Source: Pseudovibrio exalbescens DSM 16456 (GTDB lineage Bacteria > Pseudomonadota > Alphaproteobacteria > Rhizobiales > Stappiaceae). Taken from it: a DNA stretch of 64,000 nt. Shown piece by piece: positions 1-64,000 of this stretch. The position numbers and the translations under genes were made by a program. The stretch covers positions 294,677-358,676 of the forward strand of contig NZ_KE383919.1 of NCBI RefSeq assembly GCF_000422785.1. The letters are read 5' to 3'. The notes below the pieces were generated by a model. It was not told the DNA's origin. It worked only from the letters and a program-made list of their open reading frames with translations, and did no database searches. Numbering within the stretch: position 1 is the stretch's first letter; every line of letters starts with the position of its first letter.

Positions 1-340
1 GTTTCATTGTCCGGCAACCCTGCGCTCTATCGCAAACCGTCATCCCGCACCCGATGCGGGATCCAGCCGAGTGACTGTCCCACCCGCCGTGCCTTGTGGC
101 TCTGGATACCGGATCAGCGGCTCGCTGCGCTCCCCTTGTCCGGTATGACATCCGTGGGGAGAATAGGGCTCGCTCACCTCGCACTGGATACCGGATCGGC
201 GCTGCGCTTGTCCGGCATGACACTAGAGGGGGTGATAGTTGCGCGTGTTTCATTGTCCGGCATGACGCCGGTGGCGGGGGATAGGGATCGACAACATCAC
301 ACTGGATGCTGGATCGGTGCTGTGCTGATGTGGGGCGGAG
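1..340. repeat. Short dispersed imperfect repeats, no gene
   Basis: The first 357 bases hold no convincing gene. The same short blocks recur: a 16-base block beginning gtttcattgtcc at 1-16 and again at 247-262; a ctggataccggatc-type block at 102, 184 and (diverged) 302; and gtccggcatgac-type blocks near 142, 209 and 256. Near 49-76 lies gtcatcccgc...gcgggatccag, the same palindromic family seen at 21544-21990. Open frames here are by-products of the repeats. I read this as intergenic dispersed repeat sequence. Confidence 0.7.
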
Positions 341-357
341 GGCGCTGGTGTTGCCGG

Positions 358-1005
358 TTAATCTGAGAGGGCCTTGCGGTCCAACCTTCGCCGTCTTGAG
401 AGGGGCTTTACCACCCAATGGAGGACCAGAGCGCCTGTGGTTGTGGCGAGAACTGCCAAGCACAACACCCATTTGGAGATCTCCTCCATGGCGCCCTGGA
501 TCATCACGGCATGGATGACGGTGGAGATGACCACCACGAGAGCAAGGCCGTTGTGAACAAGCTGCCAAGTGGAGTAGCGCAGCCGCAACCGGCGGCGGCA
601 AACCACAAGCACTGCCGTGAAGACAACACCCCACATGGCGATGACGCCATAGATGGAAAAAGCGGTGGGGGAGACCAGCAGCAGCGCATCCACTGTGTCC
701 GCCGGGCTGGTGAGGTAGAGCCCGCCCACATGAAGCAGCACGGCCACCACAATGCTGGCACCGACCCAGCGGTGACACAAACGGCTGTGCGCCTTGTTCA
801 CCCCTGGCAGCGCGCCAAGGGCAAGCAAGGGCTGCAGCAAGAACAGGGCAAGCGCGAGAATGCCAGCGAAGCCGCCGATGATGTAGGCCATGCTGCGGTA
901 GCCAAGATAGGGGCTTGTGGTGGCCAAAACGACCGGCACCGCCACCAGAAGCGCGATGCCTGACCAGATACCAAAACTGACGAGGTTCTTGTGCTGTTTG
1001 GCCAT
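358..1005 (-). CDS. Ferric reductase-like haem membrane protein
   Basis: A 215-residue integral membrane protein with about six hydrophobic segments. Histidines H78 and H92 lie on one helix and H151 and H165 on another, the 14-residue spacing used in the ferric-reductase/MsrQ-type transmembrane domain to hold two b haems. No NADPH- or FAD-binding domain follows, so it is only the membrane electron-transfer module. It lies 19 bases after a Tat-exported protein on the same strand, so the two probably form a unit in which electrons pass across the inner membrane to a periplasmic partner. Fold assignment is good; donor, acceptor and substrate cannot be read. Confidence 0.75.
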   Translation of the reverse strand: MAKQHKNLVSFGIWSGIALLVAVPVVLATTSPYLGYRSMAYIIGGFAGILALALFLLQPLLALGALPGVNKAHSRLCHRWVGASIVVAVLLHVGGLYLTSPADTVDALLLVSPTAFSIYGVIAMWGVVFTAVLVVCRRRLRLRYSTWQLVHNGLALVVVISTVIHAVMIQGAMEEISKWVLCLAVLATTTGALVLHWVVKPLSRRRRLDRKALSD

Positions 1006-1024
1006 GTTCCTTTCGAAAATCCCG

Positions 1025-1519
1025 TCAGGCCGGAGCCAACACGAAATCCGCGTTTACCGAGGTGTCGCGAGCACTTGGCATGACCGGGCGCAAGAACACG
1101 GTTTTGAAAGCGCCATCATCATAGGCAAGGTGGGCGTGCGGCTCACCGAAGTTTGGAACAATCTGCTCCGTCTCCAGCCGGAAGGTGCCATCGGCGGCGG
1201 TCAGCACGCTGCCGTGATTTCGCGGCTCGCGCTCTCCGCCGATTGTGGTTGCGGCCCAAATCTGAATACGCACGCCGGAAAGCGGTGCGCCATCCCCTGC
1301 CCGGCGAACGGTGCCGGTGACCCAGAACCCGGAGCCCAAACGGTCAACGAGAGGCGCATTGGGGCGATAGTTGTTGGCCCCGCCGCGCATGGTGGGCGTT
1401 GGGGCAAGGCCCTTGGCCTGTGCCGGGAGAGTGAGCGCAAGGGGGCTTTGGGTCAGCACCAGCCCGGCAGCCCCTGCGGCTACGAGAAACCTGCGGCGGT
1501 TCATGTCATTTGATCTCAT
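1025..1519 (-). CDS. Tat-exported intradiol-dioxygenase-like protein
   Basis: 164 residues with a twin-arginine signal (NRRRFLVAAG) and a hydrophobic stretch to about residue 30, so probably exported folded to the periplasm. The mature part resembles the intradiol ring-cleavage dioxygenase beta-sandwich: NNYRPNAPL near 49-57, RIQIWAA near 84-90, LTAADGTFR near 106-114, and HAH at 128-130. The two histidine iron ligands seem kept, but the places where the family has tyrosine ligands read differently (PNF before GEPHAH, for example), so ordinary catechol cleavage is doubtful. It is paired with the haem membrane protein just downstream. Start 1519 has GAG six bases upstream; 1504 (MNRRRF) is the alternative. 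Confidence 0.65.
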   Translation of the reverse strand: MRSNDMNRRRFLVAAGAAGLVLTQSPLALTLPAQAKGLAPTPTMRGGANNYRPNAPLVDRLGSGFWVTGTVRRAGDGAPLSGVRIQIWAATTIGGEREPRNHGSVLTAADGTFRLETEQIVPNFGEPHAHLAYDDGAFKTVFLRPVMPSARDTSVNADFVLAPA

Positions 1520-1743
1520 TGGGATCTCGCTTTTTCGTTAGATGCTGATGCGGCGCTTGGCATGGGCAAAAGCCGACAGATCTAACCTAGCGGAAACTAC
1601 TTAAATCACACAACAAGGGGCAGGCGCACATTTGCGTGAGGAGCCCCCTCTGGCAGGACCATGCCCCCTTGGCGATGGGGCAGACAAACGCAACGGAAAA
1701 GTAACGCCCCTCATGAAATAACTAGTCAATTCTTAATGGTATT

Positions 1744-3039
1744 TTGGAAACTAAGTTCGTGGCCCAAAGTTTTGACAGTAGCGATAGCTCAGGTTTGTCC
1801 ACGCCGGAGAGCCGGGGCGCCAGGCTCTGGCGCCAAGCTGTGCGGGATGGCGATTGGCTCACCTGGGACCGTATCGGCTTTGCCTGCGCTTGCACCGCCA
1901 TTAGCCTCGTCGCTGTAGTTTTTTACTTCGTGTCAATTTCAGAATTGATCGTGTCTTCAAAAGGCATATTTGTAGCTGATTACTTGAGCTTTTGGTTTTC
2001 TGGCAAACAGGTACTGCTGGGAAGCCCGGAACTGGCATATGATTTCGACGCTTTCGCAAGGCTCCAAACCGAGTTCTCTGGTTCAGACACAGTCTTTGCT
2101 TTCTTCTATCCTCCGACCTATCAACTCGCGCTCCCGCCATTTTCTGCTCTGTCCTATCACTTTGCATTCTTGATGTTTATTGCTTTAACGACTGCCATGC
2201 TTTGGCTTGCCCTGAAGCTCGCTATGAGAAACAGTATTTGGGCCTTTTGCCTGCTGTTGCTTCCAGCCAACATCTTCAATGCTATGAGCGGGCAAAATTC
2301 TGCGCTTGTTGCCGCCCTGTTCGGACTGTTTTTGGTGTTCTTGAGCCGCAACAAACCCGTTGCCGCCGGGATCGCATTGGGCTTGATGACTATCAAGCCG
2401 CAACTTGGCGCGCTTATCCCACTGGCGTTGATCGCAGGCGGTTACTGGCGCACGTTTTTTGCGGCATCTGCAACAACCGTCCTTCTCGCTGCATTGGCGT
2501 TGGTTCTGCTTGGCCCTGACGTGTGGGTGGCTTTCTGGCAGCAAATACCGGTTGCTTCGGCGACCCTGGAAGGCGGCGCCGTTGATTGGGACAAGATGGC
2601 TTCGGTGTACAGCGCCTTGAGATTGTTTGGCATCAGTCATGAGGTTGGACTTCTTGTTCAGGTGACGATTGCATTGGGTGCGCTTTTGTCAGTTTGTTTT
2701 ACCTGGCGCAGAACCACATGCATGGCGGCCCGTGCCAGTGTTCTGACGGCAGGCTGCCTGCTGACCACGCCCTTCTGCCTCTCCTACGACCTGACCTTGC
2801 TAACCGTGCCCCTGGCCTTCCTGATCGCACACGGCATCCGGGAAGGTTTCTTGCCCTACGAAAAGATCAGCCTTGCCATGGTGGTCTTGCTCTCAGCCCC
2901 CGCAACACCTTTGGCGCCAAGCTTGGGTGTTCCAATAGGACCGGTGCTGCCTCTCCTCATCCTCACGCTCGGCCTGTATCGAACGAGGGGGTGTGAGCCT
3001 AACCGAACCCACTTACCTGTTGGTGAAGCGCGTGCCTGA
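1744..3039 (+). CDS. Membrane glycosyltransferase, GT87 (DUF2029) type
   Basis: 431 residues, polytopic, with about nine or ten hydrophobic segments. An early loop reads GIFVADYLSFW, then FYPPTYQLALPP, and a mid-protein segment reads MTIKPQLGALIPLAL; this layout is typical of the GT87/DUF2029 family of polyprenyl-phosphate-sugar-dependent mannosyltransferase-like enzymes. The likely role is adding a sugar at the periplasmic face of the inner membrane; acceptor unknown. The start at 1744 is TTG with no strong ribosome site, and GTG at 1759 is also possible. It stands alone before the trp leader and is less GC-rich in its first third than its neighbours. Confidence 0.7.
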   Translation: METKFVAQSFDSSDSSGLSTPESRGARLWRQAVRDGDWLTWDRIGFACACTAISLVAVVFYFVSISELIVSSKGIFVADYLSFWFSGKQVLLGSPELAYDFDAFARLQTEFSGSDTVFAFFYPPTYQLALPPFSALSYHFAFLMFIALTTAMLWLALKLAMRNSIWAFCLLLLPANIFNAMSGQNSALVAALFGLFLVFLSRNKPVAAGIALGLMTIKPQLGALIPLALIAGGYWRTFFAASATTVLLAALALVLLGPDVWVAFWQQIPVASATLEGGAVDWDKMASVYSALRLFGISHEVGLLVQVTIALGALLSVCFTWRRTTCMAARASVLTAGCLLTTPFCLSYDLTLLTVPLAFLIAHGIREGFLPYEKISLAMVVLLSAPATPLAPSLGVPIGPVLPLLILTLGLYRTRGCEPNRTHLPVGEARA

Positions 3040-3087
3040 CCAAATCAGGCGTTGCCTATCGCCCGTCACTATTGTAAGCAATTTCCC

Positions 3088-3147
3088 ATGTTTATTTTGT
3101 CGAACCAGAAACTGCAGGGTTGGTGGCGCGCTTCACGGCGGCCCTGA
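3088..3147 (+). CDS. trpL: trp operon leader peptide
   Basis: A 19-residue frame, ATG 3088 to TGA 3145-3147, reading MFILSNQKLQGWWRASRRP, with two adjacent tryptophan codons at 3121-3126. It is followed by a competing-hairpin region and a terminator ahead of trpEG at 3278. This is the layout of ribosome-mediated attenuation: with enough charged tRNA-Trp the ribosome reaches the stop and the terminator forms; stalling on the two Trp codons frees the upstream arm to pair differently. Rhizobial trpE(G) genes are known to be controlled this way by a short Trp-rich leader. Confidence 0.85.
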   Translation: MFILSNQKLQGWWRASRRP

Positions 3148-3216
3148 CAACGCATGTCCTGAGACGACGAGAGTTGACCAGAAACCGCCGCGTGACCTTC
3201 GCAGGCGGTTTTGTTG
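3136..3216 (+). promoter_or_regulatory. trp attenuator: antiterminator and terminator hairpins
   Basis: The terminator stem pairs 3182-3189 (aaaccgcc) with 3204-3211 (ggcggttt), extended by gcg 3190-3192 with cgc 3200-3202 around one bulged base, and ends in ttttgttgt. The alternative pairing is cggcgg at 3136-3141, inside the last codons of the leader peptide, with ccgccg at 3185-3190, which is the left arm of the terminator. The two structures exclude each other, as attenuation needs. A loose promoter upstream may be TTGCCT 3052 and TAAGCA 3075 (17-base spacing). Confidence 0.8.
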
Positions 3217-3277
3217 TATCTGGCGCCTGTGAACCTCTCCCGATATGGGCGCGCGGCCTGAGTGTTGGAGTTGAGCA

Positions 3278-5452
3278 ATGCCACATACGGCGGCACAGAC
3301 ATACGAAACCAAAGGCGGTCTCACAATCCGCCGCAGTACCCGCCCAGCCCCTTATGAGGCCGGCACATCGGACTGGATGGACCGACTTGACCGACAGCGG
3401 GGCGCTGTCCTTTCCTCCTCCTATGAATATCCGGGACGCTACACCCGCTGGGATATGGCGCTGGCGAACCCGCCTCTGCTGCTGGAAAGCAACGACCGCT
3501 CCGTCGTGATCCGCGCGCTCAACGCGCGAGGCGCCGTTTTGATGCCCGCCCTTCGCGAGGCCTTGCAAGGGCACCCCGATATTGGCACTTTCACAGCAGA
3601 TGACACGCGCATCGACCTTACCGTCAAGACACCGGATCGTCCTTTTACCGAAGAAGAGCGTTCACGCCAGCCCTCCACGTTCTCCATCGTTCGCGCCCTG
3701 ACTGAACTGTTCGCTTGCGATGATGACCAGTTGGGACTGTACGGCGCGTTTGGTTATGACCTGACGTTCCAGTTCGAGCCCATCGACCTGAAGCTTCAGC
3801 GCCCGGACGACCAACGCGACATGGTGCTTTTCTTGCCGGACGAGATCCTGATCGTGGACCACTATGGCCGCAAGGCGCATGTGATCAGCTATGAGTTCGA
3901 CGTGGCGGGCAAAACGACCGAGGGACTGCCGCGGGATGGAGAAGAAGTGCCGTACACGCCAGCTTCTCAAGCGCCTGGACGCGGTGATCACCAGCCCGGC
4001 GAGTACGCGGATCTGGTGCGCAAGGCCGTTGACTATTTCCGCCGGGGTGACTTGTTTGAGACCGTACCGGGGCAAACCTTCTACGAAGTCTGCGAGAACC
4101 CGCCTTCTGCTGTTTCCCGTCGCCTGCAGCAGATCAACCCATCCCCCTATTCCTTCTTCATCAATCTGGGTGAGAGCGAATATCTGGTGGGTGCCTCTCC
4201 CGAAATGTACGTGCGCGTCACGGGGGGCCGCCGGGTGGAAACCTGCCCGATTTCCGGCACCATTCGCCGGGGCCGAAACGCCATCGAGGATGAAGCGCAA
4301 ATTCGCAAGCTGCTGAACTCGGCCAAGGACGAAGCCGAGCTGACCATGTGCTCCGACGTGGACCGCAACGACAAGAGCCGCATTTGCGTACCCGAGTCTG
4401 TTCGGGTGATTGGCCGTCGGCAGATCGAGATGTACTCCCGGCTGATCCACACGGTGGACCATATCGAGGGCACGCTGCTGCCTGACAAGGACGCGCTGGA
4501 TGCATTCCTGTCACACACCTGGGCAGTGACGGTGACCGGTGCGCCGAAACGCTGGGCGATGCAGTTCATCGAGGACCATGAGAAAAGCCCGCGGGCGTGG
4601 TATGGCGGCGCAATCGGGGCAATTCTGTTCAACGGCGACATGAATACCGGCCTTACCTTGCGCACGGTGCGCATCAAGGATGGCGTGGCGCAAATTCGTG
4701 CGGGTGCGACCCTGCTTTACGATAGTGTGCCGGAAGACGAGGAAGCGGAGACGGAGCTGAAGGCGTCTGCCATGCGGGCGGCTGTGCGTGAGGCCGGATT
4801 GGCGCTTGCGCCCGAGGAAAAAGCTGAAGTGGTGAAACCCGGTGCGGGCCTCAAGATCCTTCTGGTGGACCACGAAGACAGCTTTGTTCATACGCTGGCC
4901 AACTATTTCCGCCAGACGGGCGCGGAGGTTGTGACCTATCGCACCCCCGTGGCGGAGGAAGTGTTTGATCAGGTACAGCCAGACCTTGTCGTGCTGTCTC
5001 CCGGTCCTGGCTCGCCAACCGACTTTGATTGTGCAGCAACCATTGCCAAGGCGCGGACGCGGAAACTGCCGATCTTTGGCGTTTGCCTTGGGTTGCAAGC
5101 CCTGACAGAAAGCTTTGGCGGACAGTTGGGCCAACTGGATGTGCCAATGCATGGCAAACCCTCACCGGTAAACTTCAGTGCCGAGTCAAAGGTCTTTGCT
5201 GGTTTGAAAACGCCGGTCACTGTGGGCCGATACCACTCGCTCTATGCCAAACGTGATACCCTGCCCGCCGATCTGAAAGTGACGGCAGAAACAGAGGATG
5301 GGGTCGTGATGGCCATAGAGCATGTGAATGAGCCCGTCAGTGCTGTTCAATTCCACCCGGAATCAATCATGTCGCTGGACCAGGATGCCGGTCACGAAAT
5401 CATTCGAAACGTTATTCGGCAGGCTCAAACTTACCGAACGAGACGAATGTAG
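3278..5452 (+). CDS. trpEG: Fused anthranilate synthase, TrpE-TrpG
   Basis: 724 residues catalysing chorismate plus glutamine to anthranilate, the first committed step of tryptophan synthesis. Residues 1 to about 520 are the TrpE chorismate-binding part ([11 protein letters not shown], then [18 protein letters not shown]). About 525-724 is the TrpG glutamine amidotransferase, with the catalytic Cys603 in GVCLGLQA and His693/Glu695 in QFHPES. The single-chain form is typical of rhizobia and some other alphaproteobacteria. ATG 3278 has GGAG seven bases upstream. It is preceded by the trpL attenuator and followed by a terminator, so it is probably monocistronic. Confidence 0.95.
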
Positions 5453-5464
5453 CATACATGTGAC

Positions 5465-5492
5465 AAGTGGCGGAATTCCGCCACTTTCCCTT
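5465..5492 (+). terminator. Terminator after trpEG
   Basis: A perfect inverted repeat, aagtggcgg / aatt loop / ccgccactt at 5465-5486, followed by a short, C-interrupted T run. It lies 13 bases past the trpEG stop. Confidence 0.7.
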
Positions 5493-5590
5493 CTGATGTC
5501 CCACTGGACACGAATATTTACCTTGTTTGGTCATATTCCGTTAACTCGCGAAGCGCACCCTGTACCTGCAGCAAAAGAGGGTTACCTCAA

Positions 5591-5776
5591 TTGAAAAATG
5601 CAGAAATGAGTGCACTTCTCGCCATGGCGACGGGTGCCGTGATCGCTGACGGACTGCTTTATGCGCTCGCATTCACCGGGCCAGCCGAGTACCTCATGGG
5701 TGCGGCAGCTGGCGCATTGTTTGCGGACCGCATATTCAGCTTTCTGCGCAGTTCGCACAGAGAGCCCTACCATTGA
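5591..5776 (+). CDS. Small hydrophobic membrane protein, unknown
   Basis: 61 residues. The TTG start at 5591 has GAGG ten bases upstream; an internal ATG at 5606 is the alternative. Two hydrophobic stretches, about 8-27 and 33-50, suggest a small inner-membrane hairpin, with a basic, polar tail ending RSSHREPYH. No family recognised. A strong terminator follows at once, which supports a real transcription unit, and composition matches its neighbours. Confidence 0.55.
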   Translation: MKNAEMSALLAMATGAVIADGLLYALAFTGPAEYLMGAAAGALFADRIFSFLRSSHREPYH

Positions 5777-5785
5777 CCAGAAAAG

Positions 5786-5816
5786 AGCCGGGAAATGGGA
5801 GTTCCCGGCTTTTTTC
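5786..5816 (+). terminator. Rho-independent terminator
   Basis: Stem agccgggaa (5786-5794) with ttcccggct (5802-5810), a seven-base loop and then six T. It ends the small membrane-protein transcript. Confidence 0.85.
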
Positions 5817-5882
5817 GGCAACCAGCCGCCACCATAAGGCTATTGTCATCATCTGCCCAAGCCCGGACCGCTTGCCCATGAA

Positions 5883-5913
5883 AAAACCGGCTGGCGGGTG
5901 GCCAACCGGTTTT
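5883..5913 (-). terminator. Terminator after ilvD
   Basis: aaaaccgg (5883-5890) pairs with ccggtttt (5906-5913), with an inner tggc/gcca pairing. On the minus strand the stem is followed by a run of T (aaaaaa at 5881-5886 on the plus strand). It lies 29 bases past the ilvD stop. Confidence 0.8.
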
Positions 5914-5941
5914 CATTTTCAAGACCAGCGTTAAAGGCCGC

Positions 5942-7789
5942 CTAGTCCACCTTGCGCACCGCGCCCATGGCGGCGCTGGTGGTCATCTTGGCGTAAGCCT
6001 TCAGAGCGGTCGAGATCTTGCGCTTACGCGGTTCAAGCGGCTTCCAGGCATCCTTGCCCTTTGCTTCCATGGCCGCACGGCGGCTGGCCAGTTCTTCATC
6101 GGAAACCTTCATCTCGATCCTGCGGTTGGGGATATCGATCTCGATCAGATCGCCTTCTTCCACCAGACCGATGTTGCCGCCTTCTGCGGCTTCGGGAGAC
6201 ACGTGGCCAATGGACAGGCCCGAGGTCCCGCCGGAAAAGCGTCCATCGGTGATCAAGGCGCAGGCCTTGCCCAGTCCCTTGGACTTCAGGTAGCTGGTCG
6301 GGTAAAGCATTTCCTGCATGCCCGGCCCGCCACGCGGCCCCTCGTAGCGGATGATGACAACATCGCCCGCTTTGACCTTGCCGGTCAGGATGTCGCTGAC
6401 AGCCTTGTCCTGACTTTCGAAGATGCGCGCCGGCCCGGAGAACTTGAGAATGCTGTCGTCCACACCTGCCGTTTTCACAATGCAACCATCGTGGGCCAGA
6501 TTGCCGTAAAGCACAGCCAAGCCCCCATCTTGGGAAAACGCATGCTCCTTGGAGCGAACAACGCCGTTTTTGCGGTCATCATCAACGCCTTCAGCATAGC
6601 GAGAACTCTGCGAGAACGCCTGAGTGGTGCGCACACCGCCAGGCGCTGCTGTGTAGAACTCCCGCACACTGTCTGAAGGGTTGCGCATGATGTCCCAGCG
6701 ATCGAGCGCGTCTTTCATGGTTGTTGCATGAACGGTTGGCACGTCCGTGTGCAACAAGCCCGCACGGTCCAGTTCCCCGAGGATACCCATGATGCCACCG
6801 GCACGGTGGATATCTTCCATATGCACGTTTTCGATGCTGGGTGCGACCTTGCACAGCACCGGTACACCGCGTGACAGGCGATCAATGTCATCCATTGTGA
6901 AATCGATCTCGCCTTCCTGCGCCGCAGCAAGCAGGTGCAAGATGGTATTGGTGGAGCCGCCCATGGCGATGTCCATGGTCATGGCGTTTTCAAAGGACCG
7001 GAAGCTGGCAATGTTGCGCGGCAAAACGCTCTCGTCGCCTTGCTCGTAATAGCGTTTTGTCAGATCAACGATCAGATGACCGGCCTCGATGAACAGACGC
7101 TTTCGATCCGAGTGGGTGGCCAGAGTGGAACCGTTGCCGGGTAAAGACAGGCCCAGCGCTTCTGTCAGACAGTTCATGGAGTTGGCCGTAAACATGCCTG
7201 AACACGAGCCGCATGTGGGGCACGCTTCGCTCTCAATGGATTGAACGTCTTCATCGGGCACTGCATCGTCTGCAGCGGCCACCATGGCATCCACCAGATC
7301 CAGTGTGCGTTTATCGCCATTGGCGAGCGTCACCTTGCCGGCTTCCATCGGCCCGCCCGAGACAAACACGGTCGGAATGTTCAGGCGCATGGAGGCCATC
7401 AACATCCCAGGTGTGATCTTGTCACAGTTGGAGATGCATACCATGGCATCGGCGCAGTGGGCGTTGACCATGTATTCGGCGGCATCGGCGATCAATTCGC
7501 GCGAAGGCAACGAATACAGCATGCCATCATGGCCCATGGCGATGCCATCATCCACGGCGATGGTGTTGAACTCCTTGGCCACACCCCCTGCTTTTTCCAC
7601 CTCACGGGCGACGAGCTGGCCAAGATCCTTCAGATGCACGTGACCAGGCACGAACTGGGTGAAGGAATTCACGATCGCGATGATCGGCTTGCCAAAATCA
7701 TCATCCTTCATGCCGGTGGCGCGCCAAAGGCCACGAGCCCCGGCCATGTTCCGGCCGTGTGTAGAGGTACGCGAGCGATATTGGGGCAT
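5942..7789 (-). CDS. ilvD: Dihydroxy-acid dehydratase
   Basis: Converts 2,3-dihydroxy-isovalerate and 2,3-dihydroxy-3-methylvalerate to the 2-oxo acids, the third common step of isoleucine and valine synthesis; an iron-sulfur enzyme of the cytosol. The N-terminus [19 protein letters not shown] matches the family, as do the cluster cysteines in [11 protein letters not shown] and [12 protein letters not shown]. Start ATG 7789 has GAGGAAG just upstream and gives 615 residues, the usual length; a longer reading from TTG 7801 is unlikely. It stands alone, with its own terminator downstream. Confidence 0.96.
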
Positions 7790-7897
7790 AGGCTTCCTCA
7801 AGCGTTAGATTTCGAACGGCCGCTTGACGCAGCAATGTTAGAAATCCGGGTTCATTTCCGCAATTTTTTAAAGCCTACACCATTTTTTGGCAAAGGT

Positions 7898-7911
7898 GTA
7901 CCCGCGAGTAC
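7898..7911. promoter_or_regulatory. Palindromic operator-like site upstream of ilvD
   Basis: The 14-base near-palindrome gtacccgcgagtac has one mismatched pair and lies about 110 bases upstream of the ilvD start, between ilvD and the oxidoreductase gene. It may be a regulator site for ilvD. The only support is the symmetry and the location. Confidence 0.3.
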
Positions 7912-7946
7912 GGTTTATTCAACACCGTTCGCTTGAACTAATCTCT

Positions 7947-9287
7947 TTAAAGGAATGGTCCAATCTCAATTTTGGAACCATCATGAAAGCGATTGAAGCG
8001 AAAACGGCTCATATCATGCCCGGCCGGATTGCCTGCCATGAGATCGCTCATTATGCGGCCGGCGGCCGGACCAATGCCAAAGCCATGGCCCGAAAAGCCG
8101 GTGGCAATGAACACCCCCTTGTGGCTGGGTACTTCATCCATGATCGGAATGAAGTCTGGCATGGCGTCGATCATACCGGCCCAGATCTCGACCAGACGTG
8201 TTTCGGCCAGTTGTGGAAAGCGATCTTCCCACCGAGCCAGAATGGTGGTCTTGGCCGAGGGATCGGGAGCCGGGTTCAAAACCCGCACCTTTTCGAAGGG
8301 AGTGACGTCATTTTCGGCCCAGGATCGCTTGTGCGCCCATGAATCCGGATGGCCCGCCGGACCTTTGAAACCAAGGGAGATACCCTTGTAGGACGCCTTC
8401 AAGGCCGGCAACCACTTGAGGAGATGCTTGAAAGAACTGGGCCCGATGTAATGCTGATGCAGATCGGACAAAGCCAAGGTATAGCCCCCATCCGCCCGGC
8501 GACGGAAGGCAAAATCACTGTCCGCGGCGTTGCCACTAAAGACATTTGGAACGGGCGCAGTAGCGGCCACAGTGGCGCGCACGGCAAGCTGGGGCACGGA
8601 GACACCCAGATTGCCCGCAAACAGCGACGACCACGCACCACCCGCCAGCAAAACGCGACCGGCCTTGATCCGCCCCTTTTCGGTGACGGCGCCTGAAACC
8701 TTGCCGCCTTCAAAATCCAGCGTGCGAACCGCGCAGTCTTCAACGACAACCGCCCCGAGACGTTCAGCAATACGCGCAATGGCAGGCACGGCTTGCCACG
8801 GCTCGGCGCGGGCATCGCTGGGTGTCACCATTGCACCGCGCCATTTTCCCGGACGCCCTTGAATCTGCTCGCGTATCTGACGTTCACTCTGGATTTGCGT
8901 ATCAAGACCGTGCTGTTTGGCCAGTTTCAAGAAGGCCTCGAACGACGACAGGTCCTGTTCGTTCTCTGCCAGATAGTAGACGCCTTGTTGGGTAAAGCCG
9001 AGATCCTCATTGGTTTCGCTGACCAACTGTTTCCAGATGCGGTTGGATTCCATGCTGATGGGCAGCTCGGCCGCATCACGGCCCTGCTGGCGGATCCAGC
9101 CCCAATTGCGACTGGACTGCTCTCCAGCCACGCGGCCCTTTTCGCAGACTGCAACCCGCACGCCCTTCTTCGCCAGATGATAGGCAGTGCTGATGCCAAT
9201 TACCCCGCCACCAATGACGAGAATATCTGTCTCTTCCGGCAGAGTGCCATGGAACTGCTTCGGCGTTTGGTCACAATACACAACCAT
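7947..9287 (-). CDS. FAD-dependent oxidoreductase, D-amino-acid oxidase (DAO) family
   Basis: 446 residues with the FAD-binding Rossmann motif VIGGGVIGISTAYHLAKKG near the N-terminus, then GEQSSRNWGWIRQQ (typical of DadA-like amine oxidoreductases) and a C-terminal ATGFSGHGFGIGPAAG segment that closes over the flavin. It probably oxidises an amino acid or secondary amine in the cytosol; the substrate cannot be told. ATG 9287 has GGAG six bases upstream; the ATG at 9293 sits directly against that site and is less likely. It follows the short-chain dehydrogenase by 72 bases on the same strand, so the two may be co-transcribed. Confidence 0.85.
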   Translation of the reverse strand: MVVYCDQTPKQFHGTLPEETDILVIGGGVIGISTAYHLAKKGVRVAVCEKGRVAGEQSSRNWGWIRQQGRDAAELPISMESNRIWKQLVSETNEDLGFTQQGVYYLAENEQDLSSFEAFLKLAKQHGLDTQIQSERQIREQIQGRPGKWRGAMVTPSDARAEPWQAVPAIARIAERLGAVVVEDCAVRTLDFEGGKVSGAVTEKGRIKAGRVLLAGGAWSSLFAGNLGVSVPQLAVRATVAATAPVPNVFSGNAADSDFAFRRRADGGYTLALSDLHQHYIGPSSFKHLLKWLPALKASYKGISLGFKGPAGHPDSWAHKRSWAENDVTPFEKVRVLNPAPDPSAKTTILARWEDRFPQLAETRLVEIWAGMIDAMPDFIPIMDEVPSHKGVFIATGFSGHGFGIGPAAGRIMSDLMAGNPAGHDMSRFRFNRFHDGSKIEIGPFL

Positions 9288-9359
9288 GGCCATCTCCTGA
9301 GGCAGGTGGACGAACAAAGAGGGCAGCTACCCGCCCTCCTCGACCAGTGAACGCCGCCC

Positions 9360-10127
9360 TTAACGCGGAGCCAGACGGATCGCGCCATCCAGACGAATGA
9401 CTTCGCCGTTGAGCATGGCATTCTCGCAGATGCTTTCCACCAGCTTGGCGTAGTCTTCACCCGTGCCCAAACGAGAGGGGAACGGCACTTGTGCAGCCAG
9501 AGAATCCTGCACTTCCTGCGGCATGGCCCCCAGCATGGGCGTTTCGAAAATACCCGGTGCAATGGTCATGATGCGAATGCCGGACTTGGCCAAATCCCGA
9601 GCAATCGGCAGCGTCATGCCAACCACACCGCCCTTGGAAGCGGAATAGGCTGCCTGTCCGATCTGTCCGTCATAGGCAGCGACAGAAGCGGTGCAGATGA
9701 TCAGGCCACGTTCCCCATCCTCACTGATGGGGTCTTGCTTGGCCATGGCAGTCGCGGCGTGCGAGACACACCGGAACGTACCCACCAAATTGACATCAAT
9801 GACCTTTTGGAACATGGCCATGTCGTGCGGTGCGCCGCGAGAGGTGGTTTTCGCTGCTGGTGCAATGCCCGCGCAGTTGACCAAAATGCGGGTTGGGCCG
9901 TGCGCCTCTTGCGCCGCAGTCAGGCCCGCCACAACGCTGTCTTCATTGCTGACGTCCACCTTGACGAACTTGCCGCCAATTTCTTCGGCAATGGCGATAC
10001 CAGCCTCTTCGTTCAAGTCAAACAGGGTAACCTTGACGCCCTTGCTGGCCAGTTTGCGTGCTGTGGCGGCGCCCAAGCCAGACGCACCTCCCGTCACAAC
10101 CGCAGAAACAGAATTATCGAGTTTCAT
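9360..10127 (-). CDS. Short-chain dehydrogenase, 3-hydroxyacyl-CoA dehydrogenase type II-like
   Basis: 255 residues from ATG 10127. The NAD-binding motif is TGGASGLG, acidic D at the end of beta-2 (LFDLN) suggests NAD rather than NADP, NCAGIAPA follows, and the catalytic Ser-Tyr-Lys is seen as TASVAA, YSASK. The insert after NCAGIAPA and the ending EVIRLDGAIRLAPR resemble the HSD10/FabG-like 3-hydroxyacyl-CoA dehydrogenases, which oxidise short 3-hydroxyacyl-CoA in fatty-acid or branched-chain catabolism. A longer frame starting at 10166 lacks support. Confidence 0.85.
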   Translation of the reverse strand: MKLDNSVSAVVTGGASGLGAATARKLASKGVKVTLFDLNEEAGIAIAEEIGGKFVKVDVSNEDSVVAGLTAAQEAHGPTRILVNCAGIAPAAKTTSRGAPHDMAMFQKVIDVNLVGTFRCVSHAATAMAKQDPISEDGERGLIICTASVAAYDGQIGQAAYSASKGGVVGMTLPIARDLAKSGIRIMTIAPGIFETPMLGAMPQEVQDSLAAQVPFPSRLGTGEDYAKLVESICENAMLNGEVIRLDGAIRLAPR

Positions 10128-10204
10128 AGACCCCAATTTCCCATGGTTCTTGTGAAGGCCTCCCAAAACCGGCGGCCTGATTCGCAGTTACCCGATAAGG
10201 AGTA

Positions 10205-11641
10205 CTACGCAAGAACCACAAGCTCTACTGTTCCGTTGATTCCCGCAAGCGGACCTGACCTAAAGTTCAATTCGTCTTTGGTAAAGCCTTCAGCCTTGGC
10301 CCGAGCCAAAGTCTGGCGATCCGTCAGGACGGTGGAGTTCATCTGCTTGTTGGCCTCCTCCAGTTTCGCCGCCTTGTTGACCGGATCACCAATCACGGTG
10401 AATTCAAGACGATCATCCACGCCGATGACACCGACCGTGACATCGCCGGATGCAACCCCTACGCCAATACGAAACGTGCCGGGCCAGCCGGCTTCACGAA
10501 ACTGTGGCGCAGCTTGCTCCAGAACCGCCTTGAGCTGCAGAGCAGCCGTCAGGGCGTTCGCGGCGGGACGCTGGCTTTCTTCCACCGCCCCAAACGTGGC
10601 CAAAATGCCATCTCCCAAGAACTTGTCGATCTGACCGCCCCACTCATCAATGACCCGGCCGGCAAGCCCTTGATAGAGCGCAAGCACGCGCATGGTGGTT
10701 TGAGGCGACAGCGTGGCAGCGGTCGGGGTGAAGGCGCGAATATCAATCATCAAAATGGCGCTGTGACGGATCACGCCTTGCCCCGCCTTCAGTTCTTCAT
10801 CGGCAGAGACGATGGAATCGGCCACCTGCGGCGCAAAGAAACGACTGAGATCATCTACGGCCACATGCTCTCTGACGGCGGCGAACAGCATTCTGCGGCC
10901 ACGCAGCAAGGCAAGTGACAACAGACCTGTAACCGAAACGATGATGATCAGCTTGTCCAGCTCAGCGCCAATGAGAATGGCATTGCTGGTGAGATACTCA
11001 ACATAGTTTCGGGTAATCTTCATGGTGCCCATCTCGTGAAAGAGTGCATAGAGCACCAGTCCAAGCCAGCCCAGCGTTGCAACAGCCCCGGTCCAGAGAA
11101 CGAAACGGGGGTCGAACCTCAGGGCACGCAGCGCGATGAACAGGAACACGTACATCAACGTCGGTGTCTTCAGATAAAACGCGGGATGCTGGCCATACTG
11201 GATGTGAAAGGAAAAAATGATCCCGACCAGCAGCGCCACGTCGACACAGACCGAAATGATCAGATACCAGTCCGGCAATCTGGCCCGAAACGAGAGGTAA
11301 ATCCGAACGACGGTAAAGAGAAAATAGCTGAAGATGGCATAGGGAACGAAGTTGAAACCAGACGCCCCTTCGGCCCGCGGCGCGATGGCATACAACAGCG
11401 CGAAAAACAGAATGACGCCCAGTTGCACGATGCCGATCAGCCGCTCGGCGGCGTTTTCCTGTCGCTCGATTTCACTGCGAACCCGCGTCGGCAGCACGGT
11501 CTGCGTGATCTTGGGGCCAAGGATGCTTTCCCCAAGCCGGCGCACACGCCGCCGTCCGTTCGGGCGCTCATCCGCAGGCTGCGGGGATTGGTCAACTTCC
11601 CGTTCGGACGTGTTGATCTGGGCCTGTGTGCTGTCGTTCAT
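10205..11641 (-). CDS. Membrane class III adenylate/guanylate cyclase
   Basis: 478 residues from ATG 11641 (GGGAG upstream). A polar N-terminal 50 residues rich in Arg/Glu, then about six membrane segments (roughly 65-250), then a class III cyclase catalytic domain. The metal-binding aspartates are in ILMIDIRAFT and DKFLGDGILATFG, and FTVIGDPVNKAAKLE follows. The lysine of DKFLGDG favours ATP, so cAMP is the likely product. It is the last gene of a same-strand run behind an MBL-fold enzyme, a cNMP-binding protein and an ABC protein; the gap to the preceding gene is 109 bases. Confidence 0.88.
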   Translation of the reverse strand: MNDSTQAQINTSEREVDQSPQPADERPNGRRRVRRLGESILGPKITQTVLPTRVRSEIERQENAAERLIGIVQLGVILFFALLYAIAPRAEGASGFNFVPYAIFSYFLFTVVRIYLSFRARLPDWYLIISVCVDVALLVGIIFSFHIQYGQHPAFYLKTPTLMYVFLFIALRALRFDPRFVLWTGAVATLGWLGLVLYALFHEMGTMKITRNYVEYLTSNAILIGAELDKLIIIVSVTGLLSLALLRGRRMLFAAVREHVAVDDLSRFFAPQVADSIVSADEELKAGQGVIRHSAILMIDIRAFTPTAATLSPQTTMRVLALYQGLAGRVIDEWGGQIDKFLGDGILATFGAVEESQRPAANALTAALQLKAVLEQAAPQFREAGWPGTFRIGVGVASGDVTVGVIGVDDRLEFTVIGDPVNKAAKLEEANKQMNSTVLTDRQTLARAKAEGFTKDELNFRSGPLAGINGTVELVVLA

Positions 11642-11750
11642 GCCTTGGGCTCCCTGCCCGCGACCGGGCACAGATGGATGGAGCAAAGGCGAGGCCGAGG
11701 AACCGGGAGTAGCTGTATCACCACAGCAATCGGCGGCTGTCAGCCAGATT

Positions 11751-12572
11751 TCAGGGGCGAAACACCATACCTTCCGAGGCGATCACCGCACCGGGGTGAC
11801 GGGCCTTGGCCGCCAATCCGATTTCATCCAGCTCATCATCCGTCCTTGTCGGATCATGATGGAAAATAACCGGCGTTTTTACCTGCGCCTTGATGCATTG
11901 TTCCACCACATGTTCCCAGGTCGAATGGCCATAGCCTTTGTATCGTTCATAATCTACGGGCGTATACATGCCATCGTAGATCACAACTTCGGCATCACGG
12001 ATAAAATCCACGATCTGGGCATCGATTTCGGCGTCGCCCATCTCATGATCGGTGATGATACACATCTTCTTGTTCTTGTACTCAAAGCGATAGCCGCACG
12101 CGCCGCCGGGATGGTTCAGCGGCATGGTGCAGATGCGAAGCCCGCTTTCTCTTTCCATGCAGGTTCCCGCTATGAAACTGCCGAACTCGATACCCTTGAG
12201 GTTGGTGGCGGTAACGGGAAAGACCGGCGGAGACATGACCCGGCACAGAACTTCTTTCAACTCCCGATGCGGATTGAAGCAGCCGGCCCAAACCGTCAGG
12301 TGAAAACGGGGATCATAGGCAGGCTTGAAAAAAGGCAGCCCGCAAATATGGTCCAGGTGCGTGTGGGTAAAAAACAAATCGATTGAACGGCCAGCATCCT
12401 TGACCAGTTCATACCCCAGATTCCGCGCGCCGGAGCCGCAGTCGACGACCACAAGGTCATCGCCGGCCCGAATGTCAAAACAGGTTGTTTCGCCACCGTA
12501 GCGCAGGGTCCCCGTCCCCGGCGTGGGTGTCGATCCTCGAACACCCCAGATCTTCAGCGAAAACTCGTGCAC
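11751..12572 (-). CDS. MBL-fold metal-dependent hydrolase
   Basis: 273 residues. The N-terminus LKIWGVRGSTPTPG and the metal motif THTHLDHICGLPFF place it in the metallo-beta-lactamase fold, in the branch that includes tRNase Z-like and cyclic-nucleotide-phosphodiesterase-like enzymes; a further D in IYDGMY and a late H complete a two-zinc site. It starts at GTG 12572 (AAGGG upstream). Lying between a cNMP-binding protein and a cyclase, it could hydrolyse a cyclic nucleotide, but that is inferred from context only. Probably cytosolic, as no signal peptide is seen. Confidence 0.8.
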   Translation of the reverse strand: MHEFSLKIWGVRGSTPTPGTGTLRYGGETTCFDIRAGDDLVVVDCGSGARNLGYELVKDAGRSIDLFFTHTHLDHICGLPFFKPAYDPRFHLTVWAGCFNPHRELKEVLCRVMSPPVFPVTATNLKGIEFGSFIAGTCMERESGLRICTMPLNHPGGACGYRFEYKNKKMCIITDHEMGDAEIDAQIVDFIRDAEVVIYDGMYTPVDYERYKGYGHSTWEHVVEQCIKAQVKTPVIFHHDPTRTDDELDEIGLAAKARHPGAVIASEGMVFRP

Positions 12573-12608
12573 CTATTACCCTTCCGATCCACGTCTTGGG
12601 GTCTCGCG

Positions 12609-13046
12609 TCATGAATGTGATTTTGCGTCCGCGAGATCCCTTGTTGTCTTTTCCAGACGTTGCGCCAACACTCGCATGACCTCCAAAGACATTTCCGGAA
12701 ACTCCTTCATCAGCTTCAGAAAGTTCTCCTTGGAGACCGTCAAGACGTCTGTCGTTCCTATCGCCCTCAGTGTAGCCGTTCTTGGCATATCACACAGGAT
12801 AGCAATTTCACCAAGTATGGCATGTTCACCAACCGTAGCCACATGCTCACCGTCCACGATGACGGCTGCCTCGCCCCGTAGAATGATGAAGGCACTATCG
12901 CCCACGTCGCCCTGCACACACAGATCTTCACCGTCCTGAAACTCCATGCGTTCACTGATAAACGCAAGGAGGCGGAGCTTCGTCTCGTCGATACCTGAAA
13001 ACAGTGACACCTTTCTCAAGGCGGCAACTTCTGTATCGATACTCAC
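12609..13046 (-). CDS. Cyclic nucleotide-binding domain protein
   Basis: 145 residues that are almost only a cNMP-binding (Crp-type) beta-roll. The phosphate-binding cassette is LGEIAILCDMPRTATLRA, with the Glu and Arg that hold the cyclic phosphate and ribose. There is no DNA-binding domain, so it is a stand-alone sensor or adaptor, not a Crp-type activator. GTG 13046 has GGAGG upstream. Its neighbours on the same strand are the ABC protein upstream (80 bases) and the MBL enzyme downstream (36 bases), which suggests that it couples cyclic nucleotide level to one of them. Confidence 0.85.
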   Translation of the reverse strand: MSIDTEVAALRKVSLFSGIDETKLRLLAFISERMEFQDGEDLCVQGDVGDSAFIILRGEAAVIVDGEHVATVGEHAILGEIAILCDMPRTATLRAIGTTDVLTVSKENFLKLMKEFPEMSLEVMRVLAQRLEKTTRDLADAKSHS

Positions 13047-13126
13047 CTTTCCATTCCTCCATAAGCTGGACGGTACGCCTGCCCATCAGGGCGTGGACTC
13101 ATTTAATCCTCCAACCCTACAACTTT

Positions 13127-15709
13127 TTAACCTGAAGACGAAACCCTTCCGTTTTCCAACAGGATATAGCCATTGAACTCTTCCGCTACGGCCATGCTGG
13201 CGCTGCCGAACACGACCGTGCGACCTTTCAGGTCTTCCAAAACGCCCTGTCTGATGGCTTTGTCTTCATCCGTCACACCCGCGACCGTATCATCGATGAT
13301 GGTGACGGGTGCCGCCTTCATGAGCGCGCGCCCCAGACAAATCATGCGGCGCTGGTAGCCCGACAGGCGCGATCCAGCCACACCCACATGATAATCAAGG
13401 CCAGCGCGTCGCACCGGCTGGCGAAGGCCCAACTCCATCACCAGCGAGCGAATGACCTCATCGATCCGCTGGCGGGCATCCCGGCGGTCCAACCTTGGAC
13501 GGCCAAAGAGCAAGTTGTCCTCTATGGTTAGCGTAGGCAAATATGTGTCATTGTCAAAAAACGTGATGATGTCGTTGTCCGTCCCGACAGTTTCCCGGAA
13601 TTCCTGACGCCGCTTGACGAGTTCTTCTTCAAGGTACTCATCCATGACACCAAGACGGTGTTTGGAAGGAACCAGACGAAACGCGAGCGTGATCAGCCGG
13701 TTGCGATCAGCTTCTCGGGTTTTCTTGGGCAGCTTGCCCTGTTTCATCTGCCGCAGGATGCGTTCAAACTCGGGTAGTTCGTCCTGAGTGATGAAGGAAT
13801 AGGTGTCCAGCAACTCACTGTCGCCACTGACGTCCGAAAACAGCTCGATCATGATGCCGGCAATCTGACGCCCGATTTCGATCAGCCGTTCTTCCAGCCC
13901 CGTTTCCTGAAGGAACTCGCGCACGCGCTTGTTCTTGAGAACATCCTCCAGTTTCAACGTGCTGTCTTTCGGTACGGCAAAGAAGAGGTTTTCAGCTAGC
14001 GATGCGGAGGCGTTGAACTTGTTGACGTCCCACAACTCCACCAGATTGCGTAGCTTGGGATCCGTCTGAACCTTTTCCGCCAAGGCATGGCGGGCATCCA
14101 GAATGCGCTGCACCAGTTCCGCGTCATGGTCCGGATTGATGACCGATTGCAGGCCAAGGCGATAGAGATCGCGGGACAAGCCCAAGGTCTCTATGATTTC
14201 GAGCGCCCGGGCGTCCAGTTCATCCACTTCCGAAACGTTGTTGCGCTCCAGATTGATCCAGTTCACATCCAGCCGGTACTCCGGATTGTCGGTGGCGCGG
14301 GCCTCTTCCTTCCAGCGGCGCAGTTCAGACTGGCCAACCTCATCGGCGATCGGCTCTTCTTGTGGGCGATGGCGAAGGCCATAAAGAAGATTGTCCCGGA
14401 TGGTGCCGGTCCAGACGTGAACCGAGGTACCCACGTAGGCGATCTCTCGGCCCAGTGTTGCCTCGCTCAATTGATCCAGATTCTGGGTGCCGATTTGCAC
14501 CTTTCCCGCTGTGGGGCTGAGCAGACCGGCAGCCATTTGCAGCACTTCACTGCGCCCCGACCCTTCAGAGCCGACAACGCAGAACGTCTTGCCTTCCTCT
14601 GCCTTGAAGGACACGCCAAAGACCTCCTGCCCCGACGCGCCGCCCGCAAAGGTGGCATTGGTCATGACAAGATTGCCTTCCAGATGAACCGTTTCGTCCG
14701 ACGTAATACGCTCCAACGGGTAGATGTCCGGCGGATCGAAGTTTTCGACCACGGTCTGGTATTTGACATTCACGTCTGCCGTCATCTGGTAGTAGGCCAG
14801 CAGTTCCTTCCAAGGTGCCGCCAGATCCTTGTAGGCAGCAATGACAGCCAACAAGGCCCCCAGAGACAACTCCCCCTTGATCGCCAGATAGCCGCCGATC
14901 AGGTAGAAGAAGAACGGCGTGAGCTGGTTCATGAAGTTATTGAGAAACTTGATGAAGTACTTGCGATTGTAGATCTCGAAACGGATACGGAAGTTGGTGT
15001 AGAGCCGGTCTGACAGGTCTGCCGAATGCCAGGCGGAGGCGTCATTGGCATGGATTTCCGTAATGCCGCCGATACTCTCGCCAATCTTGTCGGAAATGAC
15101 CCGCACATTGCGCACACGATCCCGGGACAACAACACGACACGGCGCTGGAGCTTGGGAATGATGTAGGCCTGAATGGGATAGGAGCTGATGGCCGCCAAT
15201 CCCAAAAGCGGATCCTGCAGGAAGATGAACCCCAACTGCACCACCAGCATGCCGCCCTGATACGCAGGCAGCGCAATGGCCTCCCCGATGAAGCCCCCCA
15301 CATCTTCGACTTCAGCGGTGATCATGGGGATGATTTCACCGGAGCTGACTTTGCGAAAATGCGGCAGGCGGAAGCGCAGCACCCGCTGGTACAGGTCGAA
15401 CCGCAACCGGCGCAGCATCCGCTCGCCCAAACGCCCCTTGTAGACGTTCAAGAACAGCTTGATGCCGTTGCTGACAACGACCAACAACAGGAACGAAACG
15501 CAAAGGAATGTCAGGTATTCGATTTGATCCAGCTCGAACCCCAACACCTCCCGCGGAAAGTCAGAGCCCTGAATGGCATCGTTCGTGATCTGCTTGGGAA
15601 GATCCAGCAGCATGAAGCTGACCGGATAGGACAGACAAGTAATCAGAAGGATGATGACCTGATACTTGGCCGAATTCTTCCAGATGAAACGGAAAAGGGA
15701 TTTTTCCAT
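13127..15709 (-). CDS. ABC exporter-like protein with degenerate, expanded ATPase domain
   Basis: 860 residues. Residues 1-320 are an ABC exporter membrane domain (about six helices). The nucleotide-binding domain starts near 342 but is abnormal: Walker A is GSEGSGRS at 380-387 with Arg386 for lysine; the Q-loop glutamine is absent (AYVGTSVHVW); the signature LSGYQ (782-786) lies about 400 residues after Walker A instead of about 110; Walker B is IIDD (804-807), lacking the catalytic Glu; and the H-loop histidine is replaced (VVFGSAS). The insert carries repeats of the Q-loop/helical subdomain: TIRDNLLYG 436, SLAENLFFA 570, TIEDNLLFG 728. Normal ATP hydrolysis looks unlikely, so a regulatory or heteromeric role is possible. 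Confidence 0.85.
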   Translation of the reverse strand: MEKSLFRFIWKNSAKYQVIILLITCLSYPVSFMLLDLPKQITNDAIQGSDFPREVLGFELDQIEYLTFLCVSFLLLVVVSNGIKLFLNVYKGRLGERMLRRLRFDLYQRVLRFRLPHFRKVSSGEIIPMITAEVEDVGGFIGEAIALPAYQGGMLVVQLGFIFLQDPLLGLAAISSYPIQAYIIPKLQRRVVLLSRDRVRNVRVISDKIGESIGGITEIHANDASAWHSADLSDRLYTNFRIRFEIYNRKYFIKFLNNFMNQLTPFFFYLIGGYLAIKGELSLGALLAVIAAYKDLAAPWKELLAYYQMTADVNVKYQTVVENFDPPDIYPLERITSDETVHLEGNLVMTNATFAGGASGQEVFGVSFKAEEGKTFCVVGSEGSGRSEVLQMAAGLLSPTAGKVQIGTQNLDQLSEATLGREIAYVGTSVHVWTGTIRDNLLYGLRHRPQEEPIADEVGQSELRRWKEEARATDNPEYRLDVNWINLERNNVSEVDELDARALEIIETLGLSRDLYRLGLQSVINPDHDAELVQRILDARHALAEKVQTDPKLRNLVELWDVNKFNASASLAENLFFAVPKDSTLKLEDVLKNKRVREFLQETGLEERLIEIGRQIAGIMIELFSDVSGDSELLDTYSFITQDELPEFERILRQMKQGKLPKKTREADRNRLITLAFRLVPSKHRLGVMDEYLEEELVKRRQEFRETVGTDNDIITFFDNDTYLPTLTIEDNLLFGRPRLDRRDARQRIDEVIRSLVMELGLRQPVRRAGLDYHVGVAGSRLSGYQRRMICLGRALMKAAPVTIIDDTVAGVTDEDKAIRQGVLEDLKGRTVVFGSASMAVAEEFNGYILLENGRVSSSG

Positions 15710-15952
15710 GCGGGACCCGGTGTTCTGACTCGTACGGTGCGACGCGGTTATACGGCGGCGATTGGCGCGACTTACCGCACCGGATGCAACTCGCGCTAGA
15801 CTAGTGCGGTAACTATTAACAATCCAGCAGAACCTTCAACCAATTTGACACTGTAAGTGATTGCGGATCGCTGGCTATGCTTTTAGTGTCACCACTTGTG
15901 CGCCGAACAACTTGAGAGGCGTGGGGTATTTTTACGACAAGTTGACGAGTTC
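15710..15952. promoter_or_regulatory. Divergent intergenic region, probable promoters both ways
   Basis: 243 bases between the divergent starts of the ABC protein and the first glycan glycosyltransferase, so it should hold promoters for both operons. It contains a near-palindrome around ctagactag (about 15796-15804, extending to gcgctag/ctagtgc) and a TTGACA at 15845-15850 that lacks a good -10 box at normal spacing. A shared operator is possible, but I see no recognised site. Confidence 0.4.
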
Positions 15953-17194
15953 ATGACTTCTGACGCCCTCAAGGTACTGATATACAGTCACGATACGTTC
16001 GGGCTGGGCCACTTGCGCCGCTGTCGAGCCATTGCCCAATCGTTGGTGGGCACTTTTTCTGAAATGTCGGTTTTAATCCTTTCGGGTTCGCCCATCATCG
16101 GCAGCTACGAGTTCAAGTCCCGTGTGGACTTCGTGCGCATACCGGGGGTGATCAAGCTGCGCAATGGCAACTACACACCGCTTTCGCTGCATCTGAACAT
16201 TGACCACACACTGGCGATCCGTTCTTCGATCATCGAGCATACGGCCAAGGTCTTTAATCCGGATATTTTTATCGTCGACAAGGAACCGCTTGGCCTGCGC
16301 GGTGAGGTCTTGCCGACACTGGAGCATCTGGCCCGCACACATACCCGGCTGGTGTTGGGCCTGCGTGACGTCATGGACGATCCCGAAGTGCTGCGCGATG
16401 AATGGACGCGCAAGAATGTGGATCCTGCCCTCACCGATCTTTACGACGAAATCTGGGTGTATGGCCCGTCTTTCATGAACAATCCGCTGGAGGGCATGGA
16501 TCTGCCCCAGGCAGTTCACGACAAGACCCTGTTCACCGGCTACCTCCAACGTTCCATGCCCGCCTCAACCAGTGCCTTTGTGCCGCCGTTTGATGGCAAT
16601 CCCTACATACTTGTGACGCCCGGAGGTGGCGGTGATGGTATCGAGTTGGTTGATTGGGTGATCCGTGCCTACGAGACCCGCGAGCGACCGTTGTTCCCAG
16701 CGCTGATCGTTCTGGGGCCCTTCATGCCCTCGGAAGAGGTGGAACGATTTACTGCACGGGCTGAAGCCTTGCGCGATGTGGAAGTGCTGCGCTTCACACC
16801 AGAAATCGAGCCGTACATGAACGCAGCCACGGCTGTTGTGGGCATGGGCGGCTACAATACGTTCTGCGAGATCCTGTCTTTTGACAAGCCAACCCTTTTG
16901 GTGCCCCGCGTGGTGCCGCGGCGGGAGCAGGCCATTCGCGCCGAACAAGCCAAACGTCTTGGCCTTGTTGAGGTGCTCCCCATCGACGCCTATCCCGATA
17001 ACGAACTGATGCTTGATGCGCTTTCCCAGTTGCCGAGCAATCCGGCACCTTCGCAAGCGCAGTCCCGAACCGTTCTCGGCGGGTTGGAAGTCGTCAACGC
17101 CCGTGTTGACGAAATCTACCGGGAACGAAACGTAACACCCGTCTACAAGGATGGGGCTCCTGTGCTGCAATTGACCGCTCAACGGTCTGTCTAG
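15953..17194 (+). CDS. MurG-like (GT28 C-terminal) glycosyltransferase
   Basis: 413 residues from ATG 15953. GT-B fold: the N-terminal YSHDTFGLGHLRRCRAIAQSL carries the glycine-rich loop and GH motif of MurG-type enzymes, and the C-terminal half has VTPGGGGDG and GMGGYNTFCEILSFDKPTLLVPR, the UDP-sugar donor site. Soluble or peripheral at the inner membrane. First gene of a five-gene same-strand locus (two MurG-like enzymes, two GT4 enzymes and a deacetylase-like protein), so it probably builds a surface or storage glycan. It resembles the fourth gene of the locus at 19558. Confidence 0.8.
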   Translation: MTSDALKVLIYSHDTFGLGHLRRCRAIAQSLVGTFSEMSVLILSGSPIIGSYEFKSRVDFVRIPGVIKLRNGNYTPLSLHLNIDHTLAIRSSIIEHTAKVFNPDIFIVDKEPLGLRGEVLPTLEHLARTHTRLVLGLRDVMDDPEVLRDEWTRKNVDPALTDLYDEIWVYGPSFMNNPLEGMDLPQAVHDKTLFTGYLQRSMPASTSAFVPPFDGNPYILVTPGGGGDGIELVDWVIRAYETRERPLFPALIVLGPFMPSEEVERFTARAEALRDVEVLRFTPEIEPYMNAATAVVGMGGYNTFCEILSFDKPTLLVPRVVPRREQAIRAEQAKRLGLVEVLPIDAYPDNELMLDALSQLPSNPAPSQAQSRTVLGGLEVVNARVDEIYRERNVTPVYKDGAPVLQLTAQRSV

Positions 17195-17206
17195 GTAAAT
17201 TTGTTC

Positions 17207-18430
17207 ATGTCACGCGTTGCTGTTGTGGTGAAGGGCTATCCGCGCCTTTCCGAGACCTTCATTGCTCAAGAAATTCTGGGATTACAGAACCGGGGAATAG
17301 GCCAACTGATTGTGGCTCTGCGCAAACCGTATGACCCTTACATTCATGAGTTACATCGCCAGATCACCAGCGACGTGTTGTACTTGCCCGAGTACATCAA
17401 GGATGATCCGCAGCGGGTGCGCCGTGCCAAGGCATGGGCTGAAAAGCAGCCCACCTACGAAGCAGCACGGGCCCTGTTCGAGGCAGACCTTGCAAACGAG
17501 AACAACGCCAACCGGCATCGGCGTTGGGGACAGGCCTGCGTGTTTGCCCACGAACTGCCGGAGGACGTGCGCTGGATCCACACGCACTATCTGCACACGC
17601 CGTGCTCCGTTTCCCGTTATGCCGCTCACCTGTCGGGCCGGAAGTGGTCGTTTTCCGCCCACGCCAAGGACATCTGGACCTCTCCGGAATGGGATCTGCG
17701 CGTCAAATTGAATGATGCCGCCTGGGGGGTGACCTGCACGCAGGTGAACGTTGATTATCTGAAAAGCCTGACGGACGCACCTGACAACATCGAGCTGGTG
17801 TACCACGGGCTGGATTTCAGCTCGTTTCCGGTGAAGGAAGGCGACCGCAAACCACTTACCGGACATGAAGATACGCCGGTGACGCTGTTGTCGGTTGGCC
17901 GCGCCGTCGAGAAAAAGGGCTATGACGTGTTGTTGCAGGCCCTCGCCCGCCTACCGGCCACCCTGAACTGGCGTTTCGTGCATATTGGCGGTGGTGAGTT
18001 GGCGGAGAAACTGAAGGCGCTTGGCGTGCAACTCGGTCTTGACGAGCGAATTGAATGGCGCGGAGCACAGCCCCGCGAAGAAGTCATCTCCGCCTGCCTG
18101 ACCTCGGACCTGTTTGCCCTGCCGTGCAAGGTGGCCCGCTCCGGTGACCGCGATGGCCTGCCCAATGTGTTGATGGAAGCCCAAGCCATGGGCCTGTGTT
18201 GCCTCTCGACCCGCGTATCGGCCATTCCCGAACTCATTCAGGACAGGGAAACCGGACGTCTGGTGGAGCCCGAATGCCCGCAGGAACTGGCGGACGTCCT
18301 TGGCGAACTGATGCAAGATCCGGCACAGCGCGACAAACTGGGCCTTGCAGGATCGGCCTTTGTGCGGCGAAACTTCGAGACTGCACCGGGCCTTGATCGG
18401 CTCAAGGAAAAGTTTGCCCCCATATTGTGA
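17207..18430 (+). CDS. Glycosyltransferase family 4
   Basis: 407 residues from ATG 17207, 12 bases past the previous stop. The N-terminal KGYPRLSETFIAQEI is the start seen in GT4 exopolysaccharide glycosyltransferases. The C-terminal part has LLSVGRAVEKKGYDVLLQAL and DGLPNVLMEAQAMGLC, the GT-B donor-site E-x7-E region. A retaining sugar transferase acting in the cytosol on a lipid-linked acceptor is likely; sugar unknown. The next gene starts 9 bases after this stop. Confidence 0.85.
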   Translation: MSRVAVVVKGYPRLSETFIAQEILGLQNRGIGQLIVALRKPYDPYIHELHRQITSDVLYLPEYIKDDPQRVRRAKAWAEKQPTYEAARALFEADLANENNANRHRRWGQACVFAHELPEDVRWIHTHYLHTPCSVSRYAAHLSGRKWSFSAHAKDIWTSPEWDLRVKLNDAAWGVTCTQVNVDYLKSLTDAPDNIELVYHGLDFSSFPVKEGDRKPLTGHEDTPVTLLSVGRAVEKKGYDVLLQALARLPATLNWRFVHIGGGELAEKLKALGVQLGLDERIEWRGAQPREEVISACLTSDLFALPCKVARSGDRDGLPNVLMEAQAMGLCCLSTRVSAIPELIQDRETGRLVEPECPQELADVLGELMQDPAQRDKLGLAGSAFVRRNFETAPGLDRLKEKFAPIL

Positions 18431-18439
18431 GTGAAACCA

Positions 18440-19561
18440 ATGAAGCTGGCCTTCACCAGTCCCATGAAACCGTTGGACCATCCCGTGCCGTCCGGAGATC
18501 GGACACTTGCCCGGCTTCTGGTTCGCGCGTTTCGGGAGGCCGGCCACACTGTGGACGTAGCCACCCGTTTCCAGAGCTGGCGCAAGAGTGGCGGCCGGAG
18601 CATGCAAGAGGCGTTGAAAACGGAGGCGTTGCGCGAGGCTGAGGCCGTAGCGGCCAGTTGGCGCAGCACGGGATACGTCCCTGACGCTTTTGTCACCTAC
18701 CATCTGTATCACAAGGCTCCGGACTGGATCGGACCGGCCTTGGCACGTGAGTTCAACTGTCCCTACATCGTGATTGAAGCGAGTCGAGCCCCCAAACAGG
18801 CGACGGGAGACTGGGCGTTCGGCTTTGCAGAGGCGGACAAGGCGCTTGAGGCAGCCGATCAGGTGGTTGCCCTGCACCGGGCAGATGCGACCTGCCTGCG
18901 CGACCTTGTCGGTGAGCGGCTCAGCATCATTCCGCCATTCATCGACACGGATCCGTTTGATGATGCGCCGGCGCTGGCCGTCGTGCCGAAGCGGATCAAG
19001 CTTCTGGCCGTTGGCATGATGCGTCCTGGAGCCAAGATGCGCTCCTATGAGGTTTTGGCCCAAGCACTGGAACGCGTGAAAGCCACAAACTGGGAACTGA
19101 CCATTGTGGGGGATGGACCAGAGCGCGCGGACATTCACGACATGTTTTGTGAGCTGCCAGCGCATTTTGTCGGCTCGGTGGCGACGGATGCCATGCCGGC
19201 CTTTTACAGCACCAACGACATTCTGGTTTGGCCCGCCGTACGTGAAGCATTCGGCTTTGTATTTCTGGAGGCTCAGGCGGCCGGCCGGCCCGTTGTTGGC
19301 GGCGATACGTTCGGGGTTCCGGACATTGTGGCTCAGGGCGTCAGCGGTCTGTTGTCTGCCGAAGGAAATGTGGACGCATTTGCCGCCAATCTGGAGCGCC
19401 TCCTTGAAGACCCGCAGCTGTGCAACCAGATGGGGCAACAGGCACGGGCGCATGTTCAGGCCCGCCACAGCCTTGAGGCTGGCACACAACACCTCGACAC
19501 TCTTCTACTGCGCGCCAAAGATCATTTTGCGTTCAAACATCAAACCGGAAAGATTTCATGA
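18440..19561 (+). CDS. Glycosyltransferase family 4
   Basis: 373 residues from ATG 18440 (an in-frame GTG at 18431 follows the previous stop directly). N-terminal LAFTSPMKPLDHPVPSGDR opens a GT-B fold, and the C-terminal donor region reads VGDGPERADIH, REAFGFVFLEAQAAGRPVVG, then GLLSAEGNVDAFA. Probably a retaining enzyme of the glycan locus. Its stop overlaps the start of the following gene by four bases (ATGA), so the two are translationally coupled. Confidence 0.83.
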   Translation: MKLAFTSPMKPLDHPVPSGDRTLARLLVRAFREAGHTVDVATRFQSWRKSGGRSMQEALKTEALREAEAVAASWRSTGYVPDAFVTYHLYHKAPDWIGPALAREFNCPYIVIEASRAPKQATGDWAFGFAEADKALEAADQVVALHRADATCLRDLVGERLSIIPPFIDTDPFDDAPALAVVPKRIKLLAVGMMRPGAKMRSYEVLAQALERVKATNWELTIVGDGPERADIHDMFCELPAHFVGSVATDAMPAFYSTNDILVWPAVREAFGFVFLEAQAAGRPVVGGDTFGVPDIVAQGVSGLLSAEGNVDAFAANLERLLEDPQLCNQMGQQARAHVQARHSLEAGTQHLDTLLLRAKDHFAFKHQTGKIS

Positions 19562-20709
19562 AAGCCTTCATCCATGTTCAGCATCTTCTTGGCACCGGGC
19601 ATATCGTTCGCGCTGCCGCCATCGGGCGTGCGCTTGCCGCTCGCGGGGTGGAGGTGACGCTGGCTGCTGGCAACACGGTGCCGCCGACGCTGAACACGCA
19701 TGGGCTCAACATTGTTGAACTGCCCCCCGTGCGCAGCCCGGATGCAGTCTTCGACAAGCTGGTGGAGCCTGACGGCACCCCCGTGGATGATGAGTGGTTC
19801 GAAAAGCGCACCGGCACCACACTGGATGCTTTCAAGGCGCAGGACTATGACATTCTGCTCACCGAGACCTATCCGTTTGGCCGCCGCCAGTTCGAACGCG
19901 AGATGCGGCCCTTGCTGGAGTTTGCCAAGACACGCAAGCCCAAGCCGCTCATTGCCTCGTCCATTCGCGACATTCTGGTGCGCAAGCAGCAGCTTTGGAA
20001 GGAAGAATGGATGGCAACACAGGCACGCCAGTCCTACGATTGCGTTCTGGTGCATTCCGATCCGGAATTCGTGCAGCTCGGCGACAGTTTCCCATTTACG
20101 GCAGAGGTGGATCACCTGCTGCGTTATACCGGCTATGTAGATGCGCAGCGCGATGACACAGCCCCCAGCGAAGAAGGGGAGGACGAGGTTCTCATCTCCT
20201 GCGGCGGCGGTGCCGTGGGCGGCCAACTTCTTGAGGCTGCCATGGTAGCCCGCTCCCTGAGCCGGCGAGCCAACGACACCTTGTGGCGTGTACTCGTGGG
20301 GCATGACATATCCGAGGCCGCTTTCACCGAGCTTCAACTCAAGGCGACGGACGGATGCAGCGTGGAACGTGCGCGGTCCGACTTTCCGCAGATGCTCAAG
20401 CAAGCCCGGTTGTCAATTTCCCAAGCGGGGTACAACACGGTGCTGGACGTCTTGATTGCCGGTGTCCCTGCCGTGTTCGTGCCGTTCGCCCAGGTGCGCG
20501 AGACCGAACAAGCCCAGCGCGCCGCCGCATTGGTGCAGCGCAGCCGAGCAGTAAGCCTGCCCGAAGACACGCTGACGCCTGAGGGCCTTGCCGCCGCCGT
20601 GGATGATGCGCTGGCCCTGCCCCGTGCCGAAATGACCGTACTTCTGGGCGGCGCAGAGCGCAGCGCCGACATTCTGATCGCCGAGCGCGAACGGCAGGTG
20701 GTGAAATGA
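19558..20709 (+). CDS. MurG-like (GT28 C-terminal) glycosyltransferase
   Basis: 383 residues. N-terminal QHLLGTGHIVRAAAIGRALA and C-terminal ISCGGGAVGG with SQAGYNTVLDVLIAGVPAVF give the same GT-B plan as the first gene of the locus, so the two look paralogous. Overlaps its neighbours on both sides by ATGA, which ties it tightly to the GT4 before and the deacetylase-like protein after. It probably adds a sugar from a nucleotide-sugar donor to a lipid-linked glycan. Confidence 0.8.
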   Translation: MKAFIHVQHLLGTGHIVRAAAIGRALAARGVEVTLAAGNTVPPTLNTHGLNIVELPPVRSPDAVFDKLVEPDGTPVDDEWFEKRTGTTLDAFKAQDYDILLTETYPFGRRQFEREMRPLLEFAKTRKPKPLIASSIRDILVRKQQLWKEEWMATQARQSYDCVLVHSDPEFVQLGDSFPFTAEVDHLLRYTGYVDAQRDDTAPSEEGEDEVLISCGGGAVGGQLLEAAMVARSLSRRANDTLWRVLVGHDISEAAFTELQLKATDGCSVERARSDFPQMLKQARLSISQAGYNTVLDVLIAGVPAVFVPFAQVRETEQAQRAAALVQRSRAVSLPEDTLTPEGLAAAVDDALALPRAEMTVLLGGAERSADILIAERERQVVK

Positions 20710-21506
20710 CCCGAGACATGCAGGCATTCGCCTCTTTCCAACAGGCGCTGACGCATCATCTTGACTGGTTTGCGACACGGGGGCGCAAGGTGCGCTTCTG
20801 GTGGCGGGATGACGATGCGATTGAGCCGACGCCCAATCTGGACAGGCTTTTGGCACTGTCAAACCAGCATACGGTGCCTGTCGGTTTGGCTGTGATACCG
20901 CGCGACGTCCAACTCAGCCTGGCCGAGCGCCTCAAGACTGCGCCCCATGCGTGGGTTTTGCAGCACGGATGGCAACACAAGAATTTTCAGCGCAAGGACC
21001 TGGGAGAAAAGGCCGCGGAGCTTGGCGCTCGGCGCAACGTGGATGAAGTCCGCGCCCAGTTGCAACAGGGTTTTGCGAAGCTTTCGGAATTGTTCGGATC
21101 CCGCTTCATTCCCGCCTTGGTGCCGCCGTGGAACCGAATTGACCCGGCCATCGCCCGTGTCCTGCCCGAGATCGGCCTGACCAGTCTTTCGACCTTTACA
21201 TGGATGCACCCTTACGACTTGGCTCAGATGCAATCCCACGTGGATATCATCAAATGGAAAAAGAACCAGCGCTTCATCGGGTGGAAAAGCGCCAAGGACC
21301 GTCTCGACCTGCAACTCACCCGCAGGCGCACAAATCCGCATGAGCCCTTGGGCATATTGACCCATCATCTGGCCCATGAAGACGGGTGCTATGAGTTTCT
21401 GGAGGAATTTCTGGCCATTGCAGCCCATCACCCCGGAGCCGACTGGCCCGGCCTTCCGGATTTGTTTGCCGAAGAAGTGACCCGCGCTCAGCGCATCCGC
21501 ACGTGA
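20706..21506 (+). CDS. Polysaccharide deacetylase-like protein
   Basis: 266 residues. FWWRDDDA near residue 36 matches the metal/catalytic Asp motif of the polysaccharide deacetylase (NodB/CE4) fold, HGWQHKN matches the zinc-binding HxxxH stretch, and PPWNRI and LTHHLAHED supply the later motifs. No signal peptide is evident, so it may act in the cytosol on a lipid-linked glycan. Last gene of the glycan locus, coupled by ATGA to the gene before. The family call rests on motifs; the substrate is unknown. Confidence 0.7.
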   Translation: MTRDMQAFASFQQALTHHLDWFATRGRKVRFWWRDDDAIEPTPNLDRLLALSNQHTVPVGLAVIPRDVQLSLAERLKTAPHAWVLQHGWQHKNFQRKDLGEKAAELGARRNVDEVRAQLQQGFAKLSELFGSRFIPALVPPWNRIDPAIARVLPEIGLTSLSTFTWMHPYDLAQMQSHVDIIKWKKNQRFIGWKSAKDRLDLQLTRRRTNPHEPLGILTHHLAHEDGCYEFLEEFLAIAAHHPGADWPGLPDLFAEEVTRAQRIRT

Positions 21507-21543
21507 TGCCCCATTCGCAACGGTGTTATTGGCGTCTCCCCCA

Positions 21544-21919
21544 CTGGACCCCGGCTCGGAGGCCGGGGTGACAATGGCAAGGTGTGGCGATGCTGAAGGG
21601 GCTCACTCAGGCCAGACGGAATACACTCGTGGTTCCGTTTGGCTGGATCCCGCGTCAAGCGCGGGATGACATCAGAGTATGTGGCATACTATGGCAGTTC
21701 ACCCATGGAGGTCATCCCGGACCAGCGACGCACAGACTGGACCCCGGCCCGGTGGCCGGGGTGACAATGGCAAGGTGTGGCGATGCTAAAGGTGCTCACG
21801 GAATACGCGCGTGGTTCCGTTTGGCTGGATCCCGCGTCAAGCGCGGGATGACGCCAGAGCATGTGGCATACTATGGCAGGTCACCCACGGAGGTCATCCC
21901 GGACCAGCGCAGCGCAGAT
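21544..21919. repeat. Two imperfect tandem repeats of about 190 bases, no gene
   Basis: 21507-21987 holds no gene. Two copies of a complex unit stand head to tail: 21544-21736 and 21737-21919. Each opens with ctggaccccgg...ccggggtgacaatggcaag, continues with tggttccgtttggctggatc, a palindrome cccgcgtcaagcgcggg, gtggcatactatggcag, and ends gtcatcccggaccagcg. Inside each unit are two short palindromic elements of the same dispersed family as at 1-340. The units differ mainly by small deletions. The spacing is not that of CRISPR. Confidence 0.85.
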
Positions 21920-21987
21920 CCGGGATCCAGCAGGTCAACGAGCGAGCAGCGGCGAGCACCATCCGTCCGCTCGACTGTCATGCCGGA

Positions 21988-22593
21988 TCAGCGTACCGGC
22001 TTGACCAGACGCATGCGCCACGTAACGTTTTTCTTGTCCGACCGCAGGGCGTAGTCATCCAGCACGTCCCACTGGCTTTCATCGTCGGTCGCTTCCCAAA
22101 GCTTGGCAATCAGCTTGTTGGCACCGGACTCGGGCCGCTTTGGTGAATACATGGACAGGGCAATGACGCCGCCCGGCTTGAGAAACGGGACATAGCGCGC
22201 AACAACCGCTGCCGGATCCTCGGCAAAATGAAGCACTTCGTTGAAGATGATGGCGCTAAAGGTTTCACCAGCCTCAGGCTCGAAGGTGTGCATATCCCCC
22301 GCGCGCAGCGAGGCCACCTGCGGGTCTACATTGGCGATTTCGAGGGCAGCCGGGGCAAGATCCATCCCCACGTAGCGCTTGATACCCATGGGGGCGAGGC
22401 GCTCGTAAAGCAGGCCTTCACCACAGCCGATATCCAGCACCTCGTCGTTCGCCTCTGACAAGGCAAGCCACATGCCGATGATGCCATAACGCCCGCTTTC
22501 CGGTAGTGAACGCAGGAAGGCCCAGCGGCCTTGACGATACTCCTCATCCCAGCCTTCGGCGGTACTGGCGTTTTTCATCTCAACAGTTCCCAT
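21988..22593 (-). CDS. Class I SAM-dependent methyltransferase
   Basis: 201 residues. The SAM-binding motif I is VLDIGCGEGLLYERL, followed by YVGMDLAP (motif post I), FSAIIFNEVLHFAEDP and LKPGGVIALSM, as in ubiquinone/menaquinone-like and glycan O-methyltransferases. The stop codon lies in a dispersed repeat element (gtcatgccggatcagcg), so the C-terminus may have been altered by repeat insertion. An alternative start is ATG 22578 (MKNAS), which has GGGA upstream. It faces the glycan locus convergently and may modify the same product, but the target is unknown. Confidence 0.8.
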   Translation of the reverse strand: MGTVEMKNASTAEGWDEEYRQGRWAFLRSLPESGRYGIIGMWLALSEANDEVLDIGCGEGLLYERLAPMGIKRYVGMDLAPAALEIANVDPQVASLRAGDMHTFEPEAGETFSAIIFNEVLHFAEDPAAVVARYVPFLKPGGVIALSMYSPKRPESGANKLIAKLWEATDDESQWDVLDDYALRSDKKNVTWRMRLVKPVR

Positions 22594-22651
22594 TGGTTTG
22601 TGATGGACCAGCCCGTGAATGCAGAGCAGGACTCACAGGCGGACAGTGGCC

Positions 22652-23827
22652 TCATTTATAAGGGTCCGCTGCGTCCCGTAAACCGTCCCCGAGGAAATTG
22701 AAGGCAAGAACCACGATAATTATCGGGATGACCGGGGCCATAAGCCACGGATAAATGGTCACAACCGAAATATTCTGGGCTTCGTTCAAAAGCACCCCCC
22801 AAGACACAGAGGGCCGCCGCAAGCCGAGATTCAGGAAGGACAGCGCGGTCTCGCCAAGGATCATGGCCGGAATCGACAAACTGGCGGAGGCGATGAGGTG
22901 TGAGGTGAAGCCGGGCAACAAATGCTTGAAGATGATGCGGCGAGGACGCGCGCCCATCATGACAGCGGCGCGGGCGTATTCCTCTTCGCGCAAGGACAAG
23001 AGCTTGGAGCGCACGGCGCGCGCAAGGCCAGGCCAATCCAGCAGCCCCAGAATGATGGTGAGGCCAAAATAGATCCAGACCGGTGACCAGGTGACCGGCA
23101 GGGCGGCGGAAAGCGCCATCCACAAGGGCAATTCCGGCAATGCGCGCATGATTTCGATCAGGCGCTGGATCATGCTGTCGATGATACCGCCGAAATAACC
23201 GGCCAAACCACCAAGCAGAATGCCCAAGAACATGGAAATGACAATACCCACGATGCCAACGGTCAGCGACAGTCGGGCCCCGTAGATCAGACCGGAGAGC
23301 TGATCGCGCCCCAGCCGATCCGTGCCCGCCAGGAACATGGAGCCCCCTTCCGCCGCACACACAAGGCGAAAATCCATCTCCCACAAGCCCCAGAAGCGAT
23401 AGGTACTGCCGGAGCAAAAGAAGCGAAGCGGCTGAACCTGATCGGGATCTTCCTTGTAGACCCAGCGCAGGGTCTCCAGATCCACTTCCGACGTGAAGCC
23501 ATAGACAAACGGACCGATGAACTGGCCATCATGAAACAGGTGAAGTGTTTGCGGCGGCGCATAGAGATAATCATTATTGCGCTCGTTGGGCGTATAAGGG
23601 GCAATGATCTCCGCAAACGGCACACACAGATAAAACAGGATGAGCACGACCCCGGACCACACTGCCAGCTTGTGGCGACGGAACTTCCACCACATGATCT
23701 TCCACTGGGAAGCCTGATAAAAGCGTTCTTGTTCCGGCGTGAGCTTTTCGGTTGCTGTAGGATCGAACGGCTCGGGGTTGACGTAGTGGTCGGGCTCGCG
23801 ATCGGACGGGGGCAGATGACGGCTCAT
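22652..23827 (-). CDS. Peptide-type ABC transporter permease (OppC/DppC type)
   Basis: 391 residues. A long cytosolic N-terminus, one membrane segment near 55-75, a large periplasmic insert of about 90 residues containing two cysteines (FFCSGSTYR, RLVCAAEGG), then five membrane segments with the EAA loop REEEYARAAVMMGARPRRI, which docks to the ATPase. The ending FLGDGLRDAADP is typical of OppC. It overlaps the preceding permease gene by ATGA and is the last gene of the importer operon. The large periplasmic insert is characteristic of a subset of peptide/microcin-type importers. Confidence 0.88.
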   Translation of the reverse strand: MSRHLPPSDREPDHYVNPEPFDPTATEKLTPEQERFYQASQWKIMWWKFRRHKLAVWSGVVLILFYLCVPFAEIIAPYTPNERNNDYLYAPPQTLHLFHDGQFIGPFVYGFTSEVDLETLRWVYKEDPDQVQPLRFFCSGSTYRFWGLWEMDFRLVCAAEGGSMFLAGTDRLGRDQLSGLIYGARLSLTVGIVGIVISMFLGILLGGLAGYFGGIIDSMIQRLIEIMRALPELPLWMALSAALPVTWSPVWIYFGLTIILGLLDWPGLARAVRSKLLSLREEEYARAAVMMGARPRRIIFKHLLPGFTSHLIASASLSIPAMILGETALSFLNLGLRRPSVSWGVLLNEAQNISVVTIYPWLMAPVIPIIIVVLAFNFLGDGLRDAADPYK

Positions 23828-24849
23828 GAGCGGCTCCCTCCCCCCAATCGAATACGCGGATCCAGAACCGCCAGAAGCAGATCCGAAACAAGCATGCCGA
23901 CCAGCGTCAGCACCGAGACGAACAACAGGATGAAGGCGGCAAGAAACTGATCCTGAGACTGCAACGCATTGAGCAGGACAGGACCAACGGTCGGCAAGTT
24001 GAGCACCACGGATACGATCACCGAACCGGACACCAGAGAGGGTATCAGGTTGCCGATATCCGCAATGAACGGGTTCAGCGCCATCCGCAGCGGATACTTG
24101 ACCAGAAGCGCGCGTTCCTTCATGCCCTTGGCGCGGGCCGTCGTTACATACTGTTTGTGCAGTTCATCCAGAAGGTTGGCCCGCAGACGGCGGATCATGG
24201 CCGCTGTGCCGGATGTTCCGATCACGATGGTTGGCACAATCAGGTGCGAAAGTACCGAAAGCGCTTTATCCACGGACCATGGCTCACCGATGTACTCGGG
24301 GTCCATCAAGCCTCCGATGGACAGGTCAAACCATGCGTTGGCCAGATACATGAGCACGAGTCCCAACAGGAAGTTGGGCGTTGCCAACCCGACATAGCCC
24401 AAAAAGGTGAAGCCATAGTCGCCCCATGAGTACTGACGGGTGGCGGAATAGATGCCAATTGGAAAAGACACCAGATAAACGAACAGGATCGTGGCGGCAT
24501 TGAGCACGATCGTGAGGGGCAAGGTTGGCCCTACCACCTCGTAAACCGGCTTGTCATATTCAAAGGACCAGCCCCAATTGCCTTGCAGCAGACCATCAAA
24601 CCCGTGCGGCCCCGGCCAGAGCCCGACCCATATGGCGAACCGCTCGAAAAACGGCCGATCCAACGCAAACTCCTGTCTCAGGAACTCGAGCTTGGCCACG
24701 GAAGCGGACTCGCCGGAAGACTTCAGAACCGCGATCTGGTTCGAGATATAGTCCCCTTCCGGGAGTTCGATGATGAAGAACGTGAGCAGACTGATCACCA
24801 GTAGTGTCGGGATCATGGTCAGCAGTCTGCGAACGGTATAATAAAGCAT
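23824..24849 (-). CDS. Peptide-type ABC transporter permease (OppB/DppB type)
   Basis: 341 residues, six membrane segments. The N-terminus YTVRRLLTMIPTLLVISLLTFF is the usual OppB start, and the EAA loop TTARAKGMKERALLVKY contacts the ATPase. Pairs with the OppC-type permease just downstream (four-base overlap) to form the channel. Follows the binding-protein gene by 47 bases. Confidence 0.9.
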   Translation of the reverse strand: MLYYTVRRLLTMIPTLLVISLLTFFIIELPEGDYISNQIAVLKSSGESASVAKLEFLRQEFALDRPFFERFAIWVGLWPGPHGFDGLLQGNWGWSFEYDKPVYEVVGPTLPLTIVLNAATILFVYLVSFPIGIYSATRQYSWGDYGFTFLGYVGLATPNFLLGLVLMYLANAWFDLSIGGLMDPEYIGEPWSVDKALSVLSHLIVPTIVIGTSGTAAMIRRLRANLLDELHKQYVTTARAKGMKERALLVKYPLRMALNPFIADIGNLIPSLVSGSVIVSVVLNLPTVGPVLLNALQSQDQFLAAFILLFVSVLTLVGMLVSDLLLAVLDPRIRLGGGSRS

Positions 24850-24896
24850 CAGGTCTACTGCTCAGCCTTTCGGACCTAGAAGACGTGTCCGGTATC

Positions 24897-26789
24897 CTAG
24901 TCCTGTTCGGTAAAGAAGAAGGCATCCATGCGGTGAATTCCGAAGTGGGATCCCGGATCCCATCCGTAAATGCCGGTTTCCGGCACATTGGACAGCCCCT
25001 TGACCACCACAGGCTGACGTACCTGATTGACCAGACCGATGTGGATGGTTTCGTCCGCATGGATTTGCAGCATTTCATGCCAGATCTGGGCACGTTCCTC
25101 TTTCGTGCTGCTGGCCAGCCAGGCGTCATACAATTCCATGAGGCGATTGGCTGGCGCCCAGTCCGGCTTTTCACCAGATTGACCATCGGTCTCGTAATAG
25201 TCGCCCCACGGTGCCCATGAGAGGAAATCGCCGCGTGTGGGTGCATAGTCGACCGGAGGCATGTCCGCTGTGGGAACACCGTTTTCAAAACCGGACCAAA
25301 CCGCCATGACCAGATCGCCCGACATGGCGCGGTTGCGAATGGTGTCGCGCTGGCTCGGTTTCAGGAAAGCGCGAATGCCCAGTTCCTTCCAGGTTTCTGC
25401 CACCAACTCGATGGCATCGTCCTGCGCACGGCTTTCCCCCGAACTTTCAATGATGATCTCCAGAGGCCGACCATCGGGCAACAACCGGGTACCGTCATTA
25501 CGACGTTCAACAAGGCCGATCTCATCGAGAAGCGCATTGGCTTTTTCAGGGTCAAACGCTGCCCAGTCCTTGGCGTAGTCGTCCTTGTACAGTGGCGACA
25601 TTTCCAAAACCGTGTCGTTGCTGGGATGAGCCAGCCCGAAATACAGCACCTTGTTGATCATGTTGCGATCAATGCCAAGTGACAGTGCATGGCGGAAACG
25701 GACGTCCTGATTGAGCTTTCTCCAAACCGGATCCTTGACGGCCAGATTGGGTAGCAAGGCCACCTGAGAGCCCTTGGTTGAGAGCCAAAGGTTGGTCTTG
25801 TACCCTTCCGACGCCTCTCCCCGCTTGAGAACGGAAATGTCGGAGAAGCTGAGGTTGCGCGCCTGCAGGTCACTTTCTCCTGCCTGGGTCTTGGCCGGGA
25901 TCAGCTTGCCATCCGCCACGGTCATGACCACGCGATTGATATAAGGCAACTGCTGGCCTTCGCTATCGAAGCGATGGAAGTAAGGATTGCGCGTGAAAAC
26001 GATACGCCGGTCATCACCCTCCTCGGTCAGGACCCACGGCTGAAGCGAGGGCAGCTCCGAGTTACGGGCGTTGTACATGTCGTCCAGCTTGTTGAACAAC
26101 GGCGCCCAGCTTCGCACCTTGTAGGTGGCGGTCATATCCTCAATGACCTGCGGATCACCATAGTTTTCGTGGAACTGTTTGAGATAATGCGCCGGACGAT
26201 AAATGAACGGTGGACGTGACTTGGCCAGTTCCGGCAAGAACAGCGGGTTGGGCTTGTCCCAAGTATAGCGAACCGTGATCTCGTCGATCACCTCAAACCT
26301 GGGTGGCTGTCCATCCACCAGCAGAAACGACGGCATGCCCCATGGATTCAACGCGTCGTTGGTCAGCACATCTTCAAACCAAAACCGGAAATCCTCACTT
26401 GTGAAGGGATGGCCGTCAGACCATTTGTGGCCCCGACGCAAGGTTAATGTGAAGATGCGCCCCTCTTCCACCTGAACGTCTTTCAAGATGTCCGGACGCA
26501 GTTCCAGATCCTCGGTATAGCCGACCAGACGGGCATAGCCCCATACATTGATGAGGCGCGCATCCTTGGTTCGCCCCACCAGAGTGCGCAGCTCACCGCC
26601 CTGTTTTCCAGTGGTGCGGCCAATCTCCGTCATGTTGGTGACAAGCGGATCAACCGGTGCACGCTCGCTGGTTGGCGGCAGCCCCTCCGCAATGCCCGGC
26701 GTGGGCGTCATGGTGAATGCACCCGCCGTCCCGGCCCAAGAGATGAGGATTGCCGCGGCAACCCCTTTGAACAAACCTGACGTTTTCAA
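24897..26789 (-). CDS. Periplasmic substrate-binding protein, family 5 (DppA-like)
   Basis: 630 residues from a TTG start at 26789, whose TTGA overlaps the stop of the ATPase gene and has GGAGAGG upstream. A signal peptide is clear (hydrophobic GVAAAILISWAGTAGAF). The mature protein has family 5 features: LRRGHKWSDGHPFTSEDFRFWFED near the first third and VRFRHALSLGIDRNMINKVLYFG in the middle. At over 600 residues it is larger than DppA, closer to YejA-type binding proteins. It captures peptides, opines or similar solutes in the periplasm for the adjacent permeases. Confidence 0.88.
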   Translation of the reverse strand: MKTSGLFKGVAAAILISWAGTAGAFTMTPTPGIAEGLPPTSERAPVDPLVTNMTEIGRTTGKQGGELRTLVGRTKDARLINVWGYARLVGYTEDLELRPDILKDVQVEEGRIFTLTLRRGHKWSDGHPFTSEDFRFWFEDVLTNDALNPWGMPSFLLVDGQPPRFEVIDEITVRYTWDKPNPLFLPELAKSRPPFIYRPAHYLKQFHENYGDPQVIEDMTATYKVRSWAPLFNKLDDMYNARNSELPSLQPWVLTEEGDDRRIVFTRNPYFHRFDSEGQQLPYINRVVMTVADGKLIPAKTQAGESDLQARNLSFSDISVLKRGEASEGYKTNLWLSTKGSQVALLPNLAVKDPVWRKLNQDVRFRHALSLGIDRNMINKVLYFGLAHPSNDTVLEMSPLYKDDYAKDWAAFDPEKANALLDEIGLVERRNDGTRLLPDGRPLEIIIESSGESRAQDDAIELVAETWKELGIRAFLKPSQRDTIRNRAMSGDLVMAVWSGFENGVPTADMPPVDYAPTRGDFLSWAPWGDYYETDGQSGEKPDWAPANRLMELYDAWLASSTKEERAQIWHEMLQIHADETIHIGLVNQVRQPVVVKGLSNVPETGIYGWDPGSHFGIHRMDAFFFTEQD

Positions 26790-28681
26790 GAGGCCCTCTC
26801 CACTAAACTCTGTATTGTCTGTTTTGCATTCCGGCCGGGTGCGCAGACCAGATGATCTGGCGCGATCTCGACCAGTTCTGGAACGTCCCCTTGTTCCAGA
26901 CGGAATGGATCTGGCCACAGGTGTGGCTCGGATGCACGCATGGCATCCAGGTGTTCGAAGTCGAGAAGCGCATCCAGTCTCGGCTCCGGCACAGCGCTCA
27001 ATAGCGCCTTGGTGTAAGGGTGTATTGGTGTCGTCACCACCGCATGTGTTGGACCAATCTCAACAACTCGGCCCCGACACATTACGGCGATCCTATCTGC
27101 GATATAGTCCACCACCGCCAGATTGTGGCTGACAAACAGATAGGTCAGACCAAGCTCGTTCTTCAGGTCCTGCAACAGATTGAGAATCTGCGCCTGTACC
27201 GAGACATCGAGTGCGGAGGTAGGCTCGTCGCACAAGATGAACTCCGGATTGAGCGCAAGGGCACGCGCAATACCAATGCGCTGACGCTGCCCGCCGGAAA
27301 ACGAATGCGGGTAGCGGCGCAAGAACCTGGGGTTCAGCCCAACAAGATCCATCAGTTCGCGCGCCCGTTTCTGGCGCTCCGGATAGGTACCAATGCCATG
27401 AATGGTCAAGGGTTCCATCAAGATGTCGTTGACTGTCATGCGCGGATTCAGCGAGGAAAACGGATCTTGAAAGATCAGCTGAGCCCGGCGGCGGTAGTCC
27501 AGCATCTGCGCCCGGTCAAAACTTGCGATGTCAACGGGACCGTCGCCCTTGTCGAATGTGATATGCCCCTCATCAACCGGGAAAGTGCGCAACATGGCCA
27601 GCGCTGCAGTGGTTTTGCCTGACCCGGACTCCCCCACAACGCCCAGACACTCTCCGCGGCGAACCTCAAGACTGACCTGATCCAGAGCGGTGAACAATTT
27701 GGGCTGTGCACTCAACAGCCCCCCCTTGCGAGACCCAAACCGCTTGGTGACGTTGGACATTCGAAGCAGAACCGGGGTCTTTTCCGCTCGATGCTGCGGA
27801 CGGTCCTTGAGGAAACTGGCAATATTGGCGTTGATTGGCCGGATTGGCACCAAACGTTGCCCCGCTTCCATGCCAAAACTGGGAACTGCGTTCAACAGGG
27901 CTTTGAGATACGGATGCCTTGGATCGGAAAACAGCGCCTGCGCGCTGCCCTTTTCCATGATTTTGCCGTGGTAGATGACAACGACCTCATCTGCCATGTT
28001 CGCCACGACACCGAAGTCATGGGTAATCATGAGCAGGGACATGCTCAGTTCCTGCTGTACTTCGCGAATGAGCTTCAACGTTTCCGCCTGAATGGTCACA
28101 TCCAAAGCGGTTGTCGGCTCGTCAGCCACCAACAGGGCCGGTTTGCAGATCAAGGCCATTGCAATCATCGCCCGCTGGCGCAATCCACCAGAAAGCTCGA
28201 AGGGATAGGCATCCACGCCGCGGGACGGATCGGGAAACTGCACCAAGGACAGCATGGTACGCGTCAACTCGCGCGCCTCAGCAGCAGAGACGCCCTGATG
28301 GAGTTGAGCGGCCTCGCCGATCTGATCGCCAATGGTGTGCAGCGGCGACAGTGATGTCATGGGCTCTTGAAAAATCATCGCAATGCGATTGCCGCGCAAG
28401 TTACGCATCTGCGCCCCTGCCGGATCGAGCCGGGCAATGTCGATATCGACCTGCGGGTTCAACGGATCATGCAGAAGGATTCGACCTGAGGAGATCCGGG
28501 CGCGCGACGGCAACAACCCCATGATGGCCTGGGAAATCACTGTCTTGCCGGAGCCAGACTCCCCAACAAGAGCCACACTCCGGTTCATGGGAACGCGAAA
28601 GGACACATCATCGACGGCACGCACGCGGCCCTCGGCGGTGTCAAAATCAACCGTCAATCGCTCAAGTGACAAGAGTGTCAC
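26786..28681 (-). CDS. Fused double ATPase of the peptide ABC transporter
   Basis: 631 residues from GTG 28681 (AGGAGG seven bases upstream). Two ABC ATPase domains in one chain: the first has [19 protein letters not shown] and [12 protein letters not shown]; the second has [19 protein letters not shown] and [12 protein letters not shown]. Each is followed by an oligopeptide-type C-terminal stretch ([24 protein letters not shown]). A DppD-DppF (YejF/GsiA-like) fusion that energises the importer. First gene of the four-gene operon, coupled to the binding-protein gene. Confidence 0.92.
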
Positions 28682-28797
28682 GGGGATGCCTCCTGTCCGC
28701 GTTGGTCGCGGATCGTTCCCTCCGAAGTCTGACCGTCTGGCTTGGCTTATTTTTCGCCTCTTGCGCAAGCTCAACCGATCAGTGTTCTAGCCTTAAG

Positions 28798-28812
28798 ACG
28801 TTACAATAACGT
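28798..28812. promoter_or_regulatory. Inverted repeat upstream of the ABC importer operon
   Basis: A perfect 6-3-6 inverted repeat, acgtta-caa-taacgt, about 117 bases upstream of the GTG start of the ATPase gene. Its size and symmetry fit a dimeric repressor site. No regulator gene lies next to it, so the assignment is by position only. Confidence 0.35.
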
Positions 28813-28918
28813 GTTCTGCGCAAAATAAAATCACAGATCTCGATCAAAGACCAAACATAATCAGAGAACAACTGGAGCATAGCGGTGAAAGTCGCCGTTT
28901 TTACGGGTGATTTGCGCT

Positions 28919-30706
28919 TCACTCTTCCACGTAGGCCCAGATTTCTACCGGAGCACCTCGGCCGCGAATGGAGCGTTCACCATGGTTTTGCAGCCAATCT
29001 GTTTGCGTTGCACGCTGAATTGTTTCACCGCTGGCCAGAATGACGGCCTCTGCTTGCGGGGCAACCCCTTTGCCCAGACCTTGAAGGCGGTTGGTTACAT
29101 TCACCGCATCTCCGATGACCGTATAATTCCAGCGGTCCTGCCCGCCCACGTTGCCCACGATTACCGGTCCGGTATGCACACCAATGCGCACCTTGAGCGC
29201 CTTGTCAGGCTTGGCCTTGTTGTGGGCTGCAACCGCCTGCGCAATTGTGCGTGCGGCCCGCAAACCGGCATCTGCATGATCTTCCTGCTCATCGGGCGCG
29301 CCCCAGAAAGCCAAAAGGCCATCCCCCAAAAACTTGTCCACCGTGCCGCCTTCATCCTCAATCGCCTTTACCAGAATGGCAAAGTGATCATTAAGCATTT
29401 GGGCGACTTCCCCGGCCGAATGGCGCTCGGAAATGCTGGTGAATTCCGCGATATCCGTGAACAGGATCGTGAGCTCGGCCTCGCGGGGACAGGTGGTTTG
29501 CTCGAGCCCTCGGCTCAACAGTTTGGAGACCAGGGTACGCGGCACGTACATACTCATGGCCTTCAGGCCTTCGACGCTGGAGTTGATCATGGTCGCCACC
29601 TTGTCCAGCTCCAGGATCACACTGCGCTCCATAGGCTTGATATTGTCGAAGTCCAGCCGACCAATATGGCTGGCGCGTTCGGCAATCTCACCCAGAGGCT
29701 CGGCAACGCGTCGCCCGATGAACAAAGCAAGCAGCGCCGAAAACAACAAAATGACGCCTCCGATCAGAGCAGACTTTGCGAGCCGCCGAATCTCGTCACC
29801 TACCGTGTTTTCAGCAATATACTGACCGACAATCCATTTCCGATAACCGAAGCCTTCGATCTCGCGAGTGAGGATGATATAGCCCTCATCGTTGGCCTTG
29901 ACTTGCAATACATCCAGACCAAACCGGCTCTGAGAGCGTTGCGTGGCGACCGATTGAGCCGATGGCAATGCAGCAAGAACCGGGTCCCCAAACTGATCCA
30001 GCGGCGTCAACAGCCGTGTGTCTTCAACATCATCCAGCGCCCCGTTTCCCGTGTGAGCAATCACGCTGCGCCGATCATTCAGTACGAATGTCGTCAAGTT
30101 GGTGTCAGCGCCGAACTCCATCAGGGCCTTGCTCAGATGCTCCATGGACACGCCGGCGGTGATGTGACCAATAAGTGTCTCGTGATAATGCACGGGAACA
30201 GAAACGTTGGCGAAAATTCTGCCGTCCGAGCGAAGCAGGCGCCCCCATTGCGGCTTGCCGGAAAGGCCTTGCACGGAGAAGAAGTTGCGCAGTTGAAGTT
30301 CGCGCGGGGCCTGTCCAGCAAAACTGACGATTTCCTCGTTCTTTTTGCGACCAACCCCCCAGGTGCGTCCTTCCAGATCAGTGAAGGTGACCCATTCGAT
30401 ATTCCGATTTCCCAAAAGGACGCCGCTCATCAGTTCGGAGACCTGATGCTCGTCTGACAGATAGATCTCACCATCTTCGACGAAGTCTCGAATTTCCATC
30501 ACGGCTTCGGAAATGGGATCGAATGAAGCGCTGATGATGTTTTCGATGGACATCAGCGAAAGATGCGCTGTGCTGTCGAGCAAATCACGCGTGTTCTTGA
30601 TATTGGCCGTTACAGACGTGAACAGCACCGCGCCGCCACATACAGCCACAAGCAGGCCAAAGCCCACACCGACAATGGCGGTGAGCGAAAACCGCCTCAG
30701 TTTCAT
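28919..30706 (-). CDS. Receptor-type class III adenylate cyclase with periplasmic sensor and HAMP
   Basis: 595 residues from ATG 30706 (longer frames run to TTG 30799). One membrane helix near the N-terminus, a periplasmic region of about 290 residues with a Cache-like sensor (NIEWVTFTDLEGRTW, DGRIFANVSVPVHYHETLIGHI), a second helix, a HAMP segment (GRRVAEPLGEIAERASHIG), then the cyclase domain with metal aspartates in LTILFTDIAEFTSIS and DKFLGDGLLAFWG and the YTVIGDAVNVTNRL motif. It should make cAMP in the cytosol in response to a periplasmic ligand. It stands alone between the importer operon and a CoA-transferase. Confidence 0.88.
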   Translation of the reverse strand: MKLRRFSLTAIVGVGFGLLVAVCGGAVLFTSVTANIKNTRDLLDSTAHLSLMSIENIISASFDPISEAVMEIRDFVEDGEIYLSDEHQVSELMSGVLLGNRNIEWVTFTDLEGRTWGVGRKKNEEIVSFAGQAPRELQLRNFFSVQGLSGKPQWGRLLRSDGRIFANVSVPVHYHETLIGHITAGVSMEHLSKALMEFGADTNLTTFVLNDRRSVIAHTGNGALDDVEDTRLLTPLDQFGDPVLAALPSAQSVATQRSQSRFGLDVLQVKANDEGYIILTREIEGFGYRKWIVGQYIAENTVGDEIRRLAKSALIGGVILLFSALLALFIGRRVAEPLGEIAERASHIGRLDFDNIKPMERSVILELDKVATMINSSVEGLKAMSMYVPRTLVSKLLSRGLEQTTCPREAELTILFTDIAEFTSISERHSAGEVAQMLNDHFAILVKAIEDEGGTVDKFLGDGLLAFWGAPDEQEDHADAGLRAARTIAQAVAAHNKAKPDKALKVRIGVHTGPVIVGNVGGQDRWNYTVIGDAVNVTNRLQGLGKGVAPQAEAVILASGETIQRATQTDWLQNHGERSIRGRGAPVEIWAYVEE

Positions 30707-30901
30707 GCGCCAATACCATGGCCGGCGCGCCAAAAAGCGAAGAAACCCCACGAAAACCCCAGATGGCAGGAGAGAGATGCTTGCCCCGACACCCCTCAAA
30801 AATCACTGAGAGGCTACAGTAGGCCAGCCCTCCGCCATAGACAACACGCGTTGCACCGGAGGCAACGCCTTTTCAACCATGCCGTCGCGGTTTTGTTCGA
30901 T

Positions 30902-32071
30902 TTACCGGCTTTTAGACAACTCGTTTTGCACTTCTTTGGTGTGCTGACCACACTTCGGCGGCGCTTTGTCCAGCGCCAGAGAGGCATTGGCGAAGGTGAT
31001 CGGAGTGCGCACATATCGCTGGTCGTGGCCCGCAGTGGCCCCGCCGGATGCCGTTGTGACCATCCCACGCGCTGCTATTTGTGGATCCTGCAGCGCCTCC
31101 GCGACAGAGTTGATGGGTCCTGCCGGAATGCCATTTTGCTCACAAAGTGCCAGAAATCCATCGCGGGTGTAGGCCTTGAGCCTTTCTTCGAGCAGGGGCA
31201 CCAGAACCTGACGGTTCTCAACCCGAGCCGGATTGGTGGCAAAAAGCGGGTCCTGAGCCATCTCCGGCATATCCAGCACGGAGCAGAGAGCCTTGAATTG
31301 TCCATCATTTCCCACTGCGAGAATAAGGTGACCATCTGCCACCTCGAACACCTGATAGGGCACTATGTTGGGATGAGCATTGCCCATACGGGATGGGCTT
31401 TGGCCACTTGCCAGATAGTTCATGGCCTGATTGGCAAGTACACCGACCTGTGTGTCAAGCAGCGCCATGTCAACCCACTCGCCCTCACCCGTCTGTTCAC
31501 GCCGCCACAACGCAGCCTGAATGCCGATCACGCCATAAAGGCCGGTGAAGATGTCTGCAAACGCCACACCGATTTTTTGAGGCTCGCCCTGCGGGTTACC
31601 GGTGAGATCCATGATCCCGCCCATGCCCTGAATCATGAAATCGTATCCGGCGCGATGTGCATAAGGACCGTTTTGACCGAACCCGGTCACCGAGCAATAA
31701 ACCAGACCGGGATTAATCTGTTTCAGGCTCTCATAGTCCAGACCGTATTTCTTCAGCCCCCCCACCTTGAAATTCTCGATGAGGACATCCGCTTCGCGCA
31801 CCAGGTCACGCACAAACGCCTGCCCCTCCGCACTTGTGAAATCTGCCGTGACCGAACGCTTGCCTCGGTTGCAGCTGTGAAAGTATGCGGCGCTCTGCTG
31901 GCCATCCTCATCGGTGATGAAAGGAGGCCCCCATGTGCGCGTGTCATCACCGCGCGGACTTTCGACCTTGATCACGTCCGCCCCCAAATCCGCCAGTGTC
32001 TGGCCAATCCAGGGGCCAGCCAGAATACGCGCCAATTCAATGACTTTGACGTTTTGAAGCGGAGCAGTCAC
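30902..32071 (-). CDS. CaiB/BaiF (class III) CoA-transferase
   Basis: 389 residues from GTG 32071 (GAGGAAG upstream). The family start VIELARILAGPWIGQTLADLGADVIKVE is clear, followed by RGKRSVTADF, SVTGFGQNGPY and the catalytic aspartate in AGYDFMIQG. It moves CoA between an acyl-CoA and a free carboxylic acid; the particular acid cannot be told. Divergent from pepN; the 242 bases between them show no recognisable site. Confidence 0.9.
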   Translation of the reverse strand: MTAPLQNVKVIELARILAGPWIGQTLADLGADVIKVESPRGDDTRTWGPPFITDEDGQQSAAYFHSCNRGKRSVTADFTSAEGQAFVRDLVREADVLIENFKVGGLKKYGLDYESLKQINPGLVYCSVTGFGQNGPYAHRAGYDFMIQGMGGIMDLTGNPQGEPQKIGVAFADIFTGLYGVIGIQAALWRREQTGEGEWVDMALLDTQVGVLANQAMNYLASGQSPSRMGNAHPNIVPYQVFEVADGHLILAVGNDGQFKALCSVLDMPEMAQDPLFATNPARVENRQVLVPLLEERLKAYTRDGFLALCEQNGIPAGPINSVAEALQDPQIAARGMVTTASGGATAGHDQRYVRTPITFANASLALDKAPPKCGQHTKEVQNELSKSR

Positions 32072-32313
32072 AGGTCTTCCTCACGTGATTGAACACTTGG
32101 ATGTGCTACCGTGTTTTTACGCAGCCGTCGCCTGATGATCTGTCATAACATTGCGACCGAAACGCGAGACAGTGCGCAGCCATGCTTTCGCTTGGTTTTA
32201 CCGGTCCAATGCGAATCTGTATTTGCAAACACCGACGTACCACGTAGAACGAACATAAACACGCCTCGCCTGTGCCTCGTCACAGGCTCTCATGATCCTA
32301 TCAGGAGTACACT

Positions 32314-34953
32314 ATGCGGTCGGAAAACGCGGCTCCCATTTTACTGAAAGATTATCAGCCAACCCCTTACCTCATCGAGAAGGTTGATCTTGACTTCAGG
32401 CTGAACCCCACACACACCACCGTGCGCAGCAAACTGACCGTGCGCCGGCGTGAAGGGGCTGCTGCAACGGCTGCCATCGAACTGGATGGGGATGATCTGA
32501 AGCTGGATGGCGTGTGCGTTGACGACATTCCGCTTGCAGAAGAGGAGTATACGGCCACACCAGACCGGCTGATGATCCCTGCTCCGGCAGCCGAGCGCTT
32601 CGAGCTGACCATCGACACGTCACTGGATCCATCAAAAAACACCCAGCTCATGGGTCTTTACGTTTCCAGCGGGACATTCTGCACACAATGTGAGGCGGAA
32701 GGCTTTCGGCGGATCACCTATTTCTATGACCGCCCGGATGTTCTGGCACCCTACACGACTCGCATGACGGCCAACAAGAAGGCTTATCCGGTTCTTCTGG
32801 GCAACGGCAATCTTGTCGAGAGCGGTGATGTTACGGGAACGGACGAACACTACGCTGTCTGGCACGACCCACACCCCAAGCCGTCCTATCTGTTCGCGCT
32901 GGTTGCCGGCAATCTGGCACACATCAGCACGGACTACACCACATCTTCGGGCAGTCCGGTGAAGCTGAACATCTACGTGGAGCACGGCAACGAGACACGC
33001 GCCGACTGGGCAATGGACAGTCTTGTCCGCTCCATGCGTTGGGATGAGCAGGTTTTTGGACGCGAATACGATCTCGACGTGTTTAATGTCGTGGCCATCT
33101 CAGACTTCAACATGGGAGCCATGGAGAACAAGGGCCTCAACATTTTCAATGACAAGTACATTCTGGCGGATCCCGACACAGCTTCGGATGCCGATTATGC
33201 AGGCATTGAAAGCGTCGTCGCGCATGAATACTTCCACAACTGGACCGGGAACCGCATCACCTGCCGTGACTGGTTTCAGCTTTGCCTGAAGGAAGGCCTG
33301 ACGGTTTTCCGTGATCAGGAATTTTCCGCAGATGAACGCTCGCGCCCGGTCAAGCGCATTGCAGATGTGCAACGGCTCAAGGCGGCCCAGTTTCCAGAGG
33401 ATGGCGGCCCGCTGGCGCATCCTGTACGGCCGGAGCAATACAAGGAAATCAATAACTTCTATACAGCGACCATTTATGAAAAAGGCGCTGAGCTTGTGCG
33501 GATGATCAAGACGCTACTCGGCGAACGCGGTTTCCGCAAAGGCATGGACCTGTATTTCGAGCGCCACGATGGTGAAGCTGCAACAATTGAAGACTTCATC
33601 AAATCCTTTGAAGACGCGACGGGAACCGACCTCCGCCATTTCATGCTGTGGTATTCACAGGCCGGCACACCTACCGTGACCGCCGAAGCTACCTATGATG
33701 CCCAGGCCCAGACGCTGACCCTGACTCTGTCGCAGGAAACCCGCCCCACGCCGAACCAACCCCAAAAGAAGCCACTGGTCATTCCAATTCGGTTTGGCCT
33801 CGTTGCAGCAAATGGAAAAGATGTTGGATACAGCAAGGTTGAAGGCGCGACGGTGAATGCCGATGTGCTGCTCCTGAATGAAGCGCAGCAAACCGTTGTG
33901 TTTCATGGCATTTCGGAAAAGCCCGTTCCCTCGCTGCTGCGCGAATTCTCCGCGCCGGTCAATTTGCGCAGCAATCTGAGCCTTGATGACCAATTGTTCC
34001 TGATGGGCAGGGACAGTGATCCCTTCAACCGCTGGCAGGCCGCACAAACGGTGGCAACCCGGTTACTGATCAGCCGCAGCCGAGGTGAAAACCTGCCGCA
34101 AGAGGCCAGCTTCATTGATGCACTTGGAGAGATTGCAGCAGATACGTGTCTGGATACCGCATTCCGCGCGCTGGCCCTGCAATTGCCCTCAGAGGCGGAT
34201 CTGGCTCGGGAGATCGGCGAAAACGTGGACCCTGATGCCATTGGCCGTGCTCATGAGGACCTGCGTGCCGCTATTGGCCAGCGGCTTTACGGCTATCTGC
34301 GTGATCTGTATGTGGAGTTGGCTCCGAAAGACAGCAGGTTCGACCCCGGCGCATCGGCAGCAGGCGTGCGTGCATTGCGTAATCGCCTACTGGGTTATCT
34401 GGCTGCCTCCGGCGAAGCGGAAGGACATGGTCTGGTGAAGGCCCATTTCGATTCCGCCAACAACATGACCGACCGACTGTCTGCACTCGTCCTGCTTGAT
34501 CACCTGAATCTGCCAGGCAAGACAGAGGCATTGGCAGCATTCGAGGCGCGTCACAAAACAGATCATCTGGCCATGGACAAGTGGTTTACGGTTCAAGCCA
34601 CGTGTCCTGCTCCGGGAACGCTGGCACGTGTCAAGGAACTGACCAACCATCCAGCTTTCTCCTGGACCAATCCGAACCGAGTGCGCTCGGTCGTCGGCGC
34701 TTTTTGTGCCGGAAACCAGCGCCAGTTCAACGCCCCAGATGGATCCGGTTATGACTATCTGGCGGAAACTACTTTGCAAATTGACGGCAAAAACCCTCAA
34801 CTTGCAGCCCGGATCCTGAACTCTTTCCGTTCCTGGCGGTCTTTGGAGGCCGGGCGGCAAGAAAAAGCAAAAGCCGCGCTGAAGAGCATTCTCGACTCGG
34901 GTCAGGAGCTATCTACCGACACGAAGGATATTGCAGAAAGGTGTCTTCAGTAG
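32314..34953 (+). CDS. pepN: Aminopeptidase N (M1 zinc peptidase)
   Basis: 879 residues, the normal size of the bacterial PepN group. Exopeptidase motif GAMEN at 268-272; zinc motif HEYFH at 304-308 with the third ligand Glu327 in LKEGLT. A cytosolic enzyme that removes N-terminal residues from peptides. ATG 32314 has GGAG six bases upstream. Transcribed with its own terminator at 34985. In this region it lies just before a PleC-like kinase. Confidence 0.95.
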   Translation: MRSENAAPILLKDYQPTPYLIEKVDLDFRLNPTHTTVRSKLTVRRREGAAATAAIELDGDDLKLDGVCVDDIPLAEEEYTATPDRLMIPAPAAERFELTIDTSLDPSKNTQLMGLYVSSGTFCTQCEAEGFRRITYFYDRPDVLAPYTTRMTANKKAYPVLLGNGNLVESGDVTGTDEHYAVWHDPHPKPSYLFALVAGNLAHISTDYTTSSGSPVKLNIYVEHGNETRADWAMDSLVRSMRWDEQVFGREYDLDVFNVVAISDFNMGAMENKGLNIFNDKYILADPDTASDADYAGIESVVAHEYFHNWTGNRITCRDWFQLCLKEGLTVFRDQEFSADERSRPVKRIADVQRLKAAQFPEDGGPLAHPVRPEQYKEINNFYTATIYEKGAELVRMIKTLLGERGFRKGMDLYFERHDGEAATIEDFIKSFEDATGTDLRHFMLWYSQAGTPTVTAEATYDAQAQTLTLTLSQETRPTPNQPQKKPLVIPIRFGLVAANGKDVGYSKVEGATVNADVLLLNEAQQTVVFHGISEKPVPSLLREFSAPVNLRSNLSLDDQLFLMGRDSDPFNRWQAAQTVATRLLISRSRGENLPQEASFIDALGEIAADTCLDTAFRALALQLPSEADLAREIGENVDPDAIGRAHEDLRAAIGQRLYGYLRDLYVELAPKDSRFDPGASAAGVRALRNRLLGYLAASGEAEGHGLVKAHFDSANNMTDRLSALVLLDHLNLPGKTEALAAFEARHKTDHLAMDKWFTVQATCPAPGTLARVKELTNHPAFSWTNPNRVRSVVGAFCAGNQRQFNAPDGSGYDYLAETTLQIDGKNPQLAARILNSFRSWRSLEAGRQEKAKAALKSILDSGQELSTDTKDIAERCLQ

Positions 34954-34984
34954 CCTTTGCCCAGACTATCCAAATGTCTCCCAG

Positions 34985-35016
34985 AACGGCGGTGCCCAGC
35001 ATCGCCGTTTTCTTTT
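34985..35016 (+). terminator. Terminator after pepN
   Basis: Stem aacggcg (34985-34991) with cgccgtt (35003-35009), followed by a T-rich run tttcttttg. Confidence 0.75.
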
Positions 35017-35131
35017 GTTTTTGCATTTGGACTCTAGACAAGCCGAATCGTTTGGATTCAAATGGAAGTGATTCGGGCTACGGCAACGGCTCGAAACGTG
35101 AGCGGCGGACTTTTACATTTGGGGGCAATCT

Positions 35132-37483
35132 ATGGCACGGGCCTTTTCACAGGGCGCGACGGCACGGCGATTCATGCGCTTACCCAAGCGCATATCCGGC
35201 GCCGAGGCTTTGACGGGACACATCAAACTACTCGCGCAACCCGCGTACCACAGGCTTATTACCACCGAACCGTTTCTTCGGAAACTGATTCCCGCACTGT
35301 GCATTGTTTTTATTGTTTGCATGGCCACGTTTCGCGGGCTCGAACTTACCTACGACTATGACCAGATCGCCCAGAAGGCCGAGGATGACCTGACACTCAT
35401 CGCAACGGCCCTCACGGTGCAGATGGACAGCTATGAAGGCACATTGCCGGAAGTGGGGTACCACACCGCACTTCAAAATGCGCTGGCTGAGTCCCTGCCC
35501 CCACGCGCCACCAGTCAGGGGCGCCAGATCATGCTGACGGACCAGAGCGGCAAGATTGTTGCAACGGCCCCGATCCGCCCCGAGGTTGAAGGCCTGAACC
35601 TCACCAGTTTGCTGGGGGCAAGCCAGCCAATGACCTTTTTCGGCAAGCGCGCCGGTGTCCTCACGCTGCATGAGGGACAGGATGATGCAGCGCTTGCGAC
35701 CGTTCACCACTTGAAAGGTCGTCTTGGCATGGTTGCCGTGGTGCAGCCCGAGCACGCTGTATTTGCCGGCTGGCGTGCCGAAGTGTCTGCCAATGTCACG
35801 ATTTTCGTTGGCACGGCCAGTGTCCTGCTCGTGCTGATCTATGCCTTTTTCGCTCAGGCGACCCGTGCTCAACAGGCTGACGCCATCTATGCCGCAACCC
35901 GTGCCCGCATTGATACGGCCCTGACCCGCGGACGCTGCGGCTTGTTTGACTGGGATCTGTCTCGTGGCCGGATTTTCTGGTCTGCCTCGCTCTATGAAAT
36001 GCTGGGGCTGGAACCCCGCAATGACATCATGGGCTTTGCCGACATTACGAAGCTGACCCACCCTGATGACATCGACCTCTATCAACTGGCTCTGGACCTG
36101 ATGGAAACCGGTGAGAGCACGGTCGATCAACAGTTCCGCATGCGCCATGCCGATGGTTCGTGGATCTGGCTGCGTGCCCGCGCTGAGGTTCAGATTGATG
36201 AGGGCACTTCGGAGCCACATCTGATCGGCATTTGCATTGACGTCACCGAGCAGAAGGAACTGGCCGAGCAAAGCCGCACAGCCGACCTGCGGCTGCGGGA
36301 TGCGATCGAGACAATTTCAGAAGCGTTCGTGCTGTGGGATACGGAAAACCGACTTGTCATGTGCAATTCCAACTACCGGGCCTTGCACAATCTTCCAGAC
36401 CATGTGGCCCAGTCCGGCACCCCGTATGCCACGGTCATGGCTGCAGCGCGTCAGCGCATCGTCCAGACCTCAGAGCCGACCCAGAGCGACGAGATCGAGC
36501 TGGCCGACACCTACGAAGCAGAGTTGGAAGACGGTCGCTGGCTGCAGGTCTCCGAACGACGCACCAAGGACGGTGGCTTCGTCTCGGTCGGCACCGACAT
36601 TACGCCATTGAAACGCCATGAAGAGCAGCTTCTGAACTCCGAACGCCAGTTGATGGCAACTGTAGCTGACCTGCGCCAGTCTCGTCAGAAACTGGAAACT
36701 CAGGCCCAGCAACTGGTTGAGTTGGCGGAGAAGTACGCCGAGGAGAAGACCCGCGCCGAGGATGCCAACCAGGCAAAGTCCGAGTTCCTTGCCAACATCT
36801 CCCATGAGTTGCGCACGCCGCTCAATGCGATCATTGGGTTCTCTGAAATCATGACGCAGCAAATGTTCGGTACTCTTGGCAGCGATAAGTACGAAGAATA
36901 CTGCAAAGACATTCACTCCAGTGGCACTTACCTTCTCAACGTCATCAACGACATTCTCGATATGTCCAAGATCGAGGCAGGACGCCTGGAGCTGGCCGTG
37001 GAAAACGTGCAGATTGATCATCTTGTGGAAGAAGCAACCCGGATCATTTCTGCAACCGCAGCTGAAAAGAGCATTACCGTTTCCAGCGAGAACGTGCCGG
37101 CCATTGGCATTGATGCGGACAGACGGGCTGTCAAGCAGATCCTCTTGAACCTGCTGGCCAATGCGGTGAAGTTCACGCCTGATAACGGTCAGGTCTGGGT
37201 CACGGGAGAACAGGTCAAGGATTCCGCCGTCCTGAAAATAAAGGACAACGGAATCGGCATATCCAAAAAGGATATCGACCGTCTCGCCAAACCATTCGTT
37301 CAGGTAGAAAACCAATTCACCAAGACCCACAAGGGCTCTGGCCTGGGACTGGCGATTGCCCGCTCACTTTGCGAGTTGCATGGCGGCAAGATGGAACTGA
37401 AATCCGAGGTGGGCGAAGGTACGGAAGTAACCATTTATCTACCCATCAAGACAGCAACGCCCAAAAGAGCGGAAGCCGCCTGA
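35132..37483 (+). CDS. pleC: PAS-containing sensor histidine kinase, PleC/DivJ/PdhS family
   Basis: 783 residues. Membrane helices near 52-68 and 222-242 enclose a periplasmic region of about 155 residues; a PAS domain follows at about 260-375 and a second at about 385-490, then a coiled coil at 495-550. The dimerisation/phosphotransfer helix has phospho-His558 in ANISHELRTPLNAIIGFSEIM, followed by the long FGTLG..KYEEY..DIHSSG..LLNVINDILDMSKIEAG stretch typical of DivK-interacting kinases. The ATPase domain has DNGIGI 705-710 and GSGLGL 735-740. Such kinases/phosphatases set DivK and so CtrA activity and cell polarity. The pleC choice rests on family and neighbours; DivJ/PdhS paralogues look alike. 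Confidence 0.75.
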   Translation: MARAFSQGATARRFMRLPKRISGAEALTGHIKLLAQPAYHRLITTEPFLRKLIPALCIVFIVCMATFRGLELTYDYDQIAQKAEDDLTLIATALTVQMDSYEGTLPEVGYHTALQNALAESLPPRATSQGRQIMLTDQSGKIVATAPIRPEVEGLNLTSLLGASQPMTFFGKRAGVLTLHEGQDDAALATVHHLKGRLGMVAVVQPEHAVFAGWRAEVSANVTIFVGTASVLLVLIYAFFAQATRAQQADAIYAATRARIDTALTRGRCGLFDWDLSRGRIFWSASLYEMLGLEPRNDIMGFADITKLTHPDDIDLYQLALDLMETGESTVDQQFRMRHADGSWIWLRARAEVQIDEGTSEPHLIGICIDVTEQKELAEQSRTADLRLRDAIETISEAFVLWDTENRLVMCNSNYRALHNLPDHVAQSGTPYATVMAAARQRIVQTSEPTQSDEIELADTYEAELEDGRWLQVSERRTKDGGFVSVGTDITPLKRHEEQLLNSERQLMATVADLRQSRQKLETQAQQLVELAEKYAEEKTRAEDANQAKSEFLANISHELRTPLNAIIGFSEIMTQQMFGTLGSDKYEEYCKDIHSSGTYLLNVINDILDMSKIEAGRLELAVENVQIDHLVEEATRIISATAAEKSITVSSENVPAIGIDADRRAVKQILLNLLANAVKFTPDNGQVWVTGEQVKDSAVLKIKDNGIGISKKDIDRLAKPFVQVENQFTKTHKGSGLGLAIARSLCELHGGKMELKSEVGEGTEVTIYLPIKTATPKRAEAA

Positions 37484-37509
37484 GCCATCCCTCCCTGCAC
37501 ATAGCTGAC

Positions 37510-37547
37510 AAGGGCCAGTTCACCATGAACTGGCCCTTTTTGTTTTT
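37510..37547 (+). terminator. Strong rho-independent terminator after pleC
   Basis: A perfect 13-base stem, aagggccagttca (37510-37522) with tgaactggccctt (37526-37538), a three-base loop, then ttttgttttt. Confidence 0.92.
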
Positions 37548-37594
37548 CCAGGGCAGATGGGTTGATCTCATGCCTGCTCTAGCTGGGCATGATC

Positions 37595-40585
37595 TCAACT
37601 TGAAACGCGAACAGGACCCACAATCTCTTCAAATACGTTGCGAACATTTTCCTGCCCCTCTTCCAACAACCGTGTCAGGTGATCAAACGTTGGCTGACCG
37701 CCCGCCATGACCAAAAGATCAAGCAGTCCGCGTGGGGCAGTTTGCGGATCAAACTTGCCGGATAGCGTCAGCTTCAGGATCTGACTCAAAGCTTCGTAGA
37801 GGCGCAATTGGGGAACAAGTATCTCTGCATGCGCTTCGCTCAACACGCCAGCCTTCACGCAAGCCTGAAGGGCTGTTTCAGTCTTCTGCTGCAGAACAGA
37901 CGAATGAGCTGCGCCATGAGACAACTGCAGAAACTGGGCGATGAACTCGATATCCACCAGGCCGCCGGGGATTTGTTTCAGGTCCCATGGGCTCTTGGCC
38001 GGCTTTTCCTTCTGGATGCGGGCCCGCATGTCGGCGACCTCCGCAGCGAGCTTTGCGACGTCCCGGTCCCCGGCCTTGATGGTGCGAATACCCTCTTCGA
38101 TCTGGGAGGTGAAGGTCGCGCAGGTCGAGGCGATGACCCGGGCGCGGGTGAGTGCCATGTGCTCCCATGTCCACGCTTCCTTGCGCTGGTACTCGGTGAA
38201 GGAGGAGAAACGCGTTGCCAACGGCCCTGAGTTGCCCGAGGGCCTGAGGCGGAAATCCACCTCGAACAAGACCCCTTCCGCAGTGGGAGCGGTAAGCGCG
38301 CTGACCAGGCGCTGGGTAAGCCGCGCAAAGTATTGAGTTGGTGCCAATGACCTTTTGCCATCGCTTTCCAGAGTATCTTCCGGCACTTCATAAAGCAGGA
38401 TCAGATCGAGGTCGGAGCTGCAGGTAATCTCCTGCCCGCCCAGTTTGCCCATGGCCAGCAATGCCACTTGAGCACCGGGCATCTTGCCATGAGCTTCTTC
38501 CAGTTCGTGCCAAACGCGGCTCAGGAGTTGCTCCAAGACCGCCTGCGCAAGGTAGGACAGGCATTCGCCCATCTGCAACGGCGTGATGCTATCCGTCAAC
38601 AAGCGCAAGCCGAGCAGAAACTGCTGCTCCTGCACGAAGATGCGCGCCCGGTCGAGGGCCTCTTCATAAAAGCGCGCCTGCCCCAGAGTTGTTTCCAGGC
38701 CTGAAACGATCTGCTCCTGTGTCGGCACATCTCCGAAGAAGGCCGGATCCAATACCGCATCCAGAACATGGACCCGCTTGGAGACGATCTCGGCCATGCG
38801 CGGCGCCGACCCCATGACCGTGGCCAACAGATTCAGCAGATGGGGATTGGAGCGCAAAAGCCCAAACAGCTGCACTCCGGCGGGCAGCTTGGACAAGAAG
38901 GCGTCAAAACTGAGAAGCGCGCTGTCAGCGTTGTCCGTTTTTGCCAGTGCATCCAGAAGCACGGGATGCAACTCGGTGAGGCGTTCACGCGACTTGGCGG
39001 TGCGCATGGCAGGATAGCGACCATAATGCCACTCCCGAATGATGCGAATGGCTTCGGAAGGGCGTTTGAAGCCCAGACGCTCCAGCGTTGCCAGTGTGTC
39101 TGGATCGTCGCTGTCTCCGGTAAAGACGAGGTTTCCGAGGCTGTCAGTCAATTCCGGTTCATTTTCGAACAGGCCGGAATAATGATGCTGAACCGTGCGG
39201 AACCGCGTGAGCAAGTCTCGGGTGAACGTTTCCTGACTGGTGTAGCCCATCAAATGGTAGACACGCGCCAAGGCATCTGCGTCGGTGGGCAGAATGTGCG
39301 TCTGCTCATCGTTGACCATCTGAATGCAGTGCTCGACCTTGCGCAGGTAGATGTAAGCTTCGGTGAGTTCATCCTTGGTTACGGTATCGATCCAACCGTG
39401 AGACACCAGTTCTTCCAGGGTGACCAGCGTCTGCCGGGTGCGAAGATCCGGATTGCGCCCTCCAGCAATCAACTGCTGGGTCTGGGCGAAGAACTCCACC
39501 TCACGGATGCCACCTCTTCCAAGCTTCACGTTGTGGCCAGCCACGGTGATCTTGCCGAACCCCTTGTGCGCGTGGATCTGACGCTTGATGGAGTGCACAT
39601 CGGAGATGGCGGCGTAGTCCAGATACTTGCGCCAGATGAAGGGCCGAATTTCGGAGAGAAAACTCTCGCCAGCAGCGATATCCCCGGCGCAAGGACGCGC
39701 CTTGATGAGCGCGGCACGCTCCCAGTTCTGACCGAGACTTTCATAGTAAACCAACGCTGCCGGAACCGAGATGGCAAGCGGTGTCGCCCCCGGATCGGGG
39801 CGCAGCCGCAAGTCTGTCCGGAACACATAGCCGTCGCCGGTGCGCTCACTCATCATCTTGACGATACGCCGGGTCATGCGGACAAACTCGACCGGAGGCT
39901 CGGCTCCATTTTGCAGGCGGCTGTATTCCGGCTCATAAAGAACGATCAGATCGATATCCGAGGAATAATTCAACTCCCCCGCACCGTGCTTTCCCATGGC
40001 AAGGATGAAAAAGCCTGCCTGCTTTTCCGGAGAAGCCGGATCGGCCGGATCGAACCGCCCACGGGCCTGAAGATCTCGGTAACACAGGCGCACACAGGCA
40101 TTCAGAGAGACATCGGCAAAATCCGACAGCGCGCCGGTAACCATCTCGAGCGGCCACACACCACCCAGATCAGCCAGCCCGGTCGTGAGAGCCAGCTCCT
40201 GTTTGGCGCGGCGCAGGGCCTGCATCAATCCCGCTTCAGAAATCTCCGCATCATAGGCGTCGTGAAGGCACAGGTTGGTGATGGTGGCTTCGGGCGCGGT
40301 GAGAACAATCCGAAGCAAACGGGCGATATCACGCAGCGCCAGCTCTTTCAAAAAAGCCGAGTTCGTGACAACGCCCGTCAAAAATGGTTTGAGAGCCGGA
40401 TAGGTGCGGAAAGCCTCGGCAAATGCCTCGGACATCTCTGCTTTTTCGATGGCTTTCTCAATATCCTGCCAATGGGCCTGAGCCAACCGCTCGTCCGGGG
40501 CCACCGGTCCGCCATCAAGGCGTTGTGCCAGACACGCCGTTTCTTCAAGAGGTTGCGCTTTGGACCCGTTGCTCTCGTGTGTCAC
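37595..40585 (-). CDS. glnE: Glutamine synthetase adenylyltransferase/adenylyl-removing enzyme
   Basis: About 996 residues. Two nucleotidyltransferase domains in tandem: the N-terminal one (deadenylylation) shows GELNYSSDIDLIVLYE and the C-terminal one (adenylylation) ITCSSDLDLILLYE, each with the paired aspartates. They are joined by the regulatory middle part that senses PII and glutamine. It tunes glutamine synthetase in response to nitrogen. Of the clustered GTG codons, 40585 has GGAG six bases upstream; a start at 40600 is possible. Its start lies inside the 3' end of the kinase gene, so it is coupled to the two-component operon. Confidence 0.94.
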   Translation of the reverse strand: MTHESNGSKAQPLEETACLAQRLDGGPVAPDERLAQAHWQDIEKAIEKAEMSEAFAEAFRTYPALKPFLTGVVTNSAFLKELALRDIARLLRIVLTAPEATITNLCLHDAYDAEISEAGLMQALRRAKQELALTTGLADLGGVWPLEMVTGALSDFADVSLNACVRLCYRDLQARGRFDPADPASPEKQAGFFILAMGKHGAGELNYSSDIDLIVLYEPEYSRLQNGAEPPVEFVRMTRRIVKMMSERTGDGYVFRTDLRLRPDPGATPLAISVPAALVYYESLGQNWERAALIKARPCAGDIAAGESFLSEIRPFIWRKYLDYAAISDVHSIKRQIHAHKGFGKITVAGHNVKLGRGGIREVEFFAQTQQLIAGGRNPDLRTRQTLVTLEELVSHGWIDTVTKDELTEAYIYLRKVEHCIQMVNDEQTHILPTDADALARVYHLMGYTSQETFTRDLLTRFRTVQHHYSGLFENEPELTDSLGNLVFTGDSDDPDTLATLERLGFKRPSEAIRIIREWHYGRYPAMRTAKSRERLTELHPVLLDALAKTDNADSALLSFDAFLSKLPAGVQLFGLLRSNPHLLNLLATVMGSAPRMAEIVSKRVHVLDAVLDPAFFGDVPTQEQIVSGLETTLGQARFYEEALDRARIFVQEQQFLLGLRLLTDSITPLQMGECLSYLAQAVLEQLLSRVWHELEEAHGKMPGAQVALLAMGKLGGQEITCSSDLDLILLYEVPEDTLESDGKRSLAPTQYFARLTQRLVSALTAPTAEGVLFEVDFRLRPSGNSGPLATRFSSFTEYQRKEAWTWEHMALTRARVIASTCATFTSQIEEGIRTIKAGDRDVAKLAAEVADMRARIQKEKPAKSPWDLKQIPGGLVDIEFIAQFLQLSHGAAHSSVLQQKTETALQACVKAGVLSEAHAEILVPQLRLYEALSQILKLTLSGKFDPQTAPRGLLDLLVMAGGQPTFDHLTRLLEEGQENVRNVFEEIVGPVRVSS

Positions 40586-42020
40586 CACTGTCTCCACCAC
40601 CGTTCACGTCAGAAACCAGTGGCAACACCAACCGGGCTACAAGGCCCGGCTCGCCGCTGGTCAACTCCAGTTGACCATGATGGACCCCGGCTACCGCCTT
40701 GATCAAGGCCAGACCCAGTCCCGACCCTGGTTCTGAACGGCTGTTATCGAGACGTACGAACCGTTCGCACACGCGCTCAACCTCGGTCGCGGGAATGCCT
40801 GTCCCATTGTCAGCAACTTCAAGCAATGCCGACTGGCCGCGTTGATACAGGCGAACGCTGACTTCTGCCGGTGTTTCAGGGTGATATGGTCGTCCGTACT
40901 TGAGGGCATTCTCGATCAGGTTGGCAAGAGCCTGAGACAGCAATTGACGGTCACCCATCACGCAAAGATCCGCGTCAACGGAACTGTGGAAGAGAACACC
41001 TTGATCCTCGGCAACCGGTTCGTACAGCTCGCAGAGGTCCTCAGCTATGCTGTGCAGCGGCAATCTTTCCATATGCACGCCCTCCGATCCCGCTTCAACG
41101 CGGGCGATTCTCAAGAGCGCGTTGAAGGTATTGATCAGTTCATCGGTCTCGACAAGCGTTTCCTCAAGTGCCTCGCGCAGTTCCGGTTCTGTCTGGCGTT
41201 CGCGCAATGCTTCTTCCACGCGCCCGCGCATCCGCGTCAGTGGTGTCTTGAGATCGTGAGCGATGTTGTCCGATACTTCCTTCAAGCCCTTCAGGAGCTC
41301 TTCAATGCGCTCCAGCATCTGGTTCAGGCTGATGGCAAGACGATCGAACTCATCCCCGCTGCCGGTCACTTCCAGACGCTGAGACAGGTCGCCGGCCATG
41401 ATGTGCTGGCTGCTGCGGGTCATGCCATCCATGCGCTTGAGGATCCGCCGACTGATAAAGAACCAGACGGCGACAGCCAGAACCACCATGCCGGCCAGCC
41501 AGAGCTTGAGTGCATCTCCCAAAAGCCCATGCAGCCGTGACTGTTCTTCCAACTCCCGCCCCACCAGCAAACGAAAATTGCCGGGCAGCTTGAATACCCG
41601 CACAACTGCCTCATAGGTTTCAGGCATAGCCGCTTCGCCCTCAACGGTTTCACTGAGGCGTTGGTAATTGACAAAATGTATTTCCCCATCCGCCTTGTCG
41701 AGCACAGCCGTTGGCAGATGGGAAATGTTGCCGGCAATCAGATTTCCGGCGAAATCGACCAAAAGGTAGAGATTGGCGTTGGGTTGTCGTACCCGGCGCT
41801 CGATGGCTTGGGCCAATCCGGTGATGCCGCCAAAGGCGTAGGGTTCCGTCAGACCGTTCACATCCGCGTCCACCGTCTGCACCACCTGCTCTCGCATCAG
41901 CGCATCGGTGTTGCTGGAAATGAACTGGAACAAAAACAGCGACAGACCAATGAACACCGTGATGGTGATCAAGGACAACTTGAAGGAGGTCGTGCGGACC
42001 AATCTAGCCAGCGCTGTCAC
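40545..42020 (-). CDS. Two-component sensor histidine kinase (HAMP)
   Basis: About 491 residues from GTG 42020 (AGGG nine bases upstream), overlapping the end of the response-regulator gene by 17 bases. Two membrane helices (about 17-37 and 175-195) enclose a periplasmic domain of about 135 residues, followed by a HAMP (RRILKRMDGMTRSS...), the phosphorylation helix DNIAHDLKTPLTRMR and an ATPase domain with VADNGTGIPA and GSGLGLALIKAV. It partners the regulator upstream; the stimulus is unknown. The position next to a Do-type protease suggests envelope sensing. Confidence 0.88.
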   Translation of the reverse strand: MTALARLVRTTSFKLSLITITVFIGLSLFLFQFISSNTDALMREQVVQTVDADVNGLTEPYAFGGITGLAQAIERRVRQPNANLYLLVDFAGNLIAGNISHLPTAVLDKADGEIHFVNYQRLSETVEGEAAMPETYEAVVRVFKLPGNFRLLVGRELEEQSRLHGLLGDALKLWLAGMVVLAVAVWFFISRRILKRMDGMTRSSQHIMAGDLSQRLEVTGSGDEFDRLAISLNQMLERIEELLKGLKEVSDNIAHDLKTPLTRMRGRVEEALRERQTEPELREALEETLVETDELINTFNALLRIARVEAGSEGVHMERLPLHSIAEDLCELYEPVAEDQGVLFHSSVDADLCVMGDRQLLSQALANLIENALKYGRPYHPETPAEVSVRLYQRGQSALLEVADNGTGIPATEVERVCERFVRLDNSRSEPGSGLGLALIKAVAGVHHGQLELTSGEPGLVARLVLPLVSDVNGGGDSGDTREQRVQSATS

Positions 42021-42684
42021 GGATCGAATACCCTGCACCGCGGATGGTATGAAGAAGTTGCGTCTCGAAGCCCTTGTCGATCTTTGATCGCAACCGGGAG
42101 ATATGGACATCTATCACGTTGGTCTGCGGGTCAAAGTGATAGTCCCACACGTTTTCCAGCAGCATGGTGCGCGTGACGACCTGCCCGGCGTGTTTCATGA
42201 GGTACTCAAGCAGGCGAAATTCGCGTGGTTGCAACACAATGGGCTGGCCAGCTCGTGTCACGGTATGAGCCAGCCTGTCCAATACGAGGTCTCCCACTTT
42301 CAAATGCGTTTCCACCTGAGTTGCAGATTGACGACGCCCCAGAACTTCCACCCGGGCCAACAACTCGGAAAACGCGTAGGGCTTGGGAAGATAGTCATCA
42401 CCGCCCGCGCGCAGCCCCTCCACACGATCATCCACTTGCGACAACGCAGACAGGATCAGCACAGGCGTGTGATTGCCCGCCTTGCGCAGTTCCTCAATGA
42501 CCGACAGGCCGTCTCTTTTGGGCAACATGCGATCAACCACAAGCACGTCCCAGGATTGCGCCAGCGCGTACTCCAGCCCCTCTTCGCCATCTGCCGCATG
42601 GTCGGGGTTATGACCGGCTTCCTTCAGGGCCTTGAGCAAATACTGGGCCGCCTGACTATCATCTTCTATGATCAGGATTTTCAT
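42004..42684 (-). CDS. OmpR-type response regulator
   Basis: 226 residues from ATG 42684 (GGAGGAT nine bases upstream). Receiver domain with phospho-acceptor Asp51 in VLVVDRMLPKRDG, then a winged-helix DNA-binding domain (QPREFRLLEYLMKHAGQVVTR, NVIDVHISRLRSKID). Lies between a terminated Do protease gene and its cognate kinase, so the promoter is probably in the 200 bases upstream of 42684. Targets unknown. Confidence 0.92.
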   Translation of the reverse strand: MKILIIEDDSQAAQYLLKALKEAGHNPDHAADGEEGLEYALAQSWDVLVVDRMLPKRDGLSVIEELRKAGNHTPVLILSALSQVDDRVEGLRAGGDDYLPKPYAFSELLARVEVLGRRQSATQVETHLKVGDLVLDRLAHTVTRAGQPIVLQPREFRLLEYLMKHAGQVVTRTMLLENVWDYHFDPQTNVIDVHISRLRSKIDKGFETQLLHTIRGAGYSIRDSAG

Positions 42685-42790
42685 TGCACAACCATCCTCC
42701 GGCGGTGGTTCTAGCACCCTCGCGCAGCCGGGCAAACACTTGTCCCGACCCAAAGGCACAGCATTGAGACCTTTCCCGCTCCTTGACACA

Positions 42791-42823
42791 GGAAAAACAC
42801 CTGCGGCGAACCGCAGGTGTTTT
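42791..42823 (-). terminator. Terminator after the Do protease gene, TTCG loop
   Basis: A perfect 13-base stem, aaaacacctgcgg (42794-42806) with ccgcaggtgtttt (42811-42823). Read on the minus strand the loop is TTCG (UUCG in RNA), an especially stable tetraloop, and the stem runs into TTTTT. It separates the protease gene from the regulator downstream. Confidence 0.93.
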
Positions 42824-42885
42824 GCAATTTCGGCCAGCCCCTCAAAAGAGACGGGGGACATGGGGGCTGGCCACGGGGCCAATAA

Positions 42886-44364
42886 TCAGGCGTCTTCGAA
42901 CGGGATCGCCACAAACAGTGTGTTGTTGTTGCTGGTCACACGAAGCAACACAGCCTTGCGTCCCTGTTCACGAGCGGCTTCAACCTGCTCGGCAACGTCA
43001 GCAGGGGTTGAAACGTCCTTGCCCGCGACAGCCGTAATAATCGCACCCTCACGCAAGCCTTTTTCGGCGGCTGGACTATCAGGATCTACACGAACCACGA
43101 CAACACCTTCACCGTCCACTCCGGCTTCCTTGGCAGTCGCCAGTTCAAGTCCCAGGCTATCAACAAGGGCCGTGCCATCATCGCCGGTGACTGCGGCAAC
43201 CTGTTCATCCTGAGGATAGGTGCCGAGTTTCACGGTCATTTCGATGACTTCGCCATCACGCCACAGGGTGATCACGACCTCCGAGTCCGGACGGTAGTCG
43301 GCAATGGTGCGTGCCAGTTCGCGAGGACCATCCACTTCCTGATCATCCACTTTCAAAATAACATCACCCGAGCGAAGGCCAGCCTTGGCTGCCGGTGTGT
43401 CCTCCTGAGTTTCCGCGACCAATGTGCCATCGGTGTTTTCGAGACCAAGAGACTCGGCAATGTCATCCGTCACCGGCTGGATCTGGACACCAAGCCAACC
43501 GCGTGTTACGGACCCGTCTTCCTTAAGGTCAGCAATGATCTTGCTGGCGGTGGCTGCCGGAATGGCAAACGCAATCCCAACGTTGCCGCCGCTAGGAGAG
43601 ATAATGGCGGAGTTAACGCCAATCACTTCGCCGTGAATGTTGAAGGCAGGGCCACCGGAGTTGCCGCGGTTCACAGAGGCATCGATCTGGATAAAGTCAT
43701 CATAAAGGCTGGCGCCGATGTCACGCCCCCGTGCGGAGACGATACCTGCGGTAACCGTGCCGCCCAACCCGAACGGGTTCCCAACGGCAACGACCCACTC
43801 ACCCACCATTGGGGTCTGATCGGCAAACCCGACATAGGTGAAGTTCTTGTCAGCGTCTACTTTCAGCAAGGCCAAGTCGGATCGTTCGTCAGTGCCAACC
43901 AGTTTCGCCTCGTATTCTTCGCCATCATCGGTCACGACGGTGAACTCGGTGCCATTCTTGACCACATGATCGTTGGTGACCAGATAGCCATCTTCCGAAA
44001 TAAAGAACCCAGATCCCTGAGACTGGCCGAACCGGCGTGGGGTGCGCCGCTCTTTGTCGCCGCCACCGCCGAATTCATCAAAGAAGTGACGGAACGGATG
44101 ATCCTTGGGCAGGTTGCGGAACATGGGCGGCACACCGCCCAGCGGGTTTGATGCAGCTTTGATTTCCGACCGCACTCGCACGCTCACCACCGCCGGCTGC
44201 ACAGCTTCAACAACCGGTGCAAAATTTGCCATAGCCGGTGCATCTACGCGCACAGGGTCAGCAAATGCAGGCGCTGTAGGAAGCGCCACCGGCGCTACCA
44301 ACGCACCCGTTACAGCCAAAGCGACAGCACCTGTGAGGAGTTTCGAACGAAGGGTTGTTTTCAT
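42886..44364 (-). CDS. degP: Do-type periplasmic serine protease (DegP/MucD)
   Basis: 492 residues from ATG 44364 (GGAAG nine bases upstream). Signal peptide about 1-35 (LLTGAVALAVTGALVAPVAL...AFA). Trypsin-like domain with the triad His133 (TNDHVVKNG), Asp163 (RSDLALLKV) and Ser236 (NRGNSGGPAF), then two PDZ domains starting near 285 and 390. Degrades or refolds damaged proteins in the periplasm. Homologues sit beside the ccm genes in rhizobia, as here. Which of DegP, DegQ or MucD names fits best cannot be decided. Confidence 0.92.
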   Translation of the reverse strand: MKTTLRSKLLTGAVALAVTGALVAPVALPTAPAFADPVRVDAPAMANFAPVVEAVQPAVVSVRVRSEIKAASNPLGGVPPMFRNLPKDHPFRHFFDEFGGGGDKERRTPRRFGQSQGSGFFISEDGYLVTNDHVVKNGTEFTVVTDDGEEYEAKLVGTDERSDLALLKVDADKNFTYVGFADQTPMVGEWVVAVGNPFGLGGTVTAGIVSARGRDIGASLYDDFIQIDASVNRGNSGGPAFNIHGEVIGVNSAIISPSGGNVGIAFAIPAATASKIIADLKEDGSVTRGWLGVQIQPVTDDIAESLGLENTDGTLVAETQEDTPAAKAGLRSGDVILKVDDQEVDGPRELARTIADYRPDSEVVITLWRDGEVIEMTVKLGTYPQDEQVAAVTGDDGTALVDSLGLELATAKEAGVDGEGVVVVRVDPDSPAAEKGLREGAIITAVAGKDVSTPADVAEQVEAAREQGRKAVLLRVTSNNNTLFVAIPFEDA

Positions 44365-44535
44365 GTTCACGGCTTCCATTCAATTCAAATCCGGTAAAAC
44401 TAAGGGAGTGGAGAGAGGGCCCGCGCCGGCTTTGGATCCGACGGCTCTCCCGAACTTGAAGAGGACTATGCCGCAGCGAATATTACGGCGACCTATCTGC
44501 CAGATTAAGCTTCTGTAATATTGGAGGCCAACCGC

Positions 44536-45786
44536 TCAAGCAGGTGCCCGTCCTTCTACCGTGGTCACAACGGCGGCCGTACCTTCCAGTGTCTTGTGAA
44601 CCGGACACTTATCAGCAATTTCCAGTAGTTTCTCGCGGGTTTGGTCATCAACCTGCCCGTCGATCCGTATCCGGCGTTCAAAGCGGTCGATCTTTCCGGC
44701 CTTGCCTTCAGCAACAGCCCCGCAATCATTGCAATGAGCAGAGGCCACCTTTTCATGATCCACGGTAACCGAGATAGGGCCGACCTCAAGCTTCTTGAAA
44801 CCAGCATAGATTCGCAGCGTCATCGAGGTACAGGCAGCCAACGCAACACTGACATAATCGTAAGGAGAAGGGCCGGTATCGTCGCCGCCGACCGAAGCGG
44901 GCTCGTCGGCGATCATACGATGCCTTCCGACCTTGACCATGTTCTGGAACTTCCCAAGTCCGGTTTCCTGAACAAGCGCGCTGACCGGCTGGTCATCAAC
45001 ATCCGAGGATTGAGGCGTTTGTTTCGTGAGATAGCGCGATGCCCATCCGGCGATCACAGTGGCTGCGTATTCCGCATCGTCCGCCCGGCTCAAGAGATGA
45101 TCCGCTGTATCCAGTGAGACAAAGCTCTTGGGATGCTTGGCCGCGAGGAAAATGTCGCTGGCATTATCAACCCCCACGATCTCGTCCAGGGGCGCATGCA
45201 TGACAAGCAGCGCCTTGCGCAGATGGGAAATCTGCGTTTTCACATCATGGTTTTCCAGATCTTCAAGGAACTGACGCTGGATGGTGAACTCGCGGCCGGC
45301 CAGCGAAACAGTCGCCTCTCCCTCGTCGCGGATGGTATCGAGCGCCACCTCGAAGTTTTGCACCACGTGGTTTGCGGTGGAGGGAGCCCCAATTGTGACG
45401 ACGGCCTTTGCCTCAGGGATTTCGGGGGCTGCTGCCAAAACGGCAGCACCGCCAAGAGAATGCCCGATCAACAGCTCCGGAGCTTCGAACGAACGACGCA
45501 TGTAGTCGGTTGCGGATAGCAAGTCTTGAAGATTGCTGGAAAAATTGGAGGACGAGAAGTCTCCACCGCTGCCGCCAAGACCCGTAAAATCGAACCTGAG
45601 AACCGCGATCCCCTCCCTCGTGAGGGCTTGCGCGATGTTTCGCGCTGCAGATAGGTCTTTCGAGCATGTGAAGCAGTGTGCAAAGAGGGCGTAGGCACGG
45701 ATCGTTCCCGCCGGCAAATCCAGCCTTGCGGCAAGATCCGCGCCGGAAGCGCCTTTGAAACTCAACTTCTGCGGATGCTGGTTCAT
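44536..45786 (-). CDS. Alpha/beta hydrolase-OsmC fusion protein
   Basis: 416 residues from ATG 45786 (GGAG six bases upstream). The N-terminal half (about 1-255) is an alpha/beta hydrolase with nucleophile Ser110 in LLIGHSLGGAAVL. The C-terminal half (about 275-416) is an OsmC/Ohr-type domain, with a cysteine in VALAACTSMTLR and a second one in HCNDCG. OsmC proteins reduce organic peroxides with paired cysteines; here the fusion may cleave an ester and reduce a peroxide, but the substrate is unknown. It lies between ccmH and the Do protease, on the same strand. Confidence 0.88.
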   Translation of the reverse strand: MNQHPQKLSFKGASGADLAARLDLPAGTIRAYALFAHCFTCSKDLSAARNIAQALTREGIAVLRFDFTGLGGSGGDFSSSNFSSNLQDLLSATDYMRRSFEAPELLIGHSLGGAAVLAAAPEIPEAKAVVTIGAPSTANHVVQNFEVALDTIRDEGEATVSLAGREFTIQRQFLEDLENHDVKTQISHLRKALLVMHAPLDEIVGVDNASDIFLAAKHPKSFVSLDTADHLLSRADDAEYAATVIAGWASRYLTKQTPQSSDVDDQPVSALVQETGLGKFQNMVKVGRHRMIADEPASVGGDDTGPSPYDYVSVALAACTSMTLRIYAGFKKLEVGPISVTVDHEKVASAHCNDCGAVAEGKAGKIDRFERRIRIDGQVDDQTREKLLEIADKCPVHKTLEGTAAVVTTVEGRAPA

Positions 45787-45886
45787 GTCTATCTCCGGTG
45801 ATGCATCGTGGGACACGTCCTCATTGAGGTAAGCGCCCCACTCACGCATATAAAGGGAGAAGACCTATCAAATTGAGCAGAAAGGA

Positions 45887-46363
45887 TCACTCTTCCTTGA
45901 AGAGGTCCTCCAGCTCTTGCTTTTCCTTGGCGCTAAGCGGCGGTGGCACCAGCCCTTCGGAAATCTGTTTGCGCCGGCGGCGCAGGCCGATAAAAATCAC
46001 GGCGGCGCCGACCAGCAGGATCAAGGGACCGCCTGCCCATAACAACCAGGTGTGAGGCGCAAAACGCGGCTTCATCAGAACGAACTCACCATAGCGCTCG
46101 ACCAGATAATCAAGCACTTCCTGATCGCTGTCCCCTTCTTGAAGGCGCTCACGGACCAGCAGCCGCAAATCCTTGGCAAGCTGGGCGTTGGAGTCATCTA
46201 TCGACTGGTTCTGGCAAACAACACAGCGTATCTCCGCTGAAAGATCACGCGCCCGTTGCTCAAGGGCCGGATCATCCAGCATCTCATCCGGATTGACAGC
46301 CAACGCCGGTCCGCCCCAAAGCGCCATAACCAACAGAAGAGCGGAAAGAACCGTGTTTCTCAT
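45887..46363 (-). CDS. ccmH: Cytochrome c maturation protein CcmH (CycL)
   Basis: 158 residues, with a signal peptide to about residue 22, redox cysteines Cys47 and Cys50 in IRCVVCQNQ, the thioreductase site that keeps apocytochrome CXXCH cysteines reduced, and a C-terminal membrane anchor near 104-125. Acts in the periplasm with CcmF. It follows ccmF by nine bases. Confidence 0.93.
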   Translation of the reverse strand: MRNTVLSALLLVMALWGGPALAVNPDEMLDDPALEQRARDLSAEIRCVVCQNQSIDDSNAQLAKDLRLLVRERLQEGDSDQEVLDYLVERYGEFVLMKPRFAPHTWLLWAGGPLILLVGAAVIFIGLRRRRKQISEGLVPPPLSAKEKQELEDLFKEE

Positions 46364-46372
46364 GGCCTCACC

Positions 46373-48373
46373 TCACTCTGCCGGGGTGCTGGCCGCACGG
46401 GCACGGGCCGTTGCACTCTTACGAGCCGGTTGTGGTGCGCCCACATGGAGCTTGCGATCCAGCAAGGCAATGAGTCCGCCGAGGGACATGACGAGGGCTC
46501 CGATCCATATCAGTGTGATCAAGGGCTTGTAGTAGACCCGTGTCACCAGACCGCCATCTGCCGTGTTGTCGCCCATGGAAATGTAGATCTGCGAGAAGCC
46601 TTCCGTGTGGAGCGCCGCTTCCGTCATCGGTCGCCCGCTGGCATTGTAAACGCGTTTGGACGGATACATGCTGTCAATTACCATCCCATCCTGACGCAAG
46701 GTGAATTCGGCTACCCGCTCCACGAAGTTGGGTCCGCGCTGATCCCAGGTTCGATCATAGGTGATGCTGTATCCTGCCACATCCCGTGTCTGACCCGGCT
46801 GCATGGTCAGTACAGTCTCGGTCTCATATGCCGAAACAGTGACAATACCCAGCGCCGTCAGCCCAACGCCAAGGTGCCCCAGCGCCGTTGCAAAGACCGT
46901 TCGCGGCAAACCAACAAAGCGATGCATGGCCTTTGACCATCCCACCTTGTGGGGCTTGATGCGGTCCACGATTTCCCAAAGGGCGCCAAAAATGACCCAG
47001 AACGAGATACCAAAGCCCAGTGCCGCCAGTATGTTCTGTCCCCCCATGAACCACGCGAGCAGCATCATCGCGACCAGTGTCATCCCGAAAGCCAAGGCCA
47101 GACGCTGGGTAACGCCCCACAAATCACCCCGCTTCCACGCCAGCAACTGGCCGAAAGGCATCATCAGCAAAACGGGTACCATGAGCGGACCGAAGGTGAG
47201 ATTGAAGAACGGCGGCCCCACGGAAATCTTTTCTCCGGTCATGGCTTCCAAAACGAGTGGATACAACGTGCCGAAAAAGACCGCTGCCGTTGCTGTGGTC
47301 AGGAACAGGTTGTTGAGCACCAAGGCCCCTTCCCGGCTGACAGGTGCAAACAGACCACCCTGCTTCAAAAGCGGCGCCCGCCAGGCAAAAATGGACAGCG
47401 AGCCTCCAACGAAGACCATCAGGATACCGAGGATGAACAATCCACGTTCCGGGTCAACCGCGAAGGCATGCACAGAGGTCAGCACACCAGAGCGCACCAG
47501 GAATGTTCCCAGCAAGGACAACGAGAAGGTCAACAGCGCGAGGAAGATTGTCCAGACTTTCAGCGCGTCGCGCTTTTCCATGACGATGGCCGAATGCAGC
47601 AGCGCGGTTCCGGTCAGCCACGGCATGAACGAGGCATTCTCGACAGGATCCCAGAACCACCAGCCCCCCCAACCGAGCTCGTAGTAGGCCCAATAAGACC
47701 CCATTGCGATACCCAGTGTCAGGAAGACCCAAGACACCAGTACCCATGGCCGGACCCAGCGCGCCCATGCCGCATCAATACGGCCAATAATCAGCGCTGC
47801 AATGGCAAACGAGAACACGATGGAAAATCCGACGTATCCCACATAAAGCAGCGGCGGATGGATCGCCAAACCGATGTCTTGCAACATCGGATTCAGGTCG
47901 CGGCCTTCCATTGGAGGCTGCGCCACCCGCAAAAACGGGTTGGAACTGAACACCACGAACACCAGGAAGGCAAAGCTCACCCACCCTTGTGCGCCAAGGG
48001 TCGCCGCGCGCAGCTGCTGGGGCAGGTTGCGACTGAACATCGACACCAGCGCCCCGAACAGGACAAGGATCAACACCCAAAGAAGAATGGACCCTTCGTG
48101 GTTCCCCCACACGCCGGAAATCTTGTAGATCAGCGGCTTGTCCGAGTGGGAGTTCTCAATGACGTTCAAGACTGAAAAATCCGAGGTCAGATAAGCGTGC
48201 GTGAGCGCGGCAAACGCAATCAACACCAGCACGAACTGTGCGTTTGCCAGCGGCGGCGCAACGGCCATCATGCGTTGATCGTGCCGTAGCGCGCCCCAAA
48301 CCGGAAAAACGCTTTGCACCAGCGACGCCACCAGCGCCAGGACCAATGCATAATGTCCAATCTCGATGATCAT
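46373..48373 (-). CDS. ccmF: Haem lyase subunit CcmF (CycK)
   Basis: 666 residues, about fifteen membrane helices. The WWD-type haem-handling motif GWGGWWFWDPVENASFMPW is plain. It takes haem from holo-CcmE and joins it to apocytochrome c in the periplasm with CcmH and CcmI. Third gene of the ccmI-ccmE-ccmF-ccmH operon. Start ATG 48373; the length is normal for the family. Confidence 0.95.
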   Translation of the reverse strand: MIIEIGHYALVLALVASLVQSVFPVWGALRHDQRMMAVAPPLANAQFVLVLIAFAALTHAYLTSDFSVLNVIENSHSDKPLIYKISGVWGNHEGSILLWVLILVLFGALVSMFSRNLPQQLRAATLGAQGWVSFAFLVFVVFSSNPFLRVAQPPMEGRDLNPMLQDIGLAIHPPLLYVGYVGFSIVFSFAIAALIIGRIDAAWARWVRPWVLVSWVFLTLGIAMGSYWAYYELGWGGWWFWDPVENASFMPWLTGTALLHSAIVMEKRDALKVWTIFLALLTFSLSLLGTFLVRSGVLTSVHAFAVDPERGLFILGILMVFVGGSLSIFAWRAPLLKQGGLFAPVSREGALVLNNLFLTTATAAVFFGTLYPLVLEAMTGEKISVGPPFFNLTFGPLMVPVLLMMPFGQLLAWKRGDLWGVTQRLALAFGMTLVAMMLLAWFMGGQNILAALGFGISFWVIFGALWEIVDRIKPHKVGWSKAMHRFVGLPRTVFATALGHLGVGLTALGIVTVSAYETETVLTMQPGQTRDVAGYSITYDRTWDQRGPNFVERVAEFTLRQDGMVIDSMYPSKRVYNASGRPMTEAALHTEGFSQIYISMGDNTADGGLVTRVYYKPLITLIWIGALVMSLGGLIALLDRKLHVGAPQPARKSATARARAASTPAE

Positions 48374-48478
48374 GGTGGGTTCCTGTCTTACCTGCCTGAT
48401 CCCTAGTATAGGGCGTTGCTGTCCGGGAGTGGATGGCAGCGGCGCGCTCAGCCTGAAACCAGCGCGCCAGTTTCTGGC

Positions 48479-48949
48479 CTAGTCCTTGGCGTAACCGGCA
48501 GCGTAACTGCCGTCGTCCTCGTTCATCCAGTGGCCGGAATCTTCCAGCGCTTGCTGCACTTCCTTGGGCACGTAATTCTCATCGTGCTTTGCGAGCACCT
48601 GATCCGCCTGAAACACGCCGTTGGCGTCGATGTAACCTTCAGCAACAATGCCCTGCCCTTCGCGAAACAGGTCTGGGAGCAGACCTGTATAGGCAACAGC
48701 CACCGTCTCCACCTGATCTGTGACGACAAACTGAACGTGGGCATCGTCACCATGCACAACCGACCCGTCCTCAACGAGTCCACCCAACCGAATGCGCTGA
48801 CCTTCAGGCACCTGCTTTTCGACAATATCCGAAGGGCTCTGGAAGAACACGATCTGGTCATTCAAGGCAAACAGCACCAATCCGGCCGCAGCCGCGAGGA
48901 CCACACCTGCCATACTGATAAGGGTAAGTCGTCTTTGTTTTCTCGTCAT
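48479..48949 (-). CDS. ccmE: Periplasmic haem chaperone CcmE (CycJ)
   Basis: 156 residues from ATG 48949 (the TTG at 48958 is less likely). One N-terminal membrane anchor, an OB-fold domain and the covalent haem-binding histidine in [13 protein letters not shown] (His122, Tyr126 from this start). It carries haem from CcmC to CcmF. The C-terminal tail after the motif is short. Confidence 0.94.
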
Positions 48950-49041
48950 CTGTTCCAACGTTTCAGAGCGGTCTATCGCCTCGGACTAAGCTGATCAAAT
49001 CCCCATCGTCCGGATTGAATACTATCTATTGAGGTACTGGC

Positions 49042-50211
49042 CTAGTTCAAGCCCAACGCTTGGGCAACCCCGTCAAGCTGCGCTTCAGCCTCCGCGTCGC
49101 CGTCAAAGGCGGTTCGTGCGGCCGCCAACGCGTCTTGCGCTCGTTGTTCTTCGCCAATCACGATCAGGGAACGCACCAGACGGCTCCATTCCTGAACGCT
49201 GCCGCCGTCTTCGGCCAATCGGGTTTCCAACTGGGCGACCATGCCGGCGACCATGGCTTGACGATCCTGCACGGTCATGTCCTGTGCGGCTTCAATATCC
49301 TCACGTGTTGGACCCCGTGGCTCGTCCGGTTTCGCCTCAGTCGGGGCAGTTTCCTGACCCGACACAATCGAAGACCCTGACTGATCGGTCAGCGTGTTCA
49401 ATTGAGCGCGCGCAGCTGCGACCCAGGGCTCATCGCCATTTGCGTCAGCCAACAAATCCCGCCATGCGGTGATTGCAGCTGCTGTTTGCCCCTGTTGGGT
49501 GAGCGCCAATGCCAGATAGAAACGAGGCTTTGCTTGCTCTGGTGCTGCCGTTGTCACTCGCTTGAGCATTGCTTCTGCTTCTGCGGTTACTGTTCCCTGT
49601 TGCTGGAAGATCAGCATTTCTGCGCGTGCCAATTCCAACGCCGGTGTCGGGCCCGCAATTCGAATGGCCTGCGCATAGGCCGCCTCGGCCTTGTCATAGG
49701 CACCTTGGCGAGCGTAAACAGGTGCGAGTACCATCCACCCTTGAACATCGTCGGGGTTCTGCGCCAGATGCTCTTCCGTGCGGGCAATAAGCTGATTGAT
49801 GTCCGGATTGCGATTCAACTGCGCTTGACGTTCGGCTAGCGGCTGGTCAGGCACCCCCGGTGCGCCTACCAAGAAATAGAGCCCCAGCGCCAAGACCGGC
49901 ATGGCCACAATCGCAGCAACACGCAGCCCCCACGCCCTTTGAGAGGCAGGTTGGTTCGCCGCCCGTCCATCAGCCTCGCGCTTGGCTGCAAGCAAGCGCC
50001 GGGAGATCTCGGTCCGCGCTGCCTCGGCCATTTCCGCTGACACAGCACCGGTGCGCAAATCGTCTTCAACTTCAGCCAGTTGCTGACGGAAGACCTCTAT
50101 ATCATTCTCTTCCCGTAAAGGCGCATGGCGCGCACGGGAAACAGCGACAAGAACGGACAGAGACACTGCCGCAGTCATAAGGGCTAATACGATCCAGAAC
50201 ATCATGGGCAT
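49042..50211 (-). CDS. ccmI: Cytochrome c maturation protein CcmI (CycH)
   Basis: 389 residues. Two membrane helices (about 4-22 and 95-117) with a leucine/charge-rich cytosolic loop between, then periplasmic TPR repeats (PDVQGWMVLAPVYARQGAYDKAEAAYAQAIRI and relatives). It holds apocytochrome c for the CcmFH haem lyase. First gene of the ccm operon; the other ccm genes (ABCDG) are not in this window. Confidence 0.92.
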   Translation of the reverse strand: MPMMFWIVLALMTAAVSLSVLVAVSRARHAPLREENDIEVFRQQLAEVEDDLRTGAVSAEMAEAARTEISRRLLAAKREADGRAANQPASQRAWGLRVAAIVAMPVLALGLYFLVGAPGVPDQPLAERQAQLNRNPDINQLIARTEEHLAQNPDDVQGWMVLAPVYARQGAYDKAEAAYAQAIRIAGPTPALELARAEMLIFQQQGTVTAEAEAMLKRVTTAAPEQAKPRFYLALALTQQGQTAAAITAWRDLLADANGDEPWVAAARAQLNTLTDQSGSSIVSGQETAPTEAKPDEPRGPTREDIEAAQDMTVQDRQAMVAGMVAQLETRLAEDGGSVQEWSRLVRSLIVIGEEQRAQDALAAARTAFDGDAEAEAQLDGVAQALGLN

Positions 50212-50251
50212 GCAATAGACAGACTCGCGGGCAATTACGCAATATCCGGGG

Positions 50252-50274
50252 GACTGCGACCAGCGGTCGCAGTC
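50252..50274. repeat. Perfect 10-3-10 inverted repeat upstream of ccmI
   Basis: gactgcgacc-agc-ggtcgcagtc, a perfect palindrome in the 133 bases between the 467-residue gene and ccmI. No T run follows on either strand, so it is a poor classical terminator. It could be a stalled-polymerase hairpin or a regulator site for the ccm operon. Confidence 0.6.
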
Positions 50275-50344
50275 TTGGCAACATGAGCTACGGAAAAGCC
50301 CGCGGTTGCCGGTTGGATGCTAAACTGGATGATATTTCAGAAAG

Positions 50345-51748
50345 TTAGGCCGCAGTTTTCTGCGCGGCACAGCGGCGTTTGTACATCATGCCGCCATATT
50401 CATTTCCAAAACAATTTTCGCCAAGAGCCACGAGGCAATCGAAGGCTCTGACCTCCTTATCCCCATCCTGCAAGCTTTCTGCCTGAATTCGGCCCAACAA
50501 TTTGTCGCCTCGTCCTTCAAAAAACTGCTCGATCTTGCGCTGAAGCGGCAAGCTTGCCTCAGACAACCCAAGATTCTGAGCATGGCCGGGCATCAACTCC
50601 GCCACTTTCATCACTCGAATGGCGTTGCGCAATGCCTTGCGATCTCCCGACTTCTGGCCGCGCGCTTCTTCCAAGGCCTTGTCCATGGAAGGAATCAGAC
50701 TATCGATATCATCTCGAACCATTTTGGTGATGAATGCACGGGTCTGCTCAAAGGTACGCGCCCACTGACGGCAATTCTTGAAATCAGTGAGCAACAACAC
50801 AGCATCCAAAGACCGGAGCGCTTCGCGCAGCGCCTCCGGGTAGCCCAACTCACCAAATGGTGCATGCTTCCAGTTTTCGACACCTTGGATTTGACGTGCA
50901 ATCTCGCACAAGGCGTAGGTTCCAAGCGGTTTGTAAGGACTTTCTTCCACCAGCCGCATGTCGCGTGTTTCACACATGTCCATGGCCAATTCGATCAAGC
51001 CGGCCGCCGTCACACCGCGCCGACTGACCAACAAGCCTGCCACATAGTGGCCATCTGCAGGCGTTTTCTTGATGTATTCGCGCAAGTATCGAATGAGCTT
51101 GACCGGGAACAAGCCATTCTCATCCTTGTCCATGCGCGGCAGATCATCCATGAACTGTTTCAGTCGCTCCGAGGCCTCGAAGATGCGCAATGCATCCTCC
51201 AGCTCTTCCATGTTGCGCTCACCGCCTAATCGGCGGCGCAAATGCCGGCGTTCGCTCAAGGAGTGCTCGGCGGCCTCCAGTCGCTGTTTGGCCGCAGACA
51301 CAATCTGTTTGCGTAGTTCGACCGCCAAACTTTGCAAAAAGGCGTCTTCATCCTGTTCGATGTCATCCGTGCCGTGTTCCATTGCCAGACGGCATTGCAG
51401 GATTTCATCCTTCAGAAGATCGTCCTCAAGATAACGCCAAAAACTGTCGAGAAAACCGCGCTCTATCAGCCCCTGAGTTTTTACGGGCATGTGCTCGTTT
51501 ATAAAAAAGGGCTGCAATGGCGAGAATACCACGCGCTGCAATGGTGACGAGCGAAACCCCAAACGCCGTGGCGACGCCGACTTACGCAGAAGCCCCTGCG
51601 CCAATGGCATGATCAGCGCACTGTTGGGTATCCGTGTTCCCTTCTGCTCCGAGGTCTCGATAGACCGAACAAGCATTCGCAAGGCCTGCGGAGACAAGCC
51701 GCCGAGGAACTCGGATAGTTTTTCGGATTTCAACTGTGTATTCGGCAT
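50345..51748 (-). CDS. Conserved-looking hypothetical protein, 467 residues
   Basis: I do not recognise this family. It is soluble with no signal peptide or membrane helix. A charged, mostly helical middle part (about 120-220, ELRKQIVSAAKQRLEAAEHS, then RRHLRRRLGGERNMEELEDAL) suggests coiled coils, and a cluster of Lys/Asp (KDENGLFPVKLIRYLREYIKK) follows. Cysteines occur in the C-terminal third (ENCFGNE, RRCAAQ). ATG 51748 has GGA upstream. It stands alone, same strand as the ccm operon, 133 bases before ccmI. Codon use matches the neighbours. Confidence 0.75.
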   Translation of the reverse strand: MPNTQLKSEKLSEFLGGLSPQALRMLVRSIETSEQKGTRIPNSALIMPLAQGLLRKSASPRRLGFRSSPLQRVVFSPLQPFFINEHMPVKTQGLIERGFLDSFWRYLEDDLLKDEILQCRLAMEHGTDDIEQDEDAFLQSLAVELRKQIVSAAKQRLEAAEHSLSERRHLRRRLGGERNMEELEDALRIFEASERLKQFMDDLPRMDKDENGLFPVKLIRYLREYIKKTPADGHYVAGLLVSRRGVTAAGLIELAMDMCETRDMRLVEESPYKPLGTYALCEIARQIQGVENWKHAPFGELGYPEALREALRSLDAVLLLTDFKNCRQWARTFEQTRAFITKMVRDDIDSLIPSMDKALEEARGQKSGDRKALRNAIRVMKVAELMPGHAQNLGLSEASLPLQRKIEQFFEGRGDKLLGRIQAESLQDGDKEVRAFDCLVALGENCFGNEYGGMMYKRRCAAQKTAA

Positions 51749-51844
51749 ATAAACTCATTCCAAACCTTGGAGTGAGTATAATCAGCACGAATTACTTAAC
51801 CATTAAGAAGGGATAATATCCCCGGGATGAACAAGGGCTGGCGG

Positions 51845-52270
51845 CTAATTCAAAACAGTCCAATTCTTGCCGGATTTACATGCAGCGCCATTGAAGATCA
51901 ACTTCTGCTCATCAATCTCGATGGAATGCGTGTAATCGCGGCAGGGCTTGTCGTTTACATAGTAGACGGGCCCGCTACGGACCGCACCCTGCGCGTCTGC
52001 CCGGCGACTTGTCCATTTCACAAGACTACCGGTTTCACTTGCATCCAAGGCCGCTGTTTGGGCTTTTTCTGCCGTACTCAGATCTCTATCAGCCAACAGG
52101 TCTTCCAATTGCGGCACAACCACACCATTGATGGCTTGCTGACCGCTCGGATCTGAGGCCGGAGATGCCCAGAAGCCGACCATGGCACTGTCGTTGTTGG
52201 CCTCGGACGATGGCGTTCCGCAACCAACCAGTGCAAGACAAAAAGAGAGGCAGACGCCAATCCGATACAT
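51845..52270 (-). CDS. Small lipoprotein, RT0821/Lpp0805-like surface antigen family
   Basis: 141 residues with a lipoprotein signal ending in the lipobox ALVGC (Cys17), so a lipid-anchored envelope protein. The C-terminal half has ALDASETGSLVKWTS, GPVYYVNDKPCRDYTHSIEI and GAACKSGKNWTVL, the pattern of the 16-17 kDa surface-antigen family in which a cysteine pair closes a small beta-barrel-like domain. Function unknown. It is flanked by intergenic stretches and seems monocistronic. Confidence 0.75.
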   Translation of the reverse strand: MYRIGVCLSFCLALVGCGTPSSEANNDSAMVGFWASPASDPSGQQAINGVVVPQLEDLLADRDLSTAEKAQTAALDASETGSLVKWTSRRADAQGAVRSGPVYYVNDKPCRDYTHSIEIDEQKLIFNGAACKSGKNWTVLN

Positions 52271-52469
52271 GGTTATAAGCCCAAGGCTCCCTAACTAAGA
52301 CGACACGACCGAATACTGAATTACCGTACCCGAAAACGGCTGAGTAGAATTACAGATCAAGTCCCGAAAACATATTGAGGCGCATATGCCTACAGGATAC
52401 GTCTCATGGCAACCCAACCTTTTAATTAGATAGTTATCTTGATCATTAAATCGACGTCATGCAAGTCCT

Positions 52470-53861
52470 TCAGGATTTCAAGCCCGGCAGCACAACCAGA
52501 GCTTTCAATCCTCCCAACTCGCTTTCCTCCAATTCAAAGCTACCGCCGTAAACCCCTACCAAATCAACAATAATCGATAGACCAAGCCCGGAACCCGGAA
52601 CGCTTTCGTCCAAACGTCTGCCGCGACTGAGAGCGGATTGACGCTCGGTTTTGGTTAATCCCGGTCCATCATCCTCCACAATTAGATGAATTGTGTCGCG
52701 CGATGAGCCTTCCATTTCGACGAATTCGCATCGCACTGCGACATTACGGTCACACCATTTGCAGGCGTTATCGATCAGATTCCCCGCGACCTCTTCCAGA
52801 TCCGGCTGTTCACCCCGAAACCGCAAGGTTGCTGGCAAGTCGGTTGTGATAGTGATGTTCTTTTCGCGATAGATCTTTTCCATGACCCGGGTCAGCCGGG
52901 TTAATACCGGTGCAACTTCGCAGGATACGCCGATCACCCGTCTCTGCGCCGCCATGCGGGCCCGCTCAAGATAATGGCTGATCTGGCCCTGCATCAGCCC
53001 GGCCTGTTCTTCTACCTTACGCGCAAACCGCGTATCTTCGGCGCGCGCTTCATTCAAAATGACAGATAGCGGTGTTTTCAACCCGTGCGCCAGATTGCCG
53101 ACATGGGTTCGAGAGCGCTCAACAATTTCCTGATTGGACTTCACAAGCGCATTGAGTTCTTCAGCCAGAGGTTTCAATTCACGGGGCAAATCCTCATCAA
53201 TCACCTCAGCATCTCCGCGCCGGACAGCAGCCAGTGATTTTTGCAGGTGGGTGACGGGCAACAGGCCATAGCGCACCTGCAAGATGATTGCCGCGATCAG
53301 CCCTGCCCCAAGGATGCCCAGCGTGAGGGCCGCAAGCCATGCAAAGGAGGTCGTGCGCTCGTCCACTTCACTGGTACTACCAGCGACGGCGATCAAATAG
53401 GTCGTACCATCGGAGAAGCCAATGGTGTCCCACATGACCCGTAGTTCCATGCCTGCAGGGCCGGTGGTGTAAAACCGTTTTGGCATCTCTCGTGAGGTAT
53501 CGATCAGATCCAGTCGGTCGCCAAACAAGGACAGACTGTCAAAAACAACGTCACGTGGATCATCGGCGTTACGTACAGTCCAATACCAACCGCTCAAGGG
53601 CAGGTCGAAGCGCGCTTCACCAAGGTTAGACGGTCGCTCAGGCTTCCCGGGCATATCGCGAGCGATTGCCCCGATAAGCGTGGTCATATGCACGTCAAGG
53701 CGTTCATCCAGCGCTTGAATGTTGGACTGCTGGAATAGGGTCACCAATACGCCGCCCGCAATGATGAAGGTCACGAGCGACCACAGCCCGGCGACCAGTA
53801 CCAAACGAAGGGACAAAGCCATGCGGCCACGTTTTCTGGCGTGTTTTATCGTATCAGGCAC
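52470..53861 (-). CDS. feuQ: Sensor histidine kinase FeuQ-like
   Basis: 463 residues from GTG 53861, which overlaps the feuP stop by eight bases and has AGGA upstream (ATG 53822 is the alternative). Two membrane helices enclose a periplasmic domain of about 140 residues (LSGWYWTVRNADDPRDVVFDS...), followed by a HAMP-like linker, the helix GNLAHGLKTPLSVILNEA and an ATPase domain with VEDDGPGLTKTE and GSGLGLSIIVDLV. This matches the FeuQ/PhoQ-like kinase group; in rhizobia FeuPQ controls envelope and osmoadaptation genes. Confidence 0.82.
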   Translation of the reverse strand: MPDTIKHARKRGRMALSLRLVLVAGLWSLVTFIIAGGVLVTLFQQSNIQALDERLDVHMTTLIGAIARDMPGKPERPSNLGEARFDLPLSGWYWTVRNADDPRDVVFDSLSLFGDRLDLIDTSREMPKRFYTTGPAGMELRVMWDTIGFSDGTTYLIAVAGSTSEVDERTTSFAWLAALTLGILGAGLIAAIILQVRYGLLPVTHLQKSLAAVRRGDAEVIDEDLPRELKPLAEELNALVKSNQEIVERSRTHVGNLAHGLKTPLSVILNEARAEDTRFARKVEEQAGLMQGQISHYLERARMAAQRRVIGVSCEVAPVLTRLTRVMEKIYREKNITITTDLPATLRFRGEQPDLEEVAGNLIDNACKWCDRNVAVRCEFVEMEGSSRDTIHLIVEDDGPGLTKTERQSALSRGRRLDESVPGSGLGLSIIVDLVGVYGGSFELEESELGGLKALVVLPGLKS

Positions 53862-54525
53862 CCGCGTCCTCGTCCTGAACCCGGTAGCCAAGTCCCCGCA
53901 CTGTTTCGATGAAGGTAGAGCCGAATTTCTTGCGCAGCCGACCCACAAAAACTTCGATCGTGTTGGAATCACGATCAAAGTCCTGATCATACAGATGCTC
54001 GACCAACTCGGTACGCGAGATGACCCTGCCCTTGTGCATCATCAAATAGGACAGGAGCCGCAGTTCATGTGAGGTGAGCTTGACGGGCATGCCTGCATTG
54101 GTCACCCGGCCGGCCTTCACATCCAGCACCACGTCGCCGATAGCCACTTCATTGGACGCATGACCTGCCGCGCGGCGCACGAGAGCCCGAACGCGGGCCA
54201 ACACCTCTTCCATGTGAAAGGGTTTGGCGACATAGTCGTCTGCGCCCGCGTCTATGCCAGCAACCTTGTCGCTCCAACGATCGCGCGCAGTCAGGATCAG
54301 CACCGGCATGGTGCGTCCGTCCCGGCGCCAACGCTCCAGCACACTGATCCCATCCATCTGAGGCAGACCGATATCAAGGATCACCGCATCATACGGCTCG
54401 GTATCGCCGAGGAAATGCCCCTCTTCGCCATCGAAAGCCTTGTCGACCACATAGCCCGCATCTTCACAGGCCGCGCACAACTGGCGGTTCAGATCCTGAT
54501 CGTCTTCAACGATGAGCAAGCGCAT
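53854..54525 (-). CDS. feuP: Response regulator FeuP
   Basis: 223 residues. Receiver with Asp51 in AVILDIGLPQMDGISVLERWR, the signature ARDRWSDKVAGIDAGADDYVAKPFH, and an OmpR-type winged helix (LTSHELRLLSYLMMHKGRV, RDSNTIEVFVGRLRKKFG). The match to rhizobial FeuP as I recall it is close along the whole chain. It lies between the PepSY gene (26 bases upstream) and feuQ (overlapping), so the three are one transcript. Confidence 0.88.
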   Translation of the reverse strand: MRLLIVEDDQDLNRQLCAACEDAGYVVDKAFDGEEGHFLGDTEPYDAVILDIGLPQMDGISVLERWRRDGRTMPVLILTARDRWSDKVAGIDAGADDYVAKPFHMEEVLARVRALVRRAAGHASNEVAIGDVVLDVKAGRVTNAGMPVKLTSHELRLLSYLMMHKGRVISRTELVEHLYDQDFDRDSNTIEVFVGRLRKKFGSTFIETVRGLGYRVQDEDAGA

Positions 54526-54551
54526 TCAATTCTCCAGGCCGTTTTACGGCT

Positions 54552-54839
54552 TTATCGTCCGGTTTTTGCGTCAACAGTCACGGTCCGCACCTTGCCGTTT
54601 TGCAGCACAGACAAAACATAGACCAGCCGACCGCCTTGTCGGCACAGCTTGGCATCGACAATCTTGCCGGAAATGCTCAGCGAGCCAAGGGCCCGTGCCT
54701 GTCCGCTGCTCACCGCCGCCCGTGCTTCGCCGGGCGACAGGCACTGTGCGGCGCCAGCTGAGGGCACCAACGGAGCCATCAAAGCGGCAGCCAGACCGAT
54801 CACGGCCAATTTGTGTTGCAAAAACCAGAGCTTCTTCAT
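54552..54839 (-). CDS. Small exported PepSY-type protein, candidate FeuN
   Basis: 95 residues from ATG 54839. Signal peptide to about residue 29 (LAVIGLAAALMAPLVPSAGAA), then a PepSY-like module: LSPGEARAAVSSG, GKIVDAKLCRQGGRLVYVLSVLQNGKVRTVTVDAKTG. Periplasmic. First gene before feuP and feuQ. In Sinorhizobium a small periplasmic protein, FeuN, encoded with feuPQ, restrains FeuQ; this gene has the right size, export signal and position, but homology to FeuN was not tested. Confidence 0.7.
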   Translation of the reverse strand: MKKLWFLQHKLAVIGLAAALMAPLVPSAGAAQCLSPGEARAAVSSGQARALGSLSISGKIVDAKLCRQGGRLVYVLSVLQNGKVRTVTVDAKTGR

Positions 54840-54901
54840 GAGCCCATTTTTACTGCACACTGGCTGAACATGAAATGAACGTTTGCTTCACTTGAGCTGG
54901 T

Positions 54902-57900
54902 TCAAGCCTTTATTTCGACAGTTTTACGCGTCCAGCCCCCCGGCCCCACCAGTTCCGAGAGTTGAGCCACGGAAATGATCAGGGTATCACCGTTGTTCAC
55001 CGAATCGCTTTGTCGCATGGCGTAGGTATAGATCCAACGATCCTGAGCAACCTCTTGCACCTGCAAAGTGTTACCTGCCGGAGTTTCGATCCGCATCTGA
55101 TACCGCTCCTCGGTTTCATTGAGAGGAACCTGCGCTAATGCCCAGCTATCCCCATTGGCACGCGTTCGTCGGACCCACTTGATTTCCAGATCCGCATTGG
55201 CCAGCCGGCGTACCTTCACGTGAACAGGTGCGAATGGCATGAGAGCCTTCCCATCGCTGGCATGTATGAGATCCACACAGGCCCGGCTGTCCAACGCTTC
55301 CCTTGCTGGTACCATACGATAGTACTGGTCGCGTTGCAGCGCCTCAAGAGACCACGGCAGGGCTTGAACCGCCTCGTTCAACAGCACGAACCGCGCACCT
55401 GCGGGCGCGCCTTGTCCCGCCAAAGCCTCCGTTCCGCGCTGACCGCGCAGCAATCCGGAAAGCTCATAGCTGTGAGGGCCAACCAACTCAGCCTCCGTAA
55501 ACTGCAAGATCTCCCAGTGTCCCGGCTCGGATTCCACCGCACACGGATTGCCACCAGCCAGCACATCCAGCGGATCAGCGCCTTGAAGAGCTCCTGTCAC
55601 GTCCGTTAGCACCACCGTGCTGTGCATGTCCCAGCGCCAAACGGGGCCCGGCGCCAGCGGCGCTGCAAGCACACCCATAACAGCGCGCTCGTCGAGTGTT
55701 TGGATCAACTCGTAGGCTGTGCCGCTGTTGCTGCGGTAAATCTGAAGCGGTCCGGGCCACGGATCCGAAAAAGCGGCGATAAACGGCGCTCCCGGCTCTC
55801 CAGTTCCTGTCAGGATCGGCAGATTGGCAATGACAACTTCCGGCGGGCCCACCGCCCCCGCACTGAAACGCGCAGGTTGTCCTTGCGTCGGCACCCCAAG
55901 GGACAAGGCCACGGGTTCCTTGCAGGTCTCTTGAGCTTCCAGCTTCAGATCATCGCCCCAAGCCATTCGGGTAATGCGATACCGGGTCTCAAACGCTTGA
56001 TCCGGTTCGAGTGTTGTATCCAACGCGACTGTCTCTCCCGGTGTCAACGCCAGATGCCGATGTGAGACGCTGGTTTCAACCGCTTCGCGACTTGCCCATA
56101 TCCCTTGCAGTTGTTTTTCGCAGAGCATTTGCAACTCGCTACGGCTTAGCGAGATCTGCAAGGACTGGGTGAGTACGCGATCGCCCTCTGCTCCCACGTA
56201 GCGAAACTGTGCGGTAGTGCGCGCGTAGTCCTCAAACGGATCGTAAGCACTCAGGCGCAGATGCGCCGGCAGTTGGCGCCCGCTTTCGCGCAACCGCGTC
56301 AAGGGGGCCGTCTCTTCCCCTTCCACGACGACGTCGCCAAGGCCCAAAGAAGCACCAAGTGGCGCAGGATCACTCTCCGCCCACGCGCTGCGTATCGCTA
56401 CTTGTGCGCCCTCATCGGCCACGATCAATCCCAAGGGCCCCAACAACGGCTCCAGAACCTGGCGCAGGGAGGCAATCCCCGGCACCACCAGTCCATCCAG
56501 TTTGGCAGAGCCCTCCTCAACCCGCACCTCGCTTGAAGGCACGTCGAAGTCTGCCAGAAGTTGACGCAGCATCCCAGCAGATGACGCTGCCCCAAGTCTC
56601 CCGTTCAACCAATGTCCGCGATACCAGTTCTCGCCGTCCGCCCACTCACCGGTGAAGGTGGGGAAAGCTGGAAATGGCCTTGCATCCCATGTCCATAGAA
56701 AGACGCCGTGCGGGTCGATCATCGGACCGCCATAAACAGAAGAGATCGGGATCTCACCGGGCTGCAGCGTGGGGTGCGCGATCCCTGCGAAACTCAGCGA
56801 TGCTTCCAATGCCCGGCGCTGGACAAGATCGTCCCGCGTTCCCGATGAAAAATGCGGGAACGCGCTTTCAGCAGACTTTGGATCAAAAAAGACATTGGGC
56901 TGGTTGGTTCCCTTGTCGACCGCTGGAAACCCAAGCTCGGTCAACCAGATGGGCTTGCTTTCCGGCACCCACGCTGTTGGGGTACCCAGCTCCACCTCTC
57001 CGATCCGCTCAACATGCGGGTTTTGCCACCAACTCTTCAGGTCTTTGGCACGATACACCCAAGGCTTGCCGTAGGCCCCATCCGTTATCGTTGTTCGTGT
57101 TCCCGCATCCCGGTCGGAAGTACTGGCATAATACCAGTCATGGTATTCACCACTTGTCAGACCGGCCCGCAAGCGTTCCGGGTCGTAGCGAGCTTGAGCG
57201 CTTTCGCCGCCGCGCCAGTCACTCAGCGGCACGTACCAGTCAATACCAATGGCATCAAGTTGAGCGTCCGCCCACAAGGGATCAAGAGGAAACCGCAGCT
57301 CACCCGGTTGTGGCGAAAACCCGCCATATTCCGACCAATCTGCGGCATATGACAGTTTCGTTGCCGGCCCCAGCTTGCTTCTGATTTCATGCAGCAACGT
57401 GACAAGCGCATCGACGAATGGAAACCGCCCCGGTTCGGCATAGGCACGCGTCAGGTTCTTCAGTTCCGTGCCGATAAGAAAGGCATCCACACCACCGGCC
57501 GACACCGCCAGATCGGCGCAATGGTGCAAGAAGCGGCGATATCCCGCGTCCGTCATCCCGCCCACAAACGCCTCGATCTCAGGTGCTGCCGCCGCTGTCC
57601 CCTGAGGGGTACCCGCCATCTCAGCTGCAAGGGACGTCGTGATGCGGCCACGCCATGGGTGAGCCGCCTGTTCCGAACCGCCATAAGGATCAGGCTTGCC
57701 ATTACCTTCTGGAATGTCCATCAGGATGAACGGGTAAAACATTACCTTCAAACCGCGCTGCTTCAGCTCCGCAATGGCTTCACGCACGGAATCGTCAGAA
57801 GGCGTGCCCCCATACGCTGGGCGCCCGTCCACTTGTGACACGGCACGCGCTGTCTCCCGGGTCTTGCCTGCCACCTGCCAACTGCGGGGCCATGTCCGTC

Positions 57901-58783
57901 GGTTCTTGAGCGTTACCTTGGGTTCCAACACGCAGTTGGCACACCTTAGGTCATCGCCGAACCAACTGACCACCAGTGCCACGCTTTCCAGATTGGGGCA
58001 TAATGCCTGAAGCTCATCCAGCGATGCGGCCAGATCACTGCTTGCCACCTTGAAATGACGGTTCAAGGTACGCCGGGCACCCGGTCCGGTTTCACCAAGC
58101 ACCTCGGTCGTGCTGTAGATGAACTCATCCGCCCCGGGGATCAGCGAGACACCACGCACCATGGCCTCCAGTGGTTCCACCGCCCGCACAACCTCAAAGG
58201 AAAGCTGAGGCAGACGATTGCCATAATCTGCCAGCGGCAGTCTTTCAAAAACCACGTAGGCCAAGTTGCGATAGGCAGGCGCAACGCCTTGCTTGGCCTC
58301 GATCAATGGATCGGGCAGTTGATCGGCAGTCCCATGATAAATCCGCATGTTCACGCTCTCGCGGTCCAGTGGTTTGCCATCGGCCCAGATGCGACGCACA
58401 TCGGATATGGGGCCCTCGCACAGGCCAATGGCAAAATTGGCAAAGTAGCTATGGGTGGTAACGGTCGTGGTGGTGCCGCCGCCTCCTTTGCCTCCCCCTT
58501 GTTTTTCGCGGGAAACAACCTCTTCGTAGCGGGTTGCCCAAATCACTTCCCCCGATAGTCGTGCACGGCCATAAACCCGTGGGATACCCTGACCCTGTGA
58601 CGATGTTTGCAAATGCACATCGCCGATCTGGCCCCGTTCCACTTCTGCTTCGCGGGAAAACACCGCCCGGTCGATGGCCGCTCCGCCCAGCGCGCCCAGC
58701 GCTTGGCCCAGTATGGCGCCAAACGGTCCGGCGATTGCTCCGCCTACGGCAGAGCCCACACCAGACAGGATCATGGTTGCCAT
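54902..58783 (-). CDS. GTA gp15, megatron tail-tip protein
   Basis: 1293 residues, the largest protein of the gene transfer agent particle. An N-terminal glycine-rich membrane-like stretch, a TIM-barrel glycoside-hydrolase-like domain in the middle (about 420-780, with WSEYGGFSPQPGELRFPLDPLWAD and WLTELGFPAVDKG), and C-terminal phage tail/fibre-like parts (GEILQFTEAELVGPHSYELSGLLRGQRG). In the Rhodobacter capsulatus agent this protein sits at the tail tip and is thought to meet the recipient envelope. Last gene of the cluster in the direction of transcription; full length. Confidence 0.93.
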   Translation of the reverse strand: MATMILSGVGSAVGGAIAGPFGAILGQALGALGGAAIDRAVFSREAEVERGQIGDVHLQTSSQGQGIPRVYGRARLSGEVIWATRYEEVVSREKQGGGKGGGGTTTTVTTHSYFANFAIGLCEGPISDVRRIWADGKPLDRESVNMRIYHGTADQLPDPLIEAKQGVAPAYRNLAYVVFERLPLADYGNRLPQLSFEVVRAVEPLEAMVRGVSLIPGADEFIYSTTEVLGETGPGARRTLNRHFKVASSDLAASLDELQALCPNLESVALVVSWFGDDLRCANCVLEPKVTLKNRRTWPRSWQVAGKTRETARAVSQVDGRPAYGGTPSDDSVREAIAELKQRGLKVMFYPFILMDIPEGNGKPDPYGGSEQAAHPWRGRITTSLAAEMAGTPQGTAAAAPEIEAFVGGMTDAGYRRFLHHCADLAVSAGGVDAFLIGTELKNLTRAYAEPGRFPFVDALVTLLHEIRSKLGPATKLSYAADWSEYGGFSPQPGELRFPLDPLWADAQLDAIGIDWYVPLSDWRGGESAQARYDPERLRAGLTSGEYHDWYYASTSDRDAGTRTTITDGAYGKPWVYRAKDLKSWWQNPHVERIGEVELGTPTAWVPESKPIWLTELGFPAVDKGTNQPNVFFDPKSAESAFPHFSSGTRDDLVQRRALEASLSFAGIAHPTLQPGEIPISSVYGGPMIDPHGVFLWTWDARPFPAFPTFTGEWADGENWYRGHWLNGRLGAASSAGMLRQLLADFDVPSSEVRVEEGSAKLDGLVVPGIASLRQVLEPLLGPLGLIVADEGAQVAIRSAWAESDPAPLGASLGLGDVVVEGEETAPLTRLRESGRQLPAHLRLSAYDPFEDYARTTAQFRYVGAEGDRVLTQSLQISLSRSELQMLCEKQLQGIWASREAVETSVSHRHLALTPGETVALDTTLEPDQAFETRYRITRMAWGDDLKLEAQETCKEPVALSLGVPTQGQPARFSAGAVGPPEVVIANLPILTGTGEPGAPFIAAFSDPWPGPLQIYRSNSGTAYELIQTLDERAVMGVLAAPLAPGPVWRWDMHSTVVLTDVTGALQGADPLDVLAGGNPCAVESEPGHWEILQFTEAELVGPHSYELSGLLRGQRGTEALAGQGAPAGARFVLLNEAVQALPWSLEALQRDQYYRMVPAREALDSRACVDLIHASDGKALMPFAPVHVKVRRLANADLEIKWVRRTRANGDSWALAQVPLNETEERYQMRIETPAGNTLQVQEVAQDRWIYTYAMRQSDSVNNGDTLIISVAQLSELVGPGGWTRKTVEIKA

Positions 58784-58786
58784 GGC

Positions 58787-59248
58787 TTACCTCACCTTAG
58801 TCGTCATGGGATCAGGAAACACAAAGCTCGCTGCAATCCGGCGCCGCCAGGCCGGAACAAGCGCGCTCTCGACGGTGCCGCCATTTTCATAGGCATGGAT
58901 GAACCGATCCGGCGCACTCACGACGCCCACATGCTTGCACAAGCCGCTCGGTTTCCAGCGAAACAATACCAACTCACCAGCCCGCGGAGACATTGAAGGC
59001 GTCAATTCAACAAGATGAGCCCTGGCGGCCTCCAGCAACCGGTCCGAGCTGCCAACCTCGGCCCATTCCGGGGCGTAGGGCGGTACTGGCGCGGGCTCCG
59101 TTCCATAGAATGTGCGATACAATCCGCGCACCAGACCCAGACAATCGCAGCCGATGCCCTGACGCGAGGCACGGTGACGATACGGCGTCCCAAGCCATTG
59201 GCGAGCCTCAGCCACCACCTGCGCCGGGGGTAGTCCCTCCGCTGTCAT
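58787..59248 (-). CDS. GTA gp14, NlpC/P60-type cell-wall peptidase
   Basis: 153 residues with the NlpC/P60 catalytic cysteine in GIGCDCLGLVRGLYR and a histidine in GLCKHVGVVSAPDRFIHAY. In the agent it lies inside the tail tip and is expected to open peptidoglycan so DNA can enter. It overlaps gp13 by four bases and precedes gp15 by three. Confidence 0.92.
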   Translation of the reverse strand: MTAEGLPPAQVVAEARQWLGTPYRHRASRQGIGCDCLGLVRGLYRTFYGTEPAPVPPYAPEWAEVGSSDRLLEAARAHLVELTPSMSPRAGELVLFRWKPSGLCKHVGVVSAPDRFIHAYENGGTVESALVPAWRRRIAASFVFPDPMTTKVR

Positions 59249-60138
59249 GACAATGCCCCGCCGGTGTTCTCACCGGTATTCCGGCGCGGCCCCCACAATA
59301 CGAAATCGTTACCCGGCATATGCGGGAATCCCTGGAAATTGGCCGCATTGGAGAACTTGCGCTGGCAGGTTTCAAAGCTCTTGTCGCACCCCGCCGCTAC
59401 GGTCATCACCGCGCCCACACTCATGAGTCCTGCCACCGGCCGCGTCACTGTGAGGTGGGTAGCGCTGCCATGCTTTTCATCGCGTACCACGGTGAAGCGC
59501 TGCCCCAGCGGGCTGCCATCATCGAAGCGCACAACACCACCGCTGAACCATCCTGCATCGTAGGCGGCCAACCCAGACACCTCCAGCTTTTGTGGTTCCG
59601 GCATGTCCACCAGTGTGGCAGTTGCTGAAAAAGCCGGTTGATCCAGATCCACCCGGCACGCCGTGTCGCCCAACTCAGCGCTGCATTGCCGGGCATAGAC
59701 CCGCCCCTTCTCATCAGCAAACAGGTCCAGCAGTGTGCGCAGCTCGGCCTTGAACGCCAAACCATCGCGCCGCACTTCCCCCAATACCGCCCGCATCAAC
59801 ACGGTTTGTTGGCTTTCAGGCGCTTGCCAGTTCACAAAATACACGGTGATGCGCGCGCCATCCCAAAGGCCCGCTCGCAGGTCGGTTTCATCCAACGTGT
59901 GCGAAGAAATAGCCCCCGTCACTTCCTGAGACCCAACTGCAAACCCCTCCGACACTTCGGTCAGGCTTTCATGCAGCCCAAGGCCGGGCTCATAGTTCTG
60001 GCCATCGAAGTGCAGAACACAGTCATGGCTGGTAAAGCCTAGTGTGCGCCCATCCGCGCGTTCGAATTTCCAGCAGGTTGCCACAGTCCATTCATCCCCT
60101 GCCAGATGGTCCAGCAAGGCTTGGGGTATCTGTCTCAT
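59245..60138 (-). CDS. GTA gp13, tail hub protein (DUF2163)
   Basis: 297 residues. MRQIPQALLDHLAGDEWTVATCWKFERADG opens, then YFVNWQAPESQQTVL, VYARQCSAELGDTACRVDL and a C-terminal CDKSFETCQRKFSNAANFQGFPHMPGND; cysteines of the last segments may bind a metal, as suggested for the hub of the Rhodobacter agent. DUF2163 family. Four-base overlap with gp14. Confidence 0.92.
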   Translation of the reverse strand: MRQIPQALLDHLAGDEWTVATCWKFERADGRTLGFTSHDCVLHFDGQNYEPGLGLHESLTEVSEGFAVGSQEVTGAISSHTLDETDLRAGLWDGARITVYFVNWQAPESQQTVLMRAVLGEVRRDGLAFKAELRTLLDLFADEKGRVYARQCSAELGDTACRVDLDQPAFSATATLVDMPEPQKLEVSGLAAYDAGWFSGGVVRFDDGSPLGQRFTVVRDEKHGSATHLTVTRPVAGLMSVGAVMTVAAGCDKSFETCQRKFSNAANFQGFPHMPGNDFVLWGPRRNTGENTGGALS

Positions 60139-60154
60139 GCCCTGTCCTTTCGGA

Positions 60155-60796
60155 TTAAAGGTTTATTTCCACCAGCGGCACACTTGGCACTTGTCCGGCA
60201 CTGAAATGGGTCAGGCTGGCTTCCAGATGATCGGTGTCGAACCGAACCGGGGTGTGAAACTCAAAACCGGCAGTGATCCGTGTCCCTGCTGCTGGCGGAT
60301 CACCATGAATGGTGACAAGGCCGGTTTGGGTGTCGAGGCTGGCCTGGGGGCCGAGTGCGACGTGCACACCATCAACAGCAAGGCGCAGTGTGCCCGAAAC
60401 GGGTTTCCGGATGATCCGGTTGTAGGGGGATCCCGGATCGCCATAGGCCTTGGTCAGTTGAAAGGTGGTTGCAGTACCGTTTCCGGTCGCGATCAGTTCA
60501 TCCTCCGCCGTGATCGCCTGCCCCCACGCAGCCGTTGAATGATCAAACGGATCCTTGAAGCGAAAGCCGATCAAACGCCCGCGCGTTTCTTCAAAAAAGG
60601 CCAGCACATGATGCAAGTCGGCCAGAGACCGGATCCCGGTCCCCGCGTCATATCGCCGTCGAGATCCGACCCAATTGGTTGCGCGAATTTCATGTCCGTT
60701 GGCGAAAGTGAGAATGCGGGTGCGCCGTTGCGGGCCGCCGCTGGCACCAAAGGAAATCCAGCTCGGAAAACATTTTTCCAAAAATGTCATGGGCAT
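60155..60796 (-). CDS. GTA gp12, distal tail protein (DUF2460)
   Basis: 213 residues, DUF2460 family, with FLEKCFPSWISFGASGGPQRRTRILTF, then ARYDAGTGIRSL-like and LTKAYG-like stretches and a C-terminal RFDTDHLEASLTHFSAGQVPSVPLVEI. It joins the tail tube to the hub. There is a gap of 211 bases to gp11, unusually wide for this tightly packed cluster. Confidence 0.9.
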   Translation of the reverse strand: MPMTFLEKCFPSWISFGASGGPQRRTRILTFANGHEIRATNWVGSRRRYDAGTGIRSLADLHHVLAFFEETRGRLIGFRFKDPFDHSTAAWGQAITAEDELIATGNGTATTFQLTKAYGDPGSPYNRIIRKPVSGTLRLAVDGVHVALGPQASLDTQTGLVTIHGDPPAAGTRITAGFEFHTPVRFDTDHLEASLTHFSAGQVPSVPLVEINL

Positions 60797-61007
60797 ATGG
60801 CCTATGGTTTGACCTGTCTCAAGGAAAGAAAGTCGAAACTTGGTGAATGTGCTTGCAGGCTCGAAAGGGCGGTTGGGTCGTATAATTGAAGTGACATCAG
60901 CATTTCGAGGTCACTGGCCCGCCCCATCGCAGCCACGACATTGCGCCGTTGCGACAACGGCCGCCGAGATGCGTCGGTCCTTGAGTCCCTCCTCTTCAAT
61001 GCCGACG

Positions 61008-61571
61008 TTATAGCCCGCGCTGTCCCCGTCCGACAGCGCGGGCAACTGCTGTCGCCACCTGCCCTTGTGATTGCTGAAACCCCTGCACGTCCGGTGTCGT
61101 TACATTCACCGTAATGGGGGCCCCTGCCGCTCCAGAGGCATCCACGCCCAGCCGACCGCCAACGCCTCGTTTCAAAGGCAAAACCGCCTCCGGCCCCGCT
61201 TCGCCCATCACCCCAAGCGCGGCACCGTTGTGCCCCATGGGAAAGTAGGTCGGTGCGGCAACAATGCCTCCTTTTGCAAATGGCATGACGCCTGACAGCG
61301 ATCCGCTGACGCTGCCGCTCACCAGATTGGTCAGACCGTTGGTCAACGCAGCCTCCAACGGTTGAAGCGCTGCGTTCAAACTGCTGCGGGACAATGACAA
61401 GGCCATCTCGGACATGACCGAACGCAGGCTCTTGCCCGACAGGACTGCGGCCGAGAGCCCGGAGGTCAACTCCCGTGAGAACTCCCCGGCCAGCCCCTTG
61501 AGGTCGCGAAATGTGGCGGCCAGTTCCTCGGCCTGATCCACGCCCCAGTCCGTTGCTGGTTCTTCGTCCAT
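61008..61571 (-). CDS. GTA gp11, short tail tape-measure protein
   Basis: 187 residues, no transmembrane anchor, with a helical N-terminal half (about 10-95) and a C-terminal FAKGGIVAAPTYFPMGHNGAALGVMGEAGPEAVLPLKRG, the tail of phage tape-measure proteins. It sets tail length, here very short, in line with the Rhodobacter agent. Overlaps the chaperone gene by one base. Confidence 0.9.
   Translation of the reverse strand: MDEEPATDWGVDQAEELAATFRDLKGLAGEFSRELTSGLSAAVLSGKSLRSVMSEMALSLSRSSLNAALQPLEAALTNGLTNLVSGSVSGSLSGVMPFAKGGIVAAPTYFPMGHNGAALGVMGEAGPEAVLPLKRGVGGRLGVDASGAAGAPITVNVTTPDVQGFQQSQGQVATAVARAVGRGQRGL
61014..61042. repeat. 11-base stem-loop inside the 3' end of gp11
   Basis: cccgcgctgtc (61014-61024) pairs perfectly with gacagcgcggg (61032-61042) around a seven-base loop. 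It covers the last codons of gp11 and stops just before its TAA. No T run follows, so it is not a classical terminator, but it lies at the start of the 211-base gap before gp12. Confidence 0.75.
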
Positions 61572-61768
61572 CAGTGGTCTCCTTTCTTGTCGGGATAGCG
61601 ACCCATCAGTTGCACCAAGTCCTGTTGCAAAAATGGGGACGCGTTTTGCGGCGGGGCCAAACCGGCTGCCAACTCACGGGGCGTGGCTTGCCAGAAGGTG
61701 CGCGGACACCACCCGAGATGGGAAAAGGCCAGCCGCATGGCCTCCTGCCACGGAAACGGGCGTGTCAC
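61571..61768 (-). CDS. GTA tail assembly chaperone (gp10.1, DUF2376)
   Basis: 65 residues, with PFPWQEAMRLAFSHLGWCPRTFWQATPREL, the pattern of the small chaperone (DUF2376, TAC) that in the Rhodobacter agent lies between gp10 and gp11 and is made alongside the tube proteins. Overlaps gp11 by one base and gp10 by four bases. Confidence 0.88.
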   Translation of the reverse strand: MTRPFPWQEAMRLAFSHLGWCPRTFWQATPRELAAGLAPPQNASPFLQQDLVQLMGRYPDKKGDH

Positions 61769-62166
61769 GGGTGCCGCGCCATGGCGGGGTGGTGCGTCGT
61801 ATCGGAATGCCCTTTAGCTTTTGAGGGGCTCGTTGCAACAGAAGCTGTCCCCGCCTCCTGCGGGGCAAAGGTTGCCTCCAGCAGATGCTTGACCGCTTGT
61901 GCCATGCCGACCACGCCCTGCGGACAATGCATGCGGGCCAATTGGTCTGCATCAACATCATGTCCGGCCCCCTTCAGGCCCGCCAGAAGGAGACGCTGAA
62001 TGTCGTGCGCACTGAGCCGGCCTGTGGTGAACCGTGCCAACAGGTCATCCAGATTATCGGCGGCATAGGCACCCTCCAGCTCCGCCAATGCTCCCAGTGT
62101 CAGCACCATGGACCAGCACCGTCCATCCAGAGTGATCTCCACTTCGCCGCGATATCGATTGGTCAT
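61765..62166 (-). CDS. GTA gp10, tail tube accessory protein
   Basis: 133 residues. MTNRYRGEVEITLDGRCWSMVLTLGALAELEGAY and LSAHDIQRLLLAGLKGAGHD match the gp10 family of gene transfer agents. Its C-terminal 35 residues, rich in Ala, Ser, Thr and His, look disordered. Follows gp9 by 12 bases. Confidence 0.88.
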   Translation of the reverse strand: MTNRYRGEVEITLDGRCWSMVLTLGALAELEGAYAADNLDDLLARFTTGRLSAHDIQRLLLAGLKGAGHDVDADQLARMHCPQGVVGMAQAVKHLLEATFAPQEAGTASVATSPSKAKGHSDTTHHPAMARHP

Positions 62167-62178
62167 TTCCTTGCCTCC

Positions 62179-62595
62179 TCAGGGTGTCTCGGAGAAGGTC
62201 AGCTCACCCGCCGACTCCAGCGCCAACTCATAGGTGACCTCGCCGTTGAACTCGCCGGCATATTCCAGTCCCGCCAGATGAAACGGGCCTTCCAATACCC
62301 CGAAACCGGGCAGGACCACCTGCCAGGTGGCCAACGCGCCGGAAAAAAACAGGGTGCGGATTTGAGCATCGGCATTCTGGTCCCGAAACACGCCCTGCCC
62401 CGATATGCTGGCGGACCGGGTGCCGGTTTGCGCCAACAGCTCCCGCCAGCGACCAGCGCTGTCCGCATTGGTGATATCTGCGGCAACGGCGTTCAACGCA
62501 AAACGACGCGAGCGCAGTCCTGCCACACTTTCAAAACTGCCGGAACCGTTCAGGTCCAGCTTCAACAGCATGTCCTTGCCTGCCTGAGCAGCCAT
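62179..62595 (-). CDS. GTA gp9, major tail tube protein (TP901-1 family)
   Basis: 138 residues from ATG 62595 (AAGGAG six bases upstream). MLLKLDLNGSGSFESVAGLRSRRFALN and SGQGVFRDQNADAQIRTLFFSG are the hallmarks of the TP901-1-like major tail protein. It forms the stacked tail tube. A longer frame to 62676 has no support. Confidence 0.92.
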   Translation of the reverse strand: MAAQAGKDMLLKLDLNGSGSFESVAGLRSRRFALNAVAADITNADSAGRWRELLAQTGTRSASISGQGVFRDQNADAQIRTLFFSGALATWQVVLPGFGVLEGPFHLAGLEYAGEFNGEVTYELALESAGELTFSETP

Positions 62596-62650
62596 GCCTT
62601 TCTCCTTGATTTGATGTTGTCTGATCTGCGCAGCCCACTGGCAGTGCGCT

Positions 62651-63052
62651 TCATTCCACCACCGCACGTCCGGCAAGCCGGGCCCGCCACGTACGCCGGT
62701 CGCGCTGCAGGGATATTTCTTGCGTCACGGCCAGCACAAGCACCTGGCCACCAGAGCCTGTGGTGAGCGCCCCCGCAGTCAGGACATCAGTCACGCGCGC
62801 GCCAAGCGCTGCCACATCCGAACGGGTGAGAGCGCGAGAATAGGCCTCAATCGTGAACCGCACGCGGTCGCCATCCGCCGGGTTGCCGGTGAGGCTCTGG
62901 CTCTGAACTTGAGACAGGCTCAGATACGGCAGGTGAATGAAGGCCGGCGCACCATCAACAATTCGCCCTTCGTCATTGTCCATTAGGGCGAGAAGAGCGG
63001 TGTCCGTCCGCAAGGCGGTGATGACGGCATCGCGGAATATGCTTTGGCTCAT
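62651..63052 (-). CDS. GTA gp8, tail terminator (DUF3168)
   Basis: 133 residues from ATG 63052, DUF3168 family, with IFRDAVITALRTDTALLALM and AYSRALTRSDVAALGARVTDVL. It caps the tail tube where it meets the head. It overlaps gp7 by ATGA; gp9 starts 55 bases later. Confidence 0.88.
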   Translation of the reverse strand: MSQSIFRDAVITALRTDTALLALMDNDEGRIVDGAPAFIHLPYLSLSQVQSQSLTGNPADGDRVRFTIEAYSRALTRSDVAALGARVTDVLTAGALTTGSGGQVLVLAVTQEISLQRDRRTWRARLAGRAVVE

Positions 63053-63378
63053 GAGGCTTCTTCCAGTTGGCGGCATGTCAGATCCAGCACGCGGGTTCGC
63101 TGGTCCGGGTCGACCACCGTTTCGACGCGCAGCCGCAGCGGGCCTGCCTCCAAAAGCCAACCGGGCAGAACATCAGCGCGGTAGCGCAGCCGCACCGTGT
63201 ATCCTGTTGTCTCCTGTAGCCGCCCCGCCTGCGGTGTTGCAGCGACGCGGCGCGGGCGCACCTGCGCCCAGACCACTGCCTGTGGCAGATACACGGTCTC
63301 GTCATCTCCGGTTGGTGCCAGAGAGACCGAGGGGGCAGACAGGGTCATCGGCGTATCAAATTTCCCGGCCCCCATCAT
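63049..63378 (-). CDS. GTA gp7, head-tail stopper/adaptor
   Basis: 109 residues; KFDTPMTLSAPSVSLAPTGDDETVY and VWAQVRPRRVAATPQAGRLQETTGYTVRLRYR match the head-tail joining protein family (SPP1 gp16-like). It forms the stopper ring under the portal adaptor. Overlaps gp6 by four bases. Confidence 0.86.
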   Translation of the reverse strand: MMGAGKFDTPMTLSAPSVSLAPTGDDETVYLPQAVVWAQVRPRRVAATPQAGRLQETTGYTVRLRYRADVLPGWLLEAGPLRLRVETVVDPDQRTRVLDLTCRQLEEAS

Positions 63379-63947
63379 ATCTTCAGCACCTTGTAAGGCG
63401 ACAGCGCGCCGGCAAAACCATGAGGCAGAAACCCACTGATTGCCCCGTCCTCCACCAGGCTGCGACGCTCATACCAAAAGCCCATCAGCATCAAGATGGC
63501 GGTCCGCAGACCGGCAGGAACATCTGCCGGCTGATCGCCGTAGCCCGCTGTCATATCGACCTCAATGCCGTTGAGTTCCCGGCGCGGTGGCTCCAGACCC
63601 GCCCGCACCCGGAGCCGGGCCGGGTTGCTGGCCAGATCCGTAACATAGCGCTCCGGCGGCAGGACATGCGCCGTGCCGTCACTTGCAAAGAGTGTGAGCG
63701 CGTCCACCTGCCGAATGGGCGCAACCGGCAAACGAATAATCCGTTCTGCTGGCATCTCGTCGATGTACTGACGCCAGCTCTGAGTAATGAGAGCCCGCCC
63801 GGTCAACCGCTCCACTTCCGTGCGCGCTGCAGTGATAAGGCGTTCCAGCAAGGCATCCTCGTGGGTGTGTGACAGGCGCAAATGCGCATGGGCGTCGGCC
63901 AGCGTCACCGGCTCTCGCGCCGGTGCCACCGTAACAACCGCAGTCAT
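63375..63947 (-). CDS. GTA gp6, head-tail connector adaptor
   Basis: 190 residues. A DAHAHLRLSHTHEDALLERLITAARTEVERLTGR N-terminal helix bundle and a C-terminal PAGLRTAILMLMGFWYERRSLV are the pattern of the gp6-like connector family; the same fold joins portal to neck in phages. First of the GTA genes seen here; the major capsid gene (gp5) is expected just beyond the right edge. Confidence 0.88.
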   Translation of the reverse strand: MTAVVTVAPAREPVTLADAHAHLRLSHTHEDALLERLITAARTEVERLTGRALITQSWRQYIDEMPAERIIRLPVAPIRQVDALTLFASDGTAHVLPPERYVTDLASNPARLRVRAGLEPPRRELNGIEVDMTAGYGDQPADVPAGLRTAILMLMGFWYERRSLVEDGAISGFLPHGFAGALSPYKVLKI

Positions 63948-64000
63948 GGCGGGCTCTCCGTTTTTTAGATTGAGGTCAGGTTTCAGGCAGGTGCTGGCGC

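Follow-up and report, generated by a model that had tools for sequence, protein, structure and literature searches.

An ABC exporter-like protein encoded in the window (the whole 64,000-nucleotide stretch of Pseudovibrio exalbescens DSM 16456 analysed here) has lost the catalytic residues of its nucleotide-binding domain (NBD) and carries the Q-loop/helical segment of that domain three times over. In its widespread bacterial family the transmembrane domain (TMD) is better conserved than the NBD, some relatives consist of the TMD only, and the gene nearly always lies beside, or is fused to, a gene for a cyclic-nucleotide-binding (CNB) protein. Judged from sequence, the combination of lost ATPase machinery, triplicated part and CNB partner suggests signal-controlled rather than ATP-driven transport. 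We tentatively propose, with a confidence a little short of an even chance, that an exporter-type TMD functions here with no need for ATP hydrolysis, under the control of the CNB protein via the pseudo-NBD. The proposed ABC-CNB association, with its partner gene, fusions and TMD-only relatives, goes beyond what could be seen by the preliminary description of this DNA, which was made from the sequence alone.

Degenerate ATPase domain and triplicated segment

The gene (13127-15709, minus strand) is an open reading frame with an ATG start and with orthologues, and encodes 860 residues whose AF2 model has a mean pLDDT of 83.5. Its TMD (residues 1-330; 14720-15709, minus strand), the best conserved part by identity comparison, is of the exporter type (Pfam ABC_membrane, PF00664, residues 39-290, E=7.3e-16), and the ABC NBD fold is recognised by Pfam ABC_tran (PF00005, E=1.9e-18) in a match split over two stretches. 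Motif inspection bore out the earlier reading of the catalytic site. Walker A (residues 380-387; 14549-14572, minus strand) is GSEGSGRS, with Arg386 in place of the Lys of GxxGxGK[ST]; the Walker B-like VTIIDD (residues 802-807; 13289-13306, minus strand) ends in Asp-Asp, Asp807 standing for Glu; position 428, where the Q-loop Gln is expected, is Thr; and there is no H-loop His at 832-842. The signature LSGGQ position is LSGYQ (residues 782-786; 13352-13366, minus strand), and the motif positions first given for GSEGSGRS (380), LSGYQ (782) and TIIDD (803) were all accurate. The persistence of LSGYQ and of the Ser directly after Arg386 counts against our main reading, as does the ABC_tran match itself. 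From the start of Walker A to the start of the signature there are 402 residues, where an ordinary exporter encoded in this genome has 104, so that the extra residues, put at about 290 in the preliminary description, number 298.

Profile comparisons support the view that these 298 additional residues contain the Q-loop/helical segment twice more. R1 (residues 412-530; 14120-14476, minus strand) comprises a strand, the Q-loop position and the TIRDNLLYG helix, the motif starting at 436; R2 (residues 545-640; 13790-14077, minus strand) is an extra copy with SLAENLFFA at 570; and R3 (residues 705-790; 13340-13597, minus strand) is a complete copy with TIEDNLLFG at 728, continuing into the signature. 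Each has a GL...G motif (LGLSRDLYRLG at 509, TGLEERLIEIG at 603, LGLRQPVRRAG at 760), and the positions of all these motifs agree with those first given. A degenerate pattern, TIxxNLLFG, which was derived from the motif itself, matches three times in the window protein; in 20,000 shuffles of residues 331-860 a single match arose in 3 shuffles and more than one in none. The self-comparison was run with hhalign on profiles built from 114 aligned sequences, gappy rows being removed segment by segment, and matched R2 to R3 (E=1.4e-13), R1 to R3 (3.5e-7) and R1 to R2 (3e-6). Twelve pairs of control segments gave no match (E 0.069-0.72); a thirteenth, R2 vs 620-712, matched because its segments overlap by 21 residues. 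Against a canonical Q-loop-to-signature profile of 76 columns, built on a single ordinary exporter plus its orthologues, the alignment covered 71 columns for R3 (E=4e-14), 24 for R1 (7.6e-9) and 42 for R2 (1.1e-4), while four control segments gave E of 0.09-0.4.

The internal duplication of the helical subdomain that had been suggested is thus supported, because the repeats are homologous to the canonical Q-loop/helical segment. One correction applies to the three-fold form of the claim: all three copies match by hhalign, but the unit common to R2 and R3 is longer and takes in a preceding helix (529-549 and 691-708; E=1.9e-6), and R1 matches well over the strand, Q-loop and TIxxNL helix only. 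R2 and R3 also have the same predicted order of helix-strand-helix-strand-helix. N574 and N732, both within the repeats, are kept in 114/114 aligned sequences, and a homologue with an intact ABC domain and a repeat-free insert was not found among them (0/114 intact). A signature/Walker B-like part in every repeat was considered and dropped: the stretches 505-566 (before VELWD) and 655-712 (before ITFFD) match each other (E=1.9e-6), but against the true segment they gave local E of 0.17 and 0.055 and global E of 0.95 and 0.37; a global U1-U2 alignment from this comparison arose artefactually, its segments overlapping. The R2 unit alone was also tried as a known fold; its AF2 model has a mean pLDDT of 90.2, yet Foldseek found nothing similar to it in the PDB at E<=0.001, and the insert profile found no relative among PDB sequences at E<=0.1.

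Cyclic-nucleotide-binding gene and neighbourhood

Directly downstream of the ABC gene lies a gene for a stand-alone protein of 145 aa with a single CNB domain (12609-13046, minus strand; Pfam cNMP_binding, 2.6e-17), which we propose as a partner subunit on the strength of its adjacency and fusion and of its kept phosphate-binding cassette. Of 118 distinct loci, 100 have a CNB gene next to the ABC gene, 16 encode the two as one fused protein and 2 lack a CNB domain. These loci are not a fair sample: L182-L199 were selected mainly because their frames approach or exceed 1000 aa, and 11 of the 16 fusions come from them; L142 (fused) was selected as an odd genome, and the fused L043, L091, L092 and L106 came unselected. 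In the fused members the CNB domain is C-terminal to the ABC protein, and the 16 fused rows lie on one branch of 17 (SH-aLRT 99); all our trees are quick ones, without bootstrap. Among 101 distinct CNB sequences, to which L142 does not belong, the cassette residues G79 and R89 are present in 101 and E80 in 100. The proposed ligand is a cyclic nucleotide, which may be cAMP or cGMP. Doubt on a cyclic nucleotide as the ligand arises because the CNB domain of HetC, in the accessible text of PMC10986499, is reported to bind ppGpp and not cAMP. The cassette is altered in 6/16 fused members, which counts against our main reading.

On the same strand follow an MBL-fold hydrolase (11751-12572; Pfam Lactamase_B_2, 3.5e-14), a weak candidate for a cyclic-nucleotide phosphodiesterase, with ribonuclease Z as its top NCBIfam hit (3.1e-17) and 9.2e-7 against the cyclic nucleotide-degrading phosphodiesterase model, both far under cut-off, and a class III adenylate/guanylate cyclase-like protein (10205-11686; Pfam Guanylate_cyc, 1.1e-10). 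Divergently, on the plus strand, lie genes for a GT28-like glycosyltransferase (15896-17194; Pfam Glyco_tran_28_C, conserved context), an EpsE-like GT4 glycosyltransferase (17201-18430; Pfam Glycos_transf_1, with NCBIfam EPS_EpsE at 1.2e-34, below cut-off), and, by domain scan, a further GT4 glycosyltransferase (18431-19561) and a second GT28-like one (19558-20709). A polysaccharide-deacetylase-like protein (20706-21506, plus strand; Pfam Polysacc_deac_1 and DUF2334, both below cut-off) comes next, and annotated polysaccharide deacetylase genes adjoin the orthologue in L150 and L181. A related glycosyltransferase is missing at 11/12 fused loci with sufficient flank, so that the substrate may differ, a point against our main reading.

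Conservation and decay in the family

The mean identity of 113 relatives to the window protein is 67.2% in the TMD vs 40.3% in the NBD core, and the TMD is the more conserved part in 113/113. In overlapping genome sets, 22 relatives (the 29 rows L002-L030 less 7 identical to another row) gave 82.6% for the TMD and 54.3% for the NBD core, vs 66.3 and 70.2% for 29 orthologues of an ordinary exporter. TMD-only ORFs were found at 14/15 loci, which had been selected for short frames and several of which have a genome in common (G858, G818). In a TMD-only tree that carries long-branch warnings two of these ORFs are nested in the window's clade; the fused rows are intermixed with 5 separate rows (support 81), which like the warnings counts against our main reading. 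A double-NBD ORF lies within about 5 kb at 4/14 of the TMD-only loci, and this is counted against our main reading.

An alternative that we hold to be unlikely, though a serious contender, is a membrane receptor or scaffold that transports nothing, in which the TMD-NBD protein and the CNB protein would together act as a cyclic-nucleotide sensor that tethers or regulates partners, the glycosyltransferases or others. The loss of catalytic residues would be in keeping with this, the CNB partner, nearby cyclase and MBL hydrolase would fit a signalling module, and a triplicated docking segment would suit a scaffold; against this, 27 TMD positions are common even to the TMD-only relatives, which have no NBD, and the TMD-only genes examined have unrelated gene neighbourhoods.

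The insert is present in 98/289 sampled genomes of the class, counted in samples that partly coincide, the genome of the window itself being among them, and 80 of 577 candidates were used. By the aligned sequences, the degenerate NBD is a trait of the family and not of the window protein only: GK[ST] together with DE occurs in 0/114. Lys is found at 386 in 30/114, the Walker B Asp in 61/114, the Walker B Glu in 52/114, the Q-loop Gln in 18/114 and His at 837 in 26/114, while of the signature residues Ser783 is kept in 93/114, Gly784 in 8/114 and Gln786 in 111/114. Lys, Asp and Glu occur together in 1/114, a sequence that reads GKD. The insert and repeats are kept among homologues, as the preliminary description had left to be checked, but the Arg386 and Asp807 changes are not conserved as such, different clades having lost different catalytic residues. 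Broken genes in L038, L039 and L041 were excluded from the alignment, and were rejected as a meaningful two-gene form since the break sites differ and L041 has several. The orthologue goes under the plain name of ABC transporter ATP-binding protein in three annotated plasmid records.

These counts bear on a further reading, quite unlikely in our view, by which the protein would be an active, non-canonical ATPase exporting a glycan, with Arg serving for Lys, other acids serving for the Walker B pair, and the CNB protein modulating only. The frequencies of the Walker B residues are in its favour, as are the 19/114 sequences with Arg, Asp and Glu together, which count against our main reading, and the canonical fold of the NBD core in the AF2 model (221 residues on the ComA NBD, 2.4 A, Z 23.8). 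Against it, the Walker A Lys is accompanied by the Walker B Asp in 1 of the 30 Lys-bearing rows, the P-loop and signature are no longer recognisable in 6/16 fusions, and conservation is lower in the NBD than in the TMD.

The canonical partner subunit of degenerate-site heterodimeric exporters often comes from a neighbouring gene. An ordinary ABC exporter as a standing neighbour was considered and rejected here, as an exporter-like ORF (membrane stretches, then an NBD) is present in the fetched flanks of 1/118 distinct loci, namely at L142, 5' of the fused gene. Other NBD ORFs lie in the flanks of 45/118, 17 of them double-NBD, and the one identified, at -7 kb in L095, is an Opp-type importer ATPase. 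It is very unlikely that the protein forms a heterodimer of the TmrAB or TM287/288 kind with a canonical half-exporter from another place in the genome: heterodimeric exporters commonly have degenerate sites (PMC7756269, accessible text), such heterodimers are among the best full-length structural matches, and L142 offers a candidate, but the flanks, which would miss a partner in trans, otherwise hold no exporter-like ORF, and the site of the known degenerate partners stays under selection according to the same text whereas that of the window family drifts.

Proposed mechanism

Our reading of a CNB-controlled TMD working without ATP hydrolysis is supported by the loss of the site throughout the family in differing ways, the inverted conservation, the CNB adjacency and fusion, the kept CNB cassette residues, the 6 fusions with no recognisable P-loop and signature, the TMD-only relatives and the precedent of MsbA-MD and LmrA-MD. 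In ordinary exporters the Q-loop/helical segment receives the coupling helices of the TMD. We propose a two-part complex in which the ABC protein would be the membrane subunit, its TMD presumably a homodimer and its NBD devoid of ATPase activity, and the CNB protein encoded just downstream, or fused in one clade, would be the second subunit. The NBD would be kept as a scaffold, with the two added Q-loop/helical copies as extra docking surfaces for the CNB protein. The same gene run would supply the cyclic nucleotide through its cyclase and perhaps clear it through its MBL hydrolase, and binding of the nucleotide would switch the TMD between a closed and a transport-competent state. By analogy with truncated MsbA and LmrA, transport through the TMD would then need no ATP and would be powered by a gradient of ions or of the substrate itself; for the window's branch a glycan or glycolipid from the divergent glycosyltransferase run is the probable substrate. 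It is also possible, though we would lean against it, that a natural class of ABC exporters gave up ATP, the NBD having become a triplicated docking scaffold for the CNB protein through which a TMD driven by ions or a gradient is put under second-messenger gating, and having been lost completely in several lineages.

Comparison with known systems

In the literature covered (titles and abstract openings, with subscription papers largely outside) neither an exporter with a triplicated helical segment nor a CNB partner of a dead-ATPase exporter was found. MsbA-type exporters, ABCB-like half transporters, supply both the best NCBIfam model (below cut-off) and the best PDB hits of the window protein, which shares with them the TMD fold, the TMD-NBD order, the RecA core and the helical subdomain. 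Unlike them, it lacks an intact Walker A, Walker B, Q-loop and H-loop, has an additional 298 residues in which the Q-loop/helical segment recurs twice, and belongs to a family with a TMD more conserved than the NBD and a CNB partner. TmrAB, TM287/288 and MsRv1273c/72c, which are close structural matches, likewise have one NBD with altered catalytic residues; such heterodimers combine a canonical second site with a degenerate one that selection maintains (PMC7756269 and PMC12038006, accessible text), whereas the window family has no canonical partner found alongside and its site drifts.

On pSymB of S. meliloti the orthologue of the window protein occupies 841.7-844.4 kb and has a CNB gene after it that is annotated as Crp/Fnr in strain R14; the orthologue may be SMb20813. 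SMb20813 is named as the msbA homologue of S. meliloti in the available part of PMC10945364. Sinorhizobium meliloti MsbA2 (SMb21191), described in the accessible text of PMC3687685 as MsbA-like and encoded with glycosyltransferase genes on pSymB, resembles the window protein as an MsbA-like protein beside such genes; identity of the orthologue with MsbA2 was rejected on position, the MsbA2 operon being near 938 kb.

HetC of Nostoc, as far as the text available to us goes (PMC10986499), is a peptidase ABC exporter with a C39 peptidase, a needed ATPase residue and an N-terminal CNB domain required in vivo. The window family resembles it in being an ABC exporter with a CNB domain attached, but that domain is C-terminal or encoded by a separate gene and the catalytic residues are lost; no peptidase was found by Pfam in the window protein or in two fused members. 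Finally, MsbA-MD and LmrA-MD, which have no NBD, show ion-coupled transport in the accessible portions of PMC4979069 and PMC2704374, where the evidence for ATPase-free function of an exporter TMD comes from engineered truncations. These are laboratory constructs, whereas the dead-NBD and TMD-only forms of the window family are natural and conserved, with a decayed ATPase site, a constrained TMD, a CNB receptor and some relatives without an NBD. With this family, ATP-free function of an ABC exporter TMD becomes testable on wild-type proteins, and ABC membrane domains would join the membrane proteins under cyclic-nucleotide control. If a natural class of ABC exporters did give up ATP, their membrane domains would be natural secondary-active, signal-gated transporters.

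Degenerate nucleotide-binding domain and its triplicated segment

The 860-residue product of the ORF at 13127-15709 (-) has the fold of an ABC exporter. Pfam places an ABC exporter membrane domain (TMD) at residues 39-290 (7.3e-16) and a nucleotide-binding domain (NBD) in two stretches (1.9e-18). The nearest NCBIfam model, MsbA_lipidA (5.4e-43), falls far below its cut-off, as do the other models listed. The AlphaFold2 model of the whole protein has a mean pLDDT of 83.5 and its NBD core, with the insert omitted, superposes on canonical NBDs (221 residues, 2.4 A, Z 23.8 to ComA). The motif positions in the preliminary description were all borne out, as were the changes claimed: Walker A reads GSEGSGRS, with Arg for Lys; Walker B ends in Asp-Asp; Thr428 stands at the position of the Q-loop Gln; no His for the H-loop is found within 832-842; and the distance from Walker A to the signature is 402 residues, where an ordinary exporter encoded in the same genome has 104. 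The protein lacks four of the catalytic features tested and is therefore not filed as an ATP-driven exporter.

The internal duplication proposed for this domain is supported by comparing profiles built from 114 distinct sequences (123 full-length, from 126 loci, with three broken copies left out). The segments R1, R2 and R3 (residues 412-530, 545-640 and 705-790) match one another at 1.4e-13 (R2-R3), 3.5e-7 (R1-R3) and 3e-6 (R1-R2), and 12 control segment pairs score 0.069-0.72. That the duplicated part is the helical subdomain also holds, as each of the three aligns with the Q-loop/helical segment of an ordinary exporter, R3 over 71/76 columns (4e-14), R1 over 24 columns (7.6e-9) and R2 over 42 columns (1.1e-4), with four control segments at 0.09-0.4. 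By these matches R3 is the complete canonical segment, which continues into the signature; R1 repeats the start of that segment, joined to the RecA half; and the third copy is R2. R2 and R3, spaced 158 residues apart (N574 to N732), have a preceding helix in common (1.9e-6, profile comparison) and an identical predicted helix/strand order; the interval between them contains a separate conserved stretch with the consensus VELFADLPPDHEFF, DDLP and KLIPARHRLGL. Modelled alone with AlphaFold2, the R2 unit has a mean pLDDT of 90.2, and Foldseek returned no PDB match to it at E<=0.001.

Conservation across the family

Among the 114 sequences, the Walker A Lys position holds Arg in 74, Lys in 30 and other residues in 10, and the Walker B Asp position holds Asp in 61, Asn in 41 and Ser in 10; the catalytic Glu is kept in 52, the Q-loop Gln in 18 and a His at 837 in 26. 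Lys, Asp and Glu occur together once (L075, reading GKD at the expected Ser/Thr), and GK[ST] with DE in 0/114; the loss of catalytic residues runs through the whole family. N574, N732 and G736 are invariant (114/114), and N440 is present in 109/114; constraint falls on the repeat motifs and not on the catalytic ones. The Arg-Asp-Glu combination lingering in 19/114 and the signature Gln786 in 111/114 count against a reading of lost catalysis. According to PMC7756269, the best conserved part of ordinary exporters is the NBD, and an ordinary exporter compared here shows 66.3% TMD and 70.2% NBD identity (29 orthologues; NBD above TMD in 21/29). The pattern is reversed in the present family: identity to the window protein is 82.6% in the TMD versus 54.3% in the NBD core (22 relatives), and TMD exceeds NBD core identity in 113/113 relatives.

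Proposed cyclic-nucleotide-binding partner and gene neighbourhood

The next gene after the ABC ORF, at 12609-13046 (-), encodes a 145-aa protein with a single cyclic-nucleotide-binding (CNB) domain (Pfam 2.6e-17). Over 118 distinct loci the CNB gene is adjacent to the ABC gene in 100, fused at its 3' end in 16 and absent in 2 (L083, L126), in a sample tilted to fusions, 11/16 of which came from loci fetched mainly for long frames. The CNB cassette is near-invariant (G79, R89 and A91 in 101/101 distinct sequences, E80 in 100/101). ABC_membrane, ABC_tran and cNMP_binding were found by Pfam in one chain in two fused proteins; in 6/16 the P-loop and signature are unrecognisable and the cassette pattern is altered. 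As the 16 fused rows sit on one 17-row branch in a tree of the complete ABC portion (SH-aLRT 99; the extra row is L083), fusion or fission may have been a single event; in the tree of the TMD region, 5 unfused rows are mixed among them (support 81). Fused paralogues occur three to a genome in G214 (L142, L191, L192; no recognisable P-loop in any) and two in G446 (L189, L194). By eye and uncounted, L201 carries an apparent further fusion ending at a contig edge, with a cyclase-like ORF ~2 kb on.

Beyond the CNB gene, the next members of the run are an MBL hydrolase (best NCBIfam match ribonuclease Z, below cut-off) and a class III cyclase-like gene. Because these genes share one run, a cyclic-nucleotide receptor, its maker and a possible remover would be grouped here, if the enzymes act as their sequences suggest. 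Running divergently are four glycosyltransferases plus a deacetylase-like gene, followed by an Opp-type importer (22652-28774) that adjoins the glycosyltransferase run and consists of two permeases, SBP_bac_5 and a double ATPase. Of the 90 distinct loci whose sequence extends 5 kb to either side, a related glycosyltransferase is in range in 74, the deacetylase in 64, the cyclase in 38, the MBL gene in 34 and the importer in 22. Only 1/12 fused loci of this set has a glycosyltransferase nearby, so the CNB link is broader than the glycan link. Among the 118 loci, 1 has an exporter-like ORF in its flanks. The annotated Mesorhizobium locus contains glycosyltransferases, ABC, CNB, MBL, polysaccharide deacetylase and cyclases, and that of Phyllobacterium much of the same set. 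Around the Sinorhizobium meliloti 2011 orthologue (L147), the window glycosyltransferases and CNB protein are matched, as are the importer permeases and binding protein (46-61% identity); the importer matches indicate that synteny spans families.

Distribution

The insert profile is present in 98/289 genomes drawn across the class, the window's own counted, and in 31/398 drawn across the phylum, all 31 within the same class or nearer. Matches listed include Stappiaceae, Azospirillum, Inquilinus, Sneathiella, Thalassobaculum and Tistrella, and also metagenome bins, five of them assigned to Gammaproteobacteria (41-44% identity) and one to Anaerolineae, labels that may be wrong. Rhizobial copies lie on large plasmids, including pSymB of S. 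meliloti; the strain 1021 match (NC_003078.1:841723-844435) has 2713 bases, most listed strains 2712. The frame is broken near residues 427-450 in L038:8378-10971, L039:8664-11278 and L041:8540-11185 (several breaks in L041), and further genomes of that genus carry intact copies. The paralogues L193:7434-10022 and L195 (949-aa ORF) match the family profile only from ~position 346, keeping the insert-bearing NBD on a different, poorly matching membrane domain.

Relatives lacking the nucleotide-binding domain

A relative in genome G059 is a 325-aa TMD with the NBD absent. Among 25 listed plasmid matches, 17 from Rhizobium (83-86% identity) bear the annotation "ABC transporter transmembrane domain-containing protein" and three others ATP-binding protein. 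Within 6 kb of its TMD-only gene, the R. lentis record annotates no transporter gene of the NBD type. NBD-less ORFs were found in 14/15 loci picked for short frames; L221 proved instead to be a full member ended by a contig edge. A double-NBD ORF within ~5 kb at 4/14 TMD-only loci (L222 also has a single NBD ORF) argues against a simple NBD-less reading. In the TMD tree, L216 and L217 fall inside the window's clade (15-row set, support 97), L218 elsewhere within the family and 11 TMD-only proteins outside it; well supported branches force at least three changes, in a tree to which long-branch warnings apply. Twenty-seven TMD positions are common to >=95% of the family and >=12/14 TMD-only proteins, with E96 and E133 invariant in both (114/114 and 14/14). 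The Rhizobium TMD-only gene comes after a gene for a CBS-domain protein, CBS being another nucleotide-sensing domain (L214:5153-5875, annotated; L200:7978-8712, by eye); that of L217 adjoins pyrimidine-catabolism-like genes and that of L218 copper-resistance genes.

Proposed mechanism

We propose, as the most likely mechanism, that the membrane domain would do the work, that the former ATPase would serve as a scaffold whose docking segments have multiplied, and that control would be supplied by the CNB subunit. Genomics is the basis for two steps, one leading from lost residues to a scaffold and the other from an adjacent or fused CNB domain to a complex; ATP-independent transport, gating by cyclic nucleotide and a glycan substrate are what we infer beyond them. 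A literature search, partial in coverage, returned no description of a triplicated-segment exporter or of a dead-ATPase exporter with a CNB partner. According to PMC10986499, the CNB domain of HetC, carried on an ABC exporter, binds ppGpp, and such a domain may therefore bind another ligand. Exporters reduced to the membrane domain, MsbA-MD and LmrA-MD, still transport with ion coupling, as described in PMC4979069 and PMC2704374. Those are laboratory constructs; the family described here looks like their naturally occurring counterpart.
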